The translations under genes were made by a program, and so were the position numbers. A stretch of 48,589 nt of DNA, from contig CANRKX010000008.1 of assembly GCA_947631325.1 (NCBI GenBank), positions 1 to 48,589 on the forward strand, in the 5' to 3' direction. Shown in pieces: positions 1 through 48,589 of this stretch. Below the pieces are notes generated by a model that did not search any database, was not told the origin of the DNA, and saw nothing but the letters and a program-made list of their open reading frames with translations. The stretch comes from an uncultured Clostridia bacterium (GTDB lineage Bacteria > Bacillota > Clostridia > Christensenellales > Borkfalkiaceae). Within the stretch, counting starts at the first letter, position 1. Every line of letters begins with the position of its first letter.

Positions 1-153
1 CCCGATTTATACAAAAGAGTTCGGATTGATACCATTCAAATCAAAAAGAAGATACCCGTTTTATTTCAAAGTCGATTGGAAAAATTCATTTGTAATACTC
101 GGCATGGCATTATGTATGGCGAATGGAATGACGGCGGACGGTTGCTATATTAA
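1..153 (+). CDS. 3' end of an unidentified gene (partial)
   Basis: The first reading frame is open from the window edge to a TAA at 151-153, giving 50 residues. The peptide is rich in Lys and Arg and contains RIDTIQIKKK and, near the end, YGEWNDGGRLLY. The conserved look of the last part and its placement directly before the next gene's ribosome binding site suggest a real C-terminus. I do not recognise the family with confidence, and the start lies outside the window. Confidence 0.5.
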   Translation, partial: PDLYKRVRIDTIQIKKKIPVLFQSRLEKFICNTRHGIMYGEWNDGGRLLY

Positions 154-170
154 GCGGAAAAGGTGATAAA

Positions 171-620
171 ATGAAGTGCAGATATTGCGAAGCAGAAGTG
201 CCCGACGGCTCAAAAATTTGCCCCAACTGCGGCATGTTGATGGGCGGTTCGGACGATAAAAACAGCGGTCGCGACGACGACGCGGGAGCTGTCGACGGCA
301 ACCCGACGTCAGCTTGGGATCCCTCGAAAAGCTACAATGAAATGCCCAAGGAATTCCGCACAAACAGGTGCGGCGTGTTCGGGCTTATTTTGGCTTTGCT
401 TTCCATTTGGATGGGGGTGTATTTTGCGGTTGTGCCCGCAATATCAGTCGTGCTGTCGGCAATCGGCGTCGCGAACGCAAAAAAAATGAGTTACCTCGCC
501 TCGAACAGAAGCGCATATATCGGACTTATAATCGGCTGTATAACGCTGTTGGCTTGGGTTTTATTGTGGATTTTGGCATCCGAAAAATGCTTTGCTTTAA
601 TGATGTTTTCGTTTGAATAA
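171..620 (+). CDS. zinc-ribbon membrane protein of unknown function
   Basis: A 149-residue protein starting with a compact zinc ribbon: CRYC at residues 3-6 and CPNCG at about 18-22, the usual two-CxxC knuckle. A polar linker of about 40 residues follows, then two hydrophobic segments (about 63-90 and 115-142), so it should sit in the membrane with the ribbon in the cytoplasm. This layout is common in small Clostridia proteins annotated as zinc ribbon or DUF4190-like. AGGTG at 162-166 is a suitable ribosome binding site. It is followed by a strong hairpin terminator. No function can be assigned. Confidence 0.75.
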   Translation: MKCRYCEAEVPDGSKICPNCGMLMGGSDDKNSGRDDDAGAVDGNPTSAWDPSKSYNEMPKEFRTNRCGVFGLILALLSIWMGVYFAVVPAISVVLSAIGVANAKKMSYLASNRSAYIGLIIGCITLLAWVLLWILASEKCFALMMFSFE

Positions 621-625
621 TTTAA

Positions 626-659
626 GCCCCGCCGCTTTCAAGCGGCGGGGCAAATTTTT
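626..659. terminator. bidirectional intrinsic terminator
   Basis: A perfect 10-bp G+C stem (626-635 with 642-651) and a 6-nt loop are followed by AAATTTTT on the + strand. On the - strand the hairpin is followed by TTAAATTATT, so it can also end the convergent DnaD-like gene that stops at 680. Confidence 0.85.
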
Positions 660-679
660 GCAAAAATATCAATATATAT

Positions 680-2407
680 TTAAATTTCTCGGCTTTTCAG
701 ATATCTTTTCAGGCAGTCGCAGGGCGCGCCGTTATTGAGATATCCCGTGTCGCGGCAACTTTCGCACAGGTAGCGGGGGGAGAGGTCGCTCTCGTTCAAC
801 CCCAGTTCTTTCAGCCGTTGCGCTTTGTCAACTTCGAGCGCGGCAATCTGTTCGTTTAACTTTTTAACGCCGTCGCCGCCTTTAATCTCCTCAAAGGCAA
901 GTTTAATCGTCAACTCGTTCAATTGCCTTTTGATTTGCGCGTATCGAGGGTCGCTCTCGGCTTTTTCGACAGCCCTTTCAGCCCTGTCCTCAGCCGCATG
1001 GCGCAAGGCGGCATAGTGCTCCTCGATAATCGCCCTCAAATCCTTGCCCTGCCTGTTTTCGGCGGGGTTTTTGACTGCCGAGCCGCCCTTTTGGGGTATA
1101 TTTTCGGGGCTTGAAATGCCCTCGCTCTTCCACGACGACAGTATGCCGTTCATGTACGCCATGGGGTTGGATTTGCCCGACGAAAGTCTTGCCGCTTCGA
1201 CGAGCATTTTATCCGAAAAATTCCAGCTTCGCCATCTCGCAAGCGATTGCCTGTCCCAAGGCGAAATCCTCCTCGTCAGCCCGCACTCTGAGATTACGGT
1301 CTTGATTATTTTGTCCTCTTCGGACATCTTTTTAAGATATCCGTCAACGCTGCCGTCCGAAATAATTCCCTCTTCAAACAGCCCGCCTATCATGTCGTTC
1401 ATGCTTTCAAACGACATCTTTTCGTGTCTTAATGCGAATTCCGAAAGTTTTTTGAGCGACTCCGGCGAGTAGCCGAAATTTATCCACACGTTGACGTAAT
1501 TATCGGCAAAAGTTGCCGCATTTTGCATATATATGCCGAGATTTTTGCCAATTTCCCTCGTCAAATCGAGCATGGCGTTGCGATTTTTATGATAGTCGGC
1601 AATCTCCTTGATGTCAAACTTTCCGCACTTTGACAGCGCTTCGAGCGTCTCGTCCAACTTCTCAATCGATTTGGGTTTATTGAGTCTTGCGGCGCAAATT
1701 ATCGCATCTTCGTCGAACCCCAACTTCTTCGTCCACTTGTTGAAGTATGCGTCGTCGTCGATATCGGGCTGTCTGCGTATGCCCGCCGCACTGAAAATCT
1801 TTAAAAGCGAGGGGGTGGAGGAAGTGTATGCGCTCAACCTCTCGTCAACCTGTTTTGCTGTCGTGATTCCCTCGTCGCCGAAGGAGCGCGCCACCTTTTT
1901 TATGTAGGCAAATCTTATATCGTCGCCGCGCATGTTGACGCAGTAATTTATAATCATCACGAGGGCGTTCTGCTCGAAGCCGTATTCATCCAAGAGATAG
2001 AAATATTCCCTGAATTCCGAGGGCGAAATCATCCTGCCCTTCAATACGTTCTGAACGGCTTTCGTGAAGTCGGCGTATTTTTCTGGCTTAATCTTCTTGG
2101 GCGCGCCCGCAATGTTTTCGCTTGAAAGTATTCTGACCTCAAACGGCGATAGCGAGAGGATTGAAACGAGCTCGAACTCCTCGAGATACTGAAAATAATT
2201 TTTGGCGTCGTCCTCGGTTATCTGCAACTTTTCGGCAAAGTCCGAAAGGTCTGAGACAGCCGCCCCGCTCTGGCATGCGTAAAGGGCATACAGATATACT
2301 TTCACCGCCATGGGTTCGAGCACGGGCAGATATTTTGTTATGAACTTGTTTTCCAGCGAGGTGTACGACTTTTTAGCCGCTTCGTCGGAAAGCGAAATAA
2401 AAGGCAT
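680..2407 (-). CDS. DnaD-domain replication protein with DnaI/DnaC-like N-domain at its C-terminus
   Basis: A 575-residue protein of the DnaD/DnaB replication-initiation type. The N-terminal ~100 residues look like a winged helix. A DnaD_2-like segment with the pattern YMNGILSSW lies near residue 420, and an earlier related segment (YFNKWTKKLGF) near 225. The last ~110 residues differ from ordinary DnaD: a charged helical stretch followed by YLCESCRDTGYLNNG and CDC. This is the helix-plus-zinc module normally found at the N-terminus of the DnaI/DnaC helicase loader, in front of its AAA+ domain. Here the protein stops just after the zinc motif and no AAA+ partner lies downstream. It is divergent from sbcD. 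A role in DnaB loading at origins or restart sites is inferred. Confidence 0.8.
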   Translation of the reverse strand: MPFISLSDEAAKKSYTSLENKFITKYLPVLEPMAVKVYLYALYACQSGAAVSDLSDFAEKLQITEDDAKNYFQYLEEFELVSILSLSPFEVRILSSENIAGAPKKIKPEKYADFTKAVQNVLKGRMISPSEFREYFYLLDEYGFEQNALVMIINYCVNMRGDDIRFAYIKKVARSFGDEGITTAKQVDERLSAYTSSTPSLLKIFSAAGIRRQPDIDDDAYFNKWTKKLGFDEDAIICAARLNKPKSIEKLDETLEALSKCGKFDIKEIADYHKNRNAMLDLTREIGKNLGIYMQNAATFADNYVNVWINFGYSPESLKKLSEFALRHEKMSFESMNDMIGGLFEEGIISDGSVDGYLKKMSEEDKIIKTVISECGLTRRISPWDRQSLARWRSWNFSDKMLVEAARLSSGKSNPMAYMNGILSSWKSEGISSPENIPQKGGSAVKNPAENRQGKDLRAIIEEHYAALRHAAEDRAERAVEKAESDPRYAQIKRQLNELTIKLAFEEIKGGDGVKKLNEQIAALEVDKAQRLKELGLNESDLSPRYLCESCRDTGYLNNGAPCDCLKRYLKSREI

Positions 2408-2432
2408 TTTTTCAAACTCCGTGTTTTACGCT

Positions 2433-2461
2433 TGATTTTATCTTTGAAATGCTCTATAATA
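2433..2461 (+). promoter_or_regulatory. SigA-type promoter for sbcDC
   Basis: TTGATT (2433-2438), 17-bp spacer, TATAAT (2456-2461). The expected transcript start is near 2468, giving a leader of about 55 nt before sbcD. Confidence 0.7.
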
Positions 2462-2476
2462 ACAGAGTAAATAATA

Positions 2477-2505
2477 TTATACTTGTCTCTCGGCAAAAAA
2501 TCAAC
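2477..2505 (-). promoter_or_regulatory. SigA-type promoter for the DnaD-like gene
   Basis: On the - strand TTGATT (2505-2500), 17-bp spacer, TATAAT (2482-2477). Its hexamers are identical to those of the divergent sbcDC promoter; the two -10 boxes are 15 bp apart. Confidence 0.7.
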
Positions 2506-2522
2506 GCCATTCGACGAATTTT

Positions 2523-3671
2523 ATGAAAATTTTGCATACATCCGACCTGCATATAGGCAAAAAAATAATGGGACGCGACAGATACGGCGAATATCGTGCC
2601 GTTTTTGACTGTCTCCATGATATCTGCCGCAGAGAGAACGTCGAGCTTGCGCTTATTGCTGGGGACGTCTTTGACACATACACCCCGTCCGCCGAAGCCG
2701 AAAAAATTTTTTACGACGGGGCGAAAAAGCTTGCTTCCGTCTGCTCTGTTCTCATAATAAGCGGAAATCATGACGACTATGTTCGCCTTACCGCGGCGGC
2801 TGGGCTTGCCGAGGAGCTCGGCGTGTATATCGTCGGCAATCAGTTGGAAGAGTTGTCCTTATCCCGCGTCAACGGCGCATATCCCGTCGAAAGCGGCTCG
2901 GGCTATGTGATTTTTGCCAACGGCAAGGGGGAGAAGGTGTATATTAACACCCTGCCCTATCCCAACGAAGCGCGCTTCAAAGAGGGAAAGTCGGAGGAGA
3001 CTTTTGCCGAAAAAGCGAAGAGATGGATAGATTTCGGCGAGCGCGGAAAGCAAAACGGCGTTCCGTCAATCTTCCTTTCGCATATCTTCGTTGCGGGCGG
3101 CAAGGTGAGCGACAGCGAGCGCGAGATAGATTTGGGCGGTGCGCGCGCCGTTCCCTTAACCCTTTTACCCGATTGCGATTATTGCGCCCTCGGTCATCTG
3201 CACCGCAGGCAGAAGTTGGGCGATAACGTCTTTTACAGCGGCGCGCCCATGCAGTTTTCCTTTGACGAGAGCGGCTCGCAAAAATCCGTCAATGTCTTTG
3301 ATTTGACAAAAGAGGGAGTGGAAAATTTCCGCCAAATTGAGATTACGGGCGTCCGCAAACTCATCAAGCTCACTTCAGACAGCGTTGACGGCGGCGTTGC
3401 GCTCTTAAAGGACAATGCCGACACGTTCGTCGAACTCACTCTAATCCTCGATATGCCCATGACCCCGTCCGAAAGCGCGAGACTGCATGAGTGTGAAAAC
3501 CTCGTTTCCCTCAAGGCGGATATTAAAAATATAGCAAATCTGCACGAGAAGATATCAAACAAAAACAAGAGCGCGTCGGAACTCTTTTCCGACTACTATA
3601 AATCGAGATACGACGCCGAAGTCCCGCCCGAACTTCTCACTCTGTTTCTCTCGCTTACGGAGGAAGAATGA
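2523..3671 (+). CDS. sbcD: SbcD/Mre11-type nuclease subunit
   Basis: A 382-residue calcineurin-like phosphoesterase, the nuclease half of the SbcCD double-strand-break and hairpin-processing complex. Metal-binding motifs appear in the expected order: SDLHIG near the N-terminus (Asp8, His10), AGDVFD (~46-51), SGNHDD (~80-85), LSHIFVAG (~190) and GHLHR (~223). Length is normal for SbcD. The start directly follows its leader. It overlaps sbcC by 4 bp (ATGA), so the two are translationally coupled as in most bacteria. Confidence 0.95.
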   Translation: MKILHTSDLHIGKKIMGRDRYGEYRAVFDCLHDICRRENVELALIAGDVFDTYTPSAEAEKIFYDGAKKLASVCSVLIISGNHDDYVRLTAAAGLAEELGVYIVGNQLEELSLSRVNGAYPVESGSGYVIFANGKGEKVYINTLPYPNEARFKEGKSEETFAEKAKRWIDFGERGKQNGVPSIFLSHIFVAGGKVSDSEREIDLGGARAVPLTLLPDCDYCALGHLHRRQKLGDNVFYSGAPMQFSFDESGSQKSVNVFDLTKEGVENFRQIEITGVRKLIKLTSDSVDGGVALLKDNADTFVELTLILDMPMTPSESARLHECENLVSLKADIKNIANLHEKISNKNKSASELFSDYYKSRYDAEVPPELLTLFLSLTEEE

Positions 3672-6334
3672 GACCGCTTAAACTCGAATTCGAAGGCATA
3701 AACAGCTTTTCGGAGCATACAATAATAGACTTTGAACAGTTGATAAAGAACGGCATTTTCGGCATTTTCGGCGACACGGGCAGCGGCAAAAGCACCATTT
3801 TGGACTGCATAAATTTTGCGCTGTACGGCAGGGTGGAGCGCAGCAAGGAAAAGACCGATATCATAAATTACGGCTCGGCGGCGGCAAAGGTCAAGTTCGA
3901 GTTCGATATGCTCTTTGACGGCAGGCGCAAAAACTATGTCGTCGAGCGCACGTTGAAAAAGGACAGGGCGGGCACGCACAAGGCAACCATGTACGAAGAC
4001 GGCGTGTGCGTCGCGTCAAAACCGCAGGAAGTGGAGAAAAAGGTGGTCGAGGTCATAGGTCTCGAAGCCGAGGATTTTAGAAAGTGCATCGCCCTTCCGC
4101 AGGGCGAGTTTGCGCAGTTCGTCAAGTCCACGCCCTCAGACAGGCTCGCTTTAATTCAAAGGCTGTTCGGGCTGTCAAAATACGGCGACAGACTTAAAGA
4201 TAAGATTAACGCAAGGCAGGGCGAAATAGATGCGGAATATCAGAATATATCGGGGAAATTGTCTGCGTATTCGGATATTTCGCGGAGCAATCTTAAAGAT
4301 TGCGAGGATAAAAAGAGGGAGCTTGAGGGCAAGTTAAAGGCAGCCGAAAGTCGCGCTACAACGGCGAAAAAACGCACGGAAGAGCTTAAAAATCTGTATT
4401 CAAAGCGGCTCGAACTCGACGAAGTGGACGGAAAACTTCAAGAGCTTTCAAAGTCCGCGCCCGAAATGGAAGAGTTGAAAAAGAATCTCGCCGTTCTGCC
4501 CGTGTGCAGAGAAGCGGTGGAAGCGCGCGAAGAACTCAATAAAAATAGGGCGAAAAAGAGCGGGTGCGACAGCAAATTAAAAGAGCTTGAAGAGCAGTTG
4601 AAATTAACCGAAAAGAGGATAGCCGAGCTTGAAAAACAGCGCGCGGCGGAAAATTACGACGGAAAAATCGCCGAACTCGAAAGATTGATCGCCAAATACG
4701 ATACATGCGTCGGCAAGCCCGAAAAGTTGAAGATGTTGCAGCTCAAATTGGAGCAAAAGCGCGAAGAATACAAGCGCACCGAGAGCGAAAGGGCGGAGAT
4801 TGCCCAAAAAAAGCGCAGGGCGGAGGAAGAGCTTGAAAGCCTTCAAAAAAGCGTGGCGGCGCAGGGCGGCTTGGACATGGAGAGCCTTCTCGACGCACCT
4901 TTCAAGGGCGCCGTCCTCAAAGAGGAATATTCGGCAAATCTTTGCTATTTTTCTGAATTGAAGGCGGGGATTGATATATACAGAGAGGACACCGCTCTCT
5001 ACAAATACGTTGACGGCGAGGTGCGCCGCAAGATAGAGGAATACAAACAGCGTGTGTACGACGTCAAGGATTTTTCCTTAAAGGGCGTGACGAGACAGCT
5101 TGAAAATATCAAGGCTGAGCAGAAGCGGCGCGATGAGCTCTCTTTGAAGATAGCCGACGCCAAGGTCGAGGTCAACAGGCTCGACGGGCAGTTGAAAATT
5201 AAGGATAGAGAACTTTCATCTCTCTCGGGCGAGGGCGTCGAATTCAGGAAGCGCGCCGACGAATTAAAGGAGGAACTCTCACGGGTGTTCGGCGAGGATT
5301 GCAAGGATTTCGTCGCCGCCGTTGAGGACGCCCGCAAGTCGCTTACACAGTTAAAGGCGAAAAACGCCGAAACAGTCGAAAAACTCGAATTTGCGCGGAG
5401 AGAAAAGAACGAAACAGAGCTTGAAATAACAAAATCAAAGGCGCAGGCTGAGGGCGCGGCAAGTTCCATTTCAGAGCTTACGGGGCGGATAGAAAGGCTT
5501 GTCGCCCAATCTCATATGGAAGATATCGAGCAGTGCGCCGCCCTCACCCGAACTTTTTCCGACTATCCCGACGCTGAAAAGGCGATAGCCCAATTCCAAT
5601 CCTCTCTCTCGGCATACACCCACAGAAAGGGCGAGCTTTTAAAGGAAAAGGGCATTGATAAGATAACGGAAGAAGAGCTTTATTTGGCGGAAAATCAAAG
5701 CAGAGAGTGCGCCGACCAAGCGGTGGGCTTGAAGAGCGAAATTGCGGTTGAGGACAGCAATATCAAAAAACTCAAACAGCAGTTGGTCGAAAAGGAGCGC
5801 ATCGCGGCGGAATTCGCGAGGGTCGAAAGCCAAAAACTGCTTATCGACAGACTCAAAGAGGCGACAAAGGGCAATAAATTCCTCGAATATATCGCAAACG
5901 AGTATTTGTACGACATTTCGTCGCTCGCCACGTCGATGCTCTTGAAACTGACGGACGGCAGATATTTCCTCACATATTCGGACAATAATTTCAGCGTCGG
6001 CGACAACTTCGACTGCGGAAATTTGCGCGGGGTAAATACCCTTTCAGGCGGCGAAACCTTCCTCGTTTCATTATCGCTCGCGCTCGCGCTGTCGCAGACA
6101 ATTTGCGCAAAATCGCTTAAATCGATTGAATTTTTCTTCCTCGACGAGGGCTTCGGCACCCTCGATAATTCGCTTGTTGACGTGGTAATGACTGCCCTCG
6201 AAAAGCTGAAAAGCTCGGCGTTCACGATTGGCGTTATAAGCCATGTCGAGGAACTAAAACACAGAATAGAATATCAAATTACGGTTAATAAAGCGACGGA
6301 AAGCCACGGTTCCACCGTGAGGTTGAGTTGCTGA
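3668..6334 (+). CDS. sbcC: SbcC/Rad50-type ATPase, without a visible zinc hook
   Basis: An 888-residue SMC-like ATPase, partner of SbcD. Walker A GDTGSGKST lies at about residues 35-43, the Q-loop region contains ALPQGEF (~140), the ABC signature LSGGETF is at about 795 and Walker B FFLDEGFGTLD at about 830. Between the ATPase halves are two long coiled-coil arms. The arm tip (about residues 400-475) is a short non-heptad segment and contains no CxxC anywhere, although SbcC/Rad50 normally dimerises through a CPxC zinc hook there. At 888 residues it is shorter than the usual ~1000-1050. It runs into the next gene's ribosome binding site, suggesting continued cotranscription. Confidence 0.93.
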   Translation: MRPLKLEFEGINSFSEHTIIDFEQLIKNGIFGIFGDTGSGKSTILDCINFALYGRVERSKEKTDIINYGSAAAKVKFEFDMLFDGRRKNYVVERTLKKDRAGTHKATMYEDGVCVASKPQEVEKKVVEVIGLEAEDFRKCIALPQGEFAQFVKSTPSDRLALIQRLFGLSKYGDRLKDKINARQGEIDAEYQNISGKLSAYSDISRSNLKDCEDKKRELEGKLKAAESRATTAKKRTEELKNLYSKRLELDEVDGKLQELSKSAPEMEELKKNLAVLPVCREAVEAREELNKNRAKKSGCDSKLKELEEQLKLTEKRIAELEKQRAAENYDGKIAELERLIAKYDTCVGKPEKLKMLQLKLEQKREEYKRTESERAEIAQKKRRAEEELESLQKSVAAQGGLDMESLLDAPFKGAVLKEEYSANLCYFSELKAGIDIYREDTALYKYVDGEVRRKIEEYKQRVYDVKDFSLKGVTRQLENIKAEQKRRDELSLKIADAKVEVNRLDGQLKIKDRELSSLSGEGVEFRKRADELKEELSRVFGEDCKDFVAAVEDARKSLTQLKAKNAETVEKLEFARREKNETELEITKSKAQAEGAASSISELTGRIERLVAQSHMEDIEQCAALTRTFSDYPDAEKAIAQFQSSLSAYTHRKGELLKEKGIDKITEEELYLAENQSRECADQAVGLKSEIAVEDSNIKKLKQQLVEKERIAAEFARVESQKLLIDRLKEATKGNKFLEYIANEYLYDISSLATSMLLKLTDGRYFLTYSDNNFSVGDNFDCGNLRGVNTLSGGETFLVSLSLALALSQTICAKSLKSIEFFFLDEGFGTLDNSLVDVVMTALEKLKSSAFTIGVISHVEELKHRIEYQITVNKATESHGSTVRLSC

Positions 6335-6344
6335 GGAGACATAT

Positions 6345-8018
6345 ATGTCCAATATTTTGACACCGCTTTCGCTATGGAACAACTTCGACGTATCGGCGGA
6401 ACTGAATACGGAAGTGGTCAAAACCCAGATATCCGACGGAGTAACCGTCGATTTCGTGCGCTTCGACGGGCGGGATACGGGCGCGGGTCGCGTAAAAATC
6501 GCGGCGGCATACGCCTATGACGCCGACTCCCCGTCAAACGTGACGGTCATGATTTTGCCCGACGGCACGGAGACGATTGATATCGAACTCATGAAAGCCT
6601 TCGTCTCGCGCGGATATTCGGTGCTCATGGTTGACTATCGCGGCAAGTGGACTGATTGCGATTTCTATACCCTCTATCCCGAAAATATCGCCTATGCGGA
6701 CTATGCCGAGCGCGGCAGACACTATGACTTTGTCGATGAGACGGCGGTCGAGACGAGCTGGTACGAGTGGGTGGCGGTCGGTCTGTTTGCGCGCAAGTAT
6801 GCGGTAGAGCGCACGGGCAGTTCGGAAATTGCCCTTCTCGGCATACGCGACGGCGGCGAGATTGCTTGGAAAATGGCGGTCGCCGACACTTTCGAGTGCA
6901 TAATTCCCGTCTCTGCGGCGGGCTGGCATGCCTATGCGGGCATAAATAAATATATGTCCGACGAGCCCGAATTAAACGAGGAGAGATATCGCTTTATCGG
7001 CGGCATAGATTCTCAGGCTTACGCCCCCTATGTTAAGTGCCCCGTCCTTATGCTGTGCTCCACAAACGACGAGAGGTTTGATTACGACAGAGCTTACGAC
7101 ACATTCTCCCGCATAAATCCCGAATTTATCAACGGCAGCGCGATAAGCTTTTCCGTCCACTCAAACAAGGGGATAGGATTAAAGAGTACCGCGGATATGT
7201 TCATGTTTCTCGATAAATATCTCAAAAACAGACAGGTGTTTATCCCCAAACCCGCCGAAGTCACCATAGACACCGACGGGGAATTTAACTTGATAGCAAA
7301 AGTGACGTGCGACACGCAGGGCATACCCGATTCATGCGGAATGTATCTCGCCGAGGACTGCGTTGAATCCTCTTTAAGGGAGTGGGTGAAGTGCCCGTTA
7401 AAGGAAAAACTTTCAGACACCGAGCGGAGCTTCTATCTCAACGTCTATGAAAAGACCTCGATAGTTTTCGCCCTCTGCTACGTCAAATATTTAAACGGCT
7501 TCACCGTCTGGTCGAGGACGGCGGCAAAGAAGATAAGCGGCAAATTCAAGAATATGCAGCCCAAATGCCGCGTCATGTATTCGAGTAAGGACGGAATTGA
7601 AGGCTTTTCTGTTGCGGACGGCACGTTTGGCGCACTTGGCGGAACCTTCTTCATGGATAAGGTCACCGCGCCCGAAATAGTGGAAAAGGATGGCGTCAAG
7701 GGCGTTTACGCGAAGGGCGGACTTCTGTCTTTTCGGATGAACAACCCGAGATATTCGCCCTCCGCGGGCAATATTCTCAAGATGGATATATACTGCGACG
7801 AGGCGTCTCAGGTCAAAATTGCCCTAAAAGACCTCTCTTCCGACGACGAATATGTCTGCGAAGTGGATATGGTTGACGGAGTTTGGCAGTCTGTAATTCT
7901 CGAACCCGCGTCATTCAAGACGGCGGGCGGGGTATCTTTAAACGAATTTTCTTCCAATTTCAAGTTTACCGTGACGTGCGACTCGCCTTACGCCGTCAAC
8001 AACGTCATGTGGCTGTAA
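6345..8018 (+). CDS. alpha/beta-hydrolase-like protein with altered nucleophile elbow
   Basis: A 557-residue protein. The first ~310 residues look like a CocE/X-Pro-peptidase-like alpha/beta hydrolase: MILPDGT strand, RGYSVLMVDYRGKW (oxyanion-loop region), a nucleophile elbow GIRDGGEIAW (~166-175), an acid-loop candidate CSTNDERFD (~240) and a His-loop candidate FSVHSNKG (~272). In the elbow G-x-S-x-G the Ser is replaced by Arg, so classic serine hydrolysis looks impossible. The remaining ~240 residues resemble beta-sandwich domains (lipid or carbohydrate-type jelly rolls). No signal peptide is seen, so it is probably cytoplasmic. GAGGAG ends at the sbcC stop, and lepB begins one base after this gene's stop. 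Substrate unknown. Confidence 0.65.
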   Translation: MSNILTPLSLWNNFDVSAELNTEVVKTQISDGVTVDFVRFDGRDTGAGRVKIAAAYAYDADSPSNVTVMILPDGTETIDIELMKAFVSRGYSVLMVDYRGKWTDCDFYTLYPENIAYADYAERGRHYDFVDETAVETSWYEWVAVGLFARKYAVERTGSSEIALLGIRDGGEIAWKMAVADTFECIIPVSAAGWHAYAGINKYMSDEPELNEERYRFIGGIDSQAYAPYVKCPVLMLCSTNDERFDYDRAYDTFSRINPEFINGSAISFSVHSNKGIGLKSTADMFMFLDKYLKNRQVFIPKPAEVTIDTDGEFNLIAKVTCDTQGIPDSCGMYLAEDCVESSLREWVKCPLKEKLSDTERSFYLNVYEKTSIVFALCYVKYLNGFTVWSRTAAKKISGKFKNMQPKCRVMYSSKDGIEGFSVADGTFGALGGTFFMDKVTAPEIVEKDGVKGVYAKGGLLSFRMNNPRYSPSAGNILKMDIYCDEASQVKIALKDLSSDDEYVCEVDMVDGVWQSVILEPASFKTAGGVSLNEFSSNFKFTVTCDSPYAVNNVMWL

Positions 8019-8019
8019 T

Positions 8020-8673
8020 ATGCTGAATATTGTCGGTGAAAGCTTATACAACAGAAAAAATTCTGGCGGGGGCATGCGCATTGCGGCATACTGCGTTTTG
8101 GGCGTGCTCATTGCAATCATAATCGCCGAACTCGTTTTCAATATATACTTTATCAGTATCTATGTCGAGGGCGAATCCATGTATCCCACCCTTACGGGCG
8201 CGCCCGCACCCGACGAGGAGGGGGGCGACTTCATCTTTGTCGACGTCACAAAAAAGCCCGATTACGGCGATATCGTCGTCCTTAAAAAGACAGAGGGCGG
8301 CAGGAGTTATAATATAATAAAGCGCGCCATGGCCTTCGAGGGCGACAGCCTGTTTATGGACGGCGGCAAGCTGTATTTAAAGCGCAGCGGCGAAAGCGGC
8401 TACACGTTGATTGACGAGCCGTATGTTGACAGCTCGAACAATTCGCCCCTCTTAAACATAAATACATTTTCCGCGCACGTAGTGGGAGAGGGGGGAATAT
8501 TCCTCCTCGGCGACAACAGAAACGCCAGCCACGACAGCCGCATGGACGGCGACTATCCCATTAAAAATCTCGTGGGGGTGACGACGGAATGGTCGCTTGC
8601 ATACAAGGATAAAATCACCTCTCTATATACGTTTTTCAAATTCACCATACCAAAAAGTCTGAATATAATTTAA
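8020..8673 (+). CDS. lepB: signal peptidase I (Ser/Lys type)
   Basis: A 217-residue S26A signal peptidase that would cleave ordinary secretory signal peptides on the outer face of the membrane. A single N-terminal membrane segment lies at about residues 20-45. VEGESMYPTL carries the catalytic Ser (~54), YGDIVVLKK and IIKRAMAFEGD carry the box with the catalytic Lys (~100), and FLLGDNRNASHDSR is the conserved C-terminal box. ATG at 8020 follows the upstream stop by one base. A later in-frame ATG at 8074 would still keep the membrane helix. It is distinct from the two SipW-type peptidases farther on. Confidence 0.92.
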   Translation: MLNIVGESLYNRKNSGGGMRIAAYCVLGVLIAIIIAELVFNIYFISIYVEGESMYPTLTGAPAPDEEGGDFIFVDVTKKPDYGDIVVLKKTEGGRSYNIIKRAMAFEGDSLFMDGGKLYLKRSGESGYTLIDEPYVDSSNNSPLLNINTFSAHVVGEGGIFLLGDNRNASHDSRMDGDYPIKNLVGVTTEWSLAYKDKITSLYTFFKFTIPKSLNII

Positions 8674-8693
8674 AATTTTACGGAGTAAAAACA

Positions 8694-8963
8694 ATGCGTG
8701 CTGTATTGACTGTAGTAGGCAAAGACAAGACGGGCATAATCGCAAAAGTAAGCGGTTTTCTCGCCGAAAGAAAGGTAAACATTCTCGATATAAGCCAGAC
8801 TATCTTGCAGGATTACTTTGCAATGATAATGCTTGTCGATTTGTCGGGGGCGAGCGAGTCGCTGTCCACCCTTGCTGAGGAATGTTCCGAAATGGGCAAA
8901 AAGATTGGCATGTCCATTCACGTTCAACACGAAGAAATTTTCAACGCCATGCACAACGTATAA
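8694..8963 (+). CDS. ACT-domain protein (UPF0237 family)
   Basis: An 89-residue single ACT domain, family UPF0237, related to the regulatory domain of GcvR. The N-terminus [20 protein letters not shown] is typical: a beta strand followed by the Gly-rich ligand turn (DKTGI) and helix. Such domains bind small ligands, usually amino acids. GGAG precedes the start. It lies 8 bp upstream of the DUF711 gene, a pairing conserved across Bacillota, which suggests the two proteins act together. The ligand is unknown. Confidence 0.88.
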
Positions 8964-8971
8964 GGAGCAAA

Positions 8972-10327
8972 ATGTTCAACACCAACGAAGTTCTCGAAAC
9001 CATAAATATGGTCGAGAAAGAACATCTCGACATAAGAACGGTCACCATGGGCATTTCCCTCATGCCCTGCATTGCGGGCACCGCCGAAGAGACGGCGCAA
9101 AAGGTCTATGACGAAATATGCAAGAGGGCGGAAAATATCGTCAAGGTCACGCAAGATCTGTCGCGTGAATACGGCATACCCATAGTAAATAAGCGCGTGT
9201 CTATAACGCCCGCAAGTCTCATCTGCGCCCCCTTTGCTTCAAAATCAATCCTAATCGGCAAGGCTCTCGACAGGGCGGCAAAGCAGGTGGGGGTGGATTT
9301 TCTCGGCGGATATTCGGCGCTCGTCCACAAGGGAATGGCGGACTATGAGAGGGAGTTTATAAAGAGTATTCCCGAAACGCTGTCCATGACAGACAGACTG
9401 TGCTCGTCGGTCAACGTCGGCTCGTCCAAGTCGGGCATAAATATGGACGCCGTCGCCCTCATGGGCAAAATCGTAAAGGAGACAGCAGAAAAGACTGCCG
9501 ACAAGGGCGGTTACGGCTGTGCAAAACTCGTCGTATTCTGCAACGCGGTGGAGGACAACCCCTTTATGGCGGGGGCATTTCACGGCGTGGGCGAGAGCGG
9601 CACGGTTATTAACGTCGGCGTATCGGGTCCGGGCGTCGTTCAACACGCAATTGAAGCAATCCCCGACGCAGACCTTTCAGATCTCGCCGAAATGATTAAG
9701 AGGACGGCGTTCAAGATAACCCGCGCGGGTCAGCTCATCGCAAGGGAAGCGGCAAAACGCCTCAACGCCGAATTCGGCATTGTCGATTTATCGCTTGCAC
9801 CCACGCCCGCAAGGGGGGATTCGGTGGCGGCTATCCTCGAAGAAATGGGGCTTGAAAGCGTGGGCACCCACGGCACGACGGCTTGCCTTGCCATGCTCAA
9901 CGATGCCGTCAAAAAGGGCGGCGTTATGGCAAGTTCGCGCGTAGGCGGGCTTTCGGGCGCGTTTATTCCCGTATCTGAGGATATCGGCATGATTGAAGCC
10001 GCCGAGCGGGGTAGCCTATGTATAGACAAGCTTGAAGCCATGACCGCGGTATGTTCCGTGGGGCTTGATATGATAGCCGTCCCGGGCGACACGAGCGCGG
10101 CAACCATAAGCGCGATTATCGCCGACGAAGCGGCGATAGGCATGATAAACAACAAGACGACGGCAGTCAGGGTCATTCCCGCACCCGGGAAAAAGGTGGG
10201 CGACGAAGTAAACTTCGGCGGACTGCTCGGCAGGGCGCCCATAATGCCCGTTCACGGCGAGTCGGCGGAAAAATTCATAAAGAGGGGCGGGCTCATTCCC
10301 GCGCCCATCCATTCAAATAAAAATTAG
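8972..10327 (+). CDS. DUF711/UPF0210 (PFL-family) protein
   Basis: A 451-residue protein of the UPF0210/DUF711 family, which has a glycyl-radical-like barrel fold but no established reaction. Recognisable parts are the N-terminal [11 protein letters not shown], the Gly-rich central [11 protein letters not shown]-like segment (VSGPGVV) and the [15 protein letters not shown] region. I chose ATG 8972 because AAGGAG lies at 8962-8967 and the preceding ACT gene stops at 8963; an upstream in-frame ATG at 8882 would overlap the ACT gene by 82 bp. The tight spacing argues for cotranslation with the ACT protein. Confidence 0.88.
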
Positions 10328-10335
10328 AGGTAAAA

Positions 10336-12111
10336 ATGAAGAGAAGCGAAGTAGAAGAAAGTCACAAATGGCGTCTTGAGGACATCTTTGCAACCCCCGA
10401 AGATTGGGAAAAGGAGTATGCAAAGACCACCGAGAGAATAGATTTTTCCAAATATGCGGGCAAGCTCGGCGACAGAAATACCCTTTTGAAGTTTTTGAAA
10501 GAGAACGACGAAGTGGATAAATCTTTGGATAAGCTTCTGTCTTACGCACACCTCAAAAACGACGAGGACAGGAGTATATCCGAGAGCAACGCAAGATATT
10601 CCCGTGTCTACACGCTATACACAAAGTACGCTACCGAGACGGCTTTTTTCGAGCCCGAAATGTCCGCCCTTGACGACAGCTATTTGAAATCTTTAATTGA
10701 GGACGGCGACTTTTCGGACTATGACTATCAGATAAAGAGGATAATGGCGGGCAAGCCGCATGCCGTGTCCGAGGCGGAAGAGAGACTCATGGGCATGGCG
10801 TTCGAAGTGTTCAACACCTTCAGCGAAACTTTCGAGATGATTGATAACCTCGACCTTCCCCTGCCCGAAATAGAGTATGAGGGCAAGAAAGTAAAACTCA
10901 CCCACGGGCTTTACGGCATGATACTCCACAGTGACGACAGGGCGTTAAGAGAGGAGGCGTATAACAAGTATTACGGCGCATACAAGAGCCTTTTAAATAC
11001 CATAACATCAACCTATATCGGCAACGTCAAGAGCGACGTTTTGGGCAGCAGGGTATATAAATTCGGCTCCTGTCTCGAGCGCGCGCTCTTCGGCGAGGAC
11101 GTGGATGCGGCGGTCTATAAAAACCTTATAAAGGCGGTGGACGGCAACCTCGGCTCGATGCACAGATATATTGCGGACAGAAAGAAGATTAAGGGCTATG
11201 ACAGGCAATACTTCTATGATATATATGCGCCAATGGTCGAGGGGGTGGATTTCAAGCCCTCGTTCGACGAAGCTTATGAAATAGTCAAAAAGGGGCTTGC
11301 GCCCCTCGGAAAAGATTATATTTCCCTTCTCGAAAAGGGCAGAAAAGAGAGGTGGATTGACGTTGAGGAGACAGACTATAAGCGCAACGGCGCATTCAGC
11401 GCAAGCTGTTACGGCGTTCACCCCTATGTGCTTTTGAATTATCAGCCGTCTATATCCGAAGTGTTCACGATAGCGCACGAAATGGGTCACTCATTGCACA
11501 CCTATTTTTCGCAACACGCCCAGCCGTACGCCAAGAGCCAATACAAAATCTTCGTCGCCGAGGTCGCGAGCACGGTAAACGAGGTGCTGTTATTGAAGTA
11601 TCTGTACTCCCACGCCGACGACCTGTCGCTCAAAAAATATCTTCTCAATTACTATCTCGACACCATCCGCGCCACTTTGCACAGGCAGACCATGTTTGCC
11701 GAATTCGAGAGCGAAGTCCACGCAATGGCGGAGAGGAACGAGCCGCTCACAAAGGACAACATGTGCGCGCTTTATGCCGAAATCGGCAAAAAATATTACG
11801 GCGACGGCATCGAACACGACGAAAATATAAGCTGCGAGTGGGCGAGAATACCGCACTTTTACAACTCTTTCTACGTCTATAAATACGCAACGGGCATAAT
11901 CTCGGCGATAAATATCGCAGACAGAATACTTGCCGAGGGCGAGCCTGCCGTAAAAGACTACTTCAATTTTTTAAAGGGCGGCTCATCGACCGACCCCGTC
12001 TCGCTTTTAAAACTTGCGGGCGTGGATTTAACACAGGAAAAAGCCTTTAAGGTCGCGATGAATGAGTTCGACGAGACCTTGAAACAATTTGAAAAACTTA
12101 TGGGAATTTAA
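10336..12111 (+). CDS. pepF: oligoendopeptidase F
   Basis: A 591-residue M3B zinc metallopeptidase that degrades cytoplasmic oligopeptides. The zinc motif HEMGH starts at about residue 381 within FTIAHEMGHSLHTYF; the third ligand Glu lies in the following FVAEVASTVNE helix (~406). The N-terminal helical cap and the C-terminal KGGSSTDPVSLLKLAGVD (~565) are typical of PepF. Length is normal. The start has AGAGGT nearby and follows the DUF711 gene by 8 bp. Confidence 0.94.
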   Translation: MKRSEVEESHKWRLEDIFATPEDWEKEYAKTTERIDFSKYAGKLGDRNTLLKFLKENDEVDKSLDKLLSYAHLKNDEDRSISESNARYSRVYTLYTKYATETAFFEPEMSALDDSYLKSLIEDGDFSDYDYQIKRIMAGKPHAVSEAEERLMGMAFEVFNTFSETFEMIDNLDLPLPEIEYEGKKVKLTHGLYGMILHSDDRALREEAYNKYYGAYKSLLNTITSTYIGNVKSDVLGSRVYKFGSCLERALFGEDVDAAVYKNLIKAVDGNLGSMHRYIADRKKIKGYDRQYFYDIYAPMVEGVDFKPSFDEAYEIVKKGLAPLGKDYISLLEKGRKERWIDVEETDYKRNGAFSASCYGVHPYVLLNYQPSISEVFTIAHEMGHSLHTYFSQHAQPYAKSQYKIFVAEVASTVNEVLLLKYLYSHADDLSLKKYLLNYYLDTIRATLHRQTMFAEFESEVHAMAERNEPLTKDNMCALYAEIGKKYYGDGIEHDENISCEWARIPHFYNSFYVYKYATGIISAINIADRILAEGEPAVKDYFNFLKGGSSTDPVSLLKLAGVDLTQEKAFKVAMNEFDETLKQFEKLMGI

Positions 12112-12115
12112 GAAA

Positions 12116-13576
12116 ATGGCAGACAGAAAAACAAACGCAATGCCGAACAATCTCGACGCTGAACAGGCGTTGCTCGGCTGTATGCTCATCGACAACGAAA
12201 TACTTCCCGACGTCCTTGACGGGCTGGACGCGGGCGACTTCTATCAGGAGTCGCACAAGTTCATCATCTCTGCCGTAAAAATGATATTTGAGGAGAGAAA
12301 ACCCCTCGATATCGTAACTCTTTCGGACAAGTTGGAGAACGAGGGCAGCCTTGAAAAGGCGGGCGGGATATCCTATCTCACCGAACTTGCGCAAATCACC
12401 CCTTCCGCCGCAAATTACAAATTTTATCTCGATATAGTTAAGAGGGATAGCATCAACCGCAAGCTCATCCGCGCCGCAAAGGACATAATAGAATATGCAC
12501 AGGATAGCGACGACCAGTTAAAGAGCATACAGTTCGCCGAAAGACAGGTGTACGATATCTCAAAGACCACCGATTCCTCCACCGTAAAGGACATAAGGGA
12601 GAGCGACGCCGTTGACAAAGTGCTCGAAAAATTCCAGAAGCTCTCGCAGGATAAGGATGCATACAGGGGTGTTCCCACGGGCTTTACCCGCCTTGACAGA
12701 TTGACGAACGGTCTGCAAAAATCCGACCTTATCGTCATCGCCGCCCGCCCCGGAATGGGAAAAACTTCGCTTGCAATGAACATCGTCGAGCATGCGGCTG
12801 TCGTCAACGGCTCGGTGTGCGCCGTGTTCAGCCTCGAAATGCCCGAAATTCAGATAGTTCAAAGGTTGATTTGCAGTACGGCGGGGGTCAGCATGTCGGA
12901 CGCCCTTTCGGGCAAACTGCAATCCGAAGATTGGAAAAAGCTGGCAAAATACAGCGAAATCATTAAAAAGTGCAAGATATTTATTGACGATTCCTCCCGC
13001 GTGACGCCCACCGAAATAATTTCCAAATGTAGAAGGATTAAGGCTAAGAACGGGGCGCTTGACCTCGTAATGATAGACTACATACAGCTCATGTCGAGCG
13101 GCAAGAAGGGGGGCGACGAGAACAGAACGCAGGAAGTCGCTTCCATCACCCGCGACCTCAAAATTATGGCAAAGGAACTCGACGTTCCCGTCATCGCGCT
13201 CTCGCAGTTGCGCAGAATACAGTCGGGCGAGCCGCAGTTGAGCGATTTGCGCGAGTCGGGCGCGATAGAGCAGGACGCGGATATAGTCATGTTCATCAAC
13301 CGCCCCGACGTCAACGCCACCCCCGAGGATATCAAAAAGAACAATATAGTTAAGGGTATGGCGGATTTGATTGTCGCAAAGCACAGAAACGGCGGTCTCG
13401 ACAGAATAAAATTGAGGTTCAGAAGCGAGTTGACCAAGTTCGTCAATCCCGAGACAAACGAGGAATACGAGAACAGATTCCCCGGCGACGGCGGCAATAC
13501 TCCGCCCCCGCAGGAGGAGGAAGCGGCGCCCGTCGATTCATACGATATACCGCCCGAAGAGGAGCCTCCGTTTTAA
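12116..13576 (+). CDS. dnaB: replicative DNA helicase
   Basis: A 486-residue DnaB-family hexameric helicase. The N-terminal domain contains NLDAEQALLGCML; the RecA-like motor has Walker A ARPGMGKTSLAMN (~205), Walker B-like LVMIDYIQLM (~315) and the Arg-finger region QLSDLRESGAIEQDAD (~375). A Pro/Glu-rich tail ends the protein. ATG 12116 is chosen because it starts right after the pepF stop (12111) and gives the usual MADR...PNNLDAEQ beginning; an in-frame ATG at 12089 would lie inside pepF. A DnaD-like putative loader subunit is encoded at 680-2407. Confidence 0.95.
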   Translation: MADRKTNAMPNNLDAEQALLGCMLIDNEILPDVLDGLDAGDFYQESHKFIISAVKMIFEERKPLDIVTLSDKLENEGSLEKAGGISYLTELAQITPSAANYKFYLDIVKRDSINRKLIRAAKDIIEYAQDSDDQLKSIQFAERQVYDISKTTDSSTVKDIRESDAVDKVLEKFQKLSQDKDAYRGVPTGFTRLDRLTNGLQKSDLIVIAARPGMGKTSLAMNIVEHAAVVNGSVCAVFSLEMPEIQIVQRLICSTAGVSMSDALSGKLQSEDWKKLAKYSEIIKKCKIFIDDSSRVTPTEIISKCRRIKAKNGALDLVMIDYIQLMSSGKKGGDENRTQEVASITRDLKIMAKELDVPVIALSQLRRIQSGEPQLSDLRESGAIEQDADIVMFINRPDVNATPEDIKKNNIVKGMADLIVAKHRNGGLDRIKLRFRSELTKFVNPETNEEYENRFPGDGGNTPPPQEEEAAPVDSYDIPPEEEPPF

Positions 13577-13579
13577 GTT

Positions 13580-14584
13580 ATGACCCGCATTTTACCCATA
13601 GACGGCGACAGCCTTGAAATGGCGAAAAGCATAATCGACGGGGGCGGCGCAGTCGCATTCCCCACCGAGACGGTGTACGGCTTGGGCGCAAACGCCTTTT
13701 CTACTTCAGCCGTCGACAATATATTCAGGATAAAGGGTCGCCCCAACGACAATCCCCTTATCGTGCATGTCACCGAGGACTTCGACCTTTTTAAACTTGT
13801 CGATTACGTGCCCGAATATGCCAAAGTTTTGGCAAAAAAATTTTTACCCGGACCTTTGACCATGGTCTATCCGAGCAAGGGCAAGGTGAGTCCTTCGGTG
13901 AGTTGCGGGCTTGATACCCTCGCCGTGCGCATACCCTCGCATATCGGCGCGCAGAAGTTTTTAAAGGCGATGGGTGTTCCCATCGCCGCGCCGTCGGCAA
14001 ACATCTCAAAGCACGTCAGCCCGACCTCGGCGGAACACGTCTTTTACGACCTCAACGGAAAAATTGACCTCATATTGGACGGCGGATGCTGTCAGGGCGG
14101 GATAGAGAGCACCGTCCTCGACTGCACGGGCGAATATCCCGTGATTTTGAGGAGCGGACTTGTCACCCGCGAGATGATTGAAGAGGTCACGGGCAGGTGC
14201 GGGGTGTATGCCTATAAAGAGGGCGCGCCCGCGCGTTCACCGGGGATGAAATATAAACACTATTCGCCCAAATGCAAAACTTCGCTCTTTGCGCCCGACA
14301 AAATAAAAGAAGCCGTCAAAGAATATGACGGCGCGATTGCCGAAGGAATAAAGGCTTTAATCATGTGCGACGGAAAAACGGCGCAATCATTAAGGCGCGA
14401 TTTCGGCGGCAGGGAGCTTAAATTGATAATTCTCGGGAACACGCCCGAGGAGATGGCGGCAAATCTGTATGCAAAACTTCGCGAAGCGGAATTGACCGCA
14501 GACTATCTTATAACTATTGCGCCCGACAATAGAGACGGCGTTATGGCGGGGGTCATGAACAGGCTTTCAAAGGCTTGTCGTTGA
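13580..14584 (+). CDS. tsaC: threonylcarbamoyl-AMP synthase (TsaC/Sua5, YwlC)
   Basis: A 334-residue Sua5-type enzyme that makes threonylcarbamoyl-AMP from Thr, bicarbonate and ATP for the t6A37 modification of ANN-decoding tRNAs. The YrdC domain (about 1-205) shows FPTETVYGLGANA and KGRPNDNPLIVHV; after it comes a linker with PGMKYKHYSPK and the C-terminal Sua5 domain (to 334). The full two-domain length matches Bacillus YwlC. It starts 3 bp after dnaB. The order tsaC-ywlE-rpiB mirrors Bacillus subtilis ywlC-ywlE-ywlF. Confidence 0.94.
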   Translation: MTRILPIDGDSLEMAKSIIDGGGAVAFPTETVYGLGANAFSTSAVDNIFRIKGRPNDNPLIVHVTEDFDLFKLVDYVPEYAKVLAKKFLPGPLTMVYPSKGKVSPSVSCGLDTLAVRIPSHIGAQKFLKAMGVPIAAPSANISKHVSPTSAEHVFYDLNGKIDLILDGGCCQGGIESTVLDCTGEYPVILRSGLVTREMIEEVTGRCGVYAYKEGAPARSPGMKYKHYSPKCKTSLFAPDKIKEAVKEYDGAIAEGIKALIMCDGKTAQSLRRDFGGRELKLIILGNTPEEMAANLYAKLREAELTADYLITIAPDNRDGVMAGVMNRLSKACR

Positions 14585-14602
14585 CCTTCGGGGAGATGCT
14601 AT

Positions 14603-15064
14603 ATGAAGAGGAAGAGAGTTTTATTCGTCTGTACGGGCAACACATGCCGCAGTCCTATGGCGGAAATGCTTTTAAGACACAAACTCAAAAAGAATAAAAT
14701 CAAGTGGTGGGACGTGTCCTCATGCGGAATAGCCGCCGAAGTTGGCGGAAGCATGAGCCCCAACAGCGTCGCCGCCCTCGCGGAAGTGGGCATCAAGGTC
14801 GATAAATTCTCGCCCTGCCAACTCACGCAGAAAAAGATTGAGGCAAGCACAATTGTTATCTGCATGACCTTAAACCAAAAACAGATGCTTGAGGGGTGCG
14901 GACACGTATTTTGCGTGCGCGACGTGACGGGATATGACGTGCCCGATCCGTACGGGCGCGACCTCAACGCATACAGGGCAGCGCGCGACGCCCTTTCCAA
15001 GGCGTGCGATCTGATAATCGAAAACTATATTACACAATATAAGGACGGTGAAGAAATAAAATGA
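14603..15064 (+). CDS. ywlE: YwlE-type low-molecular-weight phosphatase (predicted protein-arginine phosphatase)
   Basis: A 153-residue LMW-PTP-fold phosphatase. The P-loop CTGNTCRSPMAE lies near residues 10-21 (Cx5R), and the general acid Asp is in DVPDPYG (~113). Established work on Bacillus YwlE shows that Thr in the CTGNTCRS loop favours phosphoarginine, whereas tyrosine phosphatases carry Ile there; this protein has Thr, so phosphoarginine is the likelier substrate. No McsB kinase gene is in the window. GGGGAG precedes the start and the stop overlaps the rpiB start (ATGA). Confidence 0.9.
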   Translation: MKRKRVLFVCTGNTCRSPMAEMLLRHKLKKNKIKWWDVSSCGIAAEVGGSMSPNSVAALAEVGIKVDKFSPCQLTQKKIEASTIVICMTLNQKQMLEGCGHVFCVRDVTGYDVPDPYGRDLNAYRAARDALSKACDLIIENYITQYKDGEEIK

Positions 15065-15522
15065 AAATTGCGGTTGCATGCGACCATGGCGGTCTCAATT
15101 TGAAGAGGGAGATAATAAGATATCTCGACGAACACGGTCATCAGACGGTGGATTACGGCTGCGACAGCTTCGACAGCTGCGACTATCCCGACTTTGCCCT
15201 TCCCGCGGCGGAAGCCGTTGCGGGCGGCGAGTGCGACAGGGGGATTGTTGTCTGTTCGACGGGCATAGGCGTTTCAATCGTCGCAAACAAAGTGCCCGGG
15301 GTGCGCTGTGCGCACTGCCACGACAGCTACTGCGCGGAGTATACCCGCCTGCATAACGACGCCAATATGCTCGCTCTCGGCGAAAAGGTAGTGGGTGTGG
15401 GCTATGCCTTAAAAATAGTTCAAACCTTCCTCGAAACCAAGTTCGAGGGGGGCAGACACCAGCGCAGAATAGACAAGATAACGAGGATTGAAGAGAAGTA
15501 CTGCAAGAAGAATTCAGACTGA
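15061..15522 (+). CDS. rpiB: ribose-5-phosphate isomerase B
   Basis: A 153-residue RpiB/LacAB-type isomerase interconverting ribose-5-P and ribulose-5-P in the pentose phosphate pathway. Typical segments are IAVACDHGG (~3-11, substrate-binding Asp/His), DYGCDS (~37), the catalytic-Cys strand GIVVCSTGIGVSI (~62-74) and AHCHDSYCAEYTR (~90). Start codon overlaps the ywlE stop by 4 bp. It is the last gene of the long co-directional run and is followed by a hairpin terminator. Confidence 0.95.
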   Translation: MKIAVACDHGGLNLKREIIRYLDEHGHQTVDYGCDSFDSCDYPDFALPAAEAVAGGECDRGIVVCSTGIGVSIVANKVPGVRCAHCHDSYCAEYTRLHNDANMLALGEKVVGVGYALKIVQTFLETKFEGGRHQRRIDKITRIEEKYCKKNSD

Positions 15523-15538
15523 TAAAATACGCAAATTC

Positions 15539-15573
15539 AAAGACCGCCGAAGCTCATTGCTTCGGCGGTCTTT
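15539..15573. terminator. bidirectional terminator overlapping the 3' end of comEC
   Basis: A perfect 15-bp stem (15539-15553 with 15559-15573), loop TCATT, A-rich on one arm and T-rich on the other. It ends rpiB on the + strand. The right arm encodes the last residues of the convergent ComEC protein, whose stop codon (15554-15556) lies in the loop. Confidence 0.85.
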
Positions 15574-17641
15574 CGCAAGAAACCGTGAAATTTTTGCTGT
15601 CCGTCAAAATGCTGAATTCGCCCGAATTAAAGCAGTTGAAAGGGGCGTCTTTATCGCCCGTGCACAGCTCCAATTTGCTTTCGCAATAGGCGTTCGGAAG
15701 GGGCGTTATAAACACGTCGGAATAGAGTTCCAAAGTATTTTCACCCGCACATATGCCCAAGTTAAAGTCGTTGAAGCCGATAATTACCGTCTCCTTATTG
15801 GCAAACGCAACATCTGTTCCGCATATATTAAAATCTCTGCCATAGTGCAAAATATTTCCGTTCATCTCCACCTCGTCGACGTTGTCCGAAAAGAGATACA
15901 AATTTCCCAAATTCAATATCGTTTCGAGGTTTGCGGATTGGGTGTCCAGAATTATAAATTTATCGGACTCATTTAAATTTTCCTTTATGTATCGCGTTGG
16001 ATTTTCAGCGGCTTCGTCGGTCATCACATAGACCTTTCCCGCTCGCGACTTTATGACCACGCATAATTCGCCTTTGTCGCTGTTTACCGAAATCTCATAG
16101 CCCGATAGCGGAGAGTAAAATTCATACAGAAAGCTCGCCACGAATAGGACGGCGCAACAGGCGACAATAATGAGTTTTTTGATTAATTTTATGTTGAATT
16201 TATCGCTTGCAAAGGCGAGGGCGATAAAATACAGCGGAGCAAAAGCGCCCAGGTTTGCAGAGGTTATAAGCGAATTTTCGAAACCGTATAATACGAGAAA
16301 TGAGAGCACTGCCTGTATGGGCGCGGCGGCAACCGAAATCAACACCGCAAAGGGCGGAATTATCAGGCAGATGAGCGTCGTTATAAGGAGGACGGCATAG
16401 AGCACAGACATAATCGGCACGACGATGAGGTTTAATAACAGCCCCGCGCCGCTTACATAGCCGAAGGTCATCAGCATGACGGGCAATGTGCCAAGTTGCG
16501 CCGCAAACGAGACGCCCGCCGCCGACGCTATCTTTTTAGGTATTTTTATCTTTTTGAGTATATTTGAGATTTCGGGGGAGAGTATGAATATGGAGCCGAC
16601 GGCACAGACGGAGAGCAAAAATCCCACAGAAAACAGGTGCAGGGGATTGATAAAAAGAATAATTATCACCGCAACCGCCAGTGCGTTAAGTCCGTCGTAT
16701 TTTTCATATATCAGCCTTGCCGCCGAGGACACGGCGCACATTATGGCGGCGCGCACCGACGAGAGCGAAAAGCCGCACACGCCCGAATATAAAAACACCG
16801 TCAAAAGGCAGATTGTCGCCCTCAGATACTTGTTAAGGCGCAGTTTTCTTGTTATGAAGTTGACTATCGCATAGAGTATGCCGATATGCAACCCCGACAC
16901 GGCAAAGAGGTGGGCAACGCCGCCCGTTCTGAAATTCGAAAGGGTGGAATCTTCAACGCCGTCGGTGTTTCCCGTCAAAAGGGCATAGCACACGCCCGCG
17001 CTCTCTTCGTCGAGATTGTCATATAAAAGACGGTGAACGGAGCTTCTCACGCTGCCGAAGAGCGAAAAGCCGTAATCGGACACCATATCGGAGTATACAT
17101 AGGCGGTGTATCTTATGTCCTTTTCGGCAAAGTTATTGAGTTTTGCATATTCGAACGCGCCCTCGCCGTCGATTTTCGAGGTGAATTTTATTGTATATCC
17201 GATATCGCAGAACTCGCCGTATCTCGAACCGAGAATAACATAGATTTTTCCGCCGACTTTATTTCCGTCAAAAGTAAGCGAGTTTGCGATTACGTATTCG
17301 CCGCTCGACGTTTTGCCCTTGTCGGTGACTTTGCCCTCGACTGTGTACGTTCCGCCGTCAAACGGGGCGTTGTTCTCATATCTTTTCAGCGTTCCCGTGC
17401 AGGCAAATCCGCCGCCGATAAAGAGCAGGAGGGCGATGGTGCAGAAGATTGCAGTCTTTATAAGTCTGAATCTGAAAATCAGACATAAAACAAGCGGCAG
17501 GGCAAACAAGGGGATAGCCAAAAGCAGCCACAGACTGCTTTGGTAGAAGTATACAAGCATTATCCCCGTGAAAACGCCCGCGCAGAGAGATAGCGCGCAG
17601 ACGACGGGTATCCTCAGATTCACCCACTTCGTCATATGCAA
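15554..17641 (-). CDS. comEC: ComEC/Rec2-family membrane protein
   Basis: A 695-residue polytopic protein of the ComEC family, the channel for single-stranded DNA uptake in natural transformation. Two to three N-terminal membrane helices are followed by an OB-like extracytoplasmic domain (about 85-190), then the Competence domain starting at VAHLFAVSGLHIGILYAIVNF (~245) with many helices to ~510. The last ~170 residues lie where many ComEC proteins have a metallo-beta-lactamase-like nuclease domain, but no HxHxDH motif is present, so that activity looks lost. The start may instead be Met3 (17635). No other competence pilus genes are nearby; a TfoX-domain gene lies at 45.5 kb. Confidence 0.88.
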   Translation of the reverse strand: MHMTKWVNLRIPVVCALSLCAGVFTGIMLVYFYQSSLWLLLAIPLFALPLVLCLIFRFRLIKTAIFCTIALLLFIGGGFACTGTLKRYENNAPFDGGTYTVEGKVTDKGKTSSGEYVIANSLTFDGNKVGGKIYVILGSRYGEFCDIGYTIKFTSKIDGEGAFEYAKLNNFAEKDIRYTAYVYSDMVSDYGFSLFGSVRSSVHRLLYDNLDEESAGVCYALLTGNTDGVEDSTLSNFRTGGVAHLFAVSGLHIGILYAIVNFITRKLRLNKYLRATICLLTVFLYSGVCGFSLSSVRAAIMCAVSSAARLIYEKYDGLNALAVAVIIILFINPLHLFSVGFLLSVCAVGSIFILSPEISNILKKIKIPKKIASAAGVSFAAQLGTLPVMLMTFGYVSGAGLLLNLIVVPIMSVLYAVLLITTLICLIIPPFAVLISVAAAPIQAVLSFLVLYGFENSLITSANLGAFAPLYFIALAFASDKFNIKLIKKLIIVACCAVLFVASFLYEFYSPLSGYEISVNSDKGELCVVIKSRAGKVYVMTDEAAENPTRYIKENLNESDKFIILDTQSANLETILNLGNLYLFSDNVDEVEMNGNILHYGRDFNICGTDVAFANKETVIIGFNDFNLGICAGENTLELYSDVFITPLPNAYCESKLELCTGDKDAPFNCFNSGEFSILTDSKNFTVSCERPPKQ

Positions 17642-17738
17642 ATTTTAGCATTTCAAAAGCCGTTTGTAAAATGCTTGACAAAATTTTTTTAAAATCAGTA
17701 AAAAATTTGTGTAATGGTTTAACATTTTGTATTAATTA

Positions 17739-17767
17739 TTGACATTTAAATTTTTTAGGTATATAAT
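17739..17767 (+). promoter_or_regulatory. consensus SigA promoter of the c-di-GMP gene block
   Basis: TTGACA (17739-17744), 17-bp spacer, TATAAT (17762-17767), a perfect match to the SigA consensus. The predicted transcript start near 17774 lies after the ATG at 17773, which rules out that ATG and supports the start at 17815. Confidence 0.85.
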
Positions 17768-17814
17768 AAAGTATGAGGAAAAATTCTCAATTGTTTTTTA
17801 CGGAGAAAAATCAA

Positions 17815-18927
17815 ATGACAATGACGAGAAAAGAACTGTTAAAAAGGGTGCCTTGGTTTGCGACGCAGGATTTGGAGCATGCGTTCGACAACCTGACCGA
17901 GGTCTTTACGCGTGACGTCGTGAGGGACTATATTCACCACCTTATCGACACCAAAGTGCCCTTCAGCCTCTTTATGGCGGACGTCGATAACTTTAAGTAT
18001 ATCAACGACGGCTACGGACACAGGGCGGGCGACGAGGTGTTGAGCAGTATAGCAAAATTCCTCATGGACTCTGTGGGCGATAAGGGCATAGTCGGCAGAT
18101 TCGGCGGCGACGAATTCATTCTCGTCTGCGAGAATATTACCGATTATGACGCGGTATGGGAGATAGGTCACAAGATAAACATGACTATCGGCAACCTCAA
18201 ATTCACCAACCGCGACATGCCGTCCGTGACCCTTTCTATGGGCGTGGCGAGATATCCGCTTGACACGACGGACTATGAGGAGCTGTGGAACCTCACCGAC
18301 AAGGCGCTCTATCGCGGCAAGATGAAGGGCAGGAATTGCTTTATCATCTATCTCGAGAGCAAGCACAAAAATCTCGACTTGAAGGGCAAGCGCGACCTTG
18401 CTTTCTCGCCCATGTTCCTGCATGCCAAAATTTTCAGCACGCTCACGGAAACGCAGAACCTTTCCATGGCGATAAAAAATCTTCTTTTGTTTCTCGTCTC
18501 ATATCACATGTTCGACCATCTGTGCATAGAAACGCCGTCGGGCATGAAGTTCAAAATGATTCACTCGCTTTCAAAGCATAAGGAGTTCAGACATATAAAT
18601 TATGACGAACTCGGCAAGATAGTCGACAATATAGGGCTTTTGTACGCAAATAAAATTTCGGGTTACAGCAGCAATATGAGCAGCGAGTTTGCCGAGGACT
18701 TGCAGGGTCAACACGTCGTTTCCACTCTCTATTGCAGGATTGAAGCTTTCGGCAAGGAGTACGGCTATATCCGCGTCGATATGACGGATACGGTGAGAAT
18801 TTGGCAGAACGACGAACTCAATCTTGTCGTTGCGTCGGCAAGGGCGATAGGGCTTATGCTGTACTACAACAAGACAACCATCGAAGAGCTTGACTATGGT
18901 CATATCGAGACCGTCGGCAAGGAATAA
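17815..18927 (+). CDS. diguanylate cyclase (GGDEF domain)
   Basis: A 370-residue soluble protein. The GGDEF domain occupies about residues 35-190: ADVDNFKYINDGYGHRAGD, then RFGGDEFILV with an intact active site, and VTLSMGVARYP. It should make c-di-GMP from two GTP. The RxxD product-inhibition site normally 5 residues before GGDEF is not present (Gly at both key places). The C-terminal ~170 residues look like a GAF-type domain and may sense a ligand. ATG 17815 is preferred over 17773 because it has GGAG at 17802-17805 and lies downstream of the promoter's expected start. First gene of the signalling block. Confidence 0.92.
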   Translation: MTMTRKELLKRVPWFATQDLEHAFDNLTEVFTRDVVRDYIHHLIDTKVPFSLFMADVDNFKYINDGYGHRAGDEVLSSIAKFLMDSVGDKGIVGRFGGDEFILVCENITDYDAVWEIGHKINMTIGNLKFTNRDMPSVTLSMGVARYPLDTTDYEELWNLTDKALYRGKMKGRNCFIIYLESKHKNLDLKGKRDLAFSPMFLHAKIFSTLTETQNLSMAIKNLLLFLVSYHMFDHLCIETPSGMKFKMIHSLSKHKEFRHINYDELGKIVDNIGLLYANKISGYSSNMSSEFAEDLQGQHVVSTLYCRIEAFGKEYGYIRVDMTDTVRIWQNDELNLVVASARAIGLMLYYNKTTIEELDYGHIETVGKE

Positions 18928-18975
18928 ATAAGACCAAATACTATTAACGAAAATATATTTTCAGGGAAGGTCATC

Positions 18976-20496
18976 GTGGCATCGGCAAAAGAAATTAAAA
19001 GGGAAAAAATACTTATAGCGGACGACTCCGAGATGAACCGCGCCATACTTGCGGATATACTCGGCGGCGATTACGAAATTCTTGAAGCGGCGGACGGCGC
19101 GGAAGCGGTCAAAATATTGCAGGAACAGGGGCACGGAATATCGCTTTTGTTGCTTGATATAAATATGCCCCTTCTCGACGGCTTCCAAGTGCTCGAAGCC
19201 ATGAATAAGAGCAAGCTTATTGAGAGTGTGCCCGTAATAATCATATCCGCCGAAAACGCCAACGTCGTTGCGGAGCGCGCCTTCAATTTGGGCGTAACAG
19301 ACTACATAAGTCGCCCTTTCGACGCCGTAATCGTAAGGCGCAGGGTGCAAAATACCCTGAATTTATACGGCAAACAGAAGAGACTCACCGAGCTTGTCGA
19401 GGAGCAGATTGTCGAACGGCAGAAGAACAATGCCATGATGATAGTCATTTTAAGCCATATCGTCGAGTTCAGAAACGAGGAGAGCGGTCCGCACATTCAG
19501 CATATAAGGATAATAACCGAGCTGTTTTTGAGGGCGTTGCCCTCCGTCGCGCCGCAGTATAACTATACGCCCGAGGAGATTTCGCTCATAGGCACGGCGT
19601 CGTCGCTGCACGATATCGGCAAGGTCTCAATCCCCACCGAAGTGTTGAATAAACCGGGACGGCTCACCCCCGAAGAGTTTTCCATAATGAAGACCCACTC
19701 GGCGATAGGTGCGGAGATGCTCGAAAAGTTGCCCATGTACAAGGACGAACCGCTTGTAAAGACAGCCTATCAGATATGTCGCTGGCACCACGAAAGGTAT
19801 GACGGCAGGGGCTATCCCGACGGCTTGAAGGGCGACGAAATCCCCATGCCCGCACAGGTCGTCGCACTTGCAGACGTCTATGACGCGCTCACGAGCGAGA
19901 GGGTGTACAAAAAGGCTATACCCCATGAAAAAGCCGTCGAAATGATTAAAAACGGCGAGTGCGGCTCATTCAATCCAATACTTATAAAGGTGCTTGATAA
20001 GGTTTCGGACGAGCTGTATGAAAAGTTGCATAATCCCGACACGTCGGACGACGACGAGGACATGCACAAGATAGCGGCTGAGGTCATGAAGCAGAAACAG
20101 ATAACCGCTTCGTCGCGCACGCTGTCGCTCATAGAGCGCGAAAGGAAAAAGTTCCAATTCTTTGCGGGGCTTTCGGACGGGCTTATCTTCGAACTTTCTT
20201 ACACGCCGTACATGATAACCTTTATGAACGACGGTGCGAAGAGGTTGGGGGTCAAAGATATAGTCCTCAATCCCGACAAGGACGAAGTTTTCCTCAAAAA
20301 CTGCGGTCTTGAAAATATAAAGGAAATAACGCGAATTCTTCGTTCCACCACGCCCGAAAAGGCAACGGTGGAGTACGTCGGCAATACGATGTTCGACGGC
20401 GAAGTCAGAAAATGCAAATTAATTGCGTACGCAATGTGGTCAGACGACGAAGTGCCCGAGCTCTTGGGCGCAGTCGGCAAGATATACCAAATTTAA
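18976..20496 (+). CDS. response regulator with HD-GYP phosphodiesterase domain
   Basis: A 506-residue protein. REC domain at about 12-130 with ILIADDSEMN, phospho-acceptor Asp61 in LLLLDINMP, and a Lys-less alpha5 end (YISRPFD). HD-GYP domain at about 165-345 with HDIGK, HxxxGAEML, HHERYDGRGYPDGL and DVYDAL, all metal ligands present, so it should hydrolyse c-di-GMP. The last ~110 residues resemble a PAS domain. GTG start at 18976, preceded by GGGAAGG; no nearer ATG fits the REC domain start. Placed next to an Hpt gene and a hybrid kinase, it is the likely output of a phosphorelay. Confidence 0.92.
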   Translation: MASAKEIKREKILIADDSEMNRAILADILGGDYEILEAADGAEAVKILQEQGHGISLLLLDINMPLLDGFQVLEAMNKSKLIESVPVIIISAENANVVAERAFNLGVTDYISRPFDAVIVRRRVQNTLNLYGKQKRLTELVEEQIVERQKNNAMMIVILSHIVEFRNEESGPHIQHIRIITELFLRALPSVAPQYNYTPEEISLIGTASSLHDIGKVSIPTEVLNKPGRLTPEEFSIMKTHSAIGAEMLEKLPMYKDEPLVKTAYQICRWHHERYDGRGYPDGLKGDEIPMPAQVVALADVYDALTSERVYKKAIPHEKAVEMIKNGECGSFNPILIKVLDKVSDELYEKLHNPDTSDDDEDMHKIAAEVMKQKQITASSRTLSLIERERKKFQFFAGLSDGLIFELSYTPYMITFMNDGAKRLGVKDIVLNPDKDEVFLKNCGLENIKEITRILRSTTPEKATVEYVGNTMFDGEVRKCKLIAYAMWSDDEVPELLGAVGKIYQI

Positions 20497-20519
20497 GGCT
20501 GCGCAGGAGAGAATATAAA

Positions 20520-20879
20520 ATGACGGTGAGTGAATTTTATGATGAGATTCACGGCGATTATAAGGGAACGCTGTCAAGATTTTTGACCGAGGAGCGCATG
20601 CGCAGATTTGCGCTCAAATTCGAATCCGACCCGAGTTACGACCAACTTCTCGACGGGGTGAGGGCAGGGGATATCGACAGCGCATTCCGCGCCGCACATA
20701 CCTTGAAGGGCGTATGCCAAAATCTAGGCTTTGATTGGCTGTATGAGATTTCTTTTGAGATAACCGAAATTCTTCGGTCGGGCAGTCTCGATGTTCAACG
20801 CCCCCTCGACGAATTGAAGACGCGTTACGGCGTCGTGATGACGGCTATCAGAAATATGAAAAACGACGAGAACAACTGA
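20520..20879 (+). CDS. Hpt-domain phosphotransfer protein
   Basis: A 119-residue all-helical protein with the Hpt signature FRAAHTLKGVCQNLGF (His at about residue 61). Free Hpt proteins carry phosphoryl groups between receiver domains. ATG 20520 is chosen because GCAGGAGAG precedes it and it opens the helical bundle; in-frame starts further upstream lie inside the HD-GYP gene. The neighbouring hybrid kinase lacks an Hpt domain of its own, so this protein probably links it to the REC-HD-GYP regulator. Confidence 0.9.
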   Translation: MTVSEFYDEIHGDYKGTLSRFLTEERMRRFALKFESDPSYDQLLDGVRAGDIDSAFRAAHTLKGVCQNLGFDWLYEISFEITEILRSGSLDVQRPLDELKTRYGVVMTAIRNMKNDENN

Positions 20880-20899
20880 AATTATTTATCGGTGAACAG

Positions 20900-23890
20900 A
20901 TGAAAAAAAAGACAGGTCAGCTTTTACAAAAAATATTGCCTGCGGTGCTTGTCGTCGCGTTAATTGTTGTCTTTTTCGTTATCTTCATGATAAACAACAA
21001 CAAGAGGATAATCGAGCAGAACGGCGACTACGTCGCCGAAACGACCCATCAGACGGCGGGCAAGGTGGGGCAGGTTCTTGTGACGGCGGCGCAGACGTTA
21101 AGAAACGTCGCCGCACTCACCGAGGTGGACGACGCCAACGACAAATATCCCGAAAATCTCCATCGGTTGAGCCCCGTTATATTTTCAAGCATTGATTATA
21201 TAAATAAGGATAAATTATTATTTCACGTCGAGGGCGAACCGACGCAAATAACGGTAGACCCCGTTTACTTCACCCAAGGCATGAACGGCGTCACGGGCGT
21301 ATACGCCGAACTGACCGACTATAACGGCGGCGGCGAAAACGGCAAGCGCGTTTTGAATATTTACACGCCCGTAAAACATAACGGCGAAGTGGTGGGCGTG
21401 CTTGTAGGCAGATATGCCGAGACGAGCCTTAAAAGCCTTATCGGTTCCACCTTCTTCGACCACGACTCCGAAGTGTTTATCTATACCACAAACCTCAATT
21501 CGGACGGCTCGGTTGAGAGCGTGAATTTGCTCGTCGGCTCGGACGACGAACTCGACGGCGACGAATTTTTGCAAGCCCTCAACAGCGATAACGATAATAA
21601 GCTTATAAGCTACTTCAACGAGATGCGCGTAGGTCAAAGGGACGGGCTCATGGTCAATTATCGGACGGGCGACGGCACCGAAACTGCGTATTTTTCCTTC
21701 GTTCCCAATGACAACGGCGTCCACCCGTGGCTAATTTTGCAGACCTTCCCCGCCGCAGTTACCACCGAGATGACGAGGATTGCCAATCTCGAGGGCATAC
21801 AATTAGGCTTGGAACTCTTTCTCGTCCTCGCGCTGTACATAGGCTTGATATTGATATTGGGCTATGTCCAGAACAGGCGTCTAAAAGACGAAAACAGGGA
21901 AATGAACTACGTTGTCGAGGGCGTTACAAACCTATATGACAGATTTGTGTACGTCAATCTTGTCGATAAGACCTATAAATATATAGCCGACACCTACCCC
22001 GACGGACAGGAGTTGCCCTCATCCGGCAATTACGACGACTTCCGAAAGGATATTATTGCAAGCTTCAAGGACGATTACGATAAAAAGAAGTTGGGCAAAA
22101 AGCTCGAAATCAACTCCATAAGGCAGGATTTGAGCGGCGAGGAATCCGAACTTCGATATGAGTACAGAACTTTAAGCAAGGGCGTGAAGTGGGAGGACCT
22201 CTCCATAATCTGCCTTTCACGCAATGCCGAGGGCGTTCCCAACGAAGTGCTGTTTGCGCGGCAGAATATCTCAGCCTTGAAGGATAAGGAGCTTCAGAAC
22301 CAAGTCGCTTTGAAGGAGGCGTTCCGCGCCGCAGAGGAAGCGAACAGGGCGAAGAGCGATTTCCTCTCCAACATGTCTCACGACATAAGGACGCCAATGA
22401 ATGCCGTCATCGGCTTTTCGACGTTGCTTGAAAATTCTGCGGACAAACCCGACAAGGTCGCGGAATACAGCCGCAAAATCAAAGCTTCGGGTCAGCACCT
22501 CTTGGGACTCATAAACGACGTTCTCGACATGAGCAAGATAGAGAGCGGAAAGATAACCCTAAACGTCTCCGAATTCGATATATCCGAACTTTTCGACGAG
22601 ATAAATTCCGTTATTTCGCCGCAAGCTAAGGCAAAAAATCAGCAATTCAGACTCAACGCGCAAGACCTTCGCCATGAAACCTATCTCGGCGATAAGTTGC
22701 GCATAAGCCAAATACTCATAAACGTATTGTCAAATGCGGTCAAATACACCAACGAGGGCGGCAATATCGACTTCACGGTGATGAACACCGAAAGCTCTTC
22801 ACAGCACGTCGATAACTTAACCTTTATAATTAAGGATAACGGCATAGGCATGAGCGCCGACTTTTTGAAGGTCGTCTATGAGCCCTTCGAACGCGAGGAC
22901 AACACCCTGACGAGCAAGATACAGGGCACGGGGCTGGGAATGGCGATAACCAAAAATCTCGTCGAACTCATGGGCGGCACGATTGACGTGCAGAGCAAGC
23001 TCGGCGAGGGAACGACCTTCACGATAACCCTCGGACTTCGCGCAATCGAAAAGATTGACGACAAGGACTTTTGGAACAAATACGGCGTCAAAAAGATACT
23101 CATCGTTGACGACGAAGCCGACGTCTGCCGAAACGTATGCGAAGTTTTGAAGGGCACGGGCATTTCGGCGGATTACTGCACCGACGGACACGCGGCTTTC
23201 GAAAAGGTAAAGGAGACGATTAAAGCCAACAATCCTTACGACGTCGTCCTTATCGACCTCAAAATGCCCAAGATAGACGGCGTGGAGACGGCGCGGCTAA
23301 TTCGCGGCGAACTCGGCGAAAGGGCTTCTGTCCTCATTCTCACCGCATACGATTGGGAGAACGTGGAGGAAGAGGCGGAGAAAGCGGGTATTGACGACTT
23401 TATGGCAAAGCCCTTCTTCCTGTCTGTATTCAAACATACTCTGAGCAGAATAAGGACGCATATGCTTGAAAGCGGCGCAAAGCCGCAGGACGACAATCCC
23501 CTGTTCGGAATGAATTTCCTCATTGCCGAGGATAACGAGATAAATGCGGAGATAATAAGCGAACTGCTTGAAGAGTGGGGCGCGCACTGCGATATCGTTG
23601 CCAACGGCAAGGAAGTGGCGGACACTTTCGTCCACAGCCCCAAGGATAAATACGATATGATTTTAATGGACGTGCAGATGCCAGTAATGAACGGATACGA
23701 AGCGACCAAGGTCATCCGTTCGAGCAGCCATCCGCGCGCAAAGACCGTGCCTATCGCGGCAATGACGGCAAATGCCTTCGCTGACGACGTGAAGCGCGCC
23801 CTCAAATCGGGAATGAACGCGCACATCGCGAAGCCCGTTTCGATGGACGTTTTGAAGGCGACGGTCAAAAAACTCAAAAAGAAAAATTGA
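20900..23890 (+). CDS. hybrid sensor histidine kinase with two receiver domains
   Basis: A 996-residue membrane kinase. Membrane helices at about 13-34 and 300-322 flank a ~265-residue extracytoplasmic sensor that looks like a double Cache domain (NIYTPVKHNGEVVGVLVGRY near 155-175). After a PAS-like linker come HisKA with MSHDIRTPMNAVIGFS (His about 494), the HATPase boxes NVLSNAVKYTNEGG, DNGIGM and GTGLGMAI, then REC1 (LIVDDEAD, LIDLKMP) and REC2 (LIAEDNEIN, ILMDVQMPVMNGYEAT). Both receivers have the phospho-acceptor Asp and the conserved Lys-Pro (AKPFF, AKPVS). The Cache domain suggests an extracellular small-molecule signal, not identifiable here. Confidence 0.94.
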   Translation: MKKKTGQLLQKILPAVLVVALIVVFFVIFMINNNKRIIEQNGDYVAETTHQTAGKVGQVLVTAAQTLRNVAALTEVDDANDKYPENLHRLSPVIFSSIDYINKDKLLFHVEGEPTQITVDPVYFTQGMNGVTGVYAELTDYNGGGENGKRVLNIYTPVKHNGEVVGVLVGRYAETSLKSLIGSTFFDHDSEVFIYTTNLNSDGSVESVNLLVGSDDELDGDEFLQALNSDNDNKLISYFNEMRVGQRDGLMVNYRTGDGTETAYFSFVPNDNGVHPWLILQTFPAAVTTEMTRIANLEGIQLGLELFLVLALYIGLILILGYVQNRRLKDENREMNYVVEGVTNLYDRFVYVNLVDKTYKYIADTYPDGQELPSSGNYDDFRKDIIASFKDDYDKKKLGKKLEINSIRQDLSGEESELRYEYRTLSKGVKWEDLSIICLSRNAEGVPNEVLFARQNISALKDKELQNQVALKEAFRAAEEANRAKSDFLSNMSHDIRTPMNAVIGFSTLLENSADKPDKVAEYSRKIKASGQHLLGLINDVLDMSKIESGKITLNVSEFDISELFDEINSVISPQAKAKNQQFRLNAQDLRHETYLGDKLRISQILINVLSNAVKYTNEGGNIDFTVMNTESSSQHVDNLTFIIKDNGIGMSADFLKVVYEPFEREDNTLTSKIQGTGLGMAITKNLVELMGGTIDVQSKLGEGTTFTITLGLRAIEKIDDKDFWNKYGVKKILIVDDEADVCRNVCEVLKGTGISADYCTDGHAAFEKVKETIKANNPYDVVLIDLKMPKIDGVETARLIRGELGERASVLILTAYDWENVEEEAEKAGIDDFMAKPFFLSVFKHTLSRIRTHMLESGAKPQDDNPLFGMNFLIAEDNEINAEIISELLEEWGAHCDIVANGKEVADTFVHSPKDKYDMILMDVQMPVMNGYEATKVIRSSSHPRAKTVPIAAMTANAFADDVKRALKSGMNAHIAKPVSMDVLKATVKKLKKKN

Positions 23891-23908
23891 CGTTAAACGG
23901 CGATAAAA

Positions 23909-26005
23909 ATGCAACTTCATCCCCAAAAATTCAATAGAATGACGCTTATCAAAGCCGCAGTGTGCCTTGTTGTTATACTGACGGTCTTGATAACGAGCGC
24001 AATATCCATCGCCTTTATGTCCAAGAGCGCGGCGTACGACGCGGCTTTGGGCGCATATGAGGGGTGGATAGGCGACCTCGCCGCGGCAAAGGGCGAGAGC
24101 GTTAAAAATTTGGAGAACGGCAACCACTCGGGCGACGAGTATTCTGCTGTTTTTGGCGGAGAGTTCGGCGGTTTTGAGGGCGTTGCCGTTGTCGCCGAAG
24201 CGAGCGGCGGGCGGGTCGTCTACTGTTCAAGCGATTTGCTTTCGGTGGATCAATTGCTGTCCGATAAAGGCTTTTCCATACCCGAAGATTCGTCCGTTCA
24301 AGTTCTGACTTTGGGCGATAAAGACTATGCTTTTGCGGCTAAAAAGGTCGGCGAACGTACATACATATGCGGATTTATCGATTTTTCTGCGTCGGCGAAA
24401 GCCATGAAAAATCTCAATTCATCGCTGCTCACCATTTCGATTTTTTCGGTCGTGCTTGTCGCCTGCGCTTTCATAACATACATAGTTATGACGGGGCTCA
24501 ACGAGCGCGGTCACCGCTATCGCTATAAATTCACCACCGATTCCGAGGGCAGAATTGTCCGCTCCAACGCAATGTTTAAGGAGGACTTTCCTCAAACCGT
24601 GCGCATCCACGACAATCTTGCGCACTTCGGCGAGGACAATTTAAGCGCAATCAAGCTCACCAATTTTGAGGAGGACGAGTTCATCGCCTGCTCGACGAAA
24701 AAACTTACAAACGGCAATTTCCGTCTGAAAGGCGACAAGCTCCACATGCCCTATAACTCGCAGGCAACCCAGCCGCGCGAGGTGATGAGGGAGGCGTACA
24801 CGGCTCTCCTTCCCAAGGGCAAAGCCTTTTTGATTGGTCGCATTTCCTTCGATAATCTTCACAACATAAAGGAAATGTTCGGGCGCGAATTTGCCGAAAC
24901 CGTTCACGGCATTTTGTACGCCAAAGTCTCAAAAATATTCACATATGTTTACGATTTGGACCTCTATCAGCTCGGCGTGCTCTTCCCCAACGGCAAAAAT
25001 TACGAAGCCCTTTTGCAGGATTTGCGCGATTACGTCAACGATTGGAACGAAGCTATAAAAATAGAGAGCAACGTCGTCATCATAAGCGTCAAGTGCGGCT
25101 TTGCAATCTGCGATAATTACATGGCGGAGCGCAATTTCGACTATGCCATGACCGCGGCAGAGGCGGCGTTAAAGCGCGCCACCGAGGATAAACTTAAAAA
25201 TTATTATGTATTCCACGGCACCGAAATCAAGCATTACGCCAAGTATTTCGTCAATTACGATATCCGCCAGATGCTCGCGGACAACATGTTCGAAATGGAG
25301 TATCAGCCGCAGTATGGCATAAAAGAGGGCAGAATAGTGGGCTTCGAAGCCCTCTTCCGCGTCAAAAAGTCGGCGAATATGACGGTCAATATCTTCGACC
25401 TCATCTCTTATGCCGAGCGCACGGGCAACATGGTCGTCTTGGGTGAATTTATTTTTGATACGGCAATGCGCTTTGCAAAGCGAGTGGAGGATAAAAACGT
25501 CAAAGTTTCCCTCAACGTGTCGCCCATTCAGCTCATGCAGGCGGGCTTTTGCGATAACTTCCTCGCGATATTCAACAAGTATGAATTAAAACCGGGCGTC
25601 ATCTGCGTCGAAATCACGGAATCCTTCCTCGTTCAGAACTTCGACGACGCCGTCCAAAAGCTCGAAATTCTCCGCGAACACGGCATTGAAGTGCACCTTG
25701 ACGACTTCGGCACCCGCTATTCGTCGCTTCTCTATCTCAAAAAACTGCCCGTCTCGGTCATCAAAATCGACAGGGAATTTATCATAGATATCAAGGAAAA
25801 CGACCTCGACAAATCCATTGTCGAAATGATTGTCAAAATCTGCCGCACCCACGACTTCAAGTGTATAACCGAGGGCGTGGAAACGCGCGAGCAGTACGAC
25901 GTGTTGAAGTCGCTCGGCGTCGATATAATACAGGGCTGGATAATCGGCAAATCGGCGCCTGCGGACATTGCGGCGCGGCTCATCGATACTTTCGTATTGA
26001 AATAA
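23909..26005 (+). CDS. membrane EAL-domain c-di-GMP phosphodiesterase with degenerate GGDEF
   Basis: A 698-residue protein. Helices at about 11-34 and 167-190 enclose an extracytoplasmic sensor. A GGDEF-like region (about 300-420) lacks the GGDEF motif (FPNGKNY in its place), so it is not a cyclase. The EAL domain (about 450-690) keeps the residues needed for hydrolysis: GFEALFR, LNVSPIQL, VEITES, HLDDFGTRYSSLLYL, VIKIDREF, ITEGVET and IQGWIIGK. It should linearise c-di-GMP. It follows the hybrid kinase by 18 bp. Confidence 0.92.
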   Translation: MQLHPQKFNRMTLIKAAVCLVVILTVLITSAISIAFMSKSAAYDAALGAYEGWIGDLAAAKGESVKNLENGNHSGDEYSAVFGGEFGGFEGVAVVAEASGGRVVYCSSDLLSVDQLLSDKGFSIPEDSSVQVLTLGDKDYAFAAKKVGERTYICGFIDFSASAKAMKNLNSSLLTISIFSVVLVACAFITYIVMTGLNERGHRYRYKFTTDSEGRIVRSNAMFKEDFPQTVRIHDNLAHFGEDNLSAIKLTNFEEDEFIACSTKKLTNGNFRLKGDKLHMPYNSQATQPREVMREAYTALLPKGKAFLIGRISFDNLHNIKEMFGREFAETVHGILYAKVSKIFTYVYDLDLYQLGVLFPNGKNYEALLQDLRDYVNDWNEAIKIESNVVIISVKCGFAICDNYMAERNFDYAMTAAEAALKRATEDKLKNYYVFHGTEIKHYAKYFVNYDIRQMLADNMFEMEYQPQYGIKEGRIVGFEALFRVKKSANMTVNIFDLISYAERTGNMVVLGEFIFDTAMRFAKRVEDKNVKVSLNVSPIQLMQAGFCDNFLAIFNKYELKPGVICVEITESFLVQNFDDAVQKLEILREHGIEVHLDDFGTRYSSLLYLKKLPVSVIKIDREFIIDIKENDLDKSIVEMIVKICRTHDFKCITEGVETREQYDVLKSLGVDIIQGWIIGKSAPADIAARLIDTFVLK

Positions 26006-26029
26006 CCCGTTCAAATTCATTCCCAATCG

Positions 26030-26117
26030 CGCGTTTTGCGTGTATAATGTTTTGCGTATAATTTTGCGCGTACAATCGTGTATATAAATTTAAATAATCG
26101 CGTTTTGCGTGTATAAT
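26030..26117 (+). repeat. pair of identical 19-bp direct repeats, each ending in TATAAT
   Basis: CGCGTTTTGCGTGTATAAT occurs at 26030-26048 and again at 26099-26117; a decayed third version lies between (TTTTGCGTATAAT, 26049-26061 region). All sit in the gap upstream of the EAL-like gene. Confidence 0.8.
26089..26117 (+). promoter_or_regulatory. possible promoter of the EAL-like gene
   Basis: TATAAT at 26112-26117 with a weak TTTAAA 17 bp upstream. It lies 31 bp before the start codon of the EAL-like gene, which has AAAGGA as ribosome binding site. Confidence 0.45.
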
Positions 26118-26148
26118 ATTAAATAATAAGTAAAAGGATAATTTTCAC

Positions 26149-27549
26149 ATGCTTTTAGGTCTTTGCGCGACCGGGCTCAACACCGGTGTAACAATTTTTT
26201 TGACCATATTGATTTTGTTGCTCTCGGGAGTGGCGATTTTCTTTCTGTATCGCGGCGTCAGAAAGGATAGAAGCCGCTACATAAACAGCAAGCTTCAGAC
26301 GGGCGAGCTCGACAAAGAGGGCTTCGACGAGTTCTTGAAAAAACGCTTCGCGTCGGCTAACAAAAACACCCATTTCACCGTGTATTATATTGAAGTTAAC
26401 GACGCCAAGCCCATGCAAGAATCCTTTGGTGAAAAGCTCTTCGGCAGTGCCATGGCGACGTTGCAAGACAGATTTTATAAGCTCTTTCCCCGCGGTTCGC
26501 GCGTGTGCATATATGAGTATGACTCAATCGTCGTTTACACCGAGGAGGATATGACCAAAAAGGAAATCTCCGACATTTCCGCCTTCTGCCTTGTCGAGGG
26601 TCACAAGCCAATCGGCAGTGCAACGCGCGTCAAGCTCGAACTCGACCTCAATATGGGCGTGTGCAGTTATAACGCTTTCAGCGCAGATTTCGACACCTTC
26701 AAACAAAACCTCGAGCTCGCCCTTGCAACCTCCAAAAGGAGCGGTCTTAATAAGTTCACCGTCTATTCGGCAGACCTTATGGGCAGCGACACGGAGGAGT
26801 ATAAGTATTATCAAGAGATTAAGTCGGCAATCGAAGCCAACGAATTCACCCTTTATTATCAACCCATCTTCGATTTACAGCAAAACCGCGCGATTGCGTA
26901 TGAAGCCCTTTTGCGTTGGAACCACAAGACTCTCGGCGTCCTTTCGCCCGCAAAGTTCCTCTCGATTATAGAGCAGTCGGGCGATATAAATTGGGTCGGA
27001 ACTTGGGCTTTCGAGCAAATGCTCGTCACCTATGAACGCCACAAGTCCGAGCACCCGCAGGACGACGTGATTTTCAGTATGAACCTCTCGCCCAAACAGC
27101 TCATGAACCCCAAACTTGTCGAAGATTTGCGCCGAATTCTCAAAAAACACCGCGTTTCGGCGGGCGAAGTGTGCCTTGAAATCGTCGAGTTCGCCATGTT
27201 CGATAAGGTTCAACAGGTCAAAGATAACATTCAGCAACTCACGCAAAGCGGCTTCAAAATCGCCGTTGACGACTTCGGGCTTGAAATGAGCTCGCTCAAA
27301 ATGCTTGAAAATTTGCAGTTCAACTTCGTCAAACTCAACAAGAGCTTTATCGAGCAGTCGCAGGACGACTTTTTGATTGGCGGCGTCGTGGACGCCCTCG
27401 TCGGCTATTCCGAAAAGAAGAACTTCCAAATTGTCGCGTCGGGAGTGGAGGACGACGTAACCCTTGAATTTTTGAAAGAGCGCAAAATTCACTGCGGACA
27501 GGGTTATTTCTTCGGCAAACCCCAACCCCCCGAAGAATACGGTCTGTAA
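26149..27549 (+). CDS. EAL-like protein, probably catalytically inactive
   Basis: A 466-residue protein with an N-terminal membrane helix (about 8-40), a degenerate GGDEF-like region (about 70-205, no GGDEF) and an EAL domain (about 220-460). EAL (YEALLRW), LNLSPKQL-type (MNLSPKQL), LEIVEF and AVDDFG are kept, but two catalytic positions differ: the KxDR segment reads KLNKSF (Asp to Asn), and EGVE reads SGVE (Glu to Ser). Such EAL domains usually bind c-di-GMP without cleaving it, so this may be a receptor. It has its own upstream region with repeats and is the last gene of the block. Confidence 0.85.
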   Translation: MLLGLCATGLNTGVTIFLTILILLLSGVAIFFLYRGVRKDRSRYINSKLQTGELDKEGFDEFLKKRFASANKNTHFTVYYIEVNDAKPMQESFGEKLFGSAMATLQDRFYKLFPRGSRVCIYEYDSIVVYTEEDMTKKEISDISAFCLVEGHKPIGSATRVKLELDLNMGVCSYNAFSADFDTFKQNLELALATSKRSGLNKFTVYSADLMGSDTEEYKYYQEIKSAIEANEFTLYYQPIFDLQQNRAIAYEALLRWNHKTLGVLSPAKFLSIIEQSGDINWVGTWAFEQMLVTYERHKSEHPQDDVIFSMNLSPKQLMNPKLVEDLRRILKKHRVSAGEVCLEIVEFAMFDKVQQVKDNIQQLTQSGFKIAVDDFGLEMSSLKMLENLQFNFVKLNKSFIEQSQDDFLIGGVVDALVGYSEKKNFQIVASGVEDDVTLEFLKERKIHCGQGYFFGKPQPPEEYGL

Positions 27550-27585
27550 TTTGCCCACTCGGTATGCTTATTAAATGTTAAGTGC

Positions 27586-27743
27586 TGTCATCCCGAGCGA
27601 TTGAGAACCTCGCGTAAGCGAGTTCGATAGAGTCGAGGGATCCCCCCGTGGTCTCGGGGAGTAATTCTGAAACGCCAACCGCATACCCGATGGGATATTT
27701 CGACTTCGCTCGACTTAAAAGTCTCGCTCCGCTCAATATGACA
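27586..27743. repeat. 158-bp imperfect inverted-end element (MITE-like or dispersed intergenic repeat)
   Basis: The left end reads TGTCATCCCGAGCG and the complement of the right end reads TGTCATATTGAGCG. The interior contains a hairpin (AACCTCGC/GCGAGTT) and GTCTCGGGGAG. No coding potential. Such TGTCAT-CTGAGCG-type repeats are common between genes in Clostridia metagenomes. Confidence 0.7.
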
Positions 27744-27769
27744 ACATAGGATGAGCTTATTAAGGTGAT

Positions 27770-27860
27770 TGTCATCCTGACCGAATGAGAATCCCGCTTT
27801 AGCGGGTTCGATTGAGTGGAAGGACCCCACCGTGGTCTCGGGGAGTAATTTTGAAACGCC
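27770..27860. repeat. second, half copy of the same repeat (91 bp)
   Basis: It aligns without gaps with 27586-27676 (also 91 bp), ending in the same GTGGTCTCGGGGAGTAATT and GAAACGCC blocks. The hairpin is kept with one compensating base-pair change. The right half with the inverted end is missing. Together with the previous element this accounts for most of the gene-free stretch 27550-28000. Confidence 0.7.
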
Positions 27861-27929
27861 CTCCCAACTTGTTAAAATGATAATGATTAACAATTCAATG
27901 TTAACATTTAAAAAATTATAATAAACCTC

Positions 27930-27958
27930 TTGACAATTCATTTCAAAAGTTATAAAAT
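27930..27958 (+). promoter_or_regulatory. SigA-type promoter for the first exported-protein gene
   Basis: TTGACA (27930-27935), 17-bp spacer, TAAAAT (27953-27958), 43 bp before the start codon at 28001. Confidence 0.7.
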
Positions 27959-28000
27959 AATTACAATTATAAGTGCGTAGTTTAATAATACGGGATAGAG

Positions 28001-28741
28001 ATGAGTAGATGGCTTAAACGTCTCAAAATGATGCGCATTTCCAAATATGCCATCGTCATTTGCCTGTTGCTTTCGATAGTATTTGCGGGTTTCACGGTTT
28101 ACGGTGCAAACACGGGCAACTTCAATATTTACGTTCAGGAATCCGACGTAAGCCTTGCCGTGTACATGAAGGACGACAAGTCCGACTTGGGCGCGCATCT
28201 TTCCGTACCGACCGTTGAAGGTATGCACGATAGTACTTTTACAAGATTACCCCAAGATATAACGTCTCACGGCACGCCCGAAAAGGGTCTCGGCACCAAA
28301 AACGACCCTTACAAATATTATCTTGCATTTTCGGTTTGTGTAGTGAACCAATCCGAGCGTGCTATTGATTTGATTACGGAATTGACCGTGTCCGATTCGC
28401 GTGACGGAGAGGACGGCGGCAAGGTAATCGGCGCAATGCGCGTCGCGCTTGTAGAGGGCGACAACCCTTTGGATACGGCGAAAATTTACGCCCTGCCCGA
28501 AGCCAATGAGGAAAATCAAGCCGAACTTGACGCGGGCTTGGCAGAACACGGCAGATATCCGTCCGAAACTATAGATTTCATTTCAACTGTTCAGATATTT
28601 AATGAAACGTTCAAAGATATTGGAGCGGGAGAGGAAAGGAAGTTTACGATTGTAATATGGCTTGAGGGTTGTGACGCGGAGTGCAAGGACGCGATTTTCG
28701 GTGCGAAAATGAAAATGCGCCTTGATTTTATCGGCGGTTGA
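28001..28741 (+). CDS. TasA/camelysin-like exported protein
   Basis: A 246-residue protein with a basic N-terminus, a hydrophobic helix (about 14-32) and then YGANTGNFNIYVQ, the layout of SipW-dependent TasA/camelysin precursors though without the usual AWF. The mature part looks all-beta and acidic. Near the C-terminus VIWLEGCDAECKDAIF closely matches the IWLEGTDGDCMNSIF segment of the next gene's product, so the two belong to one family; the paired Cys here could form a disulphide. Starts at 28001 or at the Met codons at 28028/28031; the ribosome binding site is weak. A surface or fibre-subunit role is inferred. Confidence 0.7.
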   Translation: MSRWLKRLKMMRISKYAIVICLLLSIVFAGFTVYGANTGNFNIYVQESDVSLAVYMKDDKSDLGAHLSVPTVEGMHDSTFTRLPQDITSHGTPEKGLGTKNDPYKYYLAFSVCVVNQSERAIDLITELTVSDSRDGEDGGKVIGAMRVALVEGDNPLDTAKIYALPEANEENQAELDAGLAEHGRYPSETIDFISTVQIFNETFKDIGAGEERKFTIVIWLEGCDAECKDAIFGAKMKMRLDFIGG

Positions 28742-28811
28742 TTGAGGTTTTAACGGCGATAGCCGTGAAAAAATAAAAATTTTAAAAAATTTTTAAGGAG
28801 AAAGGAAAAAT

Positions 28812-29678
28812 ATGAAGGCATCAAAAAAACTGATCGGTGCAATCGTTGCACTGGTCGCAGCATTGGCAGTCTCTGTCGGCTCAACTTTTGCATGGTTCAC
28901 CGAACAGAATACCGCCAAAGTAAAGGCAATCACGTTGCAAGTTCAATCTGCAACGGGCAACCTGTACATAGGCACGGAAAGCGGTAAACTTGGTCAGTCT
29001 CCCGTGACGATTGATACATCATCTGTTGAATCAACGGGGCTGAAAGACGTTACCACAGATGATTATGGCGTGTCTTTTAAAGATCATAGTAAAGGGAGTG
29101 CTACTACTGGTTTCCTGTCGTTTGACTTGTATTTTATGTCGACAACTGCTGTAAACCTGTATTTGTGCTCAGGATCGACGATTACTTGCTCACCCAATGC
29201 AAATAATGATATGGTTATTAACGATACAACTGTTCGCTCAAAAATTGCTAATAAATATGGAACAGAAATTACGGACGGCAAAATTGCGGCGAATGCAGCA
29301 AACGCGGCGCGCGTTGCATTCCTTGATAATGATGGAAGTCCCGTAGCCAGCAACGTTAATATTTGGGATCCTAATAAGGATGCAGGATACAGTACTGGTA
29401 ACCTTGCCGCCGATTATGAGACATATGTTAATGACACCTCGAATGGTTGGCCCGAATCTGGTGCCGCTGCGAGCTCAGTAACCAGCGATTTTGCTTTGTG
29501 CACAAGCGCAAAAGATGCAGGTACGGGTACTGTTATAATTGAATTGGTAGCTAATGTAGAGAAAAAGATTACTGTTAAGATTTGGCTTGAAGGCACCGAC
29601 GGTGACTGCATGAACTCCATTTTCGAGGATACGATTGTAACCACGCTTGTTTTTGCGGGCATAGAGGCTGGAGATTAA
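28812..29678 (+). CDS. SipW-type exported protein (TasA/camelysin-like)
   Basis: A 288-residue protein with a clear SipW-dependent signal: KASKK, a hydrophobic run (about 8-24) and GSTFAWFTEQNTAKV. The mature chain is Ser/Thr/Asn/Ala-rich and predicted beta, as in fibre-forming TasA or camelysin. IWLEGTDGDCMNSIF near residue 255-270 is shared with the upstream gene. AAGGAGAAAGG is a very strong ribosome binding site, stronger than its neighbours', suggesting high expression as expected of a major subunit. A terminator follows 46 bp after the stop. Confidence 0.78.
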   Translation: MKASKKLIGAIVALVAALAVSVGSTFAWFTEQNTAKVKAITLQVQSATGNLYIGTESGKLGQSPVTIDTSSVESTGLKDVTTDDYGVSFKDHSKGSATTGFLSFDLYFMSTTAVNLYLCSGSTITCSPNANNDMVINDTTVRSKIANKYGTEITDGKIAANAANAARVAFLDNDGSPVASNVNIWDPNKDAGYSTGNLAADYETYVNDTSNGWPESGAAASSVTSDFALCTSAKDAGTGTVIIELVANVEKKITVKIWLEGTDGDCMNSIFEDTIVTTLVFAGIEAGD

Positions 29679-29723
29679 CAGTTTTGCCGTAACGTTTGTC
29701 GGCGAAAAACATAAATATTATTT

Positions 29724-29756
29724 GGCGGACGGTTTTAACACCGTCCGCCTGTTTTT
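29724..29756 (+). terminator. intrinsic terminator
   Basis: Perfect 10-bp stem (29724-29733 with 29740-29749), 6-nt loop, then TGTTTTT. It separates the two fibre-like genes from the peptidase operon. Confidence 0.88.
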
Positions 29757-29802
29757 ATTCCGCGTTTTTTGTTAATTTATATAAAAAACTTATTGTATAA
29801 TC

Positions 29803-29831
29803 TTGAAAAAATTATATATGTATGCTATAAT
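29803..29831 (+). promoter_or_regulatory. SigA-type promoter of the peptidase/AAA operon
   Basis: TTGAAA (29803-29808), 17-bp spacer, TATAAT (29826-29831), 35 bp before the start codon at 29866. Confidence 0.75.
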
Positions 29832-29865
29832 AATAAAAGAGAATTTATAAGGCGAACTATATAAT

Positions 29866-30906
29866 ATGGAAGAAGCTAAAAAACAAAAGACCAAAAAAAT
29901 AGTCAACATTGTTGTGAACGTTCTTGTATTCGTTATTCTTGCGGTTGCACTTGTGATAACGATATTCAGCATTTCGTCCTCGGGCAAGGGCTATACCGAA
30001 ATGTTTGGCAAGGCTTATGTTGCCGTACAATCGGGCTCTATGGATGCCGAAAAGCCCGCACAATATGCCGACAAGGTTGACGGCTTTAAAAAGAACGATA
30101 TCGTTATAATTAAAGTGCTTACCGACGAGGAAAAGCAACTACTTGAAGAGGGCGACGTAATTACTTTTTATACGGTTATAAATCAGCAGCGCGTTCTCAA
30201 CTCTCACCGCATTGTTGGTATTGCTTCAAATGACGTTGGTGCGCCTTTGTTTTACACGACGAAAGGCGACGCAAACCCCACTGAAGACGTATCAAAAGTT
30301 TTCCTCAACGACGTAGTTGGCAAGGTTGAGGGCAAAATCGGCGGTCTTGGTTGGTTTACTTCTTCCACGGGATTTTTGGTATGTATTGTAGTGCCGTCCT
30401 TCCTCGTCGTCATTTACTTTGCGTTTAACCTTATCCGCGAAATAATGAAACAGCGCGCCACCGCACAGATTTCCTCGAAGGAGCAGATGAAGGAGGAGAT
30501 TTTGGCGCAGTTGCGCGCGGAGGGCAAGCTCGCCGACGACAATCCACCCGAGGGTTCGCCCGCCGAGACGGAATCCGCCGAGGAAAAACCCGCCGAGGAA
30601 AAGCCCGCAGAGGTTGTGCCCGTTGCGGGTGAGACCGCCGAGCAAAAGCCCGCAGAGTCGGAACCTATCGAAAGTGTTCCCGTTGAATCTCAATCCGCCG
30701 AAAAGCAATCTTCCGATACCAAATCACCCGCTATCGCCAAAAAACCCGCCCAAAAGAAGAGCGGCGGCACGACAGCTGCAAAGCAATCAACCAACAAAAA
30801 ACCCGCCCAAAAGAAGAGCGGCGGCACGGCGACGGCAAAGCAATCAACCAACAAAAAGACCACTGCCACAAAGAAGAGCGGCGGCACGACGGGCAGCAAA
30901 AATTAA
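29866..30906 (+). CDS. sipW: SipW-type signal peptidase with long charged repeat tail
   Basis: A 346-residue S26B (ER/SipW-type) signal peptidase. Helix 1 at about 12-35; the catalytic Ser is in VQSGSM (~65), the His in NSHRIVG (~110), and the conserved TKGDAN follows (~132). These Ser/His enzymes process TasA/camelysin-like precursors. Helix 2 at about 167-190 returns the chain to the cytoplasm. The remaining ~150 residues are unusual: a Glu/Pro/Ala-rich acidic stretch (about 225-285) and then a Lys-rich tail of almost three 19-residue repeats (KKPAQKKSGGTTAAKQSTN). First gene of a tight operon with an AAA+ ATPase, a DUF2357-like protein and a second SipW peptidase. Confidence 0.88.
   Translation: MEEAKKQKTKKIVNIVVNVLVFVILAVALVITIFSISSSGKGYTEMFGKAYVAVQSGSMDAEKPAQYADKVDGFKKNDIVIIKVLTDEEKQLLEEGDVITFYTVINQQRVLNSHRIVGIASNDVGAPLFYTTKGDANPTEDVSKVFLNDVVGKVEGKIGGLGWFTSSTGFLVCIVVPSFLVVIYFAFNLIREIMKQRATAQISSKEQMKEEILAQLRAEGKLADDNPPEGSPAETESAEEKPAEEKPAEVVPVAGETAEQKPAESEPIESVPVESQSAEKQSSDTKSPAIAKKPAQKKSGGTTAAKQSTNKKPAQKKSGGTATAKQSTNKKTTATKKSGGTTGSKN
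30739..30903 (+). repeat. 57-bp tandem repeat, about 2.9 copies, inside the peptidase gene
   Basis: Units start near 30739, 30796 and 30853. The first two are nearly identical; the third has diverged in its first third. The unit is a multiple of three and encodes 19 residues rich in Lys, Ser, Gly and Thr. Confidence 0.85.
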
Positions 30907-30947
30907 GGCAATAGGCTGCGGTCAGTCCGCGGCTGTGAGGCATATAT

Positions 30948-32498
30948 ATGGGAGAATTTTCTCAATATTACGTTGACTTTTTATGGACCCTTTTGCAAAA
31001 TATTTGGGGCTTTATAAGTTCAATCGGTCTTGCAATCTACAAATTTTTCATACAGGACGTGGGCGCATACTTCGTCCAACTCGGGCAGTCGATTCACAGT
31101 TTCGACTGGCTAGGGTGGATTTGCCTTATCCTCATTTCGGCTGTCAACTCCGTCCTCGTGTTCTTCCTCGTTTACAGGCTTGTGCAGCTCATCCGCAGAT
31201 ATATCGTCTATCGCGGCAAGGAAGTGGAAAAGGACAAATTGCAGGAGGAAGTGGCAAGGCTGAGGGAGCAGTGCGACCAACTCGTGCGCGAAAAAGGGCA
31301 GATTTTTGCCTTGAAAATGGGCATTGACGGGCGTTATGAGATGCCGGGCGAAAAACAGCCCGCTTTGACCGACGGCTCGGAGAGCGCGGAGGAGACCCCC
31401 GCCGAGGGTGCAAGCAGATTCACAAAGCTCATCAATCTCGACGAAAAATACGCGCGCAATCCGCAGATTGTGTACATGGCGGAATCAGATATGTTGACGC
31501 TCGAAGGGGTTGTCAAGCGGTTTGTGAACTTCGCCGCGTCACAGCTTAAATTATATTACACAGAGGACACAATCCGCATATTCTTCGCGGGGCTCGCCAC
31601 CTCGAAAATCATAATTTTGGAAGGTATTTCGGGTACAGGTAAAACCAGCCTTCCCTATGCAATGGGCAAGTTTTTCAATAACGATACGGCGATAATCTCC
31701 GTACAACCCTCATGGCGCGACCGCGCGGAACTTATCGGATATTTCAATGAATTCACAAAGAAATTCAATGAGACCGACTTCCTCGCGAGCCTGTATGAGA
31801 CAACTCTCCGCGACGATCCCAACTTTATCGTCCTCGACGAAATGAACCTTGCAAGAATTGAGTACTACTTTGCCGACTTCCTGTCGATAATGGAAATGCC
31901 AGACGTGACGGAGTGGAAAATTGACCTCATTCCCGCACCATCGCCCACCGACCCCAAAAATATCGCATACGGCAAGCTTTTGGTGCCCCAAAACGTGTGG
32001 TTTGTCGGCACGGCGAATAACGACGACTCGACATTCACAATAACTGACAAGGTCTATGACCGTGCCGTCGCCGTCGCCCTCAACGAAAAGGCGCAGTTCT
32101 TCGACGCGCCCTTGACCGAAAGTTATAACTGCTCTTATGAGTATTTGCAGTCGCTGTTTGACAGCGCGCACCAGAATTACGCCATTTCCGAGGTCAATGA
32201 GGATAAGGTGAAGCTTTTGGACGGCTTTATCCGCGAGAAATTCAAAATTTCTTTCGGCAACCGTATCATGAAACAGCTGCGGCTGTTCGTTCCCGTCTAT
32301 ATGGCGGCGGGCGGCTCGGAGCTGTCGGGCATAGATTTCATAATCTGCACAAAAATCTTGCGTAAATTCAACGCCCTCAATCTGCCTTTCCTTTTGAAGG
32401 AGCTGAACGAGCTGTCGACATTCTTCGACAAGACTTTCGGCAAAGGCAATATGAAGCGGTGTATCGAATACGTCAAAGAACTTGAAAAAATGAACTGA
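30948..32498 (+). CDS. membrane-anchored McrB-like AAA+ ATPase
   Basis: A 516-residue protein. Two hydrophobic segments (about 10-40 and 55-85) anchor it; a short coiled coil follows (about 90-125). The AAA+ domain (about 205-420) is of the McrB/dynein-related kind: Walker A GISGTGKTSLP, the VQPSWRDRAELIGYFNEFTKKF segment typical of McrB, Walker B FIVLDEMNLARIEYYFADF, sensor-1 FVGTANNDDSTFT and Arg-finger candidate DKVYDRA. McrB motors normally translocate or remodel and work with an McrC-like partner; here the partner is the DUF2357-like gene 17 bp downstream. Being membrane-bound is unusual for McrB. The surrounding peptidase genes point to a cell-envelope job. Confidence 0.85.
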   Translation: MGEFSQYYVDFLWTLLQNIWGFISSIGLAIYKFFIQDVGAYFVQLGQSIHSFDWLGWICLILISAVNSVLVFFLVYRLVQLIRRYIVYRGKEVEKDKLQEEVARLREQCDQLVREKGQIFALKMGIDGRYEMPGEKQPALTDGSESAEETPAEGASRFTKLINLDEKYARNPQIVYMAESDMLTLEGVVKRFVNFAASQLKLYYTEDTIRIFFAGLATSKIIILEGISGTGKTSLPYAMGKFFNNDTAIISVQPSWRDRAELIGYFNEFTKKFNETDFLASLYETTLRDDPNFIVLDEMNLARIEYYFADFLSIMEMPDVTEWKIDLIPAPSPTDPKNIAYGKLLVPQNVWFVGTANNDDSTFTITDKVYDRAVAVALNEKAQFFDAPLTESYNCSYEYLQSLFDSAHQNYAISEVNEDKVKLLDGFIREKFKISFGNRIMKQLRLFVPVYMAAGGSELSGIDFIICTKILRKFNALNLPFLLKELNELSTFFDKTFGKGNMKRCIEYVKELEKMN

Positions 32499-32514
32499 TT
32501 TTTCGGGGGATTGA

Positions 32515-34131
32515 ATGGAAAAAGAATACTTGCAGAACTTTTTTGCAAAGTTTGAGGGCGGCGGGGAGCTTTATGACAACTTTCTTGCCGCGATGAAGGC
32601 GGGCAACAACAGCCTTTTCCATAACTTCGTGTCAGAGCATTTTGCCCTCGACGACGAGTGGATTTATAAAATAGAGGGCGGGCTGTTTTCCGTCGAGCTC
32701 ATCGCCCGCAACCCGAGGAGATTCATAAAGGAACAGGAGGACATTGTCGACGTCGAGCGCGCCAAGCGCACGAACGCAAAGACGGTGCGCCACCTGTCGT
32801 CGCATACGCAAAATATTCAGGCGATAACAAAGGACAACGTCCGCCCCAAAAAGGTGCTTGTCAGCGAGATTGACGAGGATATCGCCATTTATGAAAACAG
32901 GTTTGTCTTTGCGCTTATCGAGCGGCTGTCGCAGTTTGTCGAGCACCGCTATCGCGATATCGAGGACAAGGCAAAGAACTTCGACAACACCAATTTGTCG
33001 CTTCGTTCGGCGTTCAACTTGGGGCAGAATGAGTTTGAGTGCAGTCTCGACATAAAGGTCAAGGAGCCCTCGCGCGACGTCGAAGCGGGCGAAAGATTGA
33101 CCGAGCTGTTGGGCAAGATAGAGACAATAAGAAAACGCCTGCAAGTGCTCAAAAGCACGGATTTTTATCGCGAGCTATCCAAGACGAAACTCGTCAAACC
33201 GCCCATTCAAAAGACCAATTTGCTGCGCATGAACGTCGACTATCGCAACTGCTATCAACTTTGGCTGTTCATTTCGGCGTATACAAACGTGGGGTATAGC
33301 GTTGACGTCACCGAAAAAAATCTGCCTGTCGAGGGCGATTATTTCGACGATTTGACCGTCGTGACAGCACTTGCCGTGCAATCGCTCGTCAACGACGGGG
33401 TGCTTCGCCGCGAAGATTACGACGCCATTTCCGCAACTAAAAAGAGCGAGCGCGACTATAAAGTGGTCACGAGCTATAAATATGTGCCCGATTTCGGAGC
33501 GGACAAGTCAAAACAGCAGGGCGAGGATGCAGTGAATGAATATTACTTCCGCCAGATGCGCAATGAATTGGTGCGCGCGACGAAAAAGCGCAACGAAATC
33601 GCCGAACAGAAGGAGCTGGATTTCAACTTTTCGCACTTCTATAAGTCGATTGCCAAGATAAACGGCGAAATGTATAAGGACGTCATAAAGAGCGAAATGC
33701 CCGTCCTCCCCAAAGGCAGAACGGAAATTCAGAAGAAAGAACAGGCAGTTAAAAACCAAAAGGTGCTGTTAAGGCGTTACGCGCAGCTATCCAAATTGCA
33801 GAAGAGCGACTTTGAAAAGACGCTTAAAATGGAAAAACGCGAACTTTTGAAGCTTGAAAAGCTGCAAAAGGAGCTCGATAAGGCAAAGAAACGCCGCGTC
33901 GATAAAATCGAAGCGGACAAAAAGAAGAAGGCGAAACTCAAAAAAATTGCAGACAGAGAGAAGCAGGCAATTCAGTCTGCCGACGCTTACGAGCGCGAAC
34001 TCCGCGGTCTCGACGCGGCGAAAATCGCCCAAAAGGAAGAGGAACAGCGTCAGCGCCGTGAGGAAGCGAAGCGTGCGCGCGAGCTTAAAAAACTGCAAGA
34101 ATTGAAAGAAAAATACGATGGAGAAGAATAA
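32515..34131 (+). CDS. DUF2357/McrC-like protein with basic coiled-coil C-terminus
   Basis: A 538-residue soluble protein. The middle part (about 95-180) has the DUF2357 look: RHLSSHTQNI, then PKKVLVSEIDEDIAIYENRFVFALIERL, the strand-and-helix pattern seen in McrC-like partners of McrB ATPases. The PD-(D/E)xK nuclease that McrC-type proteins carry is not recognisable. Instead the last ~150 residues are an almost uninterrupted Lys/Arg/Glu/Leu coiled coil. GGGG precedes the start. Its end overlaps the next peptidase gene by 14 bp. It may act as an adaptor for the AAA+ motor; function unknown. Confidence 0.7.
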   Translation: MEKEYLQNFFAKFEGGGELYDNFLAAMKAGNNSLFHNFVSEHFALDDEWIYKIEGGLFSVELIARNPRRFIKEQEDIVDVERAKRTNAKTVRHLSSHTQNIQAITKDNVRPKKVLVSEIDEDIAIYENRFVFALIERLSQFVEHRYRDIEDKAKNFDNTNLSLRSAFNLGQNEFECSLDIKVKEPSRDVEAGERLTELLGKIETIRKRLQVLKSTDFYRELSKTKLVKPPIQKTNLLRMNVDYRNCYQLWLFISAYTNVGYSVDVTEKNLPVEGDYFDDLTVVTALAVQSLVNDGVLRREDYDAISATKKSERDYKVVTSYKYVPDFGADKSKQQGEDAVNEYYFRQMRNELVRATKKRNEIAEQKELDFNFSHFYKSIAKINGEMYKDVIKSEMPVLPKGRTEIQKKEQAVKNQKVLLRRYAQLSKLQKSDFEKTLKMEKRELLKLEKLQKELDKAKKRRVDKIEADKKKKAKLKKIADREKQAIQSADAYERELRGLDAAKIAQKEEEQRQRREEAKRARELKKLQELKEKYDGEE

Positions 34132-34711
34132 GAAAAAGCACATTCTTTCGATTGTCGGCTTTTGTCTTTCGCTCGTCATTTTCGCCTTTGCGCTGTCGGT
34201 TTTCGTCATCACCCTCAACGCCCGCGCAAAAAATCGCCCCACGGAACTGTTCGGCTATTCGTTCGCAATCGTCGCCACGGGCTCAATGTATCCCGAAATC
34301 AACGTCGGCGAAATGATTATCGTCAAGAGTTGCGATATTTCGGAAATCTCTGTCGGCGAAAACGCAGTGTTTGTCGGGCTGAGCGGCGATTATAAGGACA
34401 AGTGCATTGTCCATAAGGTTGAAAAAATCGAGACGGTGGAGGACGAGACGACGGGGATTGACAGCGTCCACCTGATTACGAAGGGCGTGAACAACCCCGA
34501 AGCCGACTTTGAACCCGTCACGTCAAGCAATTTTATCGGCAAGGAAGTGTATCATTCGGCGGTTCTCGGCGCAATAATGCAGTTTTTGCAAAACCCGATA
34601 AATTGGCTGTACATTCTCGTGCTGTTGATAACGCTGTTTGTGGTGATTTACGCGATAAAGCGCATCGTCAAGTACTGCAAGCAACAGAAAAATGAAGAAA
34701 AAGAGCAGTAA
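34118..34711 (+). CDS. sipW: second SipW-type signal peptidase
   Basis: A 197-residue S26B signal peptidase. Helix 1 at about 9-32, catalytic Ser in VATGSMYPEI (~56), VGEMIIVKS, catalytic His in CIVHKVEKI (~97), TKGVNNPEAD (~128), helix 2 at about 165-187 and a short basic tail. It lacks the long repeat tail of the first SipW enzyme. The start codon lies within the last codons of the DUF2357-like gene (14-bp overlap, different frame), which couples their translation. It is followed by a perfect palindromic terminator. Two SipW enzymes in one operon may divide the five exported substrates between them. Confidence 0.88.
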   Translation: MEKNKKKHILSIVGFCLSLVIFAFALSVFVITLNARAKNRPTELFGYSFAIVATGSMYPEINVGEMIIVKSCDISEISVGENAVFVGLSGDYKDKCIVHKVEKIETVEDETTGIDSVHLITKGVNNPEADFEPVTSSNFIGKEVYHSAVLGAIMQFLQNPINWLYILVLLITLFVVIYAIKRIVKYCKQQKNEEKEQ

Positions 34712-34715
34712 AGTT

Positions 34716-34749
34716 AAAGCTGCGGCGGAATTAATTCCGCCGCAGCTTT
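34716..34749. terminator. 34-bp perfect palindrome, bidirectional terminator
   Basis: 17 bp (34716-34732) are followed directly by their exact reverse complement (34733-34749), A-rich at one end and T-rich at the other. It sits in the 55-bp gap between two convergent operons. Confidence 0.88.
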
Positions 34750-34766
34750 AAAAATTAAGGTTGAGA

Positions 34767-37106
34767 TTATGCCGTGGGCACCCATGGCGTATTTATAAAG
34801 TCTGCCGTGATATTCACGTCGTTCGTCGTTTGGGTGATTGAAGCCTTGTTGCTGACCGAAGGGGTGAGGGAGTTTGAATCACCTTCGCTATTATAAGCCG
34901 CGTGGAAAGTGCCGCCGTCGTCGCGATAGTAAAAGGTGACAATCGCACCGTTCCCGCCAAATGACAGCATGGTGCCTGTTTCGGCATACAGCGTCACCGC
35001 GTCGCCCGCGCTCACAATGAAGCTTCCGAAAGGTATATTTTTTTCGCCCGTGACTTCATTTTGGGTAATGGTAACGCCCTTATAGATAAAGTCGATTGCG
35101 GTTATTGTCTTTTCGGGGTCGGCGTGGTCGGTGTCCGATTCGGTATCCGCCGCACTTGAACCTATATCCAAATATATAAAGTCCGCGCCATAGCCCCTGT
35201 CGCCTATCAGATAATATTCAATATTTCCGTCTTTGATTTCTTCTTGACTTATTTCATGGCTAAAATAGAAAAGTACATTTCTGGGAACGCTTACTCTGAA
35301 TACTTCTGAAATTTCAACGTCATTTGAATATTCCCATGATTCATTTCTTTCAACTTTTGCTTTGAAGGGTTCATTTATGTTGGCGGAGTTACGTTTAACT
35401 CTTAATAAGACAAAACCTTTTAAACTTTCGTCAGAATTAAACATCAAAAATTTTGCCGTTCCTGCATGTGCAGGCTTAAACCACACAGCATTATTTGGCA
35501 AAAAGATTCCTTCGTCATATTGATAAAATTTCACGTTATCCATTAGTGCAGGATTATGTTGATTTGGTGCTGTAATATTTTCTCCGTTTTCGTCTAACGT
35601 ATTTCCGTTGCTGTCGCGAAATCCTTTACCGTAAGTCTTTCCCATCCAATTTACTTGTCCGTGAAATGACCAATCATTTAACTGTTCACTGAAAGTAGGT
35701 GAAATTGTAGAATCACTGAGCCAAAGGGAAGTGCTTAACGCAATTTTTAAAAATTTCTTTTTGACTCTGGTTTTATCTTTTACTGCTTGGTCTAATTCTT
35801 CTTGCGTGGGCACAATAGCTTGAATAGATGCAGGCAGAGCCGCAAATTCTTCTTTGCTTAATGGCGCAAATCCCATTTGAGAAGTGTAGACATTGGTTGA
35901 AATTCCATAACCGGTATCAATTTTATATATCCATGCAGGAGTAATATTACTTTCATTTGGGTCTAAATGTGAGCCGTCTTTATCGACCGTATACCAATTC
36001 GTTGAAGGTTCTTTCGGGTCAGTCAAGGGCTCGCCGAAAGCAATTTCTTTTGTATAATCAATTTTATTTTGATTTCCTATAAAATACCCGACATTGTTAT
36101 CCGAAATAAGTTCCCTTGCGTCAGCTCCCGTATATGTCGACCCGCTTCCGTCATCCGATTCGGGTATAATGGAAAATGGAATTTTATCTCCTCCCGCAGG
36201 AACAGGTTTATTGTTTTGTGTATCGATATTCGGCAGTCTCCAAGAGGGAGTAGAAGATTGTTTATTGTCAAGAATTTTTTCCAAACGTTTAACGAGACTA
36301 TCAACGTCGAAACTTGCGCCGAACGCCGAACCACTGCCGCCGGAGCCAAGCGCACCGCCGCCCGTCACGTTCTGATTGTTCATGGCGTCCTCGCTCAAAT
36401 TCCCCAAAATGCTGTTGACCGTCTTATAATCCGTCTTGCGCACGGCAAGGGTGCCGCCGATAACGCCGATAGACGACGCCTTGTTTGCCACATATCCAAT
36501 CGCAAGCCCCACAAACTTCCCGTCGTCGGCGGCTGTGCTGTATTTGGTGTTGGTCGAAGCCACTTCAACCGTCGGGTTGTCGAGAATAAAGTTTGTTATA
36601 TTCGATTGGTTTTCCTCGCCACTCTCCGCGCCCGTCAAACCGAACATTCCCACCGCGTTAGAAAATTCATATAAATCGCCTGCGGGCTTGTCCCTCAAAA
36701 CTTGTTTATTTGTCGATACAACGAGATTTGAAATTGTGTGTCCGTTGCCGTTAAAGGTGCTGTTGAAAGGGTGATCGACATTGCCGATAGGGGGGAGGAC
36801 GTAGCCTTGGGGCAAAGTAATGCTTTTGCCCAACTCAAAATAGGTGCCCGCCTTGATTTTGCCCGTGTTCTGAAGCCACGCGAGGTTGAAAAGGTGAATG
36901 GGGTCGGTTATGCCGTAAGGTCCCGTGGTTTTATCTTCCGATTGCACCTCGGTGCCGTCGCCGTATGCAAAGTAAGCCCCCGCCGAAGAGCCTTTCAAAG
37001 GCATGTCATAGCGTTTTGATGAAAACCAAGCAAAAGCTGTCCCTGCCGCAAACAGTGCGACAAAGACAGCAAGTATTAAGGTTATAATTCTCACTCGTAT
37101 TTTCAT
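34767..37106 (-). CDS. large SipW-type surface protein, paralogue A
   Basis: A 779-residue exported protein. The N-terminus has MKIRVR, a hydrophobic run and GTAFAWFSSKRYDM, a SipW-type signal. Residues about 40-260 contain AYFAYGDGTEVQSEDK, HLFNLAWLQNTGKI, FNGNGHTISNLVVSTNK and VGMFGLTG, a GLUG-like beta-helix pattern shared almost word for word with the next upstream gene. The centre (about 290-640) is unlike the paralogue and more A+T-rich. The C-terminal part again matches (AIDFIYKGVTITQN and following). No LPxTG or other wall anchor is seen. AGAAGG precedes the start. It is the last gene of a three-gene operon. Confidence 0.78.
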   Translation of the reverse strand: MKIRVRIITLILAVFVALFAAGTAFAWFSSKRYDMPLKGSSAGAYFAYGDGTEVQSEDKTTGPYGITDPIHLFNLAWLQNTGKIKAGTYFELGKSITLPQGYVLPPIGNVDHPFNSTFNGNGHTISNLVVSTNKQVLRDKPAGDLYEFSNAVGMFGLTGAESGEENQSNITNFILDNPTVEVASTNTKYSTAADDGKFVGLAIGYVANKASSIGVIGGTLAVRKTDYKTVNSILGNLSEDAMNNQNVTGGGALGSGGSGSAFGASFDVDSLVKRLEKILDNKQSSTPSWRLPNIDTQNNKPVPAGGDKIPFSIIPESDDGSGSTYTGADARELISDNNVGYFIGNQNKIDYTKEIAFGEPLTDPKEPSTNWYTVDKDGSHLDPNESNITPAWIYKIDTGYGISTNVYTSQMGFAPLSKEEFAALPASIQAIVPTQEELDQAVKDKTRVKKKFLKIALSTSLWLSDSTISPTFSEQLNDWSFHGQVNWMGKTYGKGFRDSNGNTLDENGENITAPNQHNPALMDNVKFYQYDEGIFLPNNAVWFKPAHAGTAKFLMFNSDESLKGFVLLRVKRNSANINEPFKAKVERNESWEYSNDVEISEVFRVSVPRNVLFYFSHEISQEEIKDGNIEYYLIGDRGYGADFIYLDIGSSAADTESDTDHADPEKTITAIDFIYKGVTITQNEVTGEKNIPFGSFIVSAGDAVTLYAETGTMLSFGGNGAIVTFYYRDDGGTFHAAYNSEGDSNSLTPSVSNKASITQTTNDVNITADFINTPWVPTA
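36712..36804 (-). repeat. conserved 93-bp segment of paralogue A (pairs with 38787-38879)
   Basis: By hand alignment 84 of 93 positions equal 38787-38879, without gaps. It encodes the FNGNGHTISNLVV region and is the longest near-identical stretch I checked between the two paralogues. Confidence 0.75.
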
Positions 37107-37134
37107 AAAAACAGCCTTCTCTCGTGCCTGAAAT

Positions 37135-37160
37135 TTTTATCTGAATTTGTTCAGATAAAA
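37135..37160 (-). other. second hairpin in the gap between the two paralogues
   Basis: A perfect 11-bp A+T-rich stem (37135-37145 with 37150-37160) and 4-nt loop, immediately downstream (on the - strand) of the G+C hairpin and in the leader of paralogue A. Confidence 0.6.
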
Positions 37161-37185
37161 GCCGCCGCAGCGCAGCTGCGGCGGC
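37156..37185 (-). terminator. hairpin, probable partial terminator between the paralogues
   Basis: Perfect 10-bp G+C stem (37161-37170 with 37176-37185), 5-nt loop, followed on the - strand by TTTTATC. No promoter is visible between it and paralogue A, so some readthrough is expected. Confidence 0.65.
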
Positions 37186-37219
37186 GCATTTAGCACAGAA
37201 ATAATTAATCAGAAAGGGT

Positions 37220-39184
37220 TTAATTTACAGGGTCTGTTAAGTCGGTATTGTTTTTCGGTGTTACGCTGTTTGAAGCGGAGCCCGTAACAGTCGGCTTAGT
37301 TCCATTGTATTCAACCGTAAAAGTGACGATATAGTTTTCGCCGCTACCGTTGACGGTACGCGAGTAGGTTATATAGGTGAGGGCGGCAATATTAAAGGTA
37401 ATGCGCACTTGCGAAGCCTTGTAGAGACTATTATTATAGATAAAGTTGCCCGCATTAACCTTGTTATCGTCATTTGAATCTTGGTCTATTGATACGCCGT
37501 CATAGACAAAGTCAATTGCCGACAACGCGCCTTCGACCTTTTCGCCCGAGTCTGCATTGCCGTCATTCATGCCCGTTATTGAAGCATAAACAATATTGAA
37601 ATTATTCGATTGTGAACCAATAACATATGCTCCTGGACCATAACCTTTTTCTTTACTTAAATCAATTAAAAACCCATATGCTCCATTTGTTTCATTATTT
37701 GGTATTGTTAGAGTACTAACTAATTCAGATGCGGTTTTATTATCTTTTACTTGGACTTCTTTATATCCGTTTTGGGTGCCGGTAATATATTTTTCTGGTT
37801 CGGCATATGTGCTGTTTGCAGAACCTGCTTTATAAACACCTATATTTCTTTCTGCACTAGCACTTAATATTACAAATATTTTACCCGTATTAGATACAAC
37901 ATTTGCTTTAATAGTGCTTGAGTTTATTTGCAAAGCAACGCCAGATAACGGTGTATCAGTATTTCCATTTTTATAAGTTCGTATTGTACCGTCTGGATTG
38001 TATACAGTCCATGAAGTATTTCCAAGTGTGGGACTGTTTTTATAATATAAGTCATGTTCGAGTTTTGTAATCTGATTTCCATTTCGGTCAACTACCATAT
38101 TTCTGATTTGTTCATATTCCTTATTTGAATTTACTTCGCCTAAGTTTATAGTCTGACCATCAAATATAAATGAATTGTATGTTTGTGAGCGTAATTCCGT
38201 TGCTTCCTTACCTGTTGTAAAAGATATACCGCCCAAGCCTAATTCATCATTTGTGCCGCTTGAATTTATCCATATATCCGCAGAAAATGAAACGACACCC
38301 TTGCTGGACGTAAAATAATTACTCATAGTGCTTTTATGATAACTATTTGTGCTATCAGTTAATATATTATATATTTCGTCAGGATAAAATACGCCTTTAT
38401 CGCCGCCTGTACTTGCTCCGTCGCCGCCCGTGACGGAATCCGTCTTAATATTTGGACCAATTGCGCCCAAAATGCTGTTAAAGGTAGTGTATTTATCGTT
38501 TTCGGGTATTTCACGCACGGCAATTTTGCCGCCGCGAACACCAATTGAAGAAGCCGTTCCGCCGACATAACCTATCGCCAATCCGACCGCATTGGGGTCT
38601 GAACCGCTATAAAGTGTATCCTGCGCAACATTATCTATGGTTTTTGTAGAAGCAACCTCAACTATCGGGTTTGTGAGAATAAAATTCTTTATATCGGACT
38701 TTTCACCCGTCATGCCGAACATTCCCACAGAATTGGAAAATGCATAATCGGAACCTGCGGGTTCGTCTTTTAAAATCTTTTTATTGGTCGATACAACGAG
38801 ATTTGAAATAGTGTGCCCGTTGCCGTTAAATATGCTGTTGAAAGGGTTTTCGGAATTGCCGATAGGGGGGAGGACATAGTTTTTTGACATTTCAATAATG
38901 TCTGCACCGAGTTCGAAATACGTGCCGTCATCGATTTTGCCCGTGTTCTGAAGCCAAGCAAGGTTGAAAAGGTGGGCGGGAGTAGTTATTCCATAAGGAC
39001 CAGTGTTTTTGTCTGCAGATTGCACCTCTGTGCCGTCGCCGTACGCAAAGTACGCGCTCGCCGTTCCGCCGCTGACGGACAGCCCGAATGACTGCGCCGT
39101 AAACCAAGCGAACACCGAGCCCGTGGCAAGTGCGGCAACCATAACTGCAAGTATTAAGCTGAAAATTTTAAATCTCAATTTCAT
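37220..39184 (-). CDS. large SipW-type surface protein, paralogue B
   Basis: A 654-residue exported protein with the SipW-type signal MKLRFK, hydrophobic run, GSVFAWFTAQSFG. The conserved N-terminal block (about 40-260) repeats AYFAYGDGTEVQSADK, HLFNLAWLQNTGKI, FNGNGHTISNLVVSTNK and VGMFGMTG of paralogue A. The centre (about 280-540) is different, rich in Asn, Ser, Thr and Tyr and clearly A+T-rich. The C-terminal AIDFVYDGVSIDQ block matches again. The start lies 7 bp after the stop of the upstream TasA-like gene. Shared ends with swapped centres suggest diversification of an exposed domain. Confidence 0.78.
   Translation of the reverse strand: MKLRFKIFSLILAVMVAALATGSVFAWFTAQSFGLSVSGGTASAYFAYGDGTEVQSADKNTGPYGITTPAHLFNLAWLQNTGKIDDGTYFELGADIIEMSKNYVLPPIGNSENPFNSIFNGNGHTISNLVVSTNKKILKDEPAGSDYAFSNSVGMFGMTGEKSDIKNFILTNPIVEVASTKTIDNVAQDTLYSGSDPNAVGLAIGYVGGTASSIGVRGGKIAVREIPENDKYTTFNSILGAIGPNIKTDSVTGGDGASTGGDKGVFYPDEIYNILTDSTNSYHKSTMSNYFTSSKGVVSFSADIWINSSGTNDELGLGGISFTTGKEATELRSQTYNSFIFDGQTINLGEVNSNKEYEQIRNMVVDRNGNQITKLEHDLYYKNSPTLGNTSWTVYNPDGTIRTYKNGNTDTPLSGVALQINSSTIKANVVSNTGKIFVILSASAERNIGVYKAGSANSTYAEPEKYITGTQNGYKEVQVKDNKTASELVSTLTIPNNETNGAYGFLIDLSKEKGYGPGAYVIGSQSNNFNIVYASITGMNDGNADSGEKVEGALSAIDFVYDGVSIDQDSNDDNKVNAGNFIYNNSLYKASQVRITFNIAALTYITYSRTVNGSGENYIVTFTVEYNGTKPTVTGSASNSVTPKNNTDLTDPVN
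38787..38879 (-). repeat. conserved 93-bp segment of paralogue B (pairs with 36712-36804)
   Basis: Partner of the segment in paralogue A; same orientation, about 2.07 kb apart, so recombination between them would delete or duplicate the DNA between. Confidence 0.75.
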
Positions 39185-39190
39185 TTTCGC

Positions 39191-39988
39191 TTATTTACCT
39201 ATCGTCAAAGTTATATCTTGATTGAAATCCAACGTGGTGTTGAGGGTGGCTTTATCAAATCCGCCCCCGTTTTGTGAAAGCATGTAGGAATAGAGGTTGT
39301 TGATATTATCGGGCAGATAGTCGAAGATAAAATAATAAGTTACTTGCTTTTCCGCCACAACACCGTTTTCGGTAATGAGAGTGACGGTGTCTTTCTCTAT
39401 ATTGCCGTAATCGGTTTGGTCGTTAAAAGCGACAAACTTTTGCTCATCACTCTTTTCTGCCAATGAAAAATCTTTGTTGTCGGCGCCGCTGCTTTTGGGC
39501 GTAACCTGCTGGAAGTAGACCACGTTTGACAGCAAGTTGTGTTCGGTAAACAGGTGGAAGGGCTTGTCGGCTTCGGCAACGTCCGCGCAAGTACATTCGT
39601 CGGCGTTAAGCGCCGTTTTGCTCTGCGGGTGGGCGGAAATCGTATAGTCGCCGTCGCTCAAATAGGTGACTTCCAATTGAATGAGTATAGCCGTCGTCGT
39701 GCCCGATATATTGCCCGTGCGGGGGGTGTACTTATCCATTTTACCCGCCGTGTCCGAGGAACCCAATATAATCTCATTGCCCTCCTTAAAGTCGGTGCCG
39801 TTTTCGGAGGTGGCGTGATACAGGGTGATTGTCAACTCAACGTCGCCGCTCGTCACCTGTGTTTCAAAGCCGTTTGTCTTTGCGGTGAGGTGGGAAACAA
39901 ACCACGCATATACCGCGCCGCCGGCAATTGCGAGGGCGAGAACGAGACAGACAATAGAAATTATCAGACGTGCGCGGTTGGTTTTCAT
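39191..39988 (-). CDS. SipW-type exported protein (TasA/camelysin-like)
   Basis: A 265-residue protein. KTNRAR, a hydrophobic run (about 8-25) and GGAVYAWFVSHLTAKTNGF form a textbook SipW-dependent signal. The mature chain is predicted beta; VTSGDVELTITLYHAT near residues 45-60 resembles the first strands of camelysin/TasA. Three Cys-adjacent positions (ECTCADV, ~130) might form a disulphide or bind metal. AAGGAT precedes the start. It is the first gene of the - strand operon and is followed by the two large paralogues, so it may be a shared subunit or anchor for them. Confidence 0.78.
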   Translation of the reverse strand: MKTNRARLIISIVCLVLALAIAGGAVYAWFVSHLTAKTNGFETQVTSGDVELTITLYHATSENGTDFKEGNEIILGSSDTAGKMDKYTPRTGNISGTTTAILIQLEVTYLSDGDYTISAHPQSKTALNADECTCADVAEADKPFHLFTEHNLLSNVVYFQQVTPKSSGADNKDFSLAEKSDEQKFVAFNDQTDYGNIEKDTVTLITENGVVAEKQVTYYFIFDYLPDNINNLYSYMLSQNGGGFDKATLNTTLDFNQDITLTIGK

Positions 39989-40012
39989 ACTTTATCCTTT
40001 ATATTATAATTC

Positions 40013-40041
40013 ATTATAATATAAAAATTTCCTCTTGTCAA
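40013..40041 (-). promoter_or_regulatory. consensus SigA promoter of the surface-protein operon
   Basis: On the - strand TTGACA (40041-40036), 17-bp spacer, TATAAT (40018-40013). A second TATAAT lies at 40008-40003. It drives 39988 to 34767. Confidence 0.85.
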
Positions 40042-40115
40042 CAAATGCTGTTAAAAAATAAAGTTATTTGATAAGGTTTTTCAGGGCAAATATTTGGCAA
40101 ATCAGACAAAAAACA

Positions 40116-40145
40116 TTGACATATGTGCTAAATTTTTGTTATATT
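40116..40145 (+). promoter_or_regulatory. SigA-type promoter of the metF-metH operon
   Basis: TTGACA (40116-40121), 18-bp spacer, TATATT (40140-40145). The expected leader to the metF ATG is only about 35 nt, so there is no room for a SAM or T-box element. Confidence 0.65.
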
Positions 40146-40185
40146 TTATTTGACAGGCAAATTATGCCCCGACGGACAAATAAAA

Positions 40186-41061
40186 ATGAGAATAGATGAA
40201 ATTTTAAAGAACAAGAGGACGCTCTCTTTCGAGGTTTTTCCGCCCAAAAAAGCTCAAACGGAGACCGAAAAGCTATACGAAACAATAAGGGAGCTGAAAA
40301 AACTTTCGCCCGATTTCATAAGCGTGACGTATGGCGCGAGCGGCTCGAACGCGCGCAATTCGGCGGAGATAGCTGGCTTTATCAAGTCGGAGGGCATTGA
40401 ACCGCTTGCGCATATCACGGGCGGACCTTCAACCCCTTCCGATATCGACAAAACGACGGAAAAATTGAAGAGTTTGGGCGTTGAAAACGTGCTTGCCCTC
40501 CGCGGCGACAGACCTGTTGACAGCGACATTGAATACTGCAAGCACTTCGCCCACGCCACCGATCTTTTGACCTATCTAAACGGCAGGGGATTTTCAATGG
40601 GGGCGGCTTGCTATCCCGAGGGACATTCGGAGTGCGTATCGCTATACGCAGACCTCGAAAACCTCAAAAAAAAGCAGGATTGCGGCGCAAAGTTCTTTAT
40701 AACACAGATTTTTTACGATAATTCCTATTATTACAGGTTGGTATTCGAAGCGAGGAAGCTCGGCATAACCTGCCCGATAATCCCCGGCATAATGCCCCTT
40801 ACCAATCCCAAAAATATTTCGAGAATAAAGAGCATGTGCGGCAGTACGATCCCCATAGAACTTAGAAATATGCTTGAAATTTACTCCGATAACCCCGTCG
40901 TCATGCGTGAAATGGGCTTAAATTATGCCGCCTATCAGATAACCGACCTCATTGCAAAGGGCGCGCCGGGGGTGCATCTTTACATAATGAACCGCGCGGA
41001 CACCGCAAGCGAAATTTATTTGCGGCTTAAAAATACTTTCGATGAACTTTTCAGACGTTAA
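40186..41061 (+). CDS. metF: methylenetetrahydrofolate reductase
   Basis: A 291-residue flavoprotein that reduces 5,10-methylene-THF to 5-methyl-THF, the methyl donor for MetH. TLSFEVFPPKK (~10-20) with the catalytic Glu, FISVTYGASGS (~45), HITGGPST (~80), NVLALRGDRP (~100), FFITQIFYD (~165) and PIIPGIMPL are typical. ATG 40186 gives the usual MetF N-terminus; an in-frame TTG at 40150 would fall before the expected transcript start. It overlaps the next gene by 20 bp, and its product feeds the following two genes' enzyme. Confidence 0.94.
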   Translation: MRIDEILKNKRTLSFEVFPPKKAQTETEKLYETIRELKKLSPDFISVTYGASGSNARNSAEIAGFIKSEGIEPLAHITGGPSTPSDIDKTTEKLKSLGVENVLALRGDRPVDSDIEYCKHFAHATDLLTYLNGRGFSMGAACYPEGHSECVSLYADLENLKKKQDCGAKFFITQIFYDNSYYYRLVFEARKLGITCPIIPGIMPLTNPKNISRIKSMCGSTIPIELRNMLEIYSDNPVVMREMGLNYAAYQITDLIAKGAPGVHLYIMNRADTASEIYLRLKNTFDELFRR

Positions 41062-41659
41062 ACTTTCAATTTACACCTATCTCGGCTATAAGGGCATTGC
41101 CGCCGACGCGCAGACGGACGAAGAAATAGGGCAATGTCTGGGCGAGTTGGAGGGGGTAATCAGATTTTCATATACCTTCAAACAGCTCGACGTGTTGCCC
41201 GAATTTCTCTCAAAGCAGCCCTATTGCGATTTTTTGAAAGGGTGCAAATATATAGTGTTGTGCGCGACGACGCTCGGCGTTGAGGTGGACAGGCGCATTA
41301 AATATCTGTCAAAAATCGATATGCGCAAGTCTCTCATTTTCGACGCCTGTGCGAGCGCGGCTCTCGAATGTCTTGCGGACGAATATGAAGGCAAATTCGG
41401 CGAGGAGCGGACATATCGCTTTTGCCCCGGTTATGGCGGCAGCGATATCAAAGATTTGCAATATATATTCACATTTTTGAGACCCGAGAAGATTGGAATA
41501 AGCTTGACAGACAGCGGCTTGATGTTGCCCCAAAAGTCGATGGCGGGCATAATCGGCATAGGCAAAAAAATGCAAAAGACGTGTGCGGAATGTATCAATT
41601 TTTCGGCATGCGCTTACTTAAAGGACGGCAAAAAGTGTTACAGTTCGGTGAAAAAATAA
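41042..41659 (+). CDS. separate MetH activation-domain protein
   Basis: A 205-residue protein matching the activation (AdoMet-binding) domain that in long MetH proteins sits at the C-terminus. RFCPGYGGSDIKDLQYIF (~125) corresponds to the AdoMet-binding RxxPGYG motif, and LRPEKIGISLTDSGLMLPQKSMAGIIGIG follows. It should support reductive methylation of cob(II)alamin after MetH becomes oxidised. The C-terminal Cys cluster (CAECINFSAC, then C) is an extra feature that might bind metal. It overlaps both metF (20 bp) and metH. Confidence 0.88.
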   Translation: MNFSDVKLSIYTYLGYKGIAADAQTDEEIGQCLGELEGVIRFSYTFKQLDVLPEFLSKQPYCDFLKGCKYIVLCATTLGVEVDRRIKYLSKIDMRKSLIFDACASAALECLADEYEGKFGEERTYRFCPGYGGSDIKDLQYIFTFLRPEKIGISLTDSGLMLPQKSMAGIIGIGKKMQKTCAECINFSACAYLKDGKKCYSSVKK

Positions 41660-43965
41660 TTGTCCTTGACGGCGCGATGGGCACCAGACTTGAAGAGTTG
41701 GGGCTTGCGGAGCGCCCTGAGGACGCAAATATGACCGATGCCGAGGCGATTAAATCCATTCACCGCGAATATTCTGCGGCGGATATCATTCTGACCAACA
41801 CATTCGGGCTGAATAAAATCAAGTATAAGGGCAAATTCGGCATACGCGAGGTGGCGTTGAAGGCAATCGAAAACGCGCGCGCCGCGGGCAAGGCGGTGTT
41901 CTTCGACGTGGGTCCCACGGGCGCAATGCTTAAACCTATAGGCACCCTATCTTTCGACGAAGCTTACGCCGCTTTCGCCGAAATTGCCGATATAACACGA
42001 GATTTTGTGGACGGATACTTCGCCGAAACCTTTTCCGACCTGTATGAAATGAAGGCTTGCGTGCTCGCCCTCAAAGAGCATGCCGACAAGCCAATATTCG
42101 CTTCGATGACCTTCGACGCGTCGGGGCGCACTTTGACGGGTTCGACGCCAGAAATCGTCGCAAACACCCTCGCTGGGTTGGGGGTGGACGCGCTCGGCGT
42201 CAACTGTTCGCTCGGTCCCAAGGAAATGTATAACGTCGTTAAAAAGCTGTTGGATTGCAGCCCTGTTCCCGTAATTGTCGAACCTAACAGGGGCTTGCCC
42301 GTCTTTAATGGCGGAAAGACAGAATATACCCTCACGGTCGAGGAATTTGACAGCTATATCGGCAAATATATCGATATGGGCGCGGCAATTGTCGGCGGGT
42401 GTTGCGGCACAAATCCTCAATTTATCAATAAAATTTCCAAATATTCGGGTCGCTCCGTCGCGAAGAGGAATATAGAGCCAAAGACTATTATAAATTCTTC
42501 CACCCGACTTGTGGAGATAGACGGCGTTAAAATTTGCGGCGAGCGGCTCAATCCCACGGGCAAAAAGAAGCTTAAAGAAGCCATTGTTGCGGGCGATTTT
42601 GACTATCTTGTCGATGAGGCGGTCAAACAGCAGGAGGCGGGAGCCGACCTGTTGGACGTGAATGTCGGCGTTCCCAAAATTGACGAGCCTGCGGTCATGA
42701 AGAACACGGTGGAGCGGGTGCAGGAATATGTGGACTTGCCCCTCCAGATAGATTCCTCAAATAAGGACGCGATTGAAGCGGGCGTGCGTTATTTTAACGG
42801 CGTGCCGCTTATCAACAGCGTCAACGGCGAGGAGAGCGTGATGGCGCGCGTCTTTCCCATTGCGAAGAAGTACGGCGCGGTCGTCCTCGGACTGACAATG
42901 GACGAGAGGGGAGTGCCCAAGACCGCAGTCGAGCGGTTTGAAATCGCAAAGCGCATAATAAAGCGCGCAGAAGAGTACGGAATTCCCCGCCATAAAATAA
43001 TGATTGACACCCTTGTGTTGACGGCTTCCGCCGAGCAAAGTCTTGTGAAAGAGACTGTGGAGGCGTTGCGGCTCGTCAAAACGTTGGGGGTAAAGACGGC
43101 GCTCGGCGTTTCAAACGTCTCATTCGGGCTTCCTAACAGGGGGCTTTTGAACAAAACTTTCCTCACCATGGCGATGACGTGCGGTCTGAATATGCCGATT
43201 ATGAACCCCCTCGACGGTGAGATGACGGGCGCGGTCAAGGCTTTCGCAGTGCTTTCGGGCGAGGACGAAAATTCAGAGAAATATATCGATATATATAAAG
43301 ATTTTACGCCTATGGCGAATTCTGTTGCCGCGGTTTCAAAGGGAGAGGACAAGTCTGTAAACAATCTTTTTGACTGCGTTAAAAGGGGGATAAAATCGCA
43401 GGCGGCGGCGCTGTGTATCGAAGAACTGAAAAAATCAGATCCAATGATCGTCGTCAACGACGTGCTTATAAAAGCTCTCGACGAGGTGGGCAAACTATAT
43501 GATAGCGGCAAGCTCTTTTTGCCCCAACTTGTCGCTTCCGCCGAAGCCGCAAAAACGGCGTTTGCGGAGGTCACGAAGATTTTGCCGCAGGGCGAGAGCA
43601 CGAAGGGCGAAGTCATTCTTGCGACCGTCAAGGGCGACGTACACGATATCGGCAAAAATATAGTCAAAGTCGTCCTTCAATCGCACGGATACAGCGTGAT
43701 TGACCTCGGCAAGGACGTGCCGCCCGAGACGATAGTGCAAGCCTATAAAAAATATAAACCTCTTGCTATCGGGCTGTCGGCTTTGATGACGACCACAGTA
43801 TCGAGCATGGAGGAGACCATCAATAAATTGCGGTCTGCGGGCTGTGAAACTTCGATTTTTGTCGGCGGGGCTGTGTTGAACGGCGAAATCGCCAAGCAAA
43901 TCGGCGCAGATTATTACACGAAGGACGCGCTTGAGTTTGTAAAAGTTTTAGAGACATTGGTCTGA
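41635..43965 (+). CDS. metH: cobalamin-dependent methionine synthase (without activation domain)
   Basis: A 776-residue enzyme that moves the methyl group of 5-methyl-THF via cobalamin to homocysteine. Homocysteine domain (about 1-285): VLDGAMGTRLEE, NCSLG and GGCCGTNP with the three zinc Cys. Pterin domain (about 300-560): GERLNPTGKKKL, DVNVG, PLQIDSSNKDAIEAG. Cobalamin domain (about 580-776): GDVHDIGKNIV with the Co-ligand His (~670). I favour GTG 41635 because AAGGACGG lies 7 bp before it and it begins right before the barrel; ATG 41608 is the alternative. The activation domain is supplied by the overlapping upstream gene. Confidence 0.93.
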   Translation: MLQFGEKIIVLDGAMGTRLEELGLAERPEDANMTDAEAIKSIHREYSAADIILTNTFGLNKIKYKGKFGIREVALKAIENARAAGKAVFFDVGPTGAMLKPIGTLSFDEAYAAFAEIADITRDFVDGYFAETFSDLYEMKACVLALKEHADKPIFASMTFDASGRTLTGSTPEIVANTLAGLGVDALGVNCSLGPKEMYNVVKKLLDCSPVPVIVEPNRGLPVFNGGKTEYTLTVEEFDSYIGKYIDMGAAIVGGCCGTNPQFINKISKYSGRSVAKRNIEPKTIINSSTRLVEIDGVKICGERLNPTGKKKLKEAIVAGDFDYLVDEAVKQQEAGADLLDVNVGVPKIDEPAVMKNTVERVQEYVDLPLQIDSSNKDAIEAGVRYFNGVPLINSVNGEESVMARVFPIAKKYGAVVLGLTMDERGVPKTAVERFEIAKRIIKRAEEYGIPRHKIMIDTLVLTASAEQSLVKETVEALRLVKTLGVKTALGVSNVSFGLPNRGLLNKTFLTMAMTCGLNMPIMNPLDGEMTGAVKAFAVLSGEDENSEKYIDIYKDFTPMANSVAAVSKGEDKSVNNLFDCVKRGIKSQAAALCIEELKKSDPMIVVNDVLIKALDEVGKLYDSGKLFLPQLVASAEAAKTAFAEVTKILPQGESTKGEVILATVKGDVHDIGKNIVKVVLQSHGYSVIDLGKDVPPETIVQAYKKYKPLAIGLSALMTTTVSSMEETINKLRSAGCETSIFVGGAVLNGEIAKQIGADYYTKDALEFVKVLETLV

Positions 43966-43983
43966 TTTTATACAATTGAATTC

Positions 43984-44083
43984 ATTCAACGCGATGCCGC
44001 TTTTTGCGGGATGCAGGGGAAGTACGGTGCAAATCCGTCGCAACAGTCATTACGGTAAAAGTCCGAATACCTGCCCGTTGAAT
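43984..44083 (+). promoter_or_regulatory. cobalamin riboswitch aptamer
   Basis: An 8-bp P1 helix (43984-43991 with 44076-44083) closes a compact fold containing GGGGAAGTACGGTGCAAATC, GCAACAGTCA and AAGTCCGAATACCTGCC, the conserved core of the B12 riboswitch family (B12 box and flanks). It is about 100 nt, shorter than the classic AdoCbl class. It lies between metH and the uptake genes and should turn the latter off when cobalamin is abundant. Confidence 0.9.
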
Positions 44084-44135
44084 AGATTGCGTTACCTGTT
44101 TTCGGGCAGTTGGAGGGCGGTAACGTTATATAATC

Positions 44136-44161
44136 GCGCCCGAAATGGGCGCATTTTTAAT
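44136..44161 (+). terminator. expression-platform terminator of the cobalamin riboswitch
   Basis: GCGCCC (44136-44141), loop GAAAT, GGGCGC (44147-44152), then ATTTTTAATTT. It sits 15 bp before the AGGAGG-preceded start at 44177, so ligand binding is likely to control transcription termination. Confidence 0.8.
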
Positions 44162-44176
44162 TTCAGGAGGTATTTT

Positions 44177-44626
44177 ATGAAGAAAAAACTGTCATTACTG
44201 TCACTTTTATTGTGCGTCGTGCTCTCGCTCGGGATAATTTCCGCTTGCAGCGACAGCGGAGTTGCGAAGGTAAAGTTGCTTGAAAGCACGGAGAGCATCG
44301 TCGCAATTAAGGCGGAGGAGACAAAGACCGACGTAAGCTTGGGCGACGTGCTTGCCGATTTGAAAGCCGCGGGGAAGATTGACTATACGTCAAGCGAAAG
44401 TCAATACGGCGCGTTTATCGAGTCGGTCAACGGCAAAAAAGCGGGCGCGAATGAGTTTTGGGCTGTCTATACAAGCCTTGTAGACTATGAAAACGTGACC
44501 TATTCTTCGACGGAATTCGGAAGTTACGAGTATGAGGGCTCAAAGTTGGGCTCTGCAAATTTCGGCGTGGACGGGCTTCCGATAGTGGATGGTATGTTGT
44601 ATGTACTCGCGCTGTCAACCTATTGA
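44177..44626 (+). CDS. DUF4430-type lipoprotein, probable cobalamin-uptake component
   Basis: A 149-residue predicted lipoprotein: KKK, hydrophobic run, then IISAC with the lipid-accepting Cys at about 24. The mature ~125 residues match DUF4430, a small fold related to the C-terminal domain of transcobalamin (SLGDVLADL, NGKKAGANEFWAVYT, GLPIVDGMLYVLAL). ATG 44177 is preceded by CAGGAGG at the right distance; upstream frame extension would run through the riboswitch. Under cobalamin-riboswitch control and next to an ECF S component, it probably captures B12 at the cell surface. Confidence 0.85.
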   Translation: MKKKLSLLSLLLCVVLSLGIISACSDSGVAKVKLLESTESIVAIKAEETKTDVSLGDVLADLKAAGKIDYTSSESQYGAFIESVNGKKAGANEFWAVYTSLVDYENVTYSSTEFGSYEYEGSKLGSANFGVDGLPIVDGMLYVLALSTY

Positions 44627-44642
44627 TAGGAGTTATTAATAG

Positions 44643-45404
44643 ATGAAAGCCAAGCGCGTTGCGGTGTGTGCGGTAGCCGTTGCCCTCCTTATCGCCGTAC
44701 AATTCACATTAAGCATGGTCCCGGGCGTAGAACTCGTCACGGTTTTATTGCTGTGCTTTTGCTATGCCTTTGGGATTTATATGGGTATGATAACCGCAAC
44801 GTGCTTTTCGCTTTTAAGGTGCATTATCTTCGGGTTTTATCCCAACGTCTTGATTTTGTATCTCGTGTATTATAACGTTTTTGCCTTGATTTTCGGTATT
44901 CTCGGAAAGCATAGGGCGTCGCCTTGGCTGTGTATTTTTATCATGATTTGCGTTTCCGCTTTGAGCGCGTATTTTGCCGCAACGGGATTGCCGATAAGCA
45001 TTTTATATCAGAAAAAGGTCACCATTTTATTATGGGTTTTATTTGCCCTTTCGACCGCGATTTTGATATTGTATTGCATTTTACTCATTATTGACCGCAG
45101 TAAAAGCGGTCGCGAGACGGCTTCCGTCACAATGATTGCCGTCGTCTGCACGATATGTTTTACCCTTTTGGACGACGTAATAAGTCCGCTGTTTTACGGC
45201 TATGGCAAAGACGCGGCGTGGGCGTATTTTCTCGCTTCGCTATATGTAATGATTCCGCAGGCTCTCTGCACCCTTTTGAGCGTATTTATCCTCTTCATTC
45301 CGTTGAAAAAAGTTTTTATGCCCGTATCCGAAAAGCTTAATCCGCTATCTTCATCAAAAACTCTCACCAATCTCACCGACGGCGGCGAAAGGGGAGAGGA
45401 TTGA
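44643..45404 (+). CDS. ECF transporter S component, probably for cobalamin
   Basis: A 253-residue membrane protein with about six hydrophobic helices. The first helix with KRVAVCAVAVALLIAVQF and the Gly/Met-rich region YAFGIYMGMITATCFSLLRCIIFGFYPN fit the substrate-binding S component of energy-coupling-factor transporters. It must use a shared energising module (two ATPases and EcfT) encoded elsewhere; none is in the window. It lies 16 bp after the DUF4430 gene behind the cobalamin riboswitch, so cobalamin or a precursor is the likely substrate. The C-terminal tail is polar and cytoplasmic. Confidence 0.82.
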   Translation: MKAKRVAVCAVAVALLIAVQFTLSMVPGVELVTVLLLCFCYAFGIYMGMITATCFSLLRCIIFGFYPNVLILYLVYYNVFALIFGILGKHRASPWLCIFIMICVSALSAYFAATGLPISILYQKKVTILLWVLFALSTAILILYCILLIIDRSKSGRETASVTMIAVVCTICFTLLDDVISPLFYGYGKDAAWAYFLASLYVMIPQALCTLLSVFILFIPLKKVFMPVSEKLNPLSSSKTLTNLTDGGERGED

Positions 45405-45471
45405 ATTGTTTGGAGACGTTGGATAGATATAGCTAATCTTTCGCTTAAATATCCTTTTAATTATTTACCGC

Positions 45472-45500
45472 TTGAATTTTCTGCGCGGCTGTGATATAAT
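45472..45500 (+). promoter_or_regulatory. SigA-type promoter of the TfoX-domain gene
   Basis: TTGAAT (45472-45477), 17-bp spacer, TATAAT (45495-45500), 31 bp before the start at 45532, with GAGGAG as ribosome binding site. Confidence 0.75.
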
Positions 45501-45531
45501 TTGAACGATAAAAGTATTTTGAGGAGTAATT

Positions 45532-45849
45532 ATGCCGTCAAGCAAGCAATATTTGAATTTCATTTTAGAACAGCTTTCGGGCTTAAATGACATAACCTAC
45601 AAGCCTATGATGGGCGAATTTCTGATTTACTATCGCGGCAAGCTTGTCGGCGGTATTTACGACGACAGATTGCTCGTAAAACCTGTGAAATCGGCTGTCA
45701 CCTATTTGCCCCAAGCGGAGTATTGCTTGCCGTATGAGGGCGCAAAGCAAATGCTCAACGTTGACAACGTTGACGATAAGGCTTTTTTGACAGGATTGTT
45801 TGAGACAATGTATGACGATCTGCCAATGCCGAAAATCAAAAAGCGGTAA
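45532..45849 (+). CDS. TfoX/Sxy N-terminal-domain protein
   Basis: A 105-residue protein consisting of a single TfoX N-terminal domain: YLNFILEQLSGL, then ITYKPMMGEFLIYYRGKLVGGIYDDRLLVKPV, which is the family core. In Haemophilus and Vibrio, TfoX/Sxy promotes competence gene expression, but stand-alone N-domain proteins in Bacillota are uncharacterised and common. Own promoter and terminator, so a single-gene unit. Confidence 0.9.
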   Translation: MPSSKQYLNFILEQLSGLNDITYKPMMGEFLIYYRGKLVGGIYDDRLLVKPVKSAVTYLPQAEYCLPYEGAKQMLNVDNVDDKAFLTGLFETMYDDLPMPKIKKR

Positions 45850-45886
45850 ATTTCAATTTGACGGGGTTTTCGCCGTTGCATACGAC

Positions 45887-45915
45887 AAAAGGGATAGCAA
45901 AAGCTATCCCTTTTT
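45887..45915. terminator. bidirectional terminator of the TfoX gene and of the split tRNA
   Basis: 12-bp perfect stem (45887-45898 with 45903-45914), loop AAAA, T-run on both strands. On the - strand it directly follows the tRNA CCA end, the normal place for a tRNA terminator. Confidence 0.85.
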
Positions 45916-45966
45916 GGTGCCGCTGGTCGGGGTCGAACCGACACGGTATTACTACCACAGGATTTT
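45915..45966 (-). tRNA. 3' fragment of a tRNA gene, probably tRNA-Leu; likely attachment site
   Basis: Read on the - strand, 52 nt give AAAATCCTG (end of anticodon loop and 3' anticodon stem), a long variable arm with GGT/ACC stem, T-arm GTCGG-TTCGACC-CCGAC, acceptor strand CAGCGGC and ACCA. The matching 5' half (beginning GCCGCTG) is not present in the next 60 nt; the sequence changes to unrelated A+T-rich DNA at the anticodon loop. The long variable arm means Leu or Ser, and the sequence most resembles Leu. This is the usual scar left where a tyrosine recombinase integrates into a tRNA gene. Confidence 0.75.
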
Positions 45967-46201
45967 GGATTTTTAGACTATTGTGCCGTATGCGGTTTTA
46001 CTGTCTTTTGGTACATTCTGAAGGCATTTCGGTGCATAATCTGCCGCTTTATAAGGCAGCGCAGGGTAGTGTTAGGTACATTTTTGTACAACATTGCGCA
46101 TTTTTGCGAGAAAAAAGCGAGAAAATATTGAAAACCATCAATATAGTCATTTAAATTGATTTTTGAAATGAAAATTTTAAATTCTGCATGAAGTAAACAT
46201 A

Positions 46202-47431
46202 TCAATCGTTCAGTAAAAAGTCAATAATGTTTTTGTGCATGATTCCATTTGCCGAAAAATCGTGCTTATCGCCGCTGATTACGTATTTGGGGAAGTTGTC
46301 CCCGATTTTCAAAAGCGGACGGAACTCACGCTCAACAACAGAGCTATCCGAAAGAAGGTAAGCAACCTGAATATAGATTTTCTGTCCGTTTTTAACGCAG
46401 ATGAAATCCACTTCATATTCGCCTATTTTACCGATGCTTATCTCGTATCCGCGGGAAAGCATTTCAAGATAGACGACATTTTCGTACAGCTTATTGTAAT
46501 CCACCATATCCGAGCTTTTAATATGGTTTCTGATGCCGAGGTCGGTCGCAAAATATTTTTCGTTTGTAGTTAAAAGCGCTTTCCCTTTCAAGTCAAAACG
46601 CGGTGCCGTAAGAACAACCATTGCGTTTTTCAGGGCTTCAATATAATTCATTAACGTTGCAACCGTGGTGGGAGTGCCCTCTGCTTTGAGCTTTTTTGCG
46701 ATAGAGTTGGCAGAGAACGTGTTGCCTACATTATCGAGAAGAAATGCGGTCAACCGCTGTAATAATCCCACGTCTGATATTTTGTTCCTTGCTATGACAT
46801 CTTTCATAACGATAGTGCTGAAAACATCGTCAAGATAAGCGCGCACGGAAATTTCGTCGTTCAATAAAAGTCTTTGCGGCAGTCCGCCGTATTTGAGATA
46901 TTCCTCAAACAGCGTCTCATCGGACGGTTTAAAACCAAGCGGAAAACCGGCGGGCAACGGGTGATTTTCGGCATAGTATTGTTTTATCTCCGAAAATGTA
47001 AAGGGATAGACGGTAAAGTGTATGTATCTGCCAGCAATATAGGTGGCAAGTTCGCCCGAAAGCAGGTTGGAGTTGGAACCTGTCAGATAAATATCGCAGT
47101 CAATATCCACTGTGAGCGAATTGATGACCTTTTCCCAACCTACAACTTCCTGAATCTCGTCAAGGAAAAGATAGAGCCGCTTTCCGCCGAGTGCGTTATA
47201 TTTTTCAGTAATGTACTCATATAAGCTATCGGCGTTCTGCAAATTTCTGTTCTTAAACGATTCAAAATTGATTTGCAGCAACTGTGAAGGCTCTGCATGC
47301 TCCGAAATAATATCTGCGATTTGCGCAAGCAAAACTGTCTTTCCGCTACGCCTTACGCCAATTATGACTTTAATCAGCGGTTTATCTACAAACGGTAAAA
47401 TTTTATCCAGATACTTCGTTCTGCGTATCAT
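46202..47431 (-). CDS. AAA ATPase with DUF4143 domain
   Basis: A 409-residue protein. The ATPase part (about 15-160) has Walker A GVRRSGKTVLL, Walker B LYLFLDEIQEV and sensor LTGSNSNLLSGELATYIAGR. The DUF4143 part (about 200-400) contains KYFATDLGIRNHI and ends in a degenerate PD-(D/E)xK-like fold (YEVDFICVKNGQKIYIQVAYLL; the usual Asp-Ile-Glu-x-Lys is not intact). This family is very common in gut Clostridia and Bacteroidetes, often in many copies and linked to mobile DNA; its job is unknown. GAGGTG precedes the start. Confidence 0.85.
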   Translation of the reverse strand: MIRRTKYLDKILPFVDKPLIKVIIGVRRSGKTVLLAQIADIISEHAEPSQLLQINFESFKNRNLQNADSLYEYITEKYNALGGKRLYLFLDEIQEVVGWEKVINSLTVDIDCDIYLTGSNSNLLSGELATYIAGRYIHFTVYPFTFSEIKQYYAENHPLPAGFPLGFKPSDETLFEEYLKYGGLPQRLLLNDEISVRAYLDDVFSTIVMKDVIARNKISDVGLLQRLTAFLLDNVGNTFSANSIAKKLKAEGTPTTVATLMNYIEALKNAMVVLTAPRFDLKGKALLTTNEKYFATDLGIRNHIKSSDMVDYNKLYENVVYLEMLSRGYEISIGKIGEYEVDFICVKNGQKIYIQVAYLLSDSSVVEREFRPLLKIGDNFPKYVISGDKHDFSANGIMHKNIIDFLLND

Positions 47432-47451
47432 GTTGCACCTCTTTTTATATC

Positions 47452-47480
47452 AGTATAGTATATAAAAACGCAGAAGTCAA
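47452..47480 (-). promoter_or_regulatory. SigA-type promoter of the DUF4143 gene
   Basis: On the - strand TTGACT (47480-47475), 17-bp spacer, TATACT (47457-47452), 20 bp before the start codon. Confidence 0.6.
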
Positions 47481-47610
47481 TAATTCTGTTTAATGTAAAA
47501 ATACAAAATTTGTAGAAATAAAGAAGAATGAGACGTTAATCTATGAAAATTTTGGTAGATATAATGATATTTCAAGTCGAAGATCAATATATAAAATGCC
47601 AAAAACTCAA

Positions 47611-48507
47611 TTATAAATTATTTCGGTAATTGTATTTTTTAAGAACTTTGATTTTGCGAGTAGTGGTAACTTCTGTGTATCGCTCAGTAATTGCGATGTT
47701 GGAATGACCAAGTATTTCTTGTACGGCTCTCAAGTCGGCACCGTTGGCTAAGAGATTTGTTGCAAACGTATGTCGGAGGTAGTGGGGTGTTGCGTTCGGA
47801 TTTATTTTTGCGATATCACGATATTTATAGAAAATGTCCTCAATGGCATGAATTGAAATAGGGAGTCCGTTTCGATTAATAAAGAGAAAATCATGATCAA
47901 TATTGAGTGTCTTTCGGAAATTTATCCAAGATTTCAAATTATCAACGGTTTCAGGGCAGGAAAGATAAAGTAAACGCTCCTTTCTACCTTTCCCATGAAT
48001 CAAAATAATTCTTGTGCGAAGGTCAATATTAATCAGGCGAATCGCTGCAGTTTCACCGATTCGAATACCTGTGGAGCAGAGCAGGTCCAATAAAGCAATA
48101 TTTCGAACAGTCTGAAATGTTTGGAATGGTGATAGAGACGTGTCGCGTTTCTTTTCCACCGCAGTTAAAAGTTTTTTTACATTATGAACAGGTAATGTGC
48201 GGGGAAGAATTTTTTCTGTTTTTAATTTGAAATCATATTGGAGTAATGGATTTTCCAAACGGTTATTGCGGTAAGCGTACTTAAAAAACTGCTTGATACT
48301 TGCCAAGTGCCGTTTGATTGTAGAAGTTTTGTGATTTGACGCCAAATCGGTAATATAATCCATGATGTTGCTATGTGGGTGTTTGACTATATATTGTGCA
48401 TATAGCTCCAAATCGGAACGGTATGCTATTATAGTTTTCTCTCCGAGATTTTTGCTTAAACGGCAAAAGCCCAAAAAGTCTGACATTTGGTTAAAAAATT
48501 CTTCCAT
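47611..48507 (-). CDS. tyrosine recombinase (XerC/D-like integrase)
   Basis: A 298-residue site-specific recombinase. SAM-like core-binding domain at about 5-90; catalytic domain at about 115-285 with all active residues: Arg in STGIRIGE, Lys in HGKGRKER, HYLRHTF (His and Arg), LGHSNI (His) and the nucleophile Tyr in ITERYTEV. Size and motifs resemble XerC/XerD, but the A+T-rich composition and the nearby tRNA scar suggest an element-borne integrase rather than the chromosomal dimer-resolution enzyme. AAAGGAG lies before the start codon. Confidence 0.92.
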   Translation of the reverse strand: MEEFFNQMSDFLGFCRLSKNLGEKTIIAYRSDLELYAQYIVKHPHSNIMDYITDLASNHKTSTIKRHLASIKQFFKYAYRNNRLENPLLQYDFKLKTEKILPRTLPVHNVKKLLTAVEKKRDTSLSPFQTFQTVRNIALLDLLCSTGIRIGETAAIRLINIDLRTRIILIHGKGRKERLLYLSCPETVDNLKSWINFRKTLNIDHDFLFINRNGLPISIHAIEDIFYKYRDIAKINPNATPHYLRHTFATNLLANGADLRAVQEILGHSNIAITERYTEVTTTRKIKVLKKYNYRNNL

Positions 48508-48539
48508 TTTTTTGATTTCTCCTTTATTTGCTATTGAAA

Positions 48540-48568
48540 ATTATAGCGAAATATGGTAAAATATTGTA
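48540..48568 (-). promoter_or_regulatory. possible promoter of the recombinase gene
   Basis: On the - strand TATAAT (48545-48540) with a weak TACAAT 17 bp upstream. Confidence 0.4.
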
Positions 48569-48589
48569 GTAATAACTCTTTATTATTGG

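Follow-up and report, generated by a model that had tools for sequence, protein, structure and literature searches.

A membrane McrBC-type NTPase between two SipW-type signal peptidases in an uncultured Clostridia bacterium: a candidate c-di-GMP-linked surface-fibre locus of the CoCoPALM kind

Introduction

TasA assembles into fibres by strand exchange. In Clostridium perfringens the BsaA fibres are SipW-dependent, and the genes listed for their operon include no AAA+ protein (PMC7395162), which means that SipW fibres can in principle do without a motor. McrBC relatives beside signal peptidases have been described. Bell et al. (2024, eLife, PMC11090510) named the CoCoPALMs, membrane McrBC loci with signal peptidases, in a single paragraph that defers their treatment, and the peptidase partners are thought there to be pilus assembly factors. 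Among the publications listed for the name CoCoPALM, just this article and its preprint deal with such systems. In the portion of that paper on the related CoCoNuTs, those with a nuclease-inactive McrC are said always to have a nuclease closely associated.

Here we describe a locus in a 48,589-nucleotide stretch of DNA (the window) from an uncultured Clostridia bacterium. Judged by its predicted proteins, the locus fits CoCoPALM.

Results

Organization of the locus

Genes and sites of the locus:

27930..27958, +, sigma-70-like promoter, TTGACA-17-TAAAAT, 11/12, about 43 bp before S1 (consensus match only)
28001..28741, +, S1, exported or anchored, no AWF signal
28812..29678, +, S2, SipW-type AWF protein
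29724..29749, +, terminator-like hairpin between the subunit genes and the core operon, 10 pairs, T-rich tail (consensus match only)
29803..29831, +, promoter-like site before SipA, TTGAAA-17-TATAAT with TG (consensus match only)
29866..30906, +, SipA, SipW-type signal peptidase with a long charged tail (NF046067 5.7e-21; Ser, His and Asp kept)
30948..32498, +, membrane-anchored McrB-like AAA+, 516 aa (hydrophobic segment, charged stretch, AAA+; GTANNDDST motif)
32515..34131, +, McrC-like DUF2357 protein, 538 aa (PF09823 6.5e-8, above cut-off; long C-terminal helix)
34118..34711, +, SipB, second SipW-type peptidase (TIGR02228 9.4e-23; Ser and His kept, V in place of the GD aspartate)
34767..37106, -, S3, large AWF protein (AWF signal; homologue at related locus L032)
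37220..39184, -, S4, large AWF protein (AWF signal; homologue at related locus L031)
39191..39988, -, S5, AWF protein (AWF signal; homologues at L031 and L032)

The first-pass annotation described an operon of four genes, for a SipW peptidase, a membrane AAA+ protein, a DUF2357 coiled-coil protein and a second SipW peptidase, flanked by five exported proteins of which four carry AWF signals. Inspection of the ORFs bears this out. The core genes are separated by gaps of 41 and 16 bp and one 14-bp overlap, and A-W-F follows a hydrophobic stretch in S2, S3, S4 and S5 and is absent from S1. Judging from the hairpin at 29724-29749 and the promoter-like sites at 27930 and 29803, S1-S2 appear to be transcribed separately from the four-gene core; the promoter scan found 16 such sites against 9.6 in shuffled sequence.

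The AAA+ and McrC-like proteins

The AAA+ protein has a single clear hydrophobic segment at residues 52-80 or thereabouts, followed by a charged stretch and an McrB-like domain. The domain matches PRK11331 (3.1e-4) and the PADLOC candidate PDC-M26A (1.6e-41), and a profile of nine orthologues matches the E. coli McrB structures at 5.8e-6; no mention of PDC-M26 was found in the literature searched. The motif GTAN-x-DDS is present in all nine aligned orthologues and, by pattern, at 79 of 80 related loci (the best 80 of at least 548 relatives). The family has the NxD variant of the McrB signature motif. NNDD alone can also be read as NxxD; NRDE in the distant relative L045 and the serine that follows speak for NxD. 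Pfam DivIC, searched for an FtsB-like membrane and coiled-coil part, matches the window protein weakly (0.064 only) and is not among the 25 of 44 Pfam families listed for 48 AAA+ members.

The McrC-like protein has the DUF2357 or McrC N-domain fold, as indicated by the Pfam match and by a structure model that matches the McrC N-domain. Outside residues 43-256 the model is predicted to be mainly helices and disorder, including one long helix at 404-535 that is probably a coiled coil, and matches to McrC structures stop with the McrC N-part. The first-pass annotation had named an intact nuclease fold in this protein as evidence against its own reading. No nuclease domain was seen by Pfam, structure model or fold match, the fold search being no formal exclusion, and no nuclease family matched any of the 31 relatives scanned, 18 of which matched DUF2357. 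A PF04411 search of the organism's own genome gave no match; its controls were likewise silent, so that search carries no weight.

Conservation and linkage to SipW

AAA+ relatives were found in 24 of 61 related genomes in a first survey. Ten loci are of the core type (in 8 of 37 genus members and in two further families of the same order), and each has a SipW-type match on its contig. Among weaker AAA+ relatives on further contigs, such a match lies within 7 kb in only 2 of 19, a count that omits matches above about E 1e-11. A contig scan gave at least 548 AAA+ relatives, the best 80 of which were taken as loci. All four core genes are present at 48 of these 80 and at 32 of the 35 whose sequence extends 2 kb or more upstream and 5 kb or more downstream. 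Of 52 loci extending far enough, 51 have SipB within 1.7 kb after the McrC-like gene; on the upstream side, the end of SipA lies no more than 1.7 kb away at 51 of 58.

A universal four-gene core, considered as a candidate rule, fails at three of the 35 well-covered loci: L072 (no upstream SipA), L122 (no SipB) and L093 (no McrC or SipB). At L093, on a complete Mycoplasmatota chromosome, the AAA+ is accompanied by a riboswitch, AWF proteins and SipA. Neither an McrC-like gene nor SipB lies within 10 kb on either side of it, and an McrC-like search at E 10 without filters returned only chance-level scores; the AAA+ and McrC-like proteins are therefore not always a pair at the locus. These counts soften any statement of 'always' and leave the main inference unchanged.

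Because the 80 loci had been picked by similarity, a separate sample of 248 genomes of the order was drawn. Of these, 54 have a match at 1e-90, tandem types included. The sample contains 35 core loci with E ≤1e-186 in 32 genomes not used before (four equally strong loci seen earlier were omitted), and a SipW match on the same strand lies no more than 6 kb from each of the 35, on both sides at 20 and on one side at 15. Across the phylum only 1 of 199 genomes has a match at E 1e-90, and that is the genome of the window itself, so the system is rare there compared with the 54 of 248 in the order. Core gene order is kept in records titled Clostridia, Bacilli and Acholeplasma. The first-pass expectation that SipW genes accompany the pair in related genomes thus holds for the core loci (51/52, 51/58 and 35/35) and not for the weaker AAA+ relatives (2/19).

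In a midpoint-rooted tree of 43 AAA+ domains, which has several long branches, the SipW-linked core is not one clade. Tandem AAA-McrC-AAA loci, which keep the AAA+/McrC pair without SipW nearby, nest inside it, with support of only 91/88 for their join to L037/L038; three relatives from plasmids and four of multi-TM type branch outside it. The simplest reading of these sequences is that the ancestor was SipW-linked and that SipW was lost in the tandem group.

Peptidases and exported proteins

Both peptidases match NF046067 (SipA 5.7e-21, SipB 2.9e-19) and TIGR02228 (SipA 3.3e-12, SipB 9.4e-23), and only the TIGR02228 score of SipB passes the curated cut-off. We take Ser, His and Asp, including the GD aspartate, to be the catalytic residues of SipW-type peptidases. 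In the upstream Sip genes of relatives, Ser and His are kept in 60 of 60, with Asp in 59 and Glu in one. All 61 downstream genes retain Ser and His, and 37 of them Asp, the aspartate being lost in 24. An alignment in which 9 of 9 SipB proteins lacked the aspartate had suggested that it is always missing, which failed in this larger set.

S2 is the only one of the five exported proteins to match the SipW-signal model TIGR04088 (20.4 bits, cut-off 19). Its fold is modelled, and the closest structure to the model is the TasA fibre, with a Z below the level that excludes a common arrangement and with two plant enzyme chains tying. Sequence profiles of S1 and S2 found no relative among the sequences of solved structures, and Pfam gave one stray match for each family, in one member. 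The S1 family is present at 39 of the best 80 of at least 548 relatives.

Association with c-di-GMP

Six signalling genes precede S1 on the same strand:

17773..18927, +, GGDEF protein, diguanylate cyclase type (PF00990 4.8e-32)
18976..20496, +, response regulator with HD domain, HD_5 (Response_reg 1.8e-21, HD_5 8.7e-30)
20412..20879, +, Hpt phosphotransfer protein (Pfam Hpt 7.1e-9)
20900..23890, +, hybrid histidine kinase (Pfam HisKA, HATPase_c, Response_reg)
23909..26005, +, membrane EAL protein (Pfam EAL 8.8e-61; expected EAL motifs present)
26149..27549, +, membrane EAL protein with a weak GGDEF part (EAL 1.5e-62; GGDEF 2.6e-4, below cut-off)

The first EAL protein has the motifs of what we take to be the expected list, and the second has SGVE in place of EGVE in one motif. 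The organism's own genome gave no EAL match beyond these two and no other GGDEF match at E 0.001. Within the genus, EAL genes occur in 8 of 8 genomes with the core and in 2 of 29 without it. One exception, G007, carries both EAL genes, S1 and the beginning of S2 where a contig breaks off, and the other, G012, has an EAL gene without any part of the locus nearby. An EAL-type cluster comprises 59 genes at 37 of the best 80 of at least 548 loci, and all four members scanned match EAL. The association with c-di-GMP was missing from the first-pass annotation.

The presence of c-di-GMP genes beside the locus led to the prediction of a riboswitch and to an Rfam search. No c-di-GMP-I riboswitch (RF01051) was found in the window up to E 1. 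Among relatives, Rfam detected RF01051 at 6 of 7 and 6 of 6 loci. A model, R1, built from nine RF01051 aptamers of relatives, found 51 aptamers (its nine training rows included) at 38 of the best 80 of at least 548 loci, all on the strand of the core; where 5.5 kb of upstream sequence is available, 32 of 40 loci carry one. The gene next to the aptamer is S1 in 30 cases, EAL in seven, SipA in five, a C3 AWF protein in one and another gene in eight; six of these eight have a W-F or W-L signal, and two have N-termini cut too early. In the genus the aptamer precedes S1 in five genomes, being the only one found in the genome in three (G001, G007 and G026) and one of two in G018 and G028. None was found in the window, L031, L032, L037-L050 or L136. 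In the order sample an aptamer is present at 5 of 35 core loci, and 8 of the 32 genomes have any. A universal riboswitch was considered and fails in this order; set beside 32 of 40, the 5 of 35 indicate that riboswitch control is common among the 80 loci, not universal, and found in a minority of the window's order.

The 3' strand of the aptamer doubles as the 5' arm of a terminator in 35 of 51 cases, against 3.25 expected when the downstream sequence is shuffled in two-base blocks. This shared strand is an ON-switch layout, in which the ligand would prevent termination. No published account linking McrB/DUF2357, SipW and a c-di-GMP riboswitch was found among the titles and abstract openings listed, and the accessible text of the A. 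oculi genome paper (PMC4221730) mentions no McrB, c-di-GMP or riboswitch.

Discussion

On balance, the locus is probably a chromosomal system for the biogenesis of pilus-like surface fibres, of the CoCoPALM kind, SipW-processed, c-di-GMP-linked and served by a membrane McrBC-type NTPase. The gene content, its conservation, the SipW linkage, the riboswitch linkage and layout in relatives, and an McrC N-domain without a visible nuclease domain are computed; from them we infer fibre formation, ring formation, nucleotide use, the step of the motor and c-di-GMP control in the window. S1-S5 would be exported, most simply by Sec. The SipW-type peptidases would cut the AWF proteins at A-W-F, and assembly would follow outside the cell, perhaps through TasA-like strand exchange. 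The membrane AAA+ may form a ring beneath the membrane, turned on by the McrC-like protein, and nucleotide hydrolysis would power or gate one of the maturation or assembly steps at the peptidases, such as subunit handover, extraction or release. The level would be set by c-di-GMP, in many relatives through the ON riboswitch before S1, and in the window's sublineage perhaps through the adjoining kinase, GGDEF and EAL genes together with an ordinary promoter. Counting against this reading are the riboswitch-free window and the low share of riboswitches in its order (5 of 35 core loci), the TasA tie, the lack of a solved relative for S1 and S2, the BsaA operon with no AAA+ among its listed genes, L093 and the tandem loci.

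Three other explanations were weighed. The AAA+/McrC pair could be a membrane quality-control device or off-switch that extracts or removes AWF precursors when they are stuck, or turns the SipW peptidases off, with fibre assembly itself free of a motor. BsaA, which polymerises with SipW and with no AAA+ among the operon's genes as listed (PMC7395162), is in keeping with this, as are the position of the pair between two peptidases (48 of the best 80 of at least 548 relatives, 32 of 35 well-covered loci) and the SipB aspartate lost in 24 of 61, as though one peptidase might be regulatory. SipW is, however, the sole protease partner recognised in the core, and a machine would account equally well for the conserved peptidases on both sides of the pair; we regard this explanation as unlikely, although it is the strongest of the three. 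That the SipW and AWF genes are a TasA-like matrix operon, and the AAA+/McrC pair a neighbour doing unrelated membrane or nucleic-acid work, is improbable. It agrees with the tandem loci, where the pair is kept without SipW nearby, and with L093, where SipW, AWF proteins and AAA+ occur without McrC, but the pair sits between both peptidases, shares 14 bp with SipB in the window and keeps its gene order in records titled Clostridia, Bacilli and Acholeplasma.

We give equally little credence to a membrane-tethered, CoCoNuT-like defence system that uses peptidase-processed effectors. The closest named relatives are indeed restriction systems and the PADLOC candidate PDC-M26A; the AAA+ domain has plasmid relatives that adjoin AAA-domain, hypothetical and, once, helicase-related genes, and one phage record matches it with 39.8% over 56% of the query. 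Set against this are the lack of a visible nuclease domain in the McrC-like protein and the c-di-GMP riboswitches and AWF proteins at related loci. No nuclease was recognised among the window ORFs scanned (17773-39988), nor among the 25 most frequent of 141 Pfam families for 123 neighbours of 30 related loci. The first-pass annotation had held that a pair usually found beside defence genes would speak against an envelope role; among the 25 of 85 PADLOC families listed, none matches more than 3 of the 123 neighbours. AAA+ matches covering 80% of the query number 0 in 264 matching plasmid records and 0 in two phage records, and none of 96 pattern matches on viral contigs is a relative. On these neighbour counts and searches a defence island was set aside as the main reading. 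A surface fibre of a sessile lifestyle is favoured over defence because of co-conservation with SipW and with AWF proteins, a nuclease that seems to be missing, the absence of well-covered viral, phage or plasmid relatives and the c-di-GMP linkage.

The linkage to c-di-GMP riboswitches, the presence of AWF proteins and the seeming absence of a nuclease also suggest that a restriction-type motor has moved out of defence. Of the first-pass proposal that the motor pair was moved to the envelope, what stands is an McrBC-type pair at the envelope beside SipW peptidases and AWF proteins; the plasmid relatives, in other gene company, do not follow it. A bolder possibility, which we hold tentatively and with less confidence than the fibre-system reading as such, is that the McrBC-type pair and two SipW peptidases are a nucleotide-driven builder of strand-exchange fibres at high c-di-GMP in Clostridia, Bacilli and wall-less mollicutes, an energised counterpart of TasA or chaperone-usher systems. 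It would, to our knowledge, be the first energised motor for SipW/TasA-type fibres. Acholeplasma has no cell wall, and the system would then be an unexpected surface system in wall-less bacteria. The function of the CoCoPALM loci was left for later when they were named, and the question can now be put to a direct test, including in records whose titles name Acholeplasma and Paracholeplasma strains.

Comparison with known systems

The McrBC type IV restriction systems of E. coli and T. gammatolerans differ from the locus, in which no nuclease domain was seen and which has a membrane anchor and peptidase neighbours; their McrC carries a PD-(D/E)xK nuclease, and none was seen in the McrC-like protein of the window. 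CoCoNuTs, in the portion of the source that describes them, share NxD McrB relatives with coiled coils. They differ in that none of the scanned neighbouring genes of the window was recognised as a nuclease, unrecognised ones being possible.

The SipW-TasA and sipW-bsaA operons resemble the locus in having a SipW-type peptidase beside AWF-signal proteins, and the upstream Sip genes encode Ser-His-Asp peptidases of that type. The S2 model is predicted to be closest to the TasA fibre, tied by two plant enzyme chains, and a terminator near the subunit genes is part of the sipW-bsaA description (PMC7395162), the hairpin of the window being a consensus match only. The locus differs in its two peptidases, AAA+/McrC pair, S1-family proteins and c-di-GMP link.

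The likeness to CoCoPALM extends to an NxD McrB-like domain, a coiled-coil McrC homologue and signal-peptidase partners, as far as the one paragraph on them goes. In CoCoPALMs the GTPase is fused to an FtsB-homologous membrane and coiled-coil domain; the AAA+ protein of the window has a hydrophobic segment and a charged stretch, with the weak DivIC match given above. The window and related loci have partners of the signal peptidase family, and the McrC homologue is the DUF2357 protein, its coiled coil predicted from the long helix. The first-pass claim that no described system has this composition is not upheld, since CoCoPALM was named in 2024, if in a single paragraph (PMC11090510). That paragraph names no substrates, peptidase pair or c-di-GMP link. 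Beyond Bell et al., the present analysis contributes candidate substrates, counts of conservation, the paired peptidases and the link to signalling.

Elements of the window and riboswitches of related loci

A 91-bp repeat occurs twice, with 85% identity between the copies, in the interval that separates the second EAL gene from S1, the exported protein gene without an AWF (SipW-type) signal motif. In some relatives the c-di-GMP-I riboswitch lies in this interval. An ORF judged by eye to resemble methionine synthase immediately precedes an AdoCbl-II riboswitch.

27586-27676 and 27770-27860, the two repeat copies
44004-44080, AdoCbl-II riboswitch (49.1 bits)

Among related loci collected by AAA+ similarity (L-numbers), those titled Paracholeplasma vituli (L070), Acholeplasma granularum (L094) and A. 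oculi (L098) each have the four-gene core (SipA, AAA+, McrC-like gene and SipB) and c-di-GMP-I riboswitches. Additional riboswitches of this class lie 3' of SipB, before another AWF-signal gene, at three loci:

13928-14003, L094
13935-14008, L098
15113-15190, L065

Because of this placement, several transcripts per locus may be co-controlled in L094, L098 and L065. L065 and L066, in records titled Tenericutes and Omnitrophota, have identical match scores at the core; perhaps a contig was misbinned.

Variation in gene content

In L093, on a complete Mycoplasmatota chromosome, a c-di-GMP-I riboswitch accompanies SipA, AWF proteins and the AAA+; neither a McrC-like gene nor SipB was found within 10 kb on either side. 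The source genome of the window has a second locus (L040), in which two AAA+ genes of the same family enclose a McrC-like gene. This locus falls within the SipW-linked part of the AAA+ tree, and its contig gave no SipW match.

9281-13732, L093
G000:C2:5984-10630, L040

At the multi-TM loci L044 and L045 no nearby SipW-type gene was seen. The multi-TM AAA+/McrC-like pairs of L043 and L046 belong to a separate branch and also have a SipW-type gene nearby:

8732-15362, L043, SipW-type gene about 5 kb away
2253-5085, L046, SipW-type gene directly upstream
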